From positions 1-45,689 of the forward strand of contig CAMZKE010000127.1 in assembly GCA_947311115.1 (NCBI GenBank): a DNA stretch of 45,689 bases, read 5' to 3'. The notes beneath the pieces were generated by a model. That model was not told the DNA's origin. It was given only the letters and a program-made list of their open reading frames with translations, and made no database searches. This stretch comes from an uncultured Bacteroidales bacterium (lineage in GTDB: Bacteria > Bacteroidota > Bacteroidia > Bacteroidales > JAFGXI01). How positions within the stretch are numbered: position 1 is the first letter of the stretch; the number at the start of each line of letters is the position of its first letter. The position numbers and the translations under genes are program-made. Below, piece by piece: positions 1 to 45,689 of the stretch.

Positions 1-45
1 AAATGGTTTGCAATGAAGTATCAGGAAAAGAAAAATGTATATTGA
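1..45 (+). CDS. Possible 3' end of an upstream gene (partial)
   Basis: Frame 1 is open from the window edge to a TGA at 43-45 and reads KWFAMKYQEKKNVY. This is a plausible basic C-terminus, but it is too short to identify. Frame 3 is also open to about position 83, so the choice of frame is uncertain. A perfect palindrome follows 10 nt after the stop, which would suit the end of a transcript. Confidence 0.2.
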   Translation, partial: KWFAMKYQEKKNVY

Positions 46-55
46 AAAATATAAC

Positions 56-150
56 CACCCAAATTTGGGTGATTTGGGTTTTATGATAACAAACTGTTTA
101 TAAGTGGGTTATGTGTAATATTGTTGGGTTTTATGAATAATGCGGGTTAA
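56..150. repeat. Palindrome and short direct repeats upstream of uvrA
   Basis: Positions 56-71 form a perfect 16-bp palindrome (CACCCAAATTTGGGTG). The 12-mer TGGGTTTTATGA occurs at 75-86 and again at 125-136, with another TGGGTT at 105-110. A GAATAATGCGGGTTAA segment lies at 135-150 and recurs with one change, on the other strand, at 45575-45590. The palindrome could end transcription of an upstream gene or bind a dimeric regulator. Its role is not known. Confidence 0.5.
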
Positions 151-178
151 AATATTTATTATTTAGAGTTAAACTTAC

Positions 179-209
179 TTCGTAATTAAAAATTACAAAA
201 CTATCTTTG
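179..209 (+). promoter_or_regulatory. Promoter of uvrA
   Basis: TATCTTTG at 202-209 matches the Bacteroidota -7 box TAnnTTTG. TTCG at 179-182, 19 nt upstream, differs by one base from the -33 element TTTG. Transcription would start about 4 nt after the box, giving a leader of roughly 14 nt. Confidence 0.6.
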
Positions 210-226
210 CAAAAAATAAAAAAATA

Positions 227-3076
227 TTGAAATTGACTAATAGTAAGAGTAGAGAATTTGTTTCTGAAAATGATAAAATTATAGTTTATGGAGCACGGGT
301 TCATAATCTTAAAAATATTAATGTAACAATACCTCGTAATAAACTTACTGTAATAACCGGATTAAGTGGTAGTGGTAAATCGTCGCTTGCTTTTGATGTA
401 ATACATGCCGAAGGACAACGTAGGTATTTAGAAACATTTTCGGCTTATGCACGCCAGTTTATTGGTGGGGTTGAACGTCCTGATGTAGATAAGATTACCG
501 GCTTAAGTCCAGTTATTTCTATTGAACAAAAAACAACAAATAAAAATCCTCGTTCAACCGTTGGAACTACTACTGAAATATACGATTTTTTACGTTTGTT
601 ATACGCACGTGTTGCAACAGCATATACATACGATACAAACGAAAAAATGGTAAAATATTCAGAAGATGATATTATTACAATTATTAATCAAAAATACCAA
701 GATAAAAAAATACTTATATTAGCTCCTGTTGTTAAAGGAAGAAAAGGACATTACAAAGAATTATTTGAACGAATAAGAAGACGAGGCTTTATTCAAGCTC
801 TTATTGATGGCGAAATTATTGATTTAGTACAAGGGTTAAAATTAAATCGCTATCAAAATCATGATGTTGATGTGGTTGTTGATAAAATTAAAGTTGAAGA
901 AAAAAGCCAAAAACGTTTATTAGAATCAATACGAATTGCAAGCAAAGAAGGAGATAGTGTTATTTCTATTTTCGATATTGAAACAAAAGAACATAAATAT
1001 TTTTCACAAAGTTTAATGTCGCCAGATGGTAATATTTCCTATAATGAGCCTGCACCTCATTCGTTTTCGTTTAATTCGCCACATGGTGCTTGTCCAAAAT
1101 GTAAAGGTTTGGGGCGGGTAACCGAAACAAATATTGAAACAATAATTCCCGATAACACAAAAAGTATTGCCGCCGGAGGTATTGTCCCTTTAGGTAAATT
1201 TAAAAGTTCGCTTATTTTTTGGCAAATAGAGTCTATTGCTCAAAAATATGGATTCGGATTAAAAACACAAATAAAAAATATACCGGAAGAAGCATTAAAT
1301 ATTATTTTATATGGCTCGGTTGAACCCATAAATGTTAAAAATAGTCCTCTCGGAAGTTTATCAAATTATTCGTTTAATTTTAGTGGTATAATTAGTTATC
1401 TGTTAAATAATTCAGAATCATCGAAGAAAAAAAGTAAATTTTCGGAGCAATTTGTAACAAAGATGGTGTGTCCGGAATGTAAAGGGCAACGACTAAAAAA
1501 GGAATCGCTTAGTTTTAAAATAGCCGGTAAAAATATAAGTGAGGTAGCATCGTTAGATTTAAACGAACTTGCAGAGTGGTTTAATAATATAGATAGTTTT
1601 TTTACTGAAAAACAAAAAATAATAGCAAAAGATATTCTTAAAGAAATAAAAACAAGAATCGCTTTTCTTTTAGATGTGGGTTTAGAATATTTATCGTTAA
1701 ATAGGCAATCAAGAAGTTTGTCGGGAGGCGAAAGTCAACGTATTAGACTTGCAACACAAATAGGTTCTAAATTAGTAAATGTGCTTTATATTTTAGATGA
1801 GCCAAGTATAGGACTTCATCAGCGAGATAATGATAGATTAATAAAATCATTATCAAATTTAAGAGACGCAGGTAATTCAATTATAGTGGTTGAACACGAT
1901 GAAGATATGATTCTTTCGGCTGATTATATTATTGATATGGGGCCAGGAGCAGGTAGATTGGGAGGCGAGGTTGTTTATGCCGGAGATTCGAAAAAATTGT
2001 TAAAAGCAAATACTTGTACTGCAAAATACATTAACAAGGAAAAATATATTGAAATACCTAAACAAAGAAGAGTTGGTACAGGTAAATATTTAATTTTAGA
2101 AAATGCAACAGGAAACAATCTTAAATCGGTTACAGCTAAAATACCCTTAGGTGTATTAGTTTGTGTTACAGGTGTTTCTGGTAGCGGTAAATCATCGTTA
2201 ATTAACGGAACATTACAACCGATATTAAGTAAATTTTTCTACCGTTCTTTAAAAGAGCCTTTAGCATATTCTAAAATATCAGGAATAGAAAATATTGATA
2301 AAGTTATTGAGGTTAATCAAACTCCTCTTGGGCGAACCCCTCGTTCAAATCCTGCAACTTACACTAAAATGTTTGATGATATTCGTAAACTATACGAAAC
2401 TTTACCTGAAGCAAAAATTCGTGGTTATAAAGCAGGGCGATTCTCATTTAATGTAAAAGGCGGGCGTTGTGAAACATGCAAAGGAGCAGGTGTGAAAACT
2501 ATTGAAATGAATTTTTTACCTGATGTATATGTTAAATGCGACGACTGCAATGGACGTAGGTATAATCGTGAAACACTTGAGGTTAGATTCAAAGGTAAAT
2601 CTATTAGTGATGTGCTTGATATGACTATTAATGCAGCTGTTGAGTTTTTTGCAAGTGTGCCGAATATTCTAAAAAAGTTGCAAGCATTACAAAATGTAGG
2701 TTTAGGTTATATAAAACTTGGGCAAGCTTCCACAACATTATCAGGTGGCGAGGCACAGCGTGTGAAATTGGCTAATGAACTTGCAAAAAAAGATACAGGA
2801 AATACTCTTTATATATTAGATGAACCTACAACAGGCTTGCATTTTGAAGATATTAGAGTGTTGATGAATGTAATCGATGAGCTAGTAAATAAAGCTAATT
2901 CGGTAATAATTATTGAGCATAACACTGACGTAATTAAAAAAGCAGATTATATTATTGATTTAGGACCTGAGGGTGGTAAAAATGGAGGTTATATTATAGC
3001 AGAAGGTACTCCTGAAGAAATTATTGAAAATAATAAAAGTTATACAGCAAAATATTTAACAAAAGTTTTAAATTAG
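227..3076 (+). CDS. uvrA: UvrABC system protein A (excinuclease ABC subunit A)
   Basis: UvrA is the damage-sensing ATPase of nucleotide excision repair. It loads UvrB onto lesions in the cytoplasm. The 949-aa length is usual for the family. Two ABC modules are complete: Walker A GLSGSGKSS at residues 45-53, a first zinc-finger region with CPKC and CPEC pairs, signature LSGGESQR and Walker B LYILDEPSIGL; then a second Walker A GVSGSGKSS, a second zinc finger CETC/CDDC, signature LSGGEAQR and Walker B LYILDEPTTGL. The start is a TTG at 227. No in-frame ATG lies before the conserved VYGARVHNLKNI segment, and the promoter box is just upstream, so TTG fits best. No SOS-type operator was recognised. 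The gene looks intact and monocistronic. Confidence 0.97.
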   Translation: MKLTNSKSREFVSENDKIIVYGARVHNLKNINVTIPRNKLTVITGLSGSGKSSLAFDVIHAEGQRRYLETFSAYARQFIGGVERPDVDKITGLSPVISIEQKTTNKNPRSTVGTTTEIYDFLRLLYARVATAYTYDTNEKMVKYSEDDIITIINQKYQDKKILILAPVVKGRKGHYKELFERIRRRGFIQALIDGEIIDLVQGLKLNRYQNHDVDVVVDKIKVEEKSQKRLLESIRIASKEGDSVISIFDIETKEHKYFSQSLMSPDGNISYNEPAPHSFSFNSPHGACPKCKGLGRVTETNIETIIPDNTKSIAAGGIVPLGKFKSSLIFWQIESIAQKYGFGLKTQIKNIPEEALNIILYGSVEPINVKNSPLGSLSNYSFNFSGIISYLLNNSESSKKKSKFSEQFVTKMVCPECKGQRLKKESLSFKIAGKNISEVASLDLNELAEWFNNIDSFFTEKQKIIAKDILKEIKTRIAFLLDVGLEYLSLNRQSRSLSGGESQRIRLATQIGSKLVNVLYILDEPSIGLHQRDNDRLIKSLSNLRDAGNSIIVVEHDEDMILSADYIIDMGPGAGRLGGEVVYAGDSKKLLKANTCTAKYINKEKYIEIPKQRRVGTGKYLILENATGNNLKSVTAKIPLGVLVCVTGVSGSGKSSLINGTLQPILSKFFYRSLKEPLAYSKISGIENIDKVIEVNQTPLGRTPRSNPATYTKMFDDIRKLYETLPEAKIRGYKAGRFSFNVKGGRCETCKGAGVKTIEMNFLPDVYVKCDDCNGRRYNRETLEVRFKGKSISDVLDMTINAAVEFFASVPNILKKLQALQNVGLGYIKLGQASTTLSGGEAQRVKLANELAKKDTGNTLYILDEPTTGLHFEDIRVLMNVIDELVNKANSVIIIEHNTDVIKKADYIIDLGPEGGKNGGYIIAEGTPEEIIENNKSYTAKYLTKVLN

Positions 3077-3115
3077 TTGTATATGTGTTTACAATAAAAT
3101 ATGTAATTTAGACAC

Positions 3116-4105
3116 ATCAAAAAAACAAAAAATATATTAATAAGCCCTTTAGATTGGGGGTTAGGGCATACTATCCGTATTATTCCTATTATAAATAATT
3201 ATTTAGATGAGGGTAGTAGTATTACTGTTGCTTGTAATGTTTTTCAAAAACAAATATTAGAAAACGAAATTAATAATGTTAATTTTATTGATATTGAAGG
3301 ATACAATATAAATTTGTCATCAAGTAAAAATCAAACACTAAAAATATTATTTCAGATACCTAAAATTATAAAAAACATAAAAACTGAAAATGCTTTTGTA
3401 GCAAGTTATATTAAATCAAATAAAATTGATTTAATCATTTCTGATAATAGATATGGGTTTAGAAACAAAGAAGTAAAATCGGTAATAATTACTCATCAAA
3501 CATATATTAAGACACCATTAAAAATTAAATTTTTTGAGCAACTGTTAAATATAGTAAATACAAAACAAATTAATAAGTTTTCGGAGTGTTGGGTGCCTGA
3601 TATTGAAAACGAAAATAATTTGTCAGGCGATTTATCACATAAAAATAAAAAAATAAAGAATATTAAATATATTGGCATTTTAAGCCGATTTGAAAAACTA
3701 AAAACAAAACTAAAAACAAATAAAGTATTAGCTGTAATCTCTGGTCCTGAGCCTCAACGTACAATTTTTGAGGATATATTAATTAATAAATTATCAAAAG
3801 AAAAATATAATACAATAATTATTAGAGGTACAAATAAAGATGTAAAAATCGATACAAATAATTTGAGTTTTATAAATATTGCAGATTCTAAGAAATTGCA
3901 GCAGTTAATATCGCAATCAGAAATTATTATATCACGCTCTGGTTATACAAGTATTTTAGATTATATTAAACTTGGCATAAAGGCAATACTTGTACCAACG
4001 CCGGGGCAAACCGAACAAGAGTATTTGGCAAAGTATTTATCAGAAAAATATAATTTTAAATATGTTAGACAAATAGATTTAACTAAATTTAAAATTGAGG
4101 AATAG
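3116..4105 (+). CDS. Glycosyltransferase-like protein (GT28/MurG-type fold), non-canonical start
   Basis: The frame is open from a TAA at 3104-3106 to the stop at 4103-4105. The segment KNILISPLDWGLGHTIR, encoded from about 3128, is typical of the N-terminus of a Bacteroidota family of UDP-sugar transferase-like proteins. The C-terminal half has SRSGYTSILDYIKLGIKAILVPTPGQTEQEYLA, the sugar-nucleotide-binding pattern of MurG-like enzymes, at about residues 272-304 (counted from 3116). The acceptor is unknown. No ATG, GTG or TTG precedes the conserved N-terminus. The first TTG (3314) would remove 66 residues including the glycine-rich loop. An ATC at 3116, followed by AAA AAA ACA, is the best start position. 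It may be a genuine rare start, a mutated ATG, or a sequence error. A one-mismatch promoter box (TAATTTAG, 3104-3111) sits 4 nt upstream. Confidence 0.7.
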   Translation: MKKTKNILISPLDWGLGHTIRIIPIINNYLDEGSSITVACNVFQKQILENEINNVNFIDIEGYNINLSSSKNQTLKILFQIPKIIKNIKTENAFVASYIKSNKIDLIISDNRYGFRNKEVKSVIITHQTYIKTPLKIKFFEQLLNIVNTKQINKFSECWVPDIENENNLSGDLSHKNKKIKNIKYIGILSRFEKLKTKLKTNKVLAVISGPEPQRTIFEDILINKLSKEKYNTIIIRGTNKDVKIDTNNLSFINIADSKKLQQLISQSEIIISRSGYTSILDYIKLGIKAILVPTPGQTEQEYLAKYLSEKYNFKYVRQIDLTKFKIEE

Positions 4106-4154
4106 TTATATGTGTTTGTAACCTGAATTTATAATTTTATTTTTTAACATTTAT

Positions 4155-4185
4155 TATGAAAATAAGTAACTATTTTATATCTTTG
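4155..4185 (+). promoter_or_regulatory. Promoter of the giant adhesin operon
   Basis: TATCTTTG at 4178-4185 matches TAnnTTTG. TATG at 4155-4158, 19 nt upstream, is one base from TTTG. The predicted transcript starts near 4189 and has a leader of about 50 nt before the ATG at 4241. The next gap large enough for a promoter comes only after 22753. Confidence 0.6.
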
Positions 4186-4240
4186 ACGTACACGCACAGA
4201 TTATACATTATAATAATTATACATTTAATACCACATTAAT

Positions 4241-7200
4241 ATGAGTAAATTTTACATTCTATTTTTCGTATTGCTTTCATTTAACATATTTTCACAAACA
4301 GGTACAGAGTTTTGGCTTGCCCCACCTAATGTTACTGATGATCACCGTTCGTCAGATAGATTCAAATATTATTTGAATTTAACAGGTTTAGATGCAGATG
4401 CTGTTTTGCATATTTGGCAGCCTGCAAATACATCAACCGGTTATGATACAACTTTTACGCTGTTGGCAAACACATCGCAAAAAATATATTTAGGGCATAA
4501 AACGGCTCAATTAGAAACCAAACCAACTAATACGGTATTAAATACAGGTTTGTTGATAGAGAGCACAAATGGCGAAAAAATATCTGCATATTACGAATAT
4601 GATAATCGAAATAATCCCGATATTTTTGCTCTAAAAGGTGCAAATTCATTAGGAAAAGAGTTTTATATTCCCTTGCACAATCACTCTCCTTGGCATAATC
4701 ATAATTTTACAAACGATTTGGCTTATGCATCGTTTGATATTGTTGCTACAGAGGATAATACAACAGTTTTGATTTTTCCTTCAAATGATGTTGATGGTCA
4801 CCCAGCACTACAGCAATTTTCTGTAACGCTTAATAGAGGCGAAACATATTCTTGTGGTTTTACGGGTACAAATCATATTGAACCTTTAAATCACCCTTAT
4901 GGTTCGTCAGTAACATCTGATAAGCCAATAGCCATTTCAATAAAAGATGACTCAGACCATGGAATTCATGGTTGTTATGATTTACTTGGCGATCAAATTG
5001 TGCCTGTTGATATTGTAGGTACAGAATATATTGTTGTTAGGGGAGGGTTAAATAGTAATGAAGATGAGAGTTTTTTCGTTCTTGCTACTCAAAATAATAC
5101 ACAAATAACAATAACTAACGACGATGAGGTTTTAACCAAAACACTTTTTGCAGGTGAAACTTTTAGGTACGAAATTGCAGAAGATGTTTCCGGTTCGGCA
5201 ACATCACGAGCATACAATTATATTCAAGCAAGTGCACCTGTATATTTATCGCATGTCGCAGGTTTTGGATGCGAAATGGGACAAGCTTTATTGCCTCCTC
5301 TTAACTGTGCCGGTTCTGAAAAAGTTAGTTTTGTAAGGTCAACCAACGAAGGGTTTTTCTTAACCTTATTGGTTAAAACACCTTCAATTGGCGATTTTAC
5401 AATAACTCCGTCTTCTGCTCAAGCAGCTATTGATGGAGCTACTTGGGTAACTGTACCTGGTACAGGAGGCGACTGGAGTGCAACTTCGATACAATTTAAT
5501 ACAACTGAAATACCTGTAGGAGGAGCAAACAGACTTGTAAACTCAACCGATGTTTTTGCAATGGGTTTAATAAATGGAGGTAGCACCTCAGGTTGTCGTT
5601 ATGGCTATTTTTCTGAATTTGTAGCAAAAACTGTAACCGATGCAGGTGTCGATTTTACTATTTGTGCGAACTCAACAGCAACTCTTAACGGAAATGTACA
5701 CGGTGGAGCAACTACAGGAATATGGACTACATCAGGTACAGGTAATTTTGATGATGCTACAAGTTTTAATGCTGTTTATACACCAAGTACTAATGATATT
5801 AATGCGGGAAGTGTTACTTTAACTTTAACCTCAACAGGTATTTGTTTTCCTGAATCTGATGATATGCTACTTTCTTTCGACCCTGCTCCAACAGTTGATG
5901 CCGGTCTTGACCAAACGGTTTGTGCCAATAATGTTGATGCTAACCTAAACGGAATAATAACTGTTGCTGATGGCGGTATTTGGACAACCTCAGGTGATGG
6001 TAGTTTCGATAATGCAGCAATAATGAATGCAGTATATACCGCAGGCCCAACTGATATTGCTAATGGAACAGTTCGTCTATATTTAACAACTACAGGAAAT
6101 TACAGTTGTAATGCTGAGGTAGATAGTCTTGATATAACTATAACACCTGCACCAACAATTAATGCAGGAATAAATCAAACAGTTTGTTCAAATAACCCAA
6201 CTATAACTCTAAATGCCACAACAAATGGCGTGCCTACAGGTGCAATTTGGAGTGGAGGGAATGGTTCTTATAATCCGGGTAGTAATTTCTTAAATACAGA
6301 TTATACTCCTTCCGGAGTTGAAGTTTCAAATGGAAGTTTAACTTTAACAGTTACTACAACAGGAAGTACAGGTTGTACCGAAGTTTCCGATAATATTTCA
6401 ATAACATTTTCTCCTTCGCCTATTGTAAATGCTGGTGCAGACCAAATAAAATGTGCAAATAATGAAGCAACAGTACTAAACGGTTCAATATCGGGTGGTG
6501 CAAGTGCAGGTGTTTGGACAAATGGTAACGGTACTTTTGTTGTTGATGATACCGATTTGGGAGCAACATACACTCCAACACCTACTGAAATAGCAAACGG
6601 AAGTGTTACCCTTACTTTAACAAGTACCGACCACGGTACAAATGGATGTAATGCCGAAAGCGATCAAATGACAATTAACTTTACACCAAAACCTACTGCT
6701 GATGCGGGTTCTGACCAAACAGTGTGTGCAAATAATTCTGATGTAAGTCTATCAGGAAGTATTACTGTTGCTTCAGGAGGAATATGGTCAAGTAGCGGAA
6801 ACGGTATTTTTTCATCAACAACAAATTTAACAACTACATACTACCCTTCAGTAGCAGATATAACAGCGGGTTCTGTTAAAATTTATTTAACAACTACCGG
6901 AAATGCTTCTTGTAATGAGGTTAAAGATAGTATGATAGTTACAATAACATCTGCACCAACAGTTAATGCAGGAGCCGATTTCTCAGTTTGCTCAAATAAT
7001 GCAGATATTGTATTAAATGCTAATGTAACAGGAGCAACAAATTGGCAATGGACAGGTGGTGCTGGTGCGTGGAACCCGGGTAATACTGCTTTAAATACAA
7101 CTTATTCGCCAAGTGCTGCCGAAATTGCAAATGGCGATATAACTCTAACACTTACGACTACAGCACAAGGTAATTGTAATGCTGTTAGCGACGATATTAA

Positions 7201-10200
7201 AATTATATTTACGCCTAAACCTGATGTTAATGCAGGTGTTGACCAAGTAAAATGTGAAAATAATCCTACAACTATACTTAATGGTACTATTTCAGGTGGT
7301 GCAAGTGCAGGTATTTGGACAAATGGAAACGGTACTTTTGTAAATAATGATACTGAATTAGGAGCAACATATACTCCTACCGCAACTGAAATATCAAACG
7401 GAAGTGTTACTCTAACATTAACTAGTACCGACCATACAACAAATGCTTGTAATGCAGAGAGTAGCCAAATGACAATTTCATTTACAAGTGCACCAACAGT
7501 TGATGCCGGAACAGATATAGATGTATGTCAAAATAATGCAACTGCAATATTAAGCGGTTCGTCAAGTACAGGTTCAGGTAGTTGGAGTGGAGGTACAGGA
7601 ACATTTGCTAATTCAAATAGTTTAAGTACAACATATACCCCATCATCTACCGAAATAGCAAATGCTACACCTGTAACGCTTACATTATCAACAACAGGTA
7701 ATGGCTCTTGCTTGGCAGAAACCGACCAAGTTATAATAAGTTTTGACCCTAAACCAATAGCAGATGCGGGTAATCCACAAATATCTTGTGCAAATAATCC
7801 TATTGTAACTTTGCAAGGCTCAGTAACAAATGCAAATGGTGGTTCTTGGTCTGGTAGTTCAGGCTCTTTTAGTCCAAGCAATACAGCATTAAATGCAACT
7901 TTTTTGCCAACAGCAGCTGATATTGCAGCAGGAGGAGTAAATTTAACTTTAACTGCAATAGGAATTAATGGTTGTAACGATGAAACAGATATTTTTAATT
8001 TAACAATAGTTCCTTCTCCAATTGTTGATGCCGGAGTTGACGATTATTATTGTAAAAATAATGCAACAATTAGTTTAAATGGTGCAGTAACAAATGCTAC
8101 CGGCGGAACTTGGTCTGGTGGTTTAGGTATATATGGCGATGCAAATTCGCTAAATACTACATATCAACCAACACAAGATGAATTAGATGATGGGTTTGTT
8201 ACTCTGTATCTTACATCAACAGGTAATGGTACATGTAATGCTGTTCAAGATGAAGTAACTTATACATTTACTGATGCTCCTATTGTTGATGCTGGTATAA
8301 CACAAAGTGTTTGTGCAAATAATTCTGACGTTTCTTTAAATGGAACTGTTACTGTAGCAACAGGTGGTGTTTGGAGCGGCGGACTAGGAAATTATTCTCC
8401 TACTGATACAACTCTTAACGCTGTTTATCACCCAACTGCAAGCGAAATAGCTAATCAATCAGTAACTTTAACTCTTACATCAACCGGAAATGGTTCGTGC
8501 AATTTAGTTAGCGATAATGTAACAATTAATATTGCACCTTCTCCAATTGTAGATGCAGGTATTGATGTACACTCGTGTTATAATAGTCCAATAGCAACAT
8601 TAAATGGTACTGTAACAAATGCCTCGGGTGGTATTTGGAGTGGTGGTGCAGGAACTTTTTCACCAAGTAATACAACTCTAAACGCTGATTATACACCTAC
8701 TCAAACAGAAATTGACGCAGGTATTATTAAACTATATCTTACATCTGCAAGTGGAAATTCTTGTAATCCGGTTGTTGATAGTATGAATATTATTATTGAC
8801 CCTAAGCCAATTGTAAATGCCGGAATTGACCAGTTTATTTGCTCAAATAATGCAGGAACAGTACTAAATGGTTCAGTTAGTTTGGCTTCAGGTGGACAAT
8901 GGAGTGGCGGTGCAGGTTCTTATTCTCCAAACAATTCGGTTTTAAATGCAATTTATACTCCTACTCAAGGTGAAATTAATGCAGGTTTTGTTGATTTAAT
9001 TTTAACATCAACCGGAAATGGTTCTTGTATTCCTGAAGACGATACAATGAGAATTAATTTTACACCAGCTACAACAGTTGATGCAGGAACAAACTTTGAG
9101 GTTTGTGCAAATAATAATCAAATTGATTTAGTAGGTACAATAACTGTAGCAACTTCAGGAACTTGGAGTGGTGGTGCCGGTATTTATAATCCTAATCCTA
9201 ATAGTTTAACAACAAGTTATACACCAACACCAACTGAAATATCAAACGGAAGTGTTGTACTTTGGTTAACTTCAACAGGAAACGGAAATTGTTCGGCTGT
9301 TCAAGATAGTATTGCAGTAACAATTAACCCATCGCCTATTGTTGATGCCGGAACAGACCAAAATGTTTGTGTTGATGCATTAACTGTTAATTTAAATGGT
9401 TCAGTTTCAGGAATTACAACTACAGGTGTTTGGACAAGCTCCGGTACAGGAACATTTTCAGATAATACAGCATTAAACACCTCTTATACATGCAGTACTG
9501 CCGATTCAATAGTAGGGAGTGTTACTTTAACACTTACATCAACAAATAATGATGTTTGCTTAAGTGAATCGGATAATATGGTTTTATATATTTTACCTGC
9601 AGGAATAGCAAATGCTGGTACAGACCAAACTGTTTGTGCAAATAATGCAGAAATATTATTAAATGGAACAGTAACAGGAGGAGCATCAAGTGGTGTTTGG
9701 AGTACAAGTGGTACAGGAATATTTTTACCAGATGAAAATACTCTTAATGCAACTTATATACCAAGTGCAAATGATACTGCAACGGGATTGGTAACATTAA
9801 CTCTTACAGCAAATTCTTGTAATTTATCAGAAAGTTCTATTGATATAACCATAACCCCTGCTCCGTATATTAATGCTGGACCAGACCAAATTGTATGTGT
9901 TGATAATTTAAGCATACAATTAGATGGTACTGCTTATGGTGCTTCAAATACAGCAGAATGGACAAGTCTAGGGACAGGCGTTTTTGTTCCTAATAATACA
10001 AGCTTAGATGCTATTTATCACGCAAGTGCACAAGATAGTATTAACGGACAAGTTGTGTTATTATTAAGTTCTACTAATTATGGAACTTGTAATCTTGAAA
10101 GAGATACAATGATAATTACAATTTCGCCGGCAGGTATTGTTGATGCAGGTCCTGACCAAACTCATTGTGCAAATAATACAAATATTGAATTAAATGGTTT

Positions 10201-12982
10201 AATTAGTGGTGGTGCATCAGAAGGGCAGTGGGCAACATCGGGCTCAGGATACTTTTCGCCTAGTCCTGATAGCTTGCATGTATTTTACACTCCGGGTGCA
10301 GGAGATATTACAGCAGGTACAGTAACATTAGTATTGTCAGCAACAAACTCTTGTAATTTATCGTTCGATGCGGTTACAATTACTTTAACACCAGCTCCAA
10401 CAGCCAATGCCGGTATTGACCAAGCTTTATGTGCTAATAATTCTGATTTAGTATTAAATGGTTCGGTAAATCTTGCAACAGGTGGCGAATGGACAACTAC
10501 AGGTTTTGGTAGTTTTGCATCATCAACAAGTTTAAATACAATATATACTCCAAGTGTTGCTGATATTACAGCGGGTGGTGCTGAAATAATTCTTACAACA
10601 ACCGGTAATGGTGGGTGTTTGCCTGTAAGCGATACAATGATTTTTGATATTACTCCAAGTCCTGTGGTTGATGCCGGTAGTAATCAGTCAGTTTGTTCAT
10701 CGGCTACAAGTACAAATTTATATGGAAATGTAAGTGGAAGTACAACTACAGGTGAGTGGTCGCTTGTTGGAGCTGCAAGTGGAACTTTTGATGATATAAA
10801 TGATTTAACAACTACATATATTTTTAGTGGTGCAGATATTGCATCAGGGACAATTCAGTTGGCTTTAACATCGACAAATAATGGAAGTTGTAATCCTGTA
10901 AGCGATACAGTAACTATAAACTTTGGTAATAGTACTTTTGCTTATGCAGGTGTTGACCAAGTTATTTGTGGCGATAATTTAAATGTTAATTTAAATGGAA
11001 TTGTTTCCGGAGGTGCTTCAACCGGTTATTGGTCTGCTATTAATACAAATCAAGGTAGCTTTACTCCTGATTCAACTAATTTGAATGCAATATATAATTG
11101 TAGCGAGCAAGATTCTTTAAACGGTTTTGTAAATTTAGTTTTAACAACTACAAATAACGGTGGGTGTACAGCGGGAACAGATACTATGCTTGTTACTATA
11201 ACTCCGGCACCAATTATAATTGCAGGAGCCGATATTGAAGCATGTAAGGGTGTTGATTCGGTTGCAATTTCAGGCACAATACAAAATGTTAATAATATAA
11301 TTTGGACAACATCAGGCTCGGGTATATTTACTCCAAGTGCTGATAGCTTAAATGCTTATTATCTGCCAAGTACAGCCGATACAATAATTGGTAGTGTAAC
11401 ATTAACACTAAGTTCAGAAAATAGTGGTATTTGTAATGAGGTTTCTGATCAAGTAGATATATTGTTTACCATACCTTTAAATGTAGATTTTGGTGTGGGC
11501 TTAGCTTGTTTAAACCAATTGGTTAGTTTTGCTGATAGTACTACTGTTTCAGCAGGAAGTATCGATAGTTGGTATTGGGAGTTTGGCGATGGTTCTACCG
11601 ATAATAACCAAAACCCAACTCATACTTATACAACAGATGGAAATTTCACGGTTACATTAACCGTAGAGTCAAGCTTAGGTTGTACATATCAAACATCAAA
11701 AACAATAACAGTGTTTAAGTCACCAGCTGCTGATTTTACATATGTAAGTAATTGTTATTTAGATGAGGTTGAATTTACAGATGCTTCAATAGCAAATGCA
11801 GGAACAATAAACTCGTGGTATTGGACTTTTGTTGATACTGTTCATTCAACAACACAAAACCCATCGTTTTTATTTAATAATAGTGGAACATATACTGTAA
11901 TTTTATCTGTTCAAAATTCTATAGGTTGCTCGTCTTCGGTAAATTTACCTGTTGATGTTTATACAAAACCTATTGCAGATTTTACTTACGTTTACGATTG
12001 TGCAAATTCTATTGTTGCATTTACTGATGTATCTACTTCGCAAGGTAATGATATTAATAGTTGGTATTGGAATTTTGGAAGTGGACAACTATCTAGTCAA
12101 GAAGAGAATCCTATATATAATTATTGGACACTTGGAAGTCATAATGTTATGTTAATTTCTGGTACATCAGTAAATTGTATTGACACTATTTATAAGGATA
12201 TTTATTTACAGAATATTATAGCTGATTTTAATTTTAATAATGAATGTGCTTACGATACATTTAAGTTTAATAATTTATCATATGCAAATGGTGATACAAT
12301 TAGTAGTTATTATTGGGATTTTGGTGATGGAATATTTTCTACTGAAGAAAGCCCTGAACATTTATTTAATATTTCAGGTTTTTATAATGTTTCACTAACA
12401 ATTAATTCAAATTATGGTTGTACTGACGTAAGGAGTTTTGTAACGGAAGTTTATCCAATACCTTCTGCCGGTTTCGATTATTATGCTGATGAATATTTGG
12501 TAAATAGTACAATTCAGTATAACGATTTGTCAAGTGGTTCGGAAGATTGGCAATGGAGTTTTGGTGATGGAATAACTTCAACTTTGCAAAATCCACAACA
12601 CATATATAATATTGAAGGAACTTACACAATATCGCAAGTGGTTTCAAATCAATATACTTGCTTAGATACAGCAGAGGCTAATATAACAATTGAGCCGGGT
12701 GTAGAAATATTACCGCCAAAATTACCTACAGCGTTCTCGCCAAACGGCGATGGAATGAATGATATATATTACCCTCGAGGAGGACCTTTCAAAACTATTG
12801 ATTTTAGGATTTATAACTCGTGGGGTGTTGAAATTTACAGTACACAAATACTTGGTGAAGGTTGGGATGGTACATACAAAGGTGTTGACCAACAGGTAGG
12901 TACTTATGTGTGGACAGTAAAAGCGGTTACTGTAAAAGGCGAAGAATTTATTAAAACAGGAGATGTTACATTAATTAGATAA
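4241..12982 (+). CDS. Giant T9SS-secreted adhesin-like protein, copy 1 (IgGFc-binding-like, 22 repeats, 5 PKD, type B sorting domain)
   Basis: A 2913-aa secreted or surface protein. The signal peptide (1-18, ending NIFSQ) is followed by an IgGFc-binding-protein-like N domain (about 19-466; GTEFWLAPP, NSLGKEFYIP, ASFDIVATED, DKPIAISIKDD). Twenty-two repeats of about 89 aa follow (467-2415), then five PKD domains (2416-2824; W-Y-W-x-FGDG and NPxHxY motifs), then a gliding-motility-associated C-terminal domain (about 2826-2913; LPTAFSPNGDGMND, GWDGTYKG). That last domain is a T9SS type B sorting signal. PKD 2 and 3 have lost the FGDG loop (FVDT, FGSG). The next gene, 28 bp downstream, is a full-length paralog, and a PorP/SprF gene ends the operon. 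An adhesive surface role is inferred from architecture. The ligand is unknown. Confidence 0.93.
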   Translation: MSKFYILFFVLLSFNIFSQTGTEFWLAPPNVTDDHRSSDRFKYYLNLTGLDADAVLHIWQPANTSTGYDTTFTLLANTSQKIYLGHKTAQLETKPTNTVLNTGLLIESTNGEKISAYYEYDNRNNPDIFALKGANSLGKEFYIPLHNHSPWHNHNFTNDLAYASFDIVATEDNTTVLIFPSNDVDGHPALQQFSVTLNRGETYSCGFTGTNHIEPLNHPYGSSVTSDKPIAISIKDDSDHGIHGCYDLLGDQIVPVDIVGTEYIVVRGGLNSNEDESFFVLATQNNTQITITNDDEVLTKTLFAGETFRYEIAEDVSGSATSRAYNYIQASAPVYLSHVAGFGCEMGQALLPPLNCAGSEKVSFVRSTNEGFFLTLLVKTPSIGDFTITPSSAQAAIDGATWVTVPGTGGDWSATSIQFNTTEIPVGGANRLVNSTDVFAMGLINGGSTSGCRYGYFSEFVAKTVTDAGVDFTICANSTATLNGNVHGGATTGIWTTSGTGNFDDATSFNAVYTPSTNDINAGSVTLTLTSTGICFPESDDMLLSFDPAPTVDAGLDQTVCANNVDANLNGIITVADGGIWTTSGDGSFDNAAIMNAVYTAGPTDIANGTVRLYLTTTGNYSCNAEVDSLDITITPAPTINAGINQTVCSNNPTITLNATTNGVPTGAIWSGGNGSYNPGSNFLNTDYTPSGVEVSNGSLTLTVTTTGSTGCTEVSDNISITFSPSPIVNAGADQIKCANNEATVLNGSISGGASAGVWTNGNGTFVVDDTDLGATYTPTPTEIANGSVTLTLTSTDHGTNGCNAESDQMTINFTPKPTADAGSDQTVCANNSDVSLSGSITVASGGIWSSSGNGIFSSTTNLTTTYYPSVADITAGSVKIYLTTTGNASCNEVKDSMIVTITSAPTVNAGADFSVCSNNADIVLNANVTGATNWQWTGGAGAWNPGNTALNTTYSPSAAEIANGDITLTLTTTAQGNCNAVSDDIKIIFTPKPDVNAGVDQVKCENNPTTILNGTISGGASAGIWTNGNGTFVNNDTELGATYTPTATEISNGSVTLTLTSTDHTTNACNAESSQMTISFTSAPTVDAGTDIDVCQNNATAILSGSSSTGSGSWSGGTGTFANSNSLSTTYTPSSTEIANATPVTLTLSTTGNGSCLAETDQVIISFDPKPIADAGNPQISCANNPIVTLQGSVTNANGGSWSGSSGSFSPSNTALNATFLPTAADIAAGGVNLTLTAIGINGCNDETDIFNLTIVPSPIVDAGVDDYYCKNNATISLNGAVTNATGGTWSGGLGIYGDANSLNTTYQPTQDELDDGFVTLYLTSTGNGTCNAVQDEVTYTFTDAPIVDAGITQSVCANNSDVSLNGTVTVATGGVWSGGLGNYSPTDTTLNAVYHPTASEIANQSVTLTLTSTGNGSCNLVSDNVTINIAPSPIVDAGIDVHSCYNSPIATLNGTVTNASGGIWSGGAGTFSPSNTTLNADYTPTQTEIDAGIIKLYLTSASGNSCNPVVDSMNIIIDPKPIVNAGIDQFICSNNAGTVLNGSVSLASGGQWSGGAGSYSPNNSVLNAIYTPTQGEINAGFVDLILTSTGNGSCIPEDDTMRINFTPATTVDAGTNFEVCANNNQIDLVGTITVATSGTWSGGAGIYNPNPNSLTTSYTPTPTEISNGSVVLWLTSTGNGNCSAVQDSIAVTINPSPIVDAGTDQNVCVDALTVNLNGSVSGITTTGVWTSSGTGTFSDNTALNTSYTCSTADSIVGSVTLTLTSTNNDVCLSESDNMVLYILPAGIANAGTDQTVCANNAEILLNGTVTGGASSGVWSTSGTGIFLPDENTLNATYIPSANDTATGLVTLTLTANSCNLSESSIDITITPAPYINAGPDQIVCVDNLSIQLDGTAYGASNTAEWTSLGTGVFVPNNTSLDAIYHASAQDSINGQVVLLLSSTNYGTCNLERDTMIITISPAGIVDAGPDQTHCANNTNIELNGLISGGASEGQWATSGSGYFSPSPDSLHVFYTPGAGDITAGTVTLVLSATNSCNLSFDAVTITLTPAPTANAGIDQALCANNSDLVLNGSVNLATGGEWTTTGFGSFASSTSLNTIYTPSVADITAGGAEIILTTTGNGGCLPVSDTMIFDITPSPVVDAGSNQSVCSSATSTNLYGNVSGSTTTGEWSLVGAASGTFDDINDLTTTYIFSGADIASGTIQLALTSTNNGSCNPVSDTVTINFGNSTFAYAGVDQVICGDNLNVNLNGIVSGGASTGYWSAINTNQGSFTPDSTNLNAIYNCSEQDSLNGFVNLVLTTTNNGGCTAGTDTMLVTITPAPIIIAGADIEACKGVDSVAISGTIQNVNNIIWTTSGSGIFTPSADSLNAYYLPSTADTIIGSVTLTLSSENSGICNEVSDQVDILFTIPLNVDFGVGLACLNQLVSFADSTTVSAGSIDSWYWEFGDGSTDNNQNPTHTYTTDGNFTVTLTVESSLGCTYQTSKTITVFKSPAADFTYVSNCYLDEVEFTDASIANAGTINSWYWTFVDTVHSTTQNPSFLFNNSGTYTVILSVQNSIGCSSSVNLPVDVYTKPIADFTYVYDCANSIVAFTDVSTSQGNDINSWYWNFGSGQLSSQEENPIYNYWTLGSHNVMLISGTSVNCIDTIYKDIYLQNIIADFNFNNECAYDTFKFNNLSYANGDTISSYYWDFGDGIFSTEESPEHLFNISGFYNVSLTINSNYGCTDVRSFVTEVYPIPSAGFDYYADEYLVNSTIQYNDLSSGSEDWQWSFGDGITSTLQNPQHIYNIEGTYTISQVVSNQYTCLDTAEANITIEPGVEILPPKLPTAFSPNGDGMNDIYYPRGGPFKTIDFRIYNSWGVEIYSTQILGEGWDGTYKGVDQQVGTYVWTVKAVTVKGEEFIKTGDVTLIR
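5639..11485 (+). repeat. Array of 22 coding repeats (about 89 codons each) in giant protein 1
   Basis: Each unit starts (D/N)AGxDQxxCxNN, continues with L-N-G, a W-S/T-G-G or W-T-S-S-G loop, LNxxYxPsxxEIxnGxVTLTLTST, and ends GNGxCNxxxDxxxIxxxPxPxV. Two cysteines per unit, near positions 9 and 72, are nearly always kept and could form one disulfide in each Ig-like module. Units 2-3-4 resemble units 5-6-7 in order, so at least one three-unit block was duplicated. At the DNA level the units are clearly diverged and are not identical tandem repeats. Confidence 0.9.
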
Positions 12983-13010
12983 ACTTGTATAATTTATAAA
13001 ACAAAGACAG

Positions 13011-16000
13011 ATGAAAAAAATATATATCATAATTTTTATTTTACTTACAGTTTCAGTGTTTTCGCAAACAGGTACAAGTTTCTGGTTTGCACCACCAAAT
13101 ATTACCGATGATTATAATGCAGCCGAAAATACTGCCGTATATTTGAATATTTCAGCTTATGGTGTAGCTGCAAATGTTTCTATAAGTGGTCCTGGTATAG
13201 GTACAACTATTAATGTAACTGTTCCGGCAAACTCAAATGTAAAACAAGATTTAAGTTCTTATGTGGCTACATTAGAAACATCGCCTACCGATAATATTTT
13301 AAATACAGGTTTACATATTACAAGCGATTATAAAATCTCGGTGTTTTATGAGTATAATAATTCGCAAAATCAAGAAATTTTCTCATTAAAAGAGGCTAAT
13401 TCGCTTGGAAAAGAATTTTATATACCTTTTCAAAACAATAGTAATAATTCTAATTTAAGTTTTACCGATAAAGCTTATGCTTCGTTCGATATTGTTGCAA
13501 CAGAAGATGCTACAACGGTAAATATTTTTCCTTTTAGAGATATTGATGGTCATAGCGGCAATGTACAATATTCAATTACATTAAATCAAGGGCAAACTTA
13601 TTCCGGTGGTTGGACAGGTACAAATTATACTGCAACTTCAACTCATCCGCAAGGAAGTGTTGTAACATCTGATAAGCCAATTGCAATTACTACAAAAGAT
13701 GATGCTGTTACTCATTCAAGCGATGGTGTTAATGGCGATTTGTTGGGCGACCAAATTATCCCTATTGATGATATAGGTACAGAATATATTGTTGTAAAAG
13801 GAAAATTAGATGCATTAGCCGAAGAATCTTTTTATATTTTGGCAACTCAAAATGCAACTAAAGTATATATTAATGGGAGCTCAACTGAAGTTGTTTCATT
13901 ATTTAGAGGCGAAACATATCAATATGATATTTCTGCCGCAGGAAACGATTTTACATATATTGAAACATCGGCTCCAGTGTATTTAACTCACGTAACAGGT
14001 GTTGGTAAGGAGTTGGCACAGGCTATATTACCTCCAATAAATTGTACAGGTTCTGATGAGGTTTCGTTTGTACGTTCGTCAAGCGATAGTTTTTATTTGT
14101 CTTTGATAGTTAAAGCCGGTTTTGAAACAGATTTTGATATTTCTGACGCAACAATAAAATCCGCAGTTAATGCAAATAACTGGACAACTGTTACCGGAAC
14201 AGGTGGCGTTTGGGTTGCTAAACTATTAGATTTATCGGCATCGGTAACCGAAGATTTAGCTTATGTTTTAAAGAATGATAGTAGTATTTTTATAATGGCA
14301 ACATTAAATGGAGGTGCAGGTTCAGGAGCTCGTTATGCCTATTTTACCGATTTTGTATCGCAAACTTATGTTGATGCAGGTAACGATACTACAATTTGTG
14401 CTAATTCTGTATTAGCATTAACAGGGTCAGTTACAGGTAGTGTAAAAACAGGAAAATGGTCGTCATCAGGTTCCGGCTTATTTGACGATATTAACGATTT
14501 GAATACAAATTATACACCAAGTCCATCGGATAAAGCCGCAGGAAGTGTAGTGCTAACTTTAACATCAACAGGAGTTTGTACACCAGTTGACGATAGCTTT
14601 ACACTAACTTTTGACCCTGCACCAACTGTTGACGCAGGAAGCGACCAAACAGTGTGTGGAAATAATGCCGAGCTAACTTTAAATGGTAGTTACACAATAG
14701 CAACAGGCTGTAATTGGTCAACTTCTGGTGATGGTGCTTTTAATGATGCTACATCTACAAATGCAACATATACACCGGGTTCAAACGATATATTAAATGG
14801 TGCGGTTAGGTTATACTTAACAACTACAGGAAATGCAACTTGTAATGCCGAGGTTGATAGTATGGACGTAACAATAACTCTTGCACCAACTATTGATGCC
14901 GGAGCAGACCAAACTGTATGTTCAAATAATGCAGATGTAACATTAAATGCAATAACTAATGGTGTTCCAACAGGCGGACAATGGTCAAATGGTTTAGGAA
15001 CATATAATCCGGGAAGTGGAGCGTTAAATACATTATACACTCCTGACCCAACAGAAATATCAAACGGAAGTTTAAAACTTTATGTAACTACGCAAGGAAG
15101 TACAGGTTGTATTGAGGTTAAAGATAGTGTAGTTATTACTTTTTCGCCTTCGCCTGTTGTTAATGCCGGTGTTGACCAAGTAAAATGTGCCAATAATACG
15201 GTAACAGTATTAAATGGCTCGGTTACAGGTGGAGCAAGTACAGGGGTTTGGACAAACGGTTTAGGCACTTTTGTTGTAGATAATAATGATTTAAACGCAA
15301 GTTATTCGCCAACTCCAGCCGAAATAGCTAATGGAAGTGTTGAATTATATTTAACTAGTACAGATCACGGAACTAATGGGTGTAATTTAGATAAAGATAC
15401 AATGCTAATTAGTTTTACTCCTGCTCCAACAGTTGAAGCCGGAAATGACCAAACAGTTTGTGCAAATAATTCTGATGTTAGCTTATCCGGCTCAATAACA
15501 GTAGCAACAGCTGCTACTTGGACAACAACAGGGTCAGGAATTTTTGATAATGCAGGAAGTTTAAGTACAATATATCATCCTTCAGTAAATGATGCTATAG
15601 CCGGAGAAGTAAAAATATATTTAACAACAACAGCCGGCAACGGAACATGTTTTGCTGTTAAAGATAGTATGATGATTACAATTACTGCGGCACCAACAGT
15701 TAATGCAGGAATAGATTATTCGGTATGTGCAAATAATGCTGATATTACACTTAATGGAACAAGTACATTAGCAACCGCATGGCAATGGTCAGGTGGAGCA
15801 GGTTCTTGGAGTCCGGGAAGTACTGCACTTAATACAATTTACACACCAACTTCTACAGAAATATCCAACGGAAGTATAACTTTAACTTTAGCAACTACAA
15901 GTCAAGGAACTTGTAATGCCGTTAGCGATGATATTACAATAAACTTTACACCTGCACCTATTGTAGAGGCGGGGCAAGACCAAGTAAAATGTGCAAATAA

Positions 16001-19000
16001 TGCTGTTACAGTATTAAATGGTTCGGTGTCAGCAGGAGCAAGTGCAGGTACTTGGTCAAACGGACTTGGTACTTTTGTTGTTGATAATAACGATTTAAAT
16101 GCATCATATACACCAACTACCAATGAAATTGCAAATGGAAGCGTAAAGTTATATCTAACAAGTTCAGACCATGCAAATAACGGATGTAGTGCGGTAAAAG
16201 ATTCAATGTTAATATCTTTTACAACAGCACCAACAGTTGATGCTGGGGCTGCAGAAATATTTGTTTGTCAGAATAATCCTGTGGCTAACCTTTCCGGAAG
16301 TGTTACAGCTCCGGCAACAGGAGGTGTATGGAGTGGTGGAGCCGGTACATTTGGTTCAACTAGTGATTTAGTTACTACCTATACTCCAACAGCAACTGAA
16401 ATATCTGATGCAAATCAAATAATTTTAACATTAACTACAACAGGAAGCTCAACTTGTAATGAGGTATCAGACCAAGTTGTTATAAAATTTGAGACAAGTC
16501 CTATTGTTGAAGCAGGTGCACCACAAACTTCTTGTGCAAATAATCCTACCGTTACTTTACAGGCAAGTGTTGTAAATGCTGCAGGTGGTATTTGGGATAG
16601 AACAAACTCTTATTTTAGTACAACTAATACCGATTTACTTGCCGATTTTACTCCTGATGCAACAGATATAGCAAATAACGGAGCAACACTTACTTTATCA
16701 TCTACAGGAAATGGCAACTGTAATTCAGAGTCTGATATTTTTCAGCTTACTATTGTTGATGCTCCAATTGTTGATGCAGGTGTTGATGATACAGTATGTG
16801 CAAATAATGCGGTTATAACTTTAAGCGGTTCGGTAATAAATGCAACAGGTGGAGTTTGGTCCGGAGGTTTAGGTAGCTATGGTGATGCAAATTCGCTAAA
16901 TACTACTTATTTACCATCTCAAGCTGAAATAACAAACGGTTCGGTTACTTTAACTTTAACATCAACCGGAAATGGAACTTGTAATGCGGTACAAGATAAT
17001 GTTGTTTTTGTAATAACTCCTGCCCCTACAGCTTTTGCCGGAGTTGATGATGAGGTTTGTGCAAATAATTCAGATGTTGCTTTAATAGGAGTATTAACAG
17101 GTGTAACACAAGGGACTTGGTCAGGAGGATTAGGTACTTTTACACCTAGTGAAGATTCACTTATAACTACTTATCATCCTCATGCAAGTGAAATAACAGC
17201 ACAAGCTGTTAGCTTAATTTTAACTACTGTTAATAATGGTTTGTGTAATGCAGTTACCGATACTATTGATATTACAATAGCACCATCTCCTATAGTTGAG
17301 GCTGGTGCCGATATTCATACTTGTTACAATAATCCAACAGCATCGCTTAATGGAAGTGTTACAAATGCAGGAGGAGGTGAATGGTCAGGAGGTACAGGCA
17401 TATATAGTACAAGTAATGCCGATTTAAATGCAGATTATACACCATCACAAACAGAAATTGATAATGGTTTTGTGATATTATATTTAACATCAACAGGAAA
17501 TGGAACTTGTAATGCAGTTGTTGATAGTGTTAGAATAATTATTGACCCAAAACCCATTGTTGATGCAGGAACAGACCAAACTGTTTGTGCAAATAATTCT
17601 GATGTTGTATTAAACGGTTATGTTGATGTAGCCGGTGGTGGTGAATGGACAAGTGGTTTAGGAGTGTTTACTCCGGATAATACTGTGTTGAATGCAACTT
17701 ATACCCCAACACAAAACGAAATAGATAATGGCTTTGTAGATTTAATTTTAACAACAACCGATAATGATAATTGTTTACCAGAGGACGATACGGTTAGAAT
17801 AACATTTACACCTGCTCCTACGGTTGATGCCGGCTTGCCTTTTGAAGTTTGTGAAAATAATAGTCAAATTGATTTAAATGGAGTTGTAAACATTGCATCA
17901 GGAGCTTATTGGTCTGGAGCAGACGGTATTTACACCCCTGATTCTACAAGTTTAACAGCTTCGTATATACCTACAGCAACCGAAATATCAAACGGAAGTA
18001 TAATGTTTATACTAACTTCTACAGGAAATGGTACTTGTTTGTCTGTTAGCGATAGTGTAGAGGTTACTATAAACCCATCGCCAACAGTAGAGGCAGGAAA
18101 TAATATTGATGTATGTGTTGATGATTTATCGGCTGATTTATCAGGTGCGGTTACAGGAATTACGAATACAGGCGTATGGTCAACAAACGGAACGGGTACT
18201 TTTGTGCCAAATCCAAATACATTAAATGCATCGTATGTATGCAGTTCTGCTGATTCAACAAACGGTAGTGTAGTATTAACACTAACATCAACAAATAATG
18301 ATGTATGTTTGCCTGTTAGCGATAGTTTAATTGTATCGATAGTGCCTGCCGGTCAAGCCGATGCAGGAAACGACGAAACTGTTTGTGCAAATAATTCCGT
18401 TATCTCATTAAACGGAGTCATTAGTGGTGGTGCAACCGGAGCATCTTGGTCAACAAATGGTTCAGGAGTATTTTTACCTGATGTTAATACATTAAATGCT
18501 TCATATATACCAAGTGCAGGCGATACGCTTACAGGTTCTGTTCAATTAACTTTAACAGCTAATTCATGTAATTTAGCAACAAGTTCAATAGATATAACTA
18601 TAACTCCAGCTCCTTACGTTAATGCAGGTGCCGACCAAATTGTTTGTGTTGATAATTTAGATGTACAATTAGATGGTACTATCTATGGTGCTACAACAAC
18701 AGGAATATGGTCAACAACAGGAACCGGTACTTTTGACCCCGATAATACAACTATTGATGCAATTTATCACGCAAGTGCACAAGATAGTATTGATGGTAAT
18801 ATAATCTTATATTTAGATGCAACAAATATTGGAAATTGTAATGCAGTTAGAGATTCAATGAATTTAACTATTTCTCCTGCGGGAATTGTTGATGCAGGCG
18901 ATGAGCAAACATTATGTTCAAATAGTGCAGAAATATCCTTAAATGGTTCAATAACAGGTGGTGCTACCGAAGGTTTATGGAGTACAAGCGGTACAGGAAC

Positions 19001-21725
19001 TTTTAGCCCTGATGCTACTGATTTAAACGCAACATATACTCCTAGTGCAGCCGATTTAACTAGTGGCTCGGTAACTTTGGTGTTAACAGCTACAAATTCT
19101 TGTAATTTTGCTTTCGATGCTTTTGATGTGCAGTTTACTCCATCTCCTACAGTTAATGCAGGAAACGATACAAGTTTATGTGCAAATTTATCCGAGCTCC
19201 CTCTAGTTGGCTCTTATACAATTGCTACAGGTTGTGAGTGGACTAGTTCAGGTTCAGGAATTTTTACTCCAAGTACTACAGATTTTAATGCTACTTACAC
19301 TCCAAGTGCAGCTGATATTTCGGCAGGAGGAGTAAATTTAATATTAACTACTACTGGTAATGGTGCTTGTAATTCGGTTAGCGATACTTTATATTTTGAA
19401 ATAACTCCAAGTCCTATAGTAAACACCGGTCAAGACCAAACTGTATGTAATACAGCTACCGAAACACAAGTTTACGGATATGTCTCAGGAGGTGCAACAA
19501 CAGGTATTTGGACTGCTATAAATGGTGCAGATGGATATTTTAGCGATTCAACAGAATTAAGCCCAATTTACCATTTTGGAACTAATGATTATACTGCCGG
19601 AAGTGTTCAATTAGTATTAACATCAACAAATAATGATAATTGTTTGGCAGAAACCGATACAATTACATTAACTTTTGGTAACAGTACCTTTGCTTATGCA
19701 GGTGTTGACCAAGAAATATGTGGCGATAATTTATTAATAAATCTATCTGGTATTGTTTCCGGAGGTACTACTACAGGTACGTGGACATCAAGTGGAACAG
19801 GAACTTTTGTGCCTAATGCTGATGCTTTAAATGCCGGTTATATTTGCAGCTCGCAAGACTCGTTAACAGGATTGGTTGATTTTATACTAACTACAACAAA
19901 TAATGGCGGTTGTAATGCAGGAACAGATACTATGAACTTAACAATTTTACCTGTACCGGTAATTAATGTAGGTAACGACATTGAGGTTTGCAAAGGTACA
20001 GATTCTATTGCGGTAGCCGGAACGGCAGTAAATGTAAACAGTGTACTTTGGACAACAAATGGAACGGGTACATTCTCGCCTAACGATACAAGTTTAAGTG
20101 CGTATTATATTCCTAGTGCAATTGATACGGTTTTAGGAACAGTAACTTTATCATTAGAAAGTGTAAATAGTGGCTTATGTAATGAGGTTTCCGATAATTT
20201 ATTATTAACTTTTACAGTACCTTTATCGGTTAATTTTGGAAGTAGTTTAGCTTGCGAAAATCAAGCTGTTAATTTTACAGATAGCACAGTTGTTTATGCC
20301 GGAGGTATTGCAAGTTGGTACTGGGAATTTGGTGATGGAGATGTTGATAATAATCAAAATCCATCTCATACATATCTTACAGCCGGCACTTACACGGTAA
20401 CACTAACTGTTGAATCTAATTTAGGTTGTTCTTATTCAACAACAAAAAACACAACGGTTTTTGCATCGCCAACAGCGGGTTTTGCCTCTACATCAAGTTG
20501 TTATTTAGATGAGGTTGTATTTGCCGATACATCAATAGCTAACGAAGGGGCGTTGGTTTCGTGGAATTGGAATTTTGGCGATACAATCACTTCAAATATT
20601 CAAAACCCAACTCATACTTATGGTAATAGTGGAAATTATATGGTTAGTTTAACAGTAAGTAACTCAAATAATTGTAGTGCAACTGCAAGTAATACTGTAA
20701 ATGTTTATGCAAAACCAATTTCTAATTTTGCGTATGCGTATAATTGTGTTGATGGGCTTGTTAGTTTTACTGATGCGTCATCAACCGATAACGATACAAT
20801 TAATTTCTGGAATTGGAATTTTGGCGATGGTAGTGTAAGTACAGAGCAGAATCCTGATTATACATTTGCTGATGTAGGAGCACAAACGGTTTATTTAATT
20901 TCAGGAACTTCGGCTAACTGTAGCGATACTATTACAAAACAAGTTTACTTACAGTCGATAACAGCAAATTTTAATTTTAATGCAAAATGTTTGTATGATA
21001 GTGTTAGCTTTACCGATTTATCTTATGCAAATGGAGATACAATTTCTACATATTTATGGATATTTGATGATGGAAATACATCAAGTGATAAAAATCCATC
21101 GCATTTATATTCAACCGCTGATGATTATACAGTTTCGTTAGTTGCTGAAACAAATTCGGGTTGTAAAGATACTATTTCAAAACAAGTAGAAACTTATCCT
21201 GTACCAACAGCAAGTTTCGATTATACAGCCGATAAATATGAAGTAAATGAGATTGTTACATTTACCGATATGTCGGAGGGAGCAAATAATTGGCAATGGA
21301 GTTTTGGTGACGGAATAACAGTTACAATTCAAAACCCGCAACATATATTTAATACAGCCGATACTTATACAATTATTCAGGCTGTATCTAACGAATATGG
21401 TTGTGTTGATACTGCTGATGCGACAATAACAATTAATGATGCAATATTTATTTATCCTCCAAAATTACCTACGGCATTTTCTCCTAATGGTGATGATATG
21501 AATGATATATTTTATCCTCGTGGCGGGCCATTTAAATCGGTAGATTTTAGGGTTTACGATTCGTGGGGTAATGCAATATACAGTACAACTACAATTGGCG
21601 AAGGTTGGGACGGAACATACAAAGGTGTTGAACAAAAAGTTGGTGTTTATGTATGGACTTTAAAAGCTGTAACCATTGACGGTGAAGAGTATATTAAAAG
21701 AGGAGATGTAACTTTAATAAGGTAG
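13011..21725 (+). CDS. Giant T9SS-secreted adhesin-like protein, copy 2 (paralog of copy 1)
   Basis: A 2904-aa protein with the same plan as its upstream neighbour: signal peptide (1-18, ending SVFSQ), IgGFc-binding-like N domain (to about 454; GTSFWFAPP, NSLGKEFYIP, ASFDIVATED), 22 repeats (455-2407), five PKD domains (2408-2815, with the FGDG loop kept better than in copy 1) and a C-terminal type B T9SS sorting domain (about 2816-2904; LPTAFSPNGDDMND, GWDGTYKG). The first gene's stop lies 28 bp upstream and the PorP/SprF gene 38 bp downstream, so all three are probably co-transcribed. Repeat n of this protein matches repeat n of copy 1 in its peculiarities, which shows duplication of a whole gene. 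It is probably exported through the outer membrane and displayed on the surface. Whether the two copies have different ligands cannot be told. Confidence 0.93.
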   Translation: MKKIYIIIFILLTVSVFSQTGTSFWFAPPNITDDYNAAENTAVYLNISAYGVAANVSISGPGIGTTINVTVPANSNVKQDLSSYVATLETSPTDNILNTGLHITSDYKISVFYEYNNSQNQEIFSLKEANSLGKEFYIPFQNNSNNSNLSFTDKAYASFDIVATEDATTVNIFPFRDIDGHSGNVQYSITLNQGQTYSGGWTGTNYTATSTHPQGSVVTSDKPIAITTKDDAVTHSSDGVNGDLLGDQIIPIDDIGTEYIVVKGKLDALAEESFYILATQNATKVYINGSSTEVVSLFRGETYQYDISAAGNDFTYIETSAPVYLTHVTGVGKELAQAILPPINCTGSDEVSFVRSSSDSFYLSLIVKAGFETDFDISDATIKSAVNANNWTTVTGTGGVWVAKLLDLSASVTEDLAYVLKNDSSIFIMATLNGGAGSGARYAYFTDFVSQTYVDAGNDTTICANSVLALTGSVTGSVKTGKWSSSGSGLFDDINDLNTNYTPSPSDKAAGSVVLTLTSTGVCTPVDDSFTLTFDPAPTVDAGSDQTVCGNNAELTLNGSYTIATGCNWSTSGDGAFNDATSTNATYTPGSNDILNGAVRLYLTTTGNATCNAEVDSMDVTITLAPTIDAGADQTVCSNNADVTLNAITNGVPTGGQWSNGLGTYNPGSGALNTLYTPDPTEISNGSLKLYVTTQGSTGCIEVKDSVVITFSPSPVVNAGVDQVKCANNTVTVLNGSVTGGASTGVWTNGLGTFVVDNNDLNASYSPTPAEIANGSVELYLTSTDHGTNGCNLDKDTMLISFTPAPTVEAGNDQTVCANNSDVSLSGSITVATAATWTTTGSGIFDNAGSLSTIYHPSVNDAIAGEVKIYLTTTAGNGTCFAVKDSMMITITAAPTVNAGIDYSVCANNADITLNGTSTLATAWQWSGGAGSWSPGSTALNTIYTPTSTEISNGSITLTLATTSQGTCNAVSDDITINFTPAPIVEAGQDQVKCANNAVTVLNGSVSAGASAGTWSNGLGTFVVDNNDLNASYTPTTNEIANGSVKLYLTSSDHANNGCSAVKDSMLISFTTAPTVDAGAAEIFVCQNNPVANLSGSVTAPATGGVWSGGAGTFGSTSDLVTTYTPTATEISDANQIILTLTTTGSSTCNEVSDQVVIKFETSPIVEAGAPQTSCANNPTVTLQASVVNAAGGIWDRTNSYFSTTNTDLLADFTPDATDIANNGATLTLSSTGNGNCNSESDIFQLTIVDAPIVDAGVDDTVCANNAVITLSGSVINATGGVWSGGLGSYGDANSLNTTYLPSQAEITNGSVTLTLTSTGNGTCNAVQDNVVFVITPAPTAFAGVDDEVCANNSDVALIGVLTGVTQGTWSGGLGTFTPSEDSLITTYHPHASEITAQAVSLILTTVNNGLCNAVTDTIDITIAPSPIVEAGADIHTCYNNPTASLNGSVTNAGGGEWSGGTGIYSTSNADLNADYTPSQTEIDNGFVILYLTSTGNGTCNAVVDSVRIIIDPKPIVDAGTDQTVCANNSDVVLNGYVDVAGGGEWTSGLGVFTPDNTVLNATYTPTQNEIDNGFVDLILTTTDNDNCLPEDDTVRITFTPAPTVDAGLPFEVCENNSQIDLNGVVNIASGAYWSGADGIYTPDSTSLTASYIPTATEISNGSIMFILTSTGNGTCLSVSDSVEVTINPSPTVEAGNNIDVCVDDLSADLSGAVTGITNTGVWSTNGTGTFVPNPNTLNASYVCSSADSTNGSVVLTLTSTNNDVCLPVSDSLIVSIVPAGQADAGNDETVCANNSVISLNGVISGGATGASWSTNGSGVFLPDVNTLNASYIPSAGDTLTGSVQLTLTANSCNLATSSIDITITPAPYVNAGADQIVCVDNLDVQLDGTIYGATTTGIWSTTGTGTFDPDNTTIDAIYHASAQDSIDGNIILYLDATNIGNCNAVRDSMNLTISPAGIVDAGDEQTLCSNSAEISLNGSITGGATEGLWSTSGTGTFSPDATDLNATYTPSAADLTSGSVTLVLTATNSCNFAFDAFDVQFTPSPTVNAGNDTSLCANLSELPLVGSYTIATGCEWTSSGSGIFTPSTTDFNATYTPSAADISAGGVNLILTTTGNGACNSVSDTLYFEITPSPIVNTGQDQTVCNTATETQVYGYVSGGATTGIWTAINGADGYFSDSTELSPIYHFGTNDYTAGSVQLVLTSTNNDNCLAETDTITLTFGNSTFAYAGVDQEICGDNLLINLSGIVSGGTTTGTWTSSGTGTFVPNADALNAGYICSSQDSLTGLVDFILTTTNNGGCNAGTDTMNLTILPVPVINVGNDIEVCKGTDSIAVAGTAVNVNSVLWTTNGTGTFSPNDTSLSAYYIPSAIDTVLGTVTLSLESVNSGLCNEVSDNLLLTFTVPLSVNFGSSLACENQAVNFTDSTVVYAGGIASWYWEFGDGDVDNNQNPSHTYLTAGTYTVTLTVESNLGCSYSTTKNTTVFASPTAGFASTSSCYLDEVVFADTSIANEGALVSWNWNFGDTITSNIQNPTHTYGNSGNYMVSLTVSNSNNCSATASNTVNVYAKPISNFAYAYNCVDGLVSFTDASSTDNDTINFWNWNFGDGSVSTEQNPDYTFADVGAQTVYLISGTSANCSDTITKQVYLQSITANFNFNAKCLYDSVSFTDLSYANGDTISTYLWIFDDGNTSSDKNPSHLYSTADDYTVSLVAETNSGCKDTISKQVETYPVPTASFDYTADKYEVNEIVTFTDMSEGANNWQWSFGDGITVTIQNPQHIFNTADTYTIIQAVSNEYGCVDTADATITINDAIFIYPPKLPTAFSPNGDDMNDIFYPRGGPFKSVDFRVYDSWGNAIYSTTTIGEGWDGTYKGVEQKVGVYVWTLKAVTIDGEEYIKRGDVTLIR
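14373..20231 (+). repeat. Array of 22 coding repeats (about 89 codons each) in giant protein 2
   Basis: Same unit as in copy 1, in the same order. Position-specific oddities are shared: unit 4 and unit 7 carry KCANN and a TNGLGTF/SNGLGTF loop, unit 12 has CYNNP, unit 17 has YHASAQDS, and unit 20 ends FGNSTF and leads into AYAGVDQ. Cysteine pairs are conserved as in copy 1. Confidence 0.9.
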
Positions 21726-21763
21726 TATAAAAAGGGAATTGAAAATATAAAAAGAAATATAAG

Positions 21764-22753
21764 ATGAAAAAGATGAGATATATTTATGTAGTTTTAATTA
21801 CGGTTATGAGTATAAGTTTAAATGCACAAGATGCACACTTATCTCAGTTTGATGCAATTCGTGTAAAGTTAAATCCTGCAGAGACAGGAATGTTTCAAGA
21901 TGCCGATTTTAGGGCAGGCACACAGTATAGAAATCAATGGGGTTCTATGGCAACAAAGTATTCAACAAGTGCATTAGCTTATGATATGCCAATAGGTAAA
22001 TCAGGTGCAGCCCAGTCGCGTTGGGGAGTAGGAGGGTATATGATTAACGATGATGCCGCAAAAGCATATAACGTGTTTAGTTTCGTTGTAGGAGGTGCGT
22101 ATCAAATAACAACTCCAAACGATAAGTATTTAATATCGGTGGGCTTGCAAGCAGGTATGATTTACAAAAATATTAAAGATAACTATTTGGTTTTCGATAA
22201 TCAATGGAGTGATGGAGCTTTTGATAGTGATATGCCTACAGGCGAAAATTTCTCTAACGATTATAAAATAATGCCGGAAGTTGTACTTGGCGTATATTAT
22301 CGAGGTATTGATAAAACAAAAAAGCTAAATCCTTATGCAGGACTTTCGTTTTTTCATATAACTAATCCTACAGAGAGTTTTATGGGAATGAAACAGTCTA
22401 AATTGCCATTACGCTATCAATTAAATGTAGGAACAAAGTATAAAATAAATGATAAAGTTACATTAGACCCTGGTGTTTTTGCACAATATCAGCGAAATGT
22501 GTACGAAATAAATGCAGGTTTACGTGGCTATTATAGATTTAATGAAATACTTAAATTAAATGCAGGTGGATATTACAGAATTAATGACGCTGCAATTATT
22601 TTACTTGGTTTATCATATAAAAACATAGATTTTAATATGACTTACGATATTAATACTTCATCGTTAAAACAATATACAAATGGTAAAGGAGCTTTTGAGT
22701 TTTCGCTTGTGTTTAGAGGAACAATGAAAAAAGTTTTTAATTCGTTGTTGTAA
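21764..22753 (+). CDS. PorP/SprF family type IX secretion system membrane protein
   Basis: A 329-aa outer-membrane beta-barrel protein. It has a signal peptide (1-22, ending SLNAQ) and the family N-terminus DAHLSQFDAIRVKLNPAETGMF, followed by GTQYRNQW, AYDMPIG and alternating strands to a C-terminal aromatic end. SprF and PorP proteins are accessory to the T9SS. SprF is needed for export of the giant adhesin SprB in Flavobacterium. Here the gene lies 38 bp after two giant proteins with type B sorting domains, so it is probably their dedicated partner. Hairpin 22766-22811 ends the operon. Confidence 0.92.
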   Translation: MKKMRYIYVVLITVMSISLNAQDAHLSQFDAIRVKLNPAETGMFQDADFRAGTQYRNQWGSMATKYSTSALAYDMPIGKSGAAQSRWGVGGYMINDDAAKAYNVFSFVVGGAYQITTPNDKYLISVGLQAGMIYKNIKDNYLVFDNQWSDGAFDSDMPTGENFSNDYKIMPEVVLGVYYRGIDKTKKLNPYAGLSFFHITNPTESFMGMKQSKLPLRYQLNVGTKYKINDKVTLDPGVFAQYQRNVYEINAGLRGYYRFNEILKLNAGGYYRINDAAIILLGLSYKNIDFNMTYDINTSSLKQYTNGKGAFEFSLVFRGTMKKVFNSLL

Positions 22754-22765
22754 AATAAAATCTTT

Positions 22766-22811
22766 AAATCAATAAGGGGTGTGTAATTATTTATATACCC
22801 CTTATTGATTT
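22766..22811 (+). terminator. Strong hairpin terminator after porP/sprF-like gene
   Basis: The arms at 22766-22779 and 22798-22811 are perfectly complementary over 14 bp (core AATCAATAAGGGG / CCCCTTATTGATT). The stem can continue inward by seven more pairs, two of them G-U, to a TTAT loop. A T-rich run follows (22811-22826). It starts 12 nt after the stop codon and separates the adhesin operon from the prenyl synthase. Confidence 0.85.
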
Positions 22812-22819
22812 TATTAATA

Positions 22820-22850
22820 TTTTTATAAATAATATAAAATATTACTTTTG
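22820..22850 (+). promoter_or_regulatory. Promoter of polyprenyl synthetase gene
   Basis: TACTTTTG at 22843-22850 matches TAnnTTTG. TTTT at 22820-22823 is one base from the -33 TTTG at 19-nt spacing. The predicted leader is about 14 nt. Confidence 0.55.
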
Positions 22851-22867
22851 TTTAAAATTATTACTGA

Positions 22868-23842
22868 ATGTACACATTAGAGCAAACACAAGAATTTGTA
22901 AGAAAATTTATATCTGAGAATAAATTTACTCATGAACCAGAGGGGTTATATGAGCCAATAGAGTATGTACTTTCTATTGGAGGTAAGCGTTTACGTCCGG
23001 TATTGTGTGTAATGGCTTTTAATCTATTTTCTGATGACATTAATAATGTAATTGCTCCAGCAATGGGTGTTGAAGTTTTTCATAATTTCACATTATTACA
23101 CGACGATATTATGGATAATGCCGATTATCGAAGGAATATGCCAACTGTTCATAAAAAATGGAACGATAATACAGCAATTCTCTCAGGCGATGCTATGATG
23201 GTTGAGGCCTACAAACAATTGTTAAAATATAAAGGAAAAAATTTTAGAGAAATTTTAGAAGTGTTTACACAAACAGCTCTTGAAGTTTGCGAAGGTCAGC
23301 AGTATGATATGAATTTTGAAACGCAGCTAAATGTTACTGAAAATGAGTATTTAAAAATGATAGAGCTTAAAACTGCGGTATTAATAGCAGCAGCTCTAAA
23401 AATTGGTTCGCTTGCTGCAGAATCGTCAATGGAAGATGCTGTCAATTTATATAAATATGGTTATAATGTAGGAATGGCATTTCAGTTACAAGATGATTAC
23501 TTAGATGTTTTTGGCGATTTCGATGTTTTTGGAAAAAAAATTGGTGGAGATATTATATCAAATAAAAAGACATTTTTATTAATATCAGCTTTAAATATTG
23601 CCAAAGGGGAAACTCTTGAGTTATTAAAATCAACTTTGAGAGATTCAAATATTCATGCAGATAAAAAGATTAAAATAATAACTGATATTTATATTCAATT
23701 AGGTGTAGATAAATTATCTACAATAAAAATGAAAGAGTTTTTAGATAATGCGTTTATTTATTTAGATAAAGTAAATGTTAGTGAAAAAAAGAAAGAAGAG
23801 CTTAAGAAGTTTGCAATATCGTTATCGGAAAGGTCAAACTAA
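22868..23842 (+). CDS. Polyprenyl diphosphate synthase (FPP/GGPP synthase family)
   Basis: A 324-aa trans-isoprenyl diphosphate synthase, which condenses isopentenyl diphosphate with allylic diphosphates in the cytoplasm. It carries the IPP-binding GGKRLRP (38-44), the first Asp-rich motif DDIMD (79-83) with the following RR, and the second Asp-rich motif DDYLD (209-213) followed by GKKIGGD. Length and motifs are standard. Chain length cannot be fixed reliably. FHNFTLLHDD just before the first motif is typical of short- to medium-chain Bacteroidota enzymes. The gene has its own promoter. Its last 4 nt overlap the end of the convergent AraC-type gene. Confidence 0.93.
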   Translation: MYTLEQTQEFVRKFISENKFTHEPEGLYEPIEYVLSIGGKRLRPVLCVMAFNLFSDDINNVIAPAMGVEVFHNFTLLHDDIMDNADYRRNMPTVHKKWNDNTAILSGDAMMVEAYKQLLKYKGKNFREILEVFTQTALEVCEGQQYDMNFETQLNVTENEYLKMIELKTAVLIAAALKIGSLAAESSMEDAVNLYKYGYNVGMAFQLQDDYLDVFGDFDVFGKKIGGDIISNKKTFLLISALNIAKGETLELLKSTLRDSNIHADKKIKIITDIYIQLGVDKLSTIKMKEFLDNAFIYLDKVNVSEKKKEELKKFAISLSERSN

Positions 23843-25512
23843 ACATTAGAATTCTTTACAAAAAAAGAAGGTGTAACTCCGGTGTATTTTTTAAAGGCAG
23901 AGTTAAACGCAGATTTAGATTTAAACCCAACTTCTTGAGAAATTGCTTCAATAGTGATATTATTATCGCTTAATAATTTTTTTTGGGCATCTTTAATTCT
24001 ATATTCGTTTATAAATGTACTAAAATTCTTTTTAAAATACCCATTAATTATTTGAGACAGATAAGTTCTATTAATATTTAATGATTCTGCCATATTGTTT
24101 ATAGTCAGGTCTTTATTTAAATATATTTTGTCTTTTTCTAAAGCTTCTAATATAAGCGACGCGACTTCATTTATTAAATTTTCGTCAAGTGTAGAATATA
24201 CGTCTTTGTTATCGTCATCATTATTTGTATTATATTCTATTTTTTGTTGTTTGGTTATATTTTTATTTGAAGTTTTGTTTTGTTTGTTTTGCTCTATTAT
24301 GTTTTCTTTATCAAGCAATTCTATATTTTTCTTAACAAGGTTTTTGTATAATACATATTGACGTTTATTGAAAAATAAAATAACTCCTGCAAAAATTATT
24401 ATAATTAAAATTATGAGAGTTAATAAAATCATAAGTCTTTTTTGCATTTTATATCTTTGCTCCTGAATAAATTTATCTTTATTTAATAAGCTAATTTCGT
24501 TATCTTTTTTTATAGTCTTATACTTAATGTTTAGTTCTGAAATTTGTCTGTGTTTTTCTTTATCAAAAAGACTATCGTTTATTGAATGGTATTTTTCAAG
24601 AAAATCAAGCGAAGATTTGTAATCTTTCATTTCGTTAGATACTTCAGAAAGATTATGAAGAACTTTCATTTCTTGCTCTTTATACTTGTTTTTTCTAGCC
24701 ATTTCTAGGGCTGAGTTTAAATATTGTAGAGCTTTATTATACTTTTTTAATTTTAAATATGTAGCACCAATATGCATATTTAAAGTAACAATATTTGAGT
24801 ATGAATTATATTTAGAAATGTATTCTAACGCTTTGTAAAATCCTTTTAAAGCATCGTTATAATTTTCTTTGTTTTGGTCAATTCTTGCAATATTACCAAT
24901 TACTATAGCCATACCAAGACTATCGTTTTGTTGTTTGTAACTAATTAATGCTTTTTTTAAATAGCTTAATTCTGTTTCAAAATCATTTCTTTCGTGAGCT
25001 ATTAATCCTAAATTATTGTAAATATTTCCTTTTTCAATTTTAATGTCAGCATTATCGATTAAGTCTATACATTTCAATAAAAATTCTTCAGATTTATCGT
25101 ATTCACTTAAATCGTAATAGCAAACACTAATATTATTGTATGCTCCTATTGTGTTTTTAATATCATTATTTTTCTCAGATATTTTAGCTGTTTTAAAAAA
25201 GTATTTTAAAGATTCTTCATAGTTTGCTTTCTTCATTTCAATATTACCAAGTGTTAAATATGCTTTTGCAAGATTTTTCGATAAACTGTCGGTATTATTT
25301 TTTATAATTAAGTTGCTATATTTAATAGCAGAATCAACATTAATGTTGGAATAAATTTTTGTAAGCTCTGCGTATATTTCTAGTTTGTTATTGGTGTTAT
25401 TATTGGCTAAAATATTTTTTAAACTATCAATTTTCTCATTTTGAGAGAATACAAAACTCGATTGTAATAGTATTATGGAGTATAGAATAATATTTTGTAG
25501 CAGGTTTTTCAT
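23839..25512 (-). CDS. TPR sensor with transmembrane segment and C-terminal AraC-type HTH
   Basis: A 557-aa one-component membrane regulator of a type common in Bacteroidota. It has a signal peptide (1-24, ending FVFSQ), TPR-like helical repeats (about 45-310), one transmembrane helix (361-381), a charged linker and an AraC/XylS DNA-binding domain (about 450-557; NINRTYLSQIINGYFKKNF, then QEVGFKSKSAFNSAFKKYTGVTPSFF). The TPR part should lie in the periplasm and the HTH in the cytoplasm. The inducer is unknown. It is transcribed away from a His-rich secreted protein and an OprB-like porin, its most likely targets. A -7 box ends 7 nt from its ATG. The 3' end overlaps the prenyl synthase by 4 nt. 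Confidence 0.88.
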   Translation of the reverse strand: MKNLLQNIILYSIILLQSSFVFSQNEKIDSLKNILANNNTNNKLEIYAELTKIYSNINVDSAIKYSNLIIKNNTDSLSKNLAKAYLTLGNIEMKKANYEESLKYFFKTAKISEKNNDIKNTIGAYNNISVCYYDLSEYDKSEEFLLKCIDLIDNADIKIEKGNIYNNLGLIAHERNDFETELSYLKKALISYKQQNDSLGMAIVIGNIARIDQNKENYNDALKGFYKALEYISKYNSYSNIVTLNMHIGATYLKLKKYNKALQYLNSALEMARKNKYKEQEMKVLHNLSEVSNEMKDYKSSLDFLEKYHSINDSLFDKEKHRQISELNIKYKTIKKDNEISLLNKDKFIQEQRYKMQKRLMILLTLIILIIIIFAGVILFFNKRQYVLYKNLVKKNIELLDKENIIEQNKQNKTSNKNITKQQKIEYNTNNDDDNKDVYSTLDENLINEVASLILEALEKDKIYLNKDLTINNMAESLNINRTYLSQIINGYFKKNFSTFINEYRIKDAQKKLLSDNNITIEAISQEVGFKSKSAFNSAFKKYTGVTPSFFVKNSNV

Positions 25513-25519
25513 ACTTGCA

Positions 25520-25527
25520 CAAATATA
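25520..25527 (-). promoter_or_regulatory. -7 box for the TPR/AraC regulator
   Basis: Read on the minus strand this is TATATTTG, a match to TAnnTTTG. It ends 7 nt before the ATG, so the transcript would have a leader of only a few nucleotides. No good -33 element is seen at 19-nt spacing. Confidence 0.5.
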
Positions 25528-25590
25528 ATTAAAAATTACCTACAAATAGGTATTTACTTTAAACGAATTTAGTTATTTCTTTGTATTGAA

Positions 25591-25914
25591 ATGAATTTTT
25601 CTGTTAAAATATTATTTGTAATACTTGTGCTTTTCTCAACATTGTTGAGTAGGGAGAGTATGATAACTAACTTTCATTTTCACAGATTAAGTGATGGAAC
25701 TGTTATTGTTCATTCTCATTTTAACTCAAAAAAACATAATCATACCAATAAAGAAATAATTGTTCTTGATAAGTATTATACCGCCATTTCAAAAACAGTT
25801 GAAATATCTAATTTACCGGAATTGTTTTTCAGGCTCGAAACTATTATTTATGAGTTTACTTATAACTCTGGTTTTTATTCGTATTCTAAATTTATTTACG
25901 GGCATTATCCTTAG
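25591..25914 (+). CDS. Small histidine-rich secreted or membrane-anchored protein
   Basis: A 107-aa protein that I do not recognise as a named family. Residues 2-19 form a hydrophobic signal or anchor. Residues 28-52 hold a cluster of histidines (NFHFHR, VHSHF, KKHNHTNK), which suggests metal binding outside the cytoplasm. The C-terminal half is rich in aromatic residues. A one-mismatch promoter box (TTTCTTTG, 25576-25583) ends 7 nt before the ATG. The gene is divergent from the TPR/AraC regulator and 168 bp upstream of the first possible start of the porin, so the three may form one responsive unit. A metal-related role is inference only. Confidence 0.6.
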   Translation: MNFSVKILFVILVLFSTLLSRESMITNFHFHRLSDGTVIVHSHFNSKKHNHTNKEIIVLDKYYTAISKTVEISNLPELFFRLETIIYEFTYNSGFYSYSKFIYGHYP

Positions 25915-26102
25915 CTTCTTTATTAATTTTGGATATATTTTCTTTATGTTTTATTATCAGTATTTTGAGTACTGAAAGTGAAATGTATTCTAAAATTATA
26001 CTTGTCTGCTTGTAGCGAGTACATTTGTTGCTTACGGCTATTTTTTCAAAAATTAAAATTTTTAATAATTAAATAATTATAAATGAGGTTTTTAATACGG
26101 CT

Positions 26103-27215
26103 TTGTTTGTGATGTTGGCTATGTATGTATATTCTCAAACTGAAAATACTATAAATGCCAGAGCATCGTATATTGGAGAGGGATTTGCAAATTTTACCAG
26201 AGGTTTGCAAAAGGGAGAAACATATTTAGGTAAAATACATTTTGGAATTGAATATAAACCTAAATTTTTTAATAATGGTGAGTTTTCGGCACATATAGAA
26301 AATACTCATGGAGGTAACCCATCGCGCGATTATATTGGTGATTTACAAGTTGCTTCTAATATTGATAACGGCGATTATACATATTTGTCAGAATTATGGT
26401 ACAAACATTCGTTTAATAATTTATTTGTAAAATTTGGTATTATTGATTTAAATTCTGATTATCTTAACTCTAATTGTGGAGGTGTATTTTTGAATAGTTC
26501 TTTTGGAATACAGCCCTCTGCTTCGTTAAATATGCCTGTTCCTATTTTTCCAATGAATGCACTTGGTGTTAATTTACAATATAGTTTTTTTGACAAATTA
26601 ATTTTACGAACAGGTATTTGGGATGGTAATCCAGGAGATTTAAATAGAAACCCTTATAATGTTCAATGGAAATTAAGTAAAAGCGAAGGGATTTTATCTG
26701 CTACCGAATTTGAGTATAAATATAAAAATGGTTTAGGTAATTTAAAATTTGGAATGTTGTACCATTCTGCAAATTTTAAAACTTTATCTGATACAAGTTG
26801 TTATATCAAAGGAAATTTTCAGTTTCACTTTATTTTTGAGCAGGTGATTGTTTATGATAAAATTAATAATAAACCAAAGATTGATGTATTTGCAAATATA
26901 GGTTATTTACCAAATAATGAAATTAATGTAATACCGCTATCGTTTAGTGGTGGAGTGTATTATTCAAATGTATTTTTAAATAAAATTGATGATAAAATAG
27001 GGTTTGCTTTTTCGTATGCGAAAATAAGCGATGTGCTTTTAAGAAAATATATGGAGTATAAAACAAAGGAAACTTTATTTGAACTTACTTACACAATAGA
27101 AATAAATAATAATATTTCTATTCAGCCCGATTTGCAATATATATTTAATTCGGGTGTAAATAATAATGTTTCTGATGCATTTGTTGGCTTTTTAAGGGTG
27201 ATAATCAATACATAA
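26103..27215 (+). CDS. Carbohydrate-selective porin OprB-like protein, signal peptide interrupted by a frameshift
   Basis: About 370 aa of outer-membrane beta-barrel resembling the OprB family: GDLQVASNID, SELWYKHSF, VKFGIIDLNSDY, GVFLNSSFGIQPSASLNMPVPIFP, GIWDGNPGD. OprB porins pass sugars or other small solutes through the outer membrane. The start is a problem. In this frame the first usable codon is the TTG at 26103, giving FVMLAMYVYSQ with no basic N-region. An ATG at 26083 in another frame reads MRFLIRLCL and then stops at TGA. One extra base, for example in the T run at 26089-26093, would join the frames into a normal signal peptide (MRFFNTALFVMLAMYVYSQ). This is a real frameshift, a phase switch or a sequence error. 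The rest of the gene is open. Confidence 0.75.
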   Translation: MFVMLAMYVYSQTENTINARASYIGEGFANFTRGLQKGETYLGKIHFGIEYKPKFFNNGEFSAHIENTHGGNPSRDYIGDLQVASNIDNGDYTYLSELWYKHSFNNLFVKFGIIDLNSDYLNSNCGGVFLNSSFGIQPSASLNMPVPIFPMNALGVNLQYSFFDKLILRTGIWDGNPGDLNRNPYNVQWKLSKSEGILSATEFEYKYKNGLGNLKFGMLYHSANFKTLSDTSCYIKGNFQFHFIFEQVIVYDKINNKPKIDVFANIGYLPNNEINVIPLSFSGGVYYSNVFLNKIDDKIGFAFSYAKISDVLLRKYMEYKTKETLFELTYTIEINNNISIQPDLQYIFNSGVNNNVSDAFVGFLRVIINT

Positions 27216-27249
27216 TGTTTAAGTTTTAATCTGTTTGGGTTTGATTCTC

Positions 27250-27312
27250 CGTCCCTTGGGACGTATAAAAGAATAGTATTCCAAAACGATACCTCGTCCG
27301 CTTGCGGCGAGG
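27250..27312. repeat. GC-rich double hairpin in the intergenic region
   Basis: Two compact hairpins stand out in AT-rich DNA. The first is CGTCCC-TT-GGGACG at 27250-27263. The second is at 27292-27312, with arms CCTCG/CGAGG and CCG/CGG around a CTTG loop and one unpaired T. They are 28 nt apart and lie between the porin and the DUF4395 gene. They resemble dispersed intergenic REP-like elements rather than a simple terminator, since no T run follows. Confidence 0.6.
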
Positions 27313-27392
27313 ATATTCATTATAGAAATGTTAAAATTATATAAATTTCATGTTTTATGACATAAATCAGTATTCGTTTACTTAAATAAATC

Positions 27393-27400
27393 TAGGTTTG
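27393..27400 (+). promoter_or_regulatory. -7 box for DUF4395 gene
   Basis: TAGGTTTG matches TAnnTTTG and ends 16 nt before the ATG at 27417. No clear -33 element is present at the usual spacing. Confidence 0.45.
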
Positions 27401-27416
27401 TGAAAAATATAAAACT

Positions 27417-27851
27417 ATGGAGAAATATTGCCCTATTGTAAGCGAAACTGTTGATTCTAAGTTAATAAGAGTAAATGCGTTTTTGATTTTGGTTACGCTT
27501 GTTTTTTTCTTTTTATCGCCATATAAGTGGACAATATATATTGTTGCGATAGATTTTTTAATTAGAGTTTTGTTTGGAATGAGAAATAGCCCTGTGTGTA
27601 AAGCTATCCAGTATAGTTTTAATATTGTGAAAATTGAACCATATAAAGTTAATGCAGGTCCTAAAAAAATAGCCTCTAGGTTTGGGTTAACTTTTTCGTT
27701 ATTAATAATTGCATTTCAAATATTAAATTTACAAATAGCAAGCGAAATAGTAACAATTATTTTTATTATCGCTACAGGTCTCGAAGCTTTTGTAAATTTT
27801 TGCCTTGTTTGTAAAATTTATCCTTATCTGAATAAAATAGGTATAAAGTAG
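27417..27851 (+). CDS. DUF4395 family integral membrane protein
   Basis: A 144-aa inner-membrane protein with about four hydrophobic helices. The N-terminus carries CPIVSETVDSKLIRVNA and the middle has GPKKIASRFGL, both typical of DUF4395. The cysteines CP near the start, SPVCKA after helix 2 and LVCK near the end are notable for a small membrane protein. No biochemical role is established for the family. It is a single gene with its own promoter box, convergent with hflX. Confidence 0.85.
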   Translation: MEKYCPIVSETVDSKLIRVNAFLILVTLVFFFLSPYKWTIYIVAIDFLIRVLFGMRNSPVCKAIQYSFNIVKIEPYKVNAGPKKIASRFGLTFSLLIIAFQILNLQIASEIVTIIFIIATGLEAFVNFCLVCKIYPYLNKIGIK

Positions 27852-27878
27852 TTTTGTAAGAAAATGCCAAATACTGTT

Positions 27879-27905
27879 TTTATTATAGAAGTCCCCTATA
27901 ATAAA
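27879..27905. terminator. Inverted repeat between convergent DUF4395 gene and hflX
   Basis: Arms TTTATTATAG (27879-27888) and CTATAATAAA (27896-27905) pair perfectly around AAGTCCC. It lies between two convergent stop codons, so it may act as a bidirectional terminator. The stem is AT-rich and no strong T tract follows on either strand. Confidence 0.4.
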
Positions 27906-27915
27906 TTATTATGGT

Positions 27916-29124
27916 TTAGTCTTCAATAATATTATAAAGAAAATCATTATAAGGGTAGCGTTTAATGTGCAATTCTTTCACTTTCTCGTAAATAAGCTTT
28001 CTAAAATTATCTATATTTTGTTTTTCTTTGGCTGATATAAAAATGCAAGGAGAATTATCTTTTGCTATCCAATGGTTCATCATTTCGTCTAACGAATAAT
28101 TTTCCGGTTTTCGTTCTTGTAAATCGTCATCGTCAAGTTTATCGTAAGTATAATTATCAATTTTATTGAAAACAATATAAGTTGGTTTGCCTGTTTTATC
28201 TATCTCGTTAAGAGTTTCTTGAACTACATTAATTTGTTCTTCAAAATTTGGGTGCGAAATATCAACTACGTGTAATAGTAGGTCTGCTTCACGTACTTCA
28301 TCAAGCGTAGATTTAAACGACTCAACCAAATCGTGTGGCAGTTTACGAATAAAACCAACAGTATCAGATAATAAAAATGGAAGGTTCTCAACCACAACTT
28401 TTCTAACGGTGGTATCAAGAGTTGCAAATAGTTTATTTTCGGCAAAAACCTCCGATTTGCTAAGCATATTCATAATGGTAGATTTGCCTACGTTTGTGTA
28501 ACCAACAAGTGCAACACGAATCATTTTGCCTCTATTTTTTCGTTGAGTGGCTTTTTGCTTGTCTATTTTTTTAAGTTGCTCTTTAAGACGTGAAATTTTA
28601 TCGCGAATAATACGGCGGTCGGTTTCAATTTCTGTTTCACCGGGGCCACGCATACCAATACCTCCTTTTTGTCGTTCTAGGTGAGTCCACATTCTAGTAA
28701 GGCGAGGTAATAAATATTGGTATTGAGCAAGTTCAACTTGTACTTTTGAGTGGGCAGTTCTGGCTCTTTTGGCAAAAATATCAAGTATTAAATTTGTACG
28801 GTCTAAAAGTCGTATTTCCAATATTTTTTCAATATTTCGTAACTGAGTAGGCGATAGTTCATCGTCAAAAATTACTAAATCAATATCGTTATCTTTAATA
28901 TAATTTTTAATTTCTATTAGCTTACCGGAACCAACAAATGTTTTTGAGTTTGGAGTTTCAATTTTTTGGGTAAAACGCTTTATTGGCAAGGCTCCAGCCG
29001 TGTGAGTTAAAAATTCTAGCTCATCAAGATATTCTTTAACCTGTTTTTCGGTTTGCTCTTTATTTATTACACCTACAAGAACTGCTCGTTCGGCTTCTTT
29101 TTCTGTTAAATAGTAGTTACCCAT
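27916..29124 (-). CDS. hflX: GTPase HflX
   Basis: A 402-aa ribosome-associated GTPase that splits stalled or stress-inactivated ribosomes. The N-terminal HflX domain has FVGSGKLIEI and DDELSPTQLRNIE. A helical linker carries the family hallmark GGIGMRGPGETEIETDRR (about 154-171). The G domain has G1 GYTNVGKST (208-216), G3 DTVGF (254-258) and G4 NKID. A family-typical YP near the C-terminus is present. It is 35 bp downstream of the MBL-hydrolase gene and probably co-transcribed with it and the DUF4268 gene. Confidence 0.95.
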   Translation of the reverse strand: MGNYYLTEKEAERAVLVGVINKEQTEKQVKEYLDELEFLTHTAGALPIKRFTQKIETPNSKTFVGSGKLIEIKNYIKDNDIDLVIFDDELSPTQLRNIEKILEIRLLDRTNLILDIFAKRARTAHSKVQVELAQYQYLLPRLTRMWTHLERQKGGIGMRGPGETEIETDRRIIRDKISRLKEQLKKIDKQKATQRKNRGKMIRVALVGYTNVGKSTIMNMLSKSEVFAENKLFATLDTTVRKVVVENLPFLLSDTVGFIRKLPHDLVESFKSTLDEVREADLLLHVVDISHPNFEEQINVVQETLNEIDKTGKPTYIVFNKIDNYTYDKLDDDDLQERKPENYSLDEMMNHWIAKDNSPCIFISAKEKQNIDNFRKLIYEKVKELHIKRYPYNDFLYNIIED

Positions 29125-29159
29125 TGTTTGTATAAGTAATTATAATTGCACGAAGCGTA

Positions 29160-29996
29160 TTAAAGTTCGCTTAATTTAAAAGTTTTGTCTGGTCTTACGC
29201 CTTTTTCGGTTTCTTTAAGAGTGCAACATTCGTTATATAAATCGTGTTCAAAAAATAGTGTAACATTATTTTTTAATGCAAAATTGTAAAAACGTTTTTT
29301 ATCATCTAAAGTTAAAAGTGGGCGAGTATCGTAACCCATAATGTAAGGCATTGGTATATGTGCTGTTGATGGTAATAAATCGCCCATATATGCAATTTTT
29401 TTATCCTTATAATTAATTATTGGAACAATTTGCCCATCGGTATGTCCGTCAAACATCATAATATTTATATCAGTATAGAGTTCGCCCTCTTCTTTAATTA
29501 TATTTAATGCTCCTAGCTCTTTAATAGGCATTATATTTTCTTTTAGAAATGATGCCACTTCTCTGCGGTTTGCATTTGTTGCCCAATCCCATTGCTTTTG
29601 GCTTACCCAATATTTTGCATTCGGAAATGTTAAAACTAACTCATCGTTTTCAGTTTTTGTAATACTTCCGCCAACATGGTCGAAATGTAAATGTGTGTGA
29701 AGTACATCTGTAATATCTTCCGGTTTATAACCTTGTTTATTAAGCGATTTTATTAAATCGCCATCGCCGTTACGGTAATAATGCGAGAAAAATTTTTCTG
29801 ACTGTTTGTTTCCCATACCTGTATCAATAAGTATTCGCCTATCACCTGTATCAACAACTAAACAACGCATTGTCCAATTGCATAAATTATTTTCGTCAGC
29901 AGGATAGAGTTTTTGCCACATTACCTTAGGTACAACTCCAAACATTGCACCACCATCAAGTTTTAAATTTCCTGCATCAATTACTGAAAGTTTCAT
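29160..29996 (-). CDS. MBL-fold metallo-hydrolase (lactonase-like)
   Basis: A 278-aa cytoplasmic metallo-beta-lactamase-fold enzyme with no signal peptide. The zinc motif HLHFDH is at residues 102-107, with further ligands in DGHTDG (about 185), MGDLLP (about 207) and FEHD (about 251). N-terminal MRCLVVDTGDRRILIDTGMGN is typical of the lactonase/AiiA-like subgroup. All metal ligands are present, so it should be active. The substrate is not known, and a quorum-quenching role should not be assumed. It lies 23 bp after the DUF4268 gene and 35 bp before hflX. Confidence 0.85.
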   Translation of the reverse strand: MKLSVIDAGNLKLDGGAMFGVVPKVMWQKLYPADENNLCNWTMRCLVVDTGDRRILIDTGMGNKQSEKFFSHYYRNGDGDLIKSLNKQGYKPEDITDVLHTHLHFDHVGGSITKTENDELVLTFPNAKYWVSQKQWDWATNANRREVASFLKENIMPIKELGALNIIKEEGELYTDINIMMFDGHTDGQIVPIINYKDKKIAYMGDLLPSTAHIPMPYIMGYDTRPLLTLDDKKRFYNFALKNNVTLFFEHDLYNECCTLKETEKGVRPDKTFKLSEL

Positions 29997-30019
29997 TTTC
30001 TTATTTTTTTGTAAAAATA

Positions 30020-30475
30020 CTAAATCTCAACAAATTCTTTTATTATATCTTTATATTCTAAAAAAGTATTTTCCATTATTGTCATATTTGTATAAAGAAA
30101 TTCAAATATTGTAGGCCAATCTTCCTTTTTGTAGATACTTACATTATGTAAATCAATATGTATTCGTGAGACTTGTTTTTCGCCATCAATAAAAAAATCT
30201 TTATCCCAAACTAAATTATTGTTAAATTCTGTATTAAAAATTGTTTGTAATGATAACATATTTTCATAAAAACGATGACGTTTTTTTATGTTTTTGTATT
30301 CAATATCAATAACTACAGAACAGTGTTTTTGCTCGGCAACAAATTTTAAACTTAGGTTCTTAATTTTTGTATTATATAAAACCCAAGGCTGTTTTTTTCG
30401 TTTCTTTTTTGATAACGAACCAAATGTATTCCAAAATTCTATTCTGAGTTTTTTGCTTTCTTCCTTGCTATACAT
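30020..30475 (-). CDS. DUF4268 domain-containing protein
   Basis: A 151-aa soluble protein. It begins MYSKEESKKLRIEFWNTFG and continues with WVLYNTKIKNLSLKF, DIEYKNIKKRHRFYE and YKDIIKEFVEI, the pattern of DUF4268 proteins in Bacteroidota. DUF4268 is also found fused to or near nucleases in other bacteria, but no nuclease motif is visible here. It is first in a three-gene minus-strand run. A promoter box with exactly 4 nt before the ATG suggests a leaderless message. Confidence 0.8.
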   Translation of the reverse strand: MYSKEESKKLRIEFWNTFGSLSKKKRKKQPWVLYNTKIKNLSLKFVAEQKHCSVVIDIEYKNIKKRHRFYENMLSLQTIFNTEFNNNLVWDKDFFIDGEKQVSRIHIDLHNVSIYKKEDWPTIFEFLYTNMTIMENTFLEYKDIIKEFVEI

Positions 30476-30479
30476 AATG

Positions 30480-30510
30480 CAAAAATAGATTAAAAGATTG
30501 TATCATTAAA
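30480..30510 (-). promoter_or_regulatory. Promoter of the DUF4268-MBL-hflX run, apparently leaderless
   Basis: On the minus strand the box reads TATTTTTG (30487-30480), then CATT, then ATG. TTTA at 30510-30507, 19 nt upstream of the box, is one base from TTTG. With a start about 4 nt after the box, the transcript would begin at the initiation codon. Confidence 0.6.
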
Positions 30511-30544
30511 TTATAAGTTGAAAATAAAAATGTAATTTTACAGA

Positions 30545-31810
30545 ATGAATTCAAATTTTGATATAACAATAATTGGTTCGGGAATATTAAGCGCAAAAAT
30601 TGCATTGCTAGCGGCAAAACAAGGTTTAAAAGTTTGTTTGTTATCGGAAAATGATTTTGGTAATATTGCTGCGTTTAATAAAATTGATATTGTTGATGAA
30701 ACTAATATTGTTTACGAAAATTATGCAAATAATTTTATTCCTGTCGATTTAATAAATATTGATATACAAAATAGTACGTTTACAAAATATTACAAACAGT
30801 TTTTATCTAAAATAACTAAAGCGAAATTTAAAAATTACGATAATTTAATTGAAACTGAGCCTCAGTTAAAAAACACTGATATTGGGTATGCTACATCAAC
30901 AAAAGTATATAAATACGATTATGCACGTGTTTGTATTGATACTGTTTTAACGGCTCAAGAATATGGTGCAAAAATATTTAATTATGTAAATATTAAAAGT
31001 GTTGAATATGAGTTTATAAATTTTAATTATGAAAATTTTGAATATAAAATATCGACAAAACTAATTATCGATTTAAGAAAAGCTAATAAGCAAATTACAA
31101 ATAATTTTTTTACAATTCCACGATATAAGTTAGAGTTAACTAACACAATATTGTTGAATGAAAAAGATTATAGAATACAATTAATACCCTACTTTTCGGT
31201 TGTTATTGTGAAATTTGATAGTGTAATTACTACATCAAAAGTGTTACAAATAATTAATAATACTTTATCGAAGCAAATTTCAGAAAAAGAGATTCTTGAT
31301 TTTTGGAACGAGAATAAGAGTGTTGGTAAAGTGTCTGTAAATGAGAATGTACTGTGTTTAGAAGAATCGTTTGTATATGGAGAATCAACTGCAATTAATG
31401 AAGTTCTTTCGTTTATTTCTAAAAAGTTGAATATTAAAAAACTTGCTAGTTTTGAAGTTGAATTATATAATAATTTTACTTTTGAAAAACGCAAAACTGT
31501 GATTTACGAGCAGGTTGATAAAACTTTTAGAGAGGTACAGCAAACAAATATTTCGCCAAACGAATTTACAAAATTATATTACAGATACGGTTCAAAATTT
31601 GATATTGTAATTGAAAAAGCTTACGATTTTTATGCCGATAAAAATAATAGAAAAGATGCGTGGTTAATGGCTCAAATTTGGTATGCAAAAGAATATGAAA
31701 TGGCTAAAAATATTGATGATTTTATTTATAGGCGAGTAAATATATATTTCTCAAATTATTTTGATAATGAGTTGAAACAAAAAATAAAAAAATATTTTGT
31801 TAAATTTTAA
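30545..31810 (+). CDS. Degenerate GlpD-like FAD-dependent oxidoreductase
   Basis: A 421-aa protein whose ends resemble aerobic glycerol-3-phosphate dehydrogenase. The N-terminal Rossmann segment is DITIIGSGILSAKIALLAAKQGLKV (6-30). The segment YDYARVCIDTVLTAQEYGAKIFNY matches the GlpD motif around the second strand. The C-terminus has YRYGS and ...WYAKEYEMAKNIDDFIYRRVNIYF, as in the GlpD C-terminal domain. The third glycine of GxGxxG is a serine, and the FAD/substrate motif HGGLRYL is absent. It may therefore be a non-catalytic or repurposed paralog. A near-box TAATTTTA ends 4 nt before the ATG. The 3' end overlaps the convergent SpoIIE gene by 11 nt. Confidence 0.7.
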   Translation: MNSNFDITIIGSGILSAKIALLAAKQGLKVCLLSENDFGNIAAFNKIDIVDETNIVYENYANNFIPVDLINIDIQNSTFTKYYKQFLSKITKAKFKNYDNLIETEPQLKNTDIGYATSTKVYKYDYARVCIDTVLTAQEYGAKIFNYVNIKSVEYEFINFNYENFEYKISTKLIIDLRKANKQITNNFFTIPRYKLELTNTILLNEKDYRIQLIPYFSVVIVKFDSVITTSKVLQIINNTLSKQISEKEILDFWNENKSVGKVSVNENVLCLEESFVYGESTAINEVLSFISKKLNIKKLASFEVELYNNFTFEKRKTVIYEQVDKTFREVQQTNISPNEFTKLYYRYGSKFDIVIEKAYDFYADKNNRKDAWLMAQIWYAKEYEMAKNIDDFIYRRVNIYFSNYFDNELKQKIKKYFVKF

Positions 31811-33854
31811 TACCAACAACTAAAACATCGTCAATTTGTTCGTAATCACTTTTCCAATTACTATAAACTTTTTCTAAAATATTCTTTTGTTCTTTCATTG
31901 GTTTCTCAGAATTTTCTAATAGTATTTTTTTAAAAGCTTTGTATTTGAATTTTTTATTATTTGGACCTCCAAACTGGTCGGCAAAACCATCGGAGAACAT
32001 ATATATGCAATCGCCTTCGTGTAACTGAATAAAATGTGTATAGAATTTTTCCATTTTTTCGTAAATAGCAATAGGCATTTTATTTGGTTTAATTTCGTAA
32101 AATAACTTTGAGCTAGAAATGTTTAGTTTAGTGTTGTCTAACAGTTTTACAGAGCTTTTGTTTTCATTTGAAAGAATATTTAATTTATAATCTGAGATTA
32201 TATATAAAGGGTTGTTTGCTCCAGAATATTGTAAAATTTTACTTTTATCTTCTATCGATATTATTGCCATATCCATACCGTCCTTTTGCTCACCGGTTTT
32301 CCCTTTCTGCTTTAAAGTTTCTATAATTTTAGTTCTTAATAAATTTAAAATTTCTCCGGTTTTTATGTTTTCATTATATGAAGTTATTTCATTTAGAAAT
32401 GTATTTCCGAGCATACTCATAAATGCTCCGGGAACCCCGTGTCCTGTACAATCTGCAGCAGTAATTATGGTTCGGTATTTCATCTTTTTCCACCAATAAA
32501 AATCGCCACTAACTTTATCTTTTGGTTTAAACATTATAAATAAATCAGATAAATGTACCGATTTTGTTAATAGTTTCGGAAAAACTGATAGTTGAATGCG
32601 TTGTGCATAATCAATACTTTGCGAAACTTCATTATAGATAGTTTCAATTTTGTTTTTTTGAGCTTGAACTAAATCTCTTTGTGATTCAATTTCATCTTTT
32701 TGTGAAGTAACTTCCTCTACTAATTGATTTAATTCTTCGTTTTGTTCTTGAATAATACTTTTTTGACGAGTTATTTTTTCATTTTTATCCTCTAATATTT
32801 TATTAGCCTTTTTTTTGTTTCGATAATTTCTGTATATGAATAAAATTAATAAAAAGAAAAGTATTAGAGCAACACCTATAAATGAAATTAAATATTGTTG
32901 AAACTCAATTTCTTTATGAGTTTCTTTTAGCTCTCCTTTTTGTTGCTTTATTTTAATTTTATGATTATTAATCTCTTGGTTTAAGCTGTTAAGTATGTTT
33001 TTTTTGTTTTTTATTTCATTTTCTTGTATTTGTAATTTGTTTTTTGAAATTGTAATTTGCTTATATTGTTTCTTTATATCTTGTTTTAGCGAATTTAAAA
33101 TTTGTAAATTATTTGTTAAAATGCTATCTTTTTGTGTAATTTGGATTGAGTATTCTTTTAAATTATTTTCTTTTTGTTTTATTAATGCTAATTTATTTTT
33201 TAATGTTGTATTTAAAGAATTTATAAGAGTTTCTTTTGTATTTATTTCTTTTTTCTGATTGTTTAAAATTAGTTTTTGTTTTTCAATAATTTTTCTTTCG
33301 TTTTCTAGAGAATCATTTACCATATCGTACATTTCTTCATAATTCTTTTTATGAATTCGTGCTAATATTTTAAAAATAGAAGGTAAAAAGAAGCCTTCTT
33401 TTGCCAATGTTTCTTCGTTTATTTCAACTCTTACATAAAAAATAGGCATAAAATTCATCATTGTTTCATTTTTGTTTTTTAGCCTATCGGTAACCATTAA
33501 AATACCCTTCCCCTCTACTTGTTTATATATTTTTATAGCTTCATTACTTTTGGTTTTATCAGAATAAATAATTTGAATATTTTGTATGTCTTTAATGTTT
33601 TTTATTAGTATTACCTTTATTTTTTTTCGCTTAATTTTTATACCTTTAGATTTGCTTGTTATTAAATTAAACATAACGCTATCATTGGCGTAAACGCCAA
33701 TTTTATATACTTTTAACGAGTCTTCATTTTCCCATTTTAGGTATCTTAGAAAAGATAAAATATATTGAGTTTTTACCCTGTTATTTATTAGGTTTTGCGA
33801 ATTTACATTAATGAATAAGAGTAATAAAAATATTAAAATGAGAGTGTTTTTCAT
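31800..33854 (-). CDS. YfiR-like sensor / coiled-coil / SpoIIE-family PP2C phosphatase
   Basis: A 684-aa membrane signalling protein. It has a signal peptide (1-19, ending INVNSQ), a periplasmic YfiR-like (DUF4154) domain (about 25-165; YILSFLRYLKWE, ILMVTDR, NFMPIFYVRVEIN), a long coiled coil (about 175-318), a transmembrane helix (321-341), a second coiled coil (about 345-410) and a cytoplasmic SpoIIE/PP2C domain (about 410-684). The catalytic metal-binding motifs are present: SGDFYWW (D451), AADCTGHGVPGAFMS (D468) and YMFSDGFADQFGG. It probably dephosphorylates a Ser/Thr protein, such as an anti-sigma antagonist, in response to a periplasmic signal. The target is unknown. Last gene of a minus-strand run, 16 nt after the small membrane protein. 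Confidence 0.88.
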   Translation of the reverse strand: MKNTLILIFLLLLFINVNSQNLINNRVKTQYILSFLRYLKWENEDSLKVYKIGVYANDSVMFNLITSKSKGIKIKRKKIKVILIKNIKDIQNIQIIYSDKTKSNEAIKIYKQVEGKGILMVTDRLKNKNETMMNFMPIFYVRVEINEETLAKEGFFLPSIFKILARIHKKNYEEMYDMVNDSLENERKIIEKQKLILNNQKKEINTKETLINSLNTTLKNKLALIKQKENNLKEYSIQITQKDSILTNNLQILNSLKQDIKKQYKQITISKNKLQIQENEIKNKKNILNSLNQEINNHKIKIKQQKGELKETHKEIEFQQYLISFIGVALILFFLLILFIYRNYRNKKKANKILEDKNEKITRQKSIIQEQNEELNQLVEEVTSQKDEIESQRDLVQAQKNKIETIYNEVSQSIDYAQRIQLSVFPKLLTKSVHLSDLFIMFKPKDKVSGDFYWWKKMKYRTIITAADCTGHGVPGAFMSMLGNTFLNEITSYNENIKTGEILNLLRTKIIETLKQKGKTGEQKDGMDMAIISIEDKSKILQYSGANNPLYIISDYKLNILSNENKSSVKLLDNTKLNISSSKLFYEIKPNKMPIAIYEKMEKFYTHFIQLHEGDCIYMFSDGFADQFGGPNNKKFKYKAFKKILLENSEKPMKEQKNILEKVYSNWKSDYEQIDDVLVVGIKI

Positions 33855-33870
33855 TTTATTTTATAGTGAG

Positions 33871-34356
33871 TTAAAAATATTTAGGTTTTAATATTTCGCT
33901 ATAAATAACAGCTTTTTCAAGGTCAAAATCGATGTTTTCAGCTTCTTCTGTTTCTTTTATTTCATCATAATCAAGAAAATCATCTTCGTTAATTCTAAGA
34001 GATGAGTGGGTTTTGTTATCATTAAATTCAACATCTATTGTTTCCTCAATTTCATTTTCAATTGGTTCTATATTGTTTTCTTGAGTTATGTTTTGAGTAG
34101 CTATATTCTGTTCGTAGTCAGTAACTTCTTTTTTTATTATATCAAAAAATGATAAATCTTCATTGCTATTGTTATAATTTATTTGTGATTCTGGCTCTGC
34201 TTCATATATAGTTTCATTGGTTTTTTTGTAATTTTTTTCAGCTGTAGCCTTTTTTTGTGCCAATTCATTAATTTTTGCTTTTTTCTTTCTTGCACTATTA
34301 TAAATGCTAAATCCAACAAATGCTACTCCCAATAATATTTTTACAAAATCGTCCAT
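33871..34356 (-). CDS. Small membrane-anchored acidic protein of unknown function
   Basis: A 161-aa protein not assigned to a named family. One N-terminal hydrophobic segment (about 5-20) is followed by a basic stretch (SARKKKAKIN), so the C-terminal part should be cytoplasmic. The remainder is acidic and low-complexity, ending in FDLEKAVIYSEILKPKYF, a tail seen in many uncharacterised Bacteroidota proteins. Its ATG overlaps the upstream stop in TAATG, indicating translational coupling with the hyperbasic secreted protein. Confidence 0.65.
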   Translation of the reverse strand: MDDFVKILLGVAFVGFSIYNSARKKKAKINELAQKKATAEKNYKKTNETIYEAEPESQINYNNSNEDLSFFDIIKKEVTDYEQNIATQNITQENNIEPIENEIEETIDVEFNDNKTHSSLRINEDDFLDYDEIKETEEAENIDFDLEKAVIYSEILKPKYF

Positions 34357-35009
34357 TATTCTTTTTTTCTTGTTGCGGCTCTACCGCGTTTTTTTCTAAA
34401 TACTCTTATTATCCAAGCTGTAGGGTTTTTACCATTTTGTACACGCTTGGTTTTTTTACCTGCTTTCCGCATTTTTTTGTAAACACGGTCTTGTTCTACC
34501 TGTCCTTTTTCTCTTCCATAGTTTTGGTTTTTGGTAAATTTTTTATTCTTCTTTTTTACTTTTTTTGCGACTTTTCTCTTAAAAATTGCTTGTTTAGCAT
34601 CTCTATAAGCAACTTGCTCGGCAGTTAATGGTTCAGGTATTTCAATATTTCCTCGTTGATACTCTCTCGACCATAAAAGCGAATCTTCAAAACCGGCATC
34701 GTTTTTTAATAAATCGTCGTAAGCTGTTTTAGTTTTCTTACGTCGGTTTGCGAGCTCTTTATCTATTGAGTACTTGCCTTGTTTTATTTTGCCTCGTTTA
34801 AATTTTCTATGATTTTTTTTGCCAAGTCTAATCTTCTTACGCTTCTCACGTTTATCAATACGTGCTAATTTTTTTTCTTTTTTTGCTGCTTTTCTTTCTG
34901 CTCCAACTAGTACCTTGCGTTTGTCTTTGTACCGTTGTTTGTTCGATTGGCTATATACAAAACTAGTATTAATCAATATTAACAATAATATTACTAGTCT
35001 GTAGCTCAA
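34356..35009 (-). CDS. Hyperbasic secreted protein of unknown function
   Basis: A 217-aa protein with a signal peptide (1-21, ending SFVYSQ). The mature part is extremely basic: I count about 72 Lys plus Arg in roughly 197 residues, in long KK/RK clusters separated by a short neutral segment (about 105-130). No enzyme motif is visible. Such a protein might bind peptidoglycan, lipopolysaccharide or nucleic acid, but this is speculative. The start is unclear. The TTG at 35009 coincides with the last three bases of a minus-strand TAAATTTG box, so the real start may lie a few codons further in. It is coupled to the downstream small membrane protein. Confidence 0.65.
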   Translation of the reverse strand: MSYRLVILLLILINTSFVYSQSNKQRYKDKRKVLVGAERKAAKKEKKLARIDKREKRKKIRLGKKNHRKFKRGKIKQGKYSIDKELANRRKKTKTAYDDLLKNDAGFEDSLLWSREYQRGNIEIPEPLTAEQVAYRDAKQAIFKRKVAKKVKKKNKKFTKNQNYGREKGQVEQDRVYKKMRKAGKKTKRVQNGKNPTAWIIRVFRKKRGRAATRKKE

Positions 35010-35014
35010 ATTTA
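35007..35014 (-). promoter_or_regulatory. -7 box of the minus-strand run, back-to-back with a plus-strand box
   Basis: CAAATTTA on the plus strand reads TAAATTTG on the minus strand, a match to TAnnTTTG. It overlaps the proposed TTG start and lies one base from the divergent box at 35016-35023. Confidence 0.4.
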
Positions 35015-35015
35015 T

Positions 35016-35023
35016 TACCTTTG
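35016..35023 (+). promoter_or_regulatory. -7 box of the Rieske-like lipoprotein gene, apparently leaderless
   Basis: TACCTTTG matches TAnnTTTG and is followed by TTTT and then the ATG at 35028. A start 4 nt after the box would put the 5' end at the initiation codon. No clear -33 element is seen. Confidence 0.5.
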
Positions 35024-35027
35024 TTTT

Positions 35028-35465
35028 ATGTTTATAACATCAAAAATACGATATTATTTTGTTTTTGTTGTACTTGTAACAGTTTTATTTAGTTGCAAAG
35101 ATGATACTGAGGAAAATCCGGTAAACCCGGCTTATGTTAATTTTAGTATTTATTTAAACGACCCTGTGTTTCAAGATTTAAAAATTCCGGGTAATTATGC
35201 CTTTGTTAGTGCTGGTGGAGCTGCTTTAGTTATTTATAGAGTTACTATTGATGAGTTTGTTGCTTTTGACAGAATTTGTACTTTTGAGGCAAAACCTGAT
35301 GTGTTAGTTGTGTCCGATTCATCAACTGTTATGGTAAGATGTCCGGTATGTGAAAGTAAATTTATTTTAACTGATGGTTCTCCGTATAGCGGACCTGCAA
35401 TACATATGTTGCGTCCATATAATGTTACTTATGATGGTGGAGATTATATACATGTTTCAAACTAA
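35028..35465 (+). CDS. Rieske-like lipoprotein without the histidine ligands
   Basis: A 145-aa lipoprotein with signal peptide and lipobox LFSC (Cys23). The body follows the Rieske pattern: FDRICTFE, then VRCPVCESKFILTDG, then SGPAIHMLRPYNV. A true Rieske centre needs CxH and CxxCH. Here the first motif is CTF and the second is CPVCES, so both ligand histidines are missing. The three cysteines cannot hold a standard 2Fe-2S Rieske cluster. They may bind another metal or form a disulfide, or the fold may be purely structural. Similar sequences are common in Bacteroidota. The SpoIID-like gene follows after 54 bp and has its own promoter. Confidence 0.75.
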   Translation: MFITSKIRYYFVFVVLVTVLFSCKDDTEENPVNPAYVNFSIYLNDPVFQDLKIPGNYAFVSAGGAALVIYRVTIDEFVAFDRICTFEAKPDVLVVSDSSTVMVRCPVCESKFILTDGSPYSGPAIHMLRPYNVTYDGGDYIHVSN

Positions 35466-35468
35466 TAT

Positions 35469-35499
35469 TTTGCAATTAACTTGCTAATGTATAGATTTG
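35469..35499 (+). promoter_or_regulatory. Full consensus promoter of the SpoIID-like gene
   Basis: TTTG (35469-35472), 19 nt, then TAGATTTG (35492-35499) is an exact match to the Bacteroidota -33/-7 consensus. The predicted start near 35503 leaves a leader of about 16 nt. Confidence 0.75.
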
Positions 35500-35519
35500 C
35501 ACTTTCAAAAAAATAATCA

Positions 35520-36683
35520 ATGAAGTTTAAGCAACTGTTAATATTTTTTGTGTTATTTTACATACTAATAGATGGTGCTTTATCGCAAAATATTAAAGTT
35601 GGTATTTTAACAAATCACAATATAAAAAGTTTCATTTTTTCAACAAATGCAGGGCGTTATCAAATAACCGGTGATAGTACTCATACTATTGCCATAAAAA
35701 AAAATAGTGTAATTAATTTTTCCATTACAGATACATCTATTACTATTAAAGATTTGAATAATTTTATAGGAAATTTTAAATATATTGAAGTAAAAGGACT
35801 TGCAAAAGAAAATATTTTTGAGATACAAAGTATTACTCCCAAACTTAAAGCAAAAACCTATAACGATGGGTTAGTATTATTCCCTTCAAATGGTTTTATT
35901 AGAATAATTAATAAAGTAGATTTAGAAAATTATATTGCAGGAGTAGTTGAAAGTGAGGCTGGTTCAAATTCATCGTTAGAATACTATAAAACTCAAGCAA
36001 TAATAACTCGTACTTATGCTTTAAAAAACTTTCATCGTCACGAAGATGAGGGGTTTAATTTATGTTCTGAGGTTCATTGTCAGGCATATCATAACAGAGC
36101 ACATATTAGCGACAAAATTGTAAAGGCGGTGAAATTTACACGTGGGCTTATTATTGTTGACACAACTTTAAATTTAATAACTGCTACATTTCATTCAAAT
36201 TCAGGAGGTCAAACTTGTTCGTCGGAAATGGTATGGTTAACACAAAAATCGTATTTAAAAACTGTTGTTGATACTTTTAGTTTGAGTAAAACAAATTCAA
36301 CATGGACAAAAAAAATTCCTTTATGGAAATGGAAAACATATTTAAAGCAGAATGGTTTTGTAATTCCTGCAACTGTTAAAGCAAAAGATTACGAGTTTAA
36401 TCAGCCAAACCGAAAAATGTTTTACACTTTTAATGGCGATTCAATGTTATTAAAAAGTATTAGAGCCGATTTTAAATTACGTTCTACATTTTTCTCAACA
36501 AAATTGGAAGGAAACAATTTAATACTAAACGGAAAAGGTTATGGACATGGTGTAGGCTTATCGCAACAAGGAGCTATGGAAATGGCAGAAACAGGGTACA
36601 ACTATCGTAAAATTATAAAGTTCTATTACAAAAATGTGTTTATTGTTAGTTTACGTGCTTTAGAATTTTTTAAAGATGAGTAA
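35520..36683 (+). CDS. SpoIID/LytB domain-containing protein (probable peptidoglycan lytic transglycosylase)
   Basis: A 387-aa exported protein with a signal peptide (1-23, ending GALSQ). The SpoIID domain spans about 110-375: RIINKVDLENYIAGVVESEAG (with the glutamates E144/E146 at the expected catalytic position), YYKTQAIITRTYAL, SEVHCQAY, TFHSNSGGQT and YGHGVGLSQQGAMEMA. SpoIID enzymes cut glycan strands lacking stem peptides in spore formers. In Bacteroidota the homologs are probably general cell-wall enzymes. It is expressed from a consensus promoter and is apparently monocistronic. Confidence 0.9.
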   Translation: MKFKQLLIFFVLFYILIDGALSQNIKVGILTNHNIKSFIFSTNAGRYQITGDSTHTIAIKKNSVINFSITDTSITIKDLNNFIGNFKYIEVKGLAKENIFEIQSITPKLKAKTYNDGLVLFPSNGFIRIINKVDLENYIAGVVESEAGSNSSLEYYKTQAIITRTYALKNFHRHEDEGFNLCSEVHCQAYHNRAHISDKIVKAVKFTRGLIIVDTTLNLITATFHSNSGGQTCSSEMVWLTQKSYLKTVVDTFSLSKTNSTWTKKIPLWKWKTYLKQNGFVIPATVKAKDYEFNQPNRKMFYTFNGDSMLLKSIRADFKLRSTFFSTKLEGNNLILNGKGYGHGVGLSQQGAMEMAETGYNYRKIIKFYYKNVFIVSLRALEFFKDE

Positions 36684-36749
36684 CAAACTACAAGTTTCTT
36701 TAACCCGTATTACAATAATTTAAAAAAATAGAATAAAATATGCTAAACA

Positions 36750-36780
36750 TTTGTTTTTGCACGATATATTACTATATTTG
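36750..36780 (+). promoter_or_regulatory. Full consensus promoter without an obvious gene behind it
   Basis: TTTG (36750-36753), 19 nt, then TATATTTG (36773-36780) matches the consensus exactly. The next large gene starts at 37230, and a terminator-like hairpin lies between. Confidence 0.75.
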
Positions 36781-36907
36781 CTATACTAAAATATATACAA
36801 TTAAAAATAAATATTAAACTATGAAACGGAAATTTACCCTCATTTTTATTTAGGCAAAATAAAAATAACCTTCGGTTATAATATAACTTTTAAACCCACG
36901 CACTATT

Positions 36908-37145
36908 ATGAAAATTAATTATGTTTTTTCTAAAGAAATAAATAATAAATCAACTAATACACTTGTTAAAACACCTAATAATAGTAATAATTACTATTAT
37001 CATAAAAGACCATGTGCTTGGCATAATGGGGATAATAACTAATAAATGCTATACAGATTATACCGGAATGGAACAACAAGAAAATATATCACACTCACTT
37101 GATTATAGATATGGAATAGTGCGTATAGCAAGTTATGGTATGTAA
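36908..37145 (+). pseudogene. Possible small gene split by a frameshift
   Basis: An ATG at 36908 opens 44 codons (MKINYVFSKEINNKS..., ending KRPCAWHNGDNN, stop 37040-37042). A second frame, open from 36963, continues to a stop at 37143-37145 with protein-like text (CYTDYTGMEQQENI, SLDYRYGIVRIASYGM). Joining the frames near 37030-37040 would give about 78 aa. No family is recognised, and chance ORFs are possible. The promoter and hairpin around it are the main reason to list it. Confidence 0.3.
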
Positions 37146-37171
37146 AATCAAACAAATATTAATAAATATAA

Positions 37172-37200
37172 GTATAGTCGTATTTTCGGCTATACGTTTT
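37172..37200 (+). terminator. Hairpin with short T tract
   Basis: GTATAGTCG (37172-37180) pairs with CGGCTATAC (37187-37195) over nine positions with one G-U, loop TATTTT, followed by GTTTT. It lies 26 nt after the second small frame and 29 nt before the T9SS protein gene. Confidence 0.6.
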
Positions 37201-37229
37201 GCAATTTAGAAACTTTAAATTAAAACACT

Positions 37230-38423
37230 ATGAAAACAAAAATTACATTTTTATTATTAATTATTTTGGGATTTATAACTAAAGTAAATGCACAATGCGA
37301 ACCTTATGCTGGCGAAGATGCTGGAGTGTGTGGTCTTGATGCAATATTATATGCACAGTTAAGTTCAAGCACATCTACTTGTCATTGGTTGGTAAAATCT
37401 ACTCCTGCCGGAGGAAGTGCAACAATATTAAACGAAAACGATACCGTAACACAAGTTTCAGTAACTATAACAGGTGTGTATGAGTTTAAAGTAACAGAAA
37501 CAAATGGTGCATGTACAGGTTCCGATATAATAAGAAAAGAATTTGTTAGAATGCCAAATGGTGCTGCAGGACCAGACAAGCAAATATGTGGGCAGTGGGC
37601 AGAACTAAATGCTAGTGCCGATACATATCCCGGTGTTGAAATGGGTTGGCATCAAACATCGGTTATTTGGGTAGATACACTTGGCTCAACCAGTACTAAT
37701 CCGAGTACACGTTTATTGCCTCACGGATATGTTTATAATCCTAATTTAACAAACGAGTATTGTAGCGATACGGTAGAATTTGTTTGGCAACAATCGTGTT
37801 CGGGTGTCGAGTTTCCAACAGTGCATTGTGTGGCAACTGATACAATGAATATTGTTTTTAGTAGTAATGTTGTGGCAGAAACCCAAACAGGTTTGCCTAG
37901 CGAGGTTTGTGGTAAATTTATTGAGTTAAATGCAATAGAAACACAAACAACTTGTATTAATGTTAGTGGATATTGGATTGACAATATTAACTACACAGTT
38001 AATTGGTGGACAGACACAACTCATACTGTACAAGGTAATGGTCCTCATACAATTGCACAAAATATTACTTTTCACGAAAATGCTTATGCTTATGTAGTTC
38101 AAAGTGGTGCATGTACAGATACTTCAAACTTTCAAACAGTATATTTTACTGATTGTATTACAAAAATTACTAATGTTACTAACGAAACCGGTATAACCAT
38201 ATATCCAAACCCTGCACACAATAAAATAGTTATAGCGGGTGTGGAGGAAAATGTTAATATTCAAGTGTTTGATATAACAGGAAAACAAACAAATGTAGTT
38301 TGTCATCATGAACAAAGTGAAGGAACTTACGACGAATCTATTTTAATTGATATTTCCGTATTAGAAAACGGAATATATTTTATTAAAATAGGAAATAGTG
38401 TAGCCAAATTTATAAAAGAATAA
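37230..38423 (+). CDS. Secreted protein with T9SS type A sorting domain
   Basis: A 397-aa exported protein with a signal peptide (1-21, ending KVNAQ) and two cysteine-rich repeat-like modules (CEPYAGEDAGVCGLDA near 22; NGAAGPDKQICGQWAEL near 110). The (A/N)AGxD-x-x-C motif recalls the repeats of the giant proteins. The C-terminal about 75 aa form a T9SS type A sorting domain (ITIYPNPAHNKIVI, NIQVFDITGKQ, ISVLENGIYFIKI, AKFIKE). This signal directs export through the T9SS and usually covalent anchoring or release. The central function is unknown. The gene follows a terminator-like hairpin, but no clear promoter box was found in the 35 bp before it. Confidence 0.88.
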   Translation: MKTKITFLLLIILGFITKVNAQCEPYAGEDAGVCGLDAILYAQLSSSTSTCHWLVKSTPAGGSATILNENDTVTQVSVTITGVYEFKVTETNGACTGSDIIRKEFVRMPNGAAGPDKQICGQWAELNASADTYPGVEMGWHQTSVIWVDTLGSTSTNPSTRLLPHGYVYNPNLTNEYCSDTVEFVWQQSCSGVEFPTVHCVATDTMNIVFSSNVVAETQTGLPSEVCGKFIELNAIETQTTCINVSGYWIDNINYTVNWWTDTTHTVQGNGPHTIAQNITFHENAYAYVVQSGACTDTSNFQTVYFTDCITKITNVTNETGITIYPNPAHNKIVIAGVEENVNIQVFDITGKQTNVVCHHEQSEGTYDESILIDISVLENGIYFIKIGNSVAKFIKE

Positions 38424-38424
38424 A

Positions 38425-38599
38425 TTGACGAAAAACAAACAAATATTAATTTTGCTGTTAATAATTTCAGGTTCGTTATTTTCTCAAAAAAATAATAATA
38501 AAGGGATAGGAACAACCGTAATATATAATATGTAAACAGAAGAAACAAATTAAGCAAAATGTTGAAGGCGAAATAATGGAAAAACCCGATTTTGAATGA
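38425..38599 (+). pseudogene. Truncated secretory ORF, apparently frameshifted
   Basis: From a TTG at 38425, right after the previous stop, 36 codons read MTKNKQILILLLIISGSLFS followed by QKNNNKGIGTTVIYNM and TAA (38533-38535). This is a convincing signal peptide with a short tail. Shifting one base near 38530 opens a further 22 codons (ending QNVEGEIMEKPDFE, stop TGA 38597-38599). It is either a decayed gene, a sequence error or a real micropeptide. Confidence 0.4.
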
Positions 38600-38610
38600 T
38601 TTCTATCATT
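38595..38610 (+). terminator. Hairpin before the adenylate kinase gene
   Basis: AATGAT (38595-38600) and ATCATT (38605-38610) pair around TTCT. A run of seven T lies downstream (38624-38630). The stem is short, so a terminator role is tentative. It would close the T9SS-protein/secretory ORF unit. Confidence 0.4.
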
Positions 38611-38655
38611 TTAGTTTCGGCTATTTTTTTATAATTTTATAAAAAATAAATTGCT

Positions 38656-39825
38656 ATGTTAAATATTGCACTTTTCGGTCCTCCCGGAGCAGGTAAAGGA
38701 ACACAATCGGAGTTTTTAATTAAGAAATATAAGTTGTTTTATATATCAACCGGCGATATGCTTCGTAAAGAAATTAAAGCAAAATCGAAATTAGGATTAG
38801 AAGCAAAATCTATAATTGAGCAAGGAGGTTTAGTTTCTGACGAAATTATTGTACAAATAATTGAGAAAACAATAAAAGATAATTCCGATGCAAACGGTTT
38901 TCTTTTTGATGGTTTCCCACGTACATATATTCAAGCATACATTTTAGAAGGTTTAATGATAAAGCTAAACACATCGTTAAATTGTTTAATAAATATTGAT
39001 GTGTCTGAAAAAGAATCGATAAAACGACTTTTAAATAGAGGTAAAACATCGGGCAGAAGCGATGATAACGAGAAAGTTATAAAAAACAGACTTAAAGAAT
39101 ACAAAGAGAAAACATTGCCTGTTCTTAATTTTTACAAAGAAAAAGGTAATTATATAAAAGTTAATGGCGAGCAAACTATTGAAGGAGTTACAAAAGATAT
39201 TGATAAAATAATTAAGCAAGAATTAAGCAAAAATTTGCTAAATATTGTAATATTTGGTTATCCGGGGTCGGGGAGAGGTTCGCAGGGTAGGGCGTTAGCC
39301 GAAAAATTTGGTTTAGAATATGTAGCAACAGGGCCAATGCTTGATGCCGAAATAAAAAAAGCATCAAAAATAGGAAAGCAAATAAAACAGATGTATGAAA
39401 ACGGACTTCTAGTACCCGATGAAATAGTTGTAAAACTTATTGAAGAAAAAATTGCAAACTCAGAAGATGTAAAGGGGTTTATTTTTAAAGGGTTTCCTCG
39501 TACTTTAGTGCAATCGTATATATTAGATGGTTTGCTTAAAAAACACAATTCTGCACTCTCTAAAATTATTGAAATTGAAGTGCCAACTCTTGAACTTATA
39601 CAGCGTTTAGATAAAAGAAGTAAAACCGATAATTGTATGCCTTACGATACAAGTACCGAAAAAATTGTTCAAAGGTTAAAAGACCACGAATTAAAAACAA
39701 TTCCGGTAATTGAAAAGTACAAACAATTACACGATGTTGTAGTTGTTGATGGTATGGATAGTTTTGAAAATGTTTTTAATAAACTTTCTGATGAAATAGA
39801 AAATGGTTTTAAAAATTTGAGGTAA
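38656..39825 (+). CDS. adk: Double-headed adenylate kinase: active N-terminal domain, degenerate C-terminal domain
   Basis: A 389-aa cytoplasmic protein, twice the usual length, made of two adenylate kinase domains. The first (1-190) has P-loop GPPGAGKGTQ (K14), AMP-binding TGDMLRKE, DGFPRT and the short LID TSGRSDDN, so it should interconvert ATP, AMP and ADP. The second (about 195-389) keeps the fold, but its P-loop is GYPGSGRGSQ with the key lysine replaced by Arg207. TGDMLR has become TGPMLD, DGFPRT has become KGFPRT, and the LID arginines are lost (KTDNCMPYD). The second half is therefore probably not catalytic and may be regulatory or structural. No other adk is in the window. The pentapeptide gene starts directly after the stop. 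Confidence 0.88.
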   Translation: MLNIALFGPPGAGKGTQSEFLIKKYKLFYISTGDMLRKEIKAKSKLGLEAKSIIEQGGLVSDEIIVQIIEKTIKDNSDANGFLFDGFPRTYIQAYILEGLMIKLNTSLNCLINIDVSEKESIKRLLNRGKTSGRSDDNEKVIKNRLKEYKEKTLPVLNFYKEKGNYIKVNGEQTIEGVTKDIDKIIKQELSKNLLNIVIFGYPGSGRGSQGRALAEKFGLEYVATGPMLDAEIKKASKIGKQIKQMYENGLLVPDEIVVKLIEEKIANSEDVKGFIFKGFPRTLVQSYILDGLLKKHNSALSKIIEIEVPTLELIQRLDKRSKTDNCMPYDTSTEKIVQRLKDHELKTIPVIEKYKQLHDVVVVDGMDSFENVFNKLSDEIENGFKNLR

Positions 39826-40380
39826 ATGCAAGAATATTTAAACGAAATATTTAAAAATAAAACAGAAATAGAAAAAGCCGAATATGAGAATTGCCGGTTT
39901 GTTGATTGTAATTTCGAGAAAATCATTATTTCAAATTCAGTATTTATAGATTGTAAGTTTGATAATTGTAATTTAAGTAATGTTGTATCGCAAAATACAT
40001 CGTTAAAAACAGTAGCATTCAATAAATGTAAAATGTTAGGCTTTATGTTTTCTGATTGTAACGAATTTTTAATGTCGGTAAGTTTTACCGATTGCCAGTT
40101 AGATTATTCTTCGTTTTATAAACTAAGTATAAAAAATACAAAATTTGAAAATACAAATATGCAAGAAGTAGATTTTATAGAAACTGATTTAACGGGTTCT
40201 AAGTTTGTTAATTGCAATTTAAATAGAACAGTTTTTCAACACACAAATTTGCAAAAAACTGATTTTCGCAGTTCGTATAATTACTCAATAAATCCAAACG
40301 AAAATAGCATAAAAAAAGCAAAATTTTCGTTGCAAGCTGTTGGTGGTTTGCTTGATGTATTTAATATTAGTATTGAATAA
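39826..40380 (+). CDS. Pentapeptide-repeat protein
   Basis: A 184-aa soluble protein built mostly of pentapeptide repeats A(D/N)Lxx-like units: FVDCNFEKI, FIDCKFDNCNLSNV, FSDCNEF, KFENTNMQEVDFIETDLTGSKFVNCNLNRTVFQHTNLQKTDF. These form a right-handed quadrilateral beta-helix. Some relatives (Qnr, McbG) mimic DNA and protect gyrase, but most chromosomal copies have unknown roles, and Qnr identity is not implied here. The ATG directly follows the adenylate kinase stop (TAA-ATG), so the two are probably co-translated. Confidence 0.88.
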   Translation: MQEYLNEIFKNKTEIEKAEYENCRFVDCNFEKIIISNSVFIDCKFDNCNLSNVVSQNTSLKTVAFNKCKMLGFMFSDCNEFLMSVSFTDCQLDYSSFYKLSIKNTKFENTNMQEVDFIETDLTGSKFVNCNLNRTVFQHTNLQKTDFRSSYNYSINPNENSIKKAKFSLQAVGGLLDVFNISIE

Positions 40381-40440
40381 TTAATTGATGACAAAGAAAA
40401 TTTAATTGTCAATATTTTTTACTAATATAGTTGTGTTGTT

Positions 40441-40471
40441 TTTAATACAACAAATATATGTGTTATATTTG
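40441..40471 (+). promoter_or_regulatory. Promoter of the sigma factor cluster
   Basis: TATATTTG (40464-40471) matches TAnnTTTG, with TTTA (40441-40444) one base from TTTG at 19-nt spacing. It supports the TTG start at 40491, with a leader of about 16 nt. Confidence 0.55.
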
Positions 40472-40490
40472 TGAAAACAATAACTTATAA

Positions 40491-41054
40491 TTGAACATAA
40501 ATAATTCATATAATAATCTTGATAATAAGCTTTTTGAACAATTGTTTAAAGAGTATTTTGTGCCACTTACAAATTTTGCAAAATCCTATGTAAAAGACGA
40601 GGATACAGCTAAAGAGTTAGCACAAGATGCGTTTATAAATTTATGGCAAAAGAAAGAGGAAATTGATAGGGATAAATCAATTAAATCTTATTTATTCACA
40701 TCAGTTAGAAATAGAAGTTTAAATTATATTCGTGATAATAAAAAATATAAAAGTGAGTTTTTAGATATTGAGTTAGAAAAATCTAACGATTTTTTTGATG
40801 GTGATATACTTACAACTCAAGAATTACAAGAACGTATAAGTAAATCTATTGGCAGTTTGCCTGCAAAATGTCGTAGAGTGTTTGAAATGAGTAGGCTTGA
40901 GGGACTAAAATATAAAGAAATTGCAGAAGAATTAGGTATCTCGATAAAAACAGTTGAAAACCAAATGGGAAAAGCATTGAAAGTGCTTCGTAAAGATTTA
41001 AAAGAATATTTACCTATAATTGTTTTGTTAGGCTTTTATATAGGGGTAAAATAA
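40491..41054 (+). CDS. ECF sigma factor, Bacteroidetes FecI-like (sigma-70 family)
   Basis: A 187-aa RNA polymerase sigma factor of the Bacteroides expansion family. Region 2 is at about 12-80 (FKEYFVPLTNFAKSYVKDEDTAKELAQDAFINLWQK) and region 4 at about 118-172 (SIGSLPAKCRRVFEMSRLEGLKYKEIAEELGISIKTVENQMGKAL). The short hydrophobic C-terminus is usual for the group. The start is TTG at 40491. No ATG precedes region 2, and the promoter box is at the right distance. It probably directs transcription of the downstream receptor genes and is held by the FecR-like protein 26 bp downstream. Confidence 0.93.
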   Translation: MNINNSYNNLDNKLFEQLFKEYFVPLTNFAKSYVKDEDTAKELAQDAFINLWQKKEEIDRDKSIKSYLFTSVRNRSLNYIRDNKKYKSEFLDIELEKSNDFFDGDILTTQELQERISKSIGSLPAKCRRVFEMSRLEGLKYKEIAEELGISIKTVENQMGKALKVLRKDLKEYLPIIVLLGFYIGVK

Positions 41055-41080
41055 AATTAATGTGTAATAACTAATACCAA

Positions 41081-42070
41081 ATGGACATTAATAAACAAAA
41101 TATTGATTATATTGAACTAATAAGTTCTTATTTGTCAGGTGAGTTAGACTCGTCTCAAATCTCTGTTTTAGAGGATTGGGTTAGGGCAAATTCCGATAAT
41201 AAAAATACCTTTTTAGCATATAAAAATGCTTGGGTTGGTTCAAATATTTCAAAAAATAATAAAAATATTGATGTTAACACAGAGTTTGAAAATTTACAAT
41301 CAAAACTTTTTTTAGCTACCCAAACTCCTTCTATAGCTAAAAATAATAATTCAATTAAATTCTTATTAAGAATAGCTGCCGTTGTTGCAATAATTTTGGC
41401 TGGAATTATATCGGTAAATTTCTATTTAAGTAGTAAAAAATTAATTTACACAGCACAAAACGAGCTTGTTGAGCAAACAACACCAGATGGCTCTGTAATT
41501 AGTATTAATAGAAATTCCACTTTAGAGTTTAATAAAAATTTCGATAAAATTAGAAAAGTAAAACTTAAAGGTTCTGCTTTTTTTAAAGTAAAACACAACG
41601 ACAAAGTTCCCTTTGTTATTGAAACTCAAAATGTAAAAGTAAGTGTTCTTGGTACATCATTTTTAGTTGATTCCAGAGAGAAAGACGATTTTATTACAGT
41701 TGTTGTAAAAACAGGTAAGGTTTCGGTTAAAAATACCGAAAAAGAAATTATTTTGCTTGCAGGCGAAAAAGGTATCTTCTCTAAAAAAGAAAATAAATTA
41801 TACAAATTAAAAAATAAGGATATTAATTATTTATCGTGGAAAACAAAAAAAATAGAGTTTAAGAATACTGATTTAAACGAAGTTGTTAGAGTATTAAACA
41901 ATACTTACAACAAAAATATTATTATCGATAAAAGCGTTGATATCTCAAATAATAAAATTACAGCAAAATTTAATAATGCCCCATTCAAATCGGTTTTAGA
42001 TATTATAAAGGAAACTTTAGATATTAAAATAAAAACTGAAAACGACGAAATTATTATTTTCTCAGAATAA
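41081..42070 (+). CDS. FecR-family anti-sigma factor
   Basis: A 329-aa inner-membrane regulator. The cytoplasmic N-terminus has the anti-sigma pattern YLSGELDSSQISVLEDWVRAN. One transmembrane helix (about 94-115) is followed by a periplasmic FecR domain (about 122-215; TPDGSVISINRNSTLEF, VKVSVLGTSFLVDS, TGKVSV) and a DUF4974-type C-terminal domain (about 254-329; FKNTDLNEVVRVLNNTYN, FNNAPFKSVLDIIKETLDI). It should transmit a signal from the TonB-dependent receptor encoded next to the partner sigma factor. Confidence 0.93.
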   Translation: MDINKQNIDYIELISSYLSGELDSSQISVLEDWVRANSDNKNTFLAYKNAWVGSNISKNNKNIDVNTEFENLQSKLFLATQTPSIAKNNNSIKFLLRIAAVVAIILAGIISVNFYLSSKKLIYTAQNELVEQTTPDGSVISINRNSTLEFNKNFDKIRKVKLKGSAFFKVKHNDKVPFVIETQNVKVSVLGTSFLVDSREKDDFITVVVKTGKVSVKNTEKEIILLAGEKGIFSKKENKLYKLKNKDINYLSWKTKKIEFKNTDLNEVVRVLNNTYNKNIIIDKSVDISNNKITAKFNNAPFKSVLDIIKETLDIKIKTENDEIIIFSE

Positions 42071-42125
42071 TTAGTAATACAAATCTTTTTTTATTTATCT
42101 TAGGGTAATTTTATTAAAGACAACT

Positions 42126-44771
42126 GTGTATTCTAACTCGTTAAAACATATATTCTTTATAATTACATTGTTATGTGTGAATTTTATGTTTGCACAAGAT
42201 AATGTTTTGTCTACAAAAATATATGTTAACTTTAAAAATGCGGAAATTGAAGATGTTTTAAATACTCTTGAAAAACTTACAGATATCAATTTTTCGTATA
42301 ATAATAAAATATTAAAAAATAAAAATAGACTTACATATTCTTCCCAAAAAAGCACCGGAGAGGTTCTTAATGATATTTCTCAGATTATAAACGTCGATTT
42401 TAAATTTATTGAAGGGCATATAGTTGTGAAAAATACTAAGATATGGAAACGAAATATAAAACAACAAAAGAACGAAAAAATTGAACGATATACCATAAGC
42501 GGTTTTTTAAAAGATAATGAAACAGGAGAGAATTTAATTAGTGCAAATGTTTTTGTAACAGGAACTAACATAGGTGTTATTTCTAACGAATATGGCTTTT
42601 ATTCATTAACTCTACCTAAGGGGAAATATACTATTGGCATATCATATATAGGTTTTAACAAGCAAATTTATAATGTAAATTTAAACAAAAATATTAAATT
42701 AAATTCAACGCTAAAGTTTAATTACCAGGTACTTTCTGATGTTAATGTTAAAGCCGAAGATGAGCAAAGCGAGGTTTTAGGAAATAATATGTGTAGTACC
42801 AAACTAAAACCTAAAGATGTTAAAAATATACCGGAATTTGCCGGAGAAATAGGTCTTACAAAAATGTTGGAAAATGTACCAGGAATTAAAACCCATGGAG
42901 ATGGTTCCGCATTTATTTTTGTCCGTGGAGGTAATAAAGACCAAAATTTAATTTTAATTGATGAAGCTCCTATCTATAATTCATCGCATCTGTTTGGTAT
43001 TTATTCTGTTATAATACCTGAGGCAACTAAAGAAATTAATATTTATAAAAGTAATTTACCTGTTAATTCAGGCGATAGAATATCATCGCTTATAGATATA
43101 CGAACAAAAGAAGGTAATATGAATAAATTTGGTTTTGGAGGTTTAATAAACCCATTTATATATCATTTTTATGTTGAAACCCCTATTGTCAAACAACGAG
43201 CATCAGCATTCGTGTCATTTCGCCACTCAAATGTAAAATGGTTAGTTAAAGATAAAGCTCCTGATTTAAGGTTATTCTTTTTCGATATAAATGCAAAGCT
43301 AAATTTTAAAATTAATGATGCAAATAGAATTTATTATTCACTTTTTTATGGTAAAGATGAATTTTCTACAATTAATGAGAAAATGTTTAGGTATGGTATA
43401 AATTGGGCTAATCAGGCTTCTACGTTTAGGTGGAATCATATTTTTAGCGATAAAATATTCTCAAATATTTCGTTTTACGGAAGTAAATATGATTATAATT
43501 TTTCATATTACGATAAAGGTAATAGTAATTGGAATTCATCAATAAATAATTTAAGTGTAAAAATTGATATTACTCATTATACATCGCCAAAACATACATT
43601 GAAATACGGAGTAAACTTGAATCTTCATTCAATAAATCCGGGTAATATTACAGGTGATAGTTTAGAAAATGTACCCATTATATCGCAACGACAATCTCGC
43701 GAATCTGTCTTCTATATCAATAGCAATTTAAAAATTACCGATAAATTAACGTACAACGCTGGAGTTAGAATACCAATTTGGGCAAATACAGGAGAAACAA
43801 CAATTTATAAGTTCGACCAAGATTATATAGTAACTGATACAATGAAAATTCCTTATGCAGAAACCTATGTCAGATTTATTAATTTAGACCCGCGTTTAAG
43901 CTTGAAATATAATATAGATAGTACATCTGCAATTAAAGCTAGTTTTGGAATTCATCATCAATATTTAAATTTGATAACTAATTCAACGGGACCATTTACA
44001 TCGCTTGAGGTTTGGTTACCTGCTGATTTAAACATAAAGCCTCAACGTTCTGATGTATATGCTGTTGATTATCTAAAATATTTTAAAAAGTTTAATATTC
44101 ATTTTAATACCGGAATCTTTTACAAAAAAATGTATAATCAGATTGATTATAATTCGCATGCTAATTTGTTTTTAAATCCGTTAATGGAGGGCGAATTACG
44201 TTTTGGTCACGCATACTCTTATGGTGCCGAATTTATGCTTAAAAAGAGTAAAGGTAAATTTGTAGGATGGCTTAGTTATACTTACGCTAGGGTATTTATG
44301 AAAGTTAATGGTGTTAATAACAATAAAGAATATCCGGCTTATTTTGACCAACCTAATTCATTTTCTATTTATGGTAGTTATCAAATTTCGAAAAGATTTA
44401 GTTTTTCTGCAAATTGGATTTATCATACCGGAGGTGCAATTACAAGTCCTATAGGCTTTTATAAATATAACGGGAATACGGTGCCAATTTATGGTGATAA
44501 AAATAACGATAGGTTACCTGATTATCATAGGCTTGATGTTTCAGCTAAATTTAGGCTTAACAAAAAAGACCGGAAGTTTAATCATAACATAACTATAAGT
44601 ATATATAATGTGTATAATAGGGCAAATGTTGTAACATACAGCTATAACAAAACAGAAACTCCTGATGGGTTTAAAATACCTAGAGATATAAATGGTGATG
44701 ATATTTATGTTACAACACAAACAAGTTTGCTTGGCTTTATTCCTTCAATAAGTTATAGATTTAGATTTTAA
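42126..44771 (+). CDS. TonB-dependent receptor with STN and carboxypeptidase-like domains
   Basis: An 881-aa outer-membrane active transporter. It has a signal peptide (1-24, ending FMFAQ), an STN signalling domain (about 28-100; NFKNAEIEDVLNTLEKLTDINFSY), a carboxypeptidase-regulatory-like beta-sandwich (about 120-195; GTNIGVISNEYGFYSLTLPKG), a plug (about 230-330; LTKMLENVPGIKTHGDG, RGGNKDQNLILIDEAPIY) and a beta-barrel ending in SYRFRF. The STN domain should contact the FecR-like anti-sigma factor, as in the Fec system. The start is a GTG at 42126. No upstream ATG is in frame. The substrate is unknown, and a SusD partner is absent. The partner is a DUF4249 lipoprotein, 3 nt downstream. Confidence 0.93.
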   Translation: MYSNSLKHIFFIITLLCVNFMFAQDNVLSTKIYVNFKNAEIEDVLNTLEKLTDINFSYNNKILKNKNRLTYSSQKSTGEVLNDISQIINVDFKFIEGHIVVKNTKIWKRNIKQQKNEKIERYTISGFLKDNETGENLISANVFVTGTNIGVISNEYGFYSLTLPKGKYTIGISYIGFNKQIYNVNLNKNIKLNSTLKFNYQVLSDVNVKAEDEQSEVLGNNMCSTKLKPKDVKNIPEFAGEIGLTKMLENVPGIKTHGDGSAFIFVRGGNKDQNLILIDEAPIYNSSHLFGIYSVIIPEATKEINIYKSNLPVNSGDRISSLIDIRTKEGNMNKFGFGGLINPFIYHFYVETPIVKQRASAFVSFRHSNVKWLVKDKAPDLRLFFFDINAKLNFKINDANRIYYSLFYGKDEFSTINEKMFRYGINWANQASTFRWNHIFSDKIFSNISFYGSKYDYNFSYYDKGNSNWNSSINNLSVKIDITHYTSPKHTLKYGVNLNLHSINPGNITGDSLENVPIISQRQSRESVFYINSNLKITDKLTYNAGVRIPIWANTGETTIYKFDQDYIVTDTMKIPYAETYVRFINLDPRLSLKYNIDSTSAIKASFGIHHQYLNLITNSTGPFTSLEVWLPADLNIKPQRSDVYAVDYLKYFKKFNIHFNTGIFYKKMYNQIDYNSHANLFLNPLMEGELRFGHAYSYGAEFMLKKSKGKFVGWLSYTYARVFMKVNGVNNNKEYPAYFDQPNSFSIYGSYQISKRFSFSANWIYHTGGAITSPIGFYKYNGNTVPIYGDKNNDRLPDYHRLDVSAKFRLNKKDRKFNHNITISIYNVYNRANVVTYSYNKTETPDGFKIPRDINGDDIYVTTQTSLLGFIPSISYRFRF

Positions 44772-44774
44772 TTA

Positions 44775-45578
44775 ATGAGGATATATAAATACATATTACT
44801 TTTATTAGTTTTAGTGATGATTTTTTCTTGCGAAAAGAAAACTGATAAGCTTTTGCCCAAGAGTAATTTTAACGATATTATTATAGATGCATTTATTACT
44901 GATGAATATAAAAATCAAAAAATTGTATTATCTCTGCCGAGTACAAACCAAAACGACTCTTTAATGCCGGTTTCTAATGCAAATATTAAAATAAAAGCCG
45001 GGAATAAAATTTATTATTTTTCAGAATCAGATAGTTTAAAAGGTAATTATTTTTCAGATTCTATTTTTATTCCTGTTGTTGGCGTAAATTATTATTTAGA
45101 AGTTGATTACAATAATAAAAAATATGCTGCCGAAACCTATATGTTACCGGTAAAGCCATTTAAATCCTTAGATTTTGCTATTGATTCAGCTAAAGATGAA
45201 TATAAAATAACTTGGGTTGCCGATGTTTACAATCCGGAAGAGCAAGCTATGTATGAAGTAATAATTACGCCACAAATTGCAAATGATAGCTTAAATATAA
45301 GGGCTTTTTATTATTCTTTTAATACAGTTGATGTAAGTCAAGCTTTTGCAACAGAGCCTGTTGATATTTATTTTGGGCATGGAAGTACAATAATTGAAAA
45401 AAAATATTCGATTACGCCAAAATATGCTAAGTATTTAAGGGCATTAGCATCGGAAACTATGTGGCAAGGTACTGTTTTCTCAGAAACTCCAAGTAATTTA
45501 CCTACAAATATAGAAGGTGGTGCAATGGGGTATTTTTCTGTTTGTGCAGTTAATTCTGTTGAAATAAATGTACCTTAA
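44775..45578 (+). CDS. DUF4249 family lipoprotein
   Basis: A 267-aa lipoprotein with lipobox IFSC (Cys19). The body has LPKSNFNDIIIDAFITDE, a beta-sandwich-like segment (VSNANIKIKAGNKIYYFSES) and the family C-terminal signature GGAMGYFSVCAVN. DUF4249 proteins regularly sit just after a TonB-dependent receptor, as here with a 3-nt gap, and are thought to be surface accessory proteins of that receptor. The stop is 12 nt from the end of an IS66-type element. The C-terminal motif is complete, so the insertion seems to lie just outside the gene. Confidence 0.88.
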   Translation: MRIYKYILLLLVLVMIFSCEKKTDKLLPKSNFNDIIIDAFITDEYKNQKIVLSLPSTNQNDSLMPVSNANIKIKAGNKIYYFSESDSLKGNYFSDSIFIPVVGVNYYLEVDYNNKKYAAETYMLPVKPFKSLDFAIDSAKDEYKITWVADVYNPEEQAMYEVIITPQIANDSLNIRAFYYSFNTVDVSQAFATEPVDIYFGHGSTIIEKKYSITPKYAKYLRALASETMWQGTVFSETPSNLPTNIEGGAMGYFSVCAVNSVEINVP

Positions 45579-45590
45579 CCCGCGTTATTC
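45575..45590 (-). repeat. 16-nt motif shared with the start of the window
   Basis: On the minus strand this reads GAATAACGCGGGTTAA, and at 135-150 on the plus strand the same motif appears with one change (GAATAATGCGGGTTAA). A shorter relative (TTAACCCGTATTAC) lies at about 36701-36714. It abuts the IS66 end and overlaps the stop codon of the DUF4249 gene. Confidence 0.5.
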
Positions 45591-45689
45591 GTAAGCGTTC
45601 GGCAAAGCACGTACATATATTATTTCAAAGGCGACCAATTTTGAGGTAATAACTCATATAATTTATTAGCTTTATGTTCAGCTATTCTA
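45591..45689 (-). mobile_element. End of an IS66-family insertion sequence (partial)
   Basis: GTAAGCGTTCGG at 45591 has the GTAAGCG terminus typical of IS66-family inverted repeats. Twenty-nine nt inward is the stop codon of a minus-strand frame that matches the C-terminus of IS66 transposases. The element runs past the window edge, so its other end, cargo and target duplication cannot be seen. Confidence 0.65.
45620..45689 (-). CDS. tnpC: IS66 family transposase, C-terminal fragment (partial at window edge)
   Basis: The minus-strand frame, open from the window edge to a TAA at 45620-45622, reads RIAEHKANKLYELLPQNW and then SPLK. This fits the C-terminal element of IS66 transposases (consensus like RIADHPxxRIDELLPWNW). 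Only about 22 residues are visible, so activity cannot be judged. Confidence 0.65.
   Translation of the reverse strand, partial: RIAEHKANKLYELLPQNWSPLK

Follow-up and report, generated by a model that had tools for sequence, protein, structure and literature searches.

A tandem pair of giant T9SS type B adhesins on rods of 22 Ig-like repeats with a three-repeat order, followed by one PorP/SprF gene, in a Bacteroidales bacterium

The window, the whole stretch of DNA analysed here (45,689 nucleotides), is an entire contig of an uncultured Bacteroidales bacterium (CAMZKE010000127.1), whose draft assembly comprises 3.53 Mb in 163 contigs. It harbours two giant T9SS type B adhesin genes in tandem, gene A (4241-12982, 2913 aa) and its paralogue gene B (13011-21725, 2904 aa), followed by a single gene encoding a PorP/SprF family outer-membrane shuttle/anchor (21764-22753; PF11751, TIGR03519). 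All three lie on the forward strand, with 28 bp between A and B and 38 bp between B and the PorP/SprF gene. Promoter and terminator scans of the A-B gap returned no more than expected by chance. The named relatives of the adhesin come chiefly from metagenome-assembled genomes of Bacteroidales. Elsewhere in the window, an adenylate kinase gene (38656-39825, 389 aa) encodes two tandem ADK domains, the second with an altered P-loop region (GYPGSGRGSQ). A FecI/FecR-type uptake operon (40491-45578) includes a possible sigma factor (ORF at 40491), FecR (41081-42070), a TonB-dependent receptor carrying a carboxypeptidase-regulatory domain (42126-44771) and a DUF4249 protein.

Both adhesins are built from the same modules. 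Gene A encodes a signal peptide-like start with an IgGFc_binding domain (PF17517; 4241-5635), 22 Ig-like repeats of ~88 aa each (5636-11476), five PKD domains (11477-12715) and a CHU_C/type B T9SS sorting domain (12716-12982). The corresponding parts of gene B lie at 13011-14369, 14370-20222, 20223-21458 and 21459-21725. The IgGFc_binding domain scored 114.5 bits in A and 116.7 bits in B, against a gathering score of 25.6; it lies in an N-terminal region of ~450 aa ahead of the repeats and is likely the tip of both proteins. The type B sorting domain (TIGR04131) scored 37.5 and 36.4 bits against a curated cutoff of 35, CHU_C was above its cutoff in both proteins, and Pfam found five PKD_4 stretches in each. 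A repeat HMM delimited exactly 22 contiguous repeats of 86-92 aa in each protein. Searched against Pfam, the repeat domain gave nothing above curated cutoffs, with weak matches to RNase_PH_C and DUF7507 in parts of the set. The protein lengths, repeat counts, PKD and sorting domains and single PorP/SprF partner given in a first-pass annotation of this DNA were thus all recovered; the N-terminal IgGFc_binding domain had been overlooked there. Within the rods, repeats 2-14 (A, 5894-9340; B, 14628-18086) form a zone with a period of three repeats, and repeats 15-22 (A, 9341-11476; B, 18087-20222) a fixed eight-repeat stem.

A and B are colinear. Their alignment covers 2894 residues with 60.6 % identity and a largest gap of 6 aa, in agreement with the earlier proposal that neither copy has gained or lost a repeat. 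Repeats of A found their best match in B at the same index in 20 of 22 cases, and those of B in A in 21 of 22; mean identity between A and B was 63 % for same-index repeats versus 43 % off index. A tree was built from the 110 repeats of five proteins, namely A, B and the orthologues of genomes G001, G003 and G005; 15 of the 22 indices (1 and 9-22) were monophyletic in it. Indices 2-8 did not form clean clades, owing to the likeness between triplets 2-3-4 and 5-6-7. Between repeats 4 and 7, identity is 79 % within A and 78 % within B, whereas across the proteins it is 75 % (A4-B4) and 62 % (A7-B7). Clustering by index, as had been predicted, thus holds overall (repeats 1 and 9-22), and the clustering within each protein that had been named as refuting it was seen locally, at repeats 4 and 7. 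Oddities had been reported at the same seven indices of both copies (4, 7, 12, 16, 17, 20 and 21); they were partly recovered, as the lengths of repeats 4 and 7 (91 aa) and 20 (92 aa) and a third cysteine in repeat 21. In both proteins the third cysteine occurs in repeats 15 and 21 (in A, 9341-9607 and 10943-11215), which are repeats -8 and -2 counted from the C-terminus, and at these positions it is present also in the G038 and G151 arrays, which differ in length. It could serve in cross-linking of chains.

The orthologues in G001 (same genus) and in G005 and G003 (other genera of the same family) are single copies in those genomes. Each has exactly 22 repeats and a PorP/SprF gene downstream, so the array is older than the duplication, as was suggested earlier from the colinearity of the two genes. 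The pair itself was thus absent from these three relatives; separate pairs of equal length were found in G048/G251 and G324 (see below). A is the nearer copy to the orthologues (63-65 % identity, versus 60 % to B), mainly because the tip of B evolves fast (tip branch length 0.83 in B versus 0.31 in A). A and B are sisters in a tree of PKD and sorting domains (88/87), and in a tree of repeats 9-14 they are split together from G005, G001 and G003 (96/97). Synonymous divergence between A and B (pS 0.56) is slightly below that between A and G005 (0.61), and a duplication within the window's own lineage is therefore favoured by these sequence comparisons. However, the placement of B is left unsettled by the trees of the tip (AU p 0.159) and the stem (AU p 0.066), and the duplication may thus alternatively have preceded the radiation of the family and been followed by losses. 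With dS near saturation, dN/dS between A and B was 0.33 overall, 0.12 in the sorting domain and 0.45 in the tip, so both copies look constrained. dN/dS was also calculated per repeat, with values that are rough, synonymous sites being near saturation (fourfold identity 0.47).

The repeat arrays display an order of three. In the growth zone, defined as repeats 2 to n-8 and comprising 179 repeats of 13 arrays, the best internal match lay exactly three positions away for 99 repeats (21.5 expected) and at a multiple of three for 127 (51 expected). Shuffling revealed an excess at lag three in 14 of 15 arrays (p 0.006 for A, 0.046 for B); an incomplete array of 44 repeats (L085) showed no lag-3 signal. 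Among periods of 2 to 7, three scored highest (z 17.8), followed by its multiple six (z 12.1), with the rest at 0.6 to 7.0, and the period persisted when one protein per group was used (z 8.6 and 5.5). When phase was counted from the C-terminus, 57 % of 1524 best matches in proteins of another group agreed in phase (null 33.7 %, sd 1.3 %), and the same phase was top-scoring in 53 of 54 cross-group protein pairs. Three repeat classes keep phase across families. Class-specific residues fall mostly in repeat columns 7-43, with a few more near the repeat end. Complete arrays have 16, 19, 19, 22 (the window's family), 25, 25, 31 and 31 repeats, all 1 mod 3. The sole complete array off this series has 62 repeats and belongs to a 6838-aa homologue in G094 (L093+L094, G094:C46); it was the only further complete array obtained in family and order searches for repeat homologues, most relatives' contigs breaking inside the array. 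Within one genus, the last 17 repeats of G151 (31 repeats) match the last 17 of G038 (19 repeats) one to one, and in another same-genus comparison the arrays of G263 and G331 are offset by three. Repeats 3 and 6 of the G001 protein (L076/L038) are 100 % identical in nucleotide sequence, the mark of recent conversion or copying over a distance of three.

Either an ancestral a-b-c triplet under purifying selection or a structural period would explain this three-repeat order. A strong contender, which we place only slightly short of probable, is that the period plays no structural part and merely survives from duplication of an ancestral triplet and from recombination that preserved the register. 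Recent near-identical pairs at lag three (3/6 in G001; 4/7 and 5/8 in L086) and same-genus arrays with a difference of 12 repeats or an offset of three point in this direction. However, fourfold-site identity at lag three is close to saturation (0.40 versus 0.38), so that most of the lag-3 signal is old, and the excess is nevertheless present at the amino acid level in most arrays. Furthermore, the phase of the classes is kept across families and the class residues are clustered in the first half of the repeat. These counterpoints still fit an old relic under purifying selection. A relic would touch a single step of the interpretation preferred below and is compatible with the remainder.

The genome of the bacterium also encodes the SprA/Sov translocon (PF14349, 571 bits, over cutoff). 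Identity between A and B is highest in the sorting domain (78 %, versus 51 % in the N-terminal tip domain). Among 55 homologue pairs, PorP identity tracks sorting-domain identity (r 0.76; partial r 0.72 with tip identity removed), a correlation to be read as description and not as a test, the pairs sharing proteins. In Flavobacterium johnsoniae type B C-terminal domains (CTDs) are paired with cognate shuttles of the SprF type, and closely similar CTDs show crosstalk (PMC12618676); PorP-like proteins anchor type B CTD cargo (PMC9143113). Given that divergence is lowest in the sorting domain, that PorP and CTD co-vary and that crosstalk of close CTDs has been published, A and B are likely both served by the PorP/SprF protein encoded at 21764-22753. 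Export with this one protein, as was put forward earlier, is thus likely; however, the genome encodes nine PorP-like proteins, and another of these could be the shuttle of B. The histories of tip and base are discordant in G003 and G151. When L089 (G151) is compared with L088 and with L077/L041 (G038), its base and PorP are those of its own genus and its tip is like that of another family, as if tips had been swapped through the repeat array.

Among other IgGFc-tip T9SS proteins of the order Bacteroidales, tandem pairs of equal length arose separately at least two more times beyond the lineage of the window. G048 (L128) has two IgGFc-tip T9SS proteins of 2016 and 1995 aa followed by one PorP gene, and G251 (L127), of the same genus-level lineage, has the orthologous pair. 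The pair of G324 (L126) measures 1996 and at least 1870 aa, the second member being truncated where the extracted sequence ends. Members of these pairs share 43-50 % identity with few or no large gaps besides the cut ends, and have PKD domains without the 22-repeat rod. Every pair groups with itself in the tip tree, apart from A and B, which indicates separate duplications. As in A and B, conservation within the G048 pair is highest in the sorting domain (74 % versus 46-51 %). The recurrence of equal-length twins with one shuttle makes a functional role of the pairing more probable.

An AlphaFold2 model of five repeats (pLDDT 83) consists of chained beta-sandwich domains. Its top matches in the PDB were fragments of the grappling-hook protein GhpA of Aureispira sp. 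CCB-QB1 (9flp, 9flv, 9flw and 9fly), with Z scores of 11-15, most over 315-399 residues at 4.0-5.4 Å and 16-20 % identity, and well separated in rmsd from animal Ig chains. GhpA is also T9SS cargo and, according to a later paper, forms a heptamer whose monomer spans the filament. All five modelled domains match it in a row; however, A and B share only this 16-20 % identity with it in the structural match and have half the length. A sequence profile of the 44 repeats, searched against solved structures, found no GhpA chain up to E 10. The predicted likeness lies in the construction of the rod and does not amount to membership. Modelling of the tip gave low confidence (pLDDT 62), with E 1e-4 and TM 0.13 for its best Foldseek match. 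A plasmid search gave one match, of 27 %, in Persicobacter. SprB/SprF of F. johnsoniae likewise combines a giant repetitive surface protein and a type B CTD with PorP/SprF directly downstream (PMC9143113; PMC12618676), whereas the present locus has two colinear adhesins per PorP and an IgGFc_binding tip. Periscope proteins (Sgo_0707, SasG and Rib) share a putative binding tip, a rod of tandem domains and a height set by repeat number, but have near-identical repeats whose number differs from strain to strain (PMC8201768). The present repeats, in contrast, are diverged, with 43-44 % amino acid identity within an array, and their count is fixed across genera: 22 in five proteins of three genera, not the highly identical and strain-variable repeats of a periscope. 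The A-band of titin is composed of 7- and 11-domain super-repeats. It resembles the rods in having Ig-like domains in a fixed higher-order order, but is eukaryotic and matched to the thick filament (PMC7427331; PMC10665226).

On balance we find it fairly probable that the locus holds old tandem copies on equal-length rods with diverged tips, one PorP/SprF and a rod of three repeat classes. One T9SS type B adhesin gene would have given rise to A and B by an old tandem duplication. Each product would be a single-chain fibre whose IgGFc_binding tip is carried by 22 rod-forming Ig-like domains, every one with two conserved cysteines, followed by the five PKD domains and, at the C-terminus, the sorting domain. 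Both would cross the SprA/Sov translocon and be collected and anchored by the neighbouring PorP/SprF. The rod length would be inherited, placing the two tips at equal height, and change would be concentrated in the tip, most of all that of B. The rod would consist of three classes in fixed a-b-c order plus the fixed eight-repeat stem, and arrays would change in steps of three, as is seen in most homologues, presumably for a structural reason. Judged from sequence, the most likely function of A and B is to present two unlike binding tips on stalks of the same length. The parts, a T9SS type B adhesin and PorP/SprF, are ordinary; the three-repeat order is unexpected.

The equal arrays had initially been attributed to selection on total length, which is an over-reading. 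Partnerless orthologues also hold 22 repeats. Adjacent repeats within A and B share 55 % nucleotide identity and the longest exact match between any two repeats has a median of 10-11 nt, so slippage should be rare. In other adhesins, variation in repeat number tracks repeat identity (PMC8201768). As 22 repeats are also found without a partner and slippage should be rare, length selection is not necessarily required for the equal lengths of A and B. The same data would fit plain redundancy, in which the duplicate was kept by chance or dosage and equal length follows from the lack of slippage between diverged repeats. This appears unlikely, since both frames are open and constrained across near-saturated synonymous divergence, the tip diverges faster than the base and the arrangement recurs in other families.

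Somewhat more doubtful is a heteromeric fibre, also raised in the first-pass annotation, in which A and B would lie in register in a multi-stranded filament whose assembly enforces equal repeat number. Consistent with it are the separate equal-length pairs in the lineage of the window, G251/G048 and G324, the match of the five-repeat model to GhpA (Z 12-15), described as heptameric, and the class-specific residues in columns 7-43, which could form a lateral contact face. However, single-copy orthologues hold 22 repeats without a partner, and inheritance alone gives equal length. A more specific form, with A and B as two chains of a GhpA-like filament of matched length and the a-b-c unit as a ruler for which both partners need the same repeat number, is a still longer shot. 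If such a ruler existed, three domains would correspond to one turn or lateral contact, and array changes would be viable only in threes. An artefact of short-read assembly, in the tandem pair or in the repeat counts, is hardly credible: the draft has 163 contigs and many relatives' contigs end inside arrays, but A and B repeats share only ~67 % nucleotide identity with few exact matches above 25 nt, making collapse or chimera unlikely, and three other genomes likewise have 22 repeats.

How PorP/SprF proteins select their cargo could be tested in nature on the recurring tandem pairs with a single shuttle. Giant bacterial adhesins are usually viewed as freely changing in length. In contrast, the repeat rod described here has a count that is constant across genera, grows by threes in relatives and contains three domain classes whose phase does not shift between families. 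Together these features hint, in a way that can be tested, at a bacterial fibre with a structural ruler.
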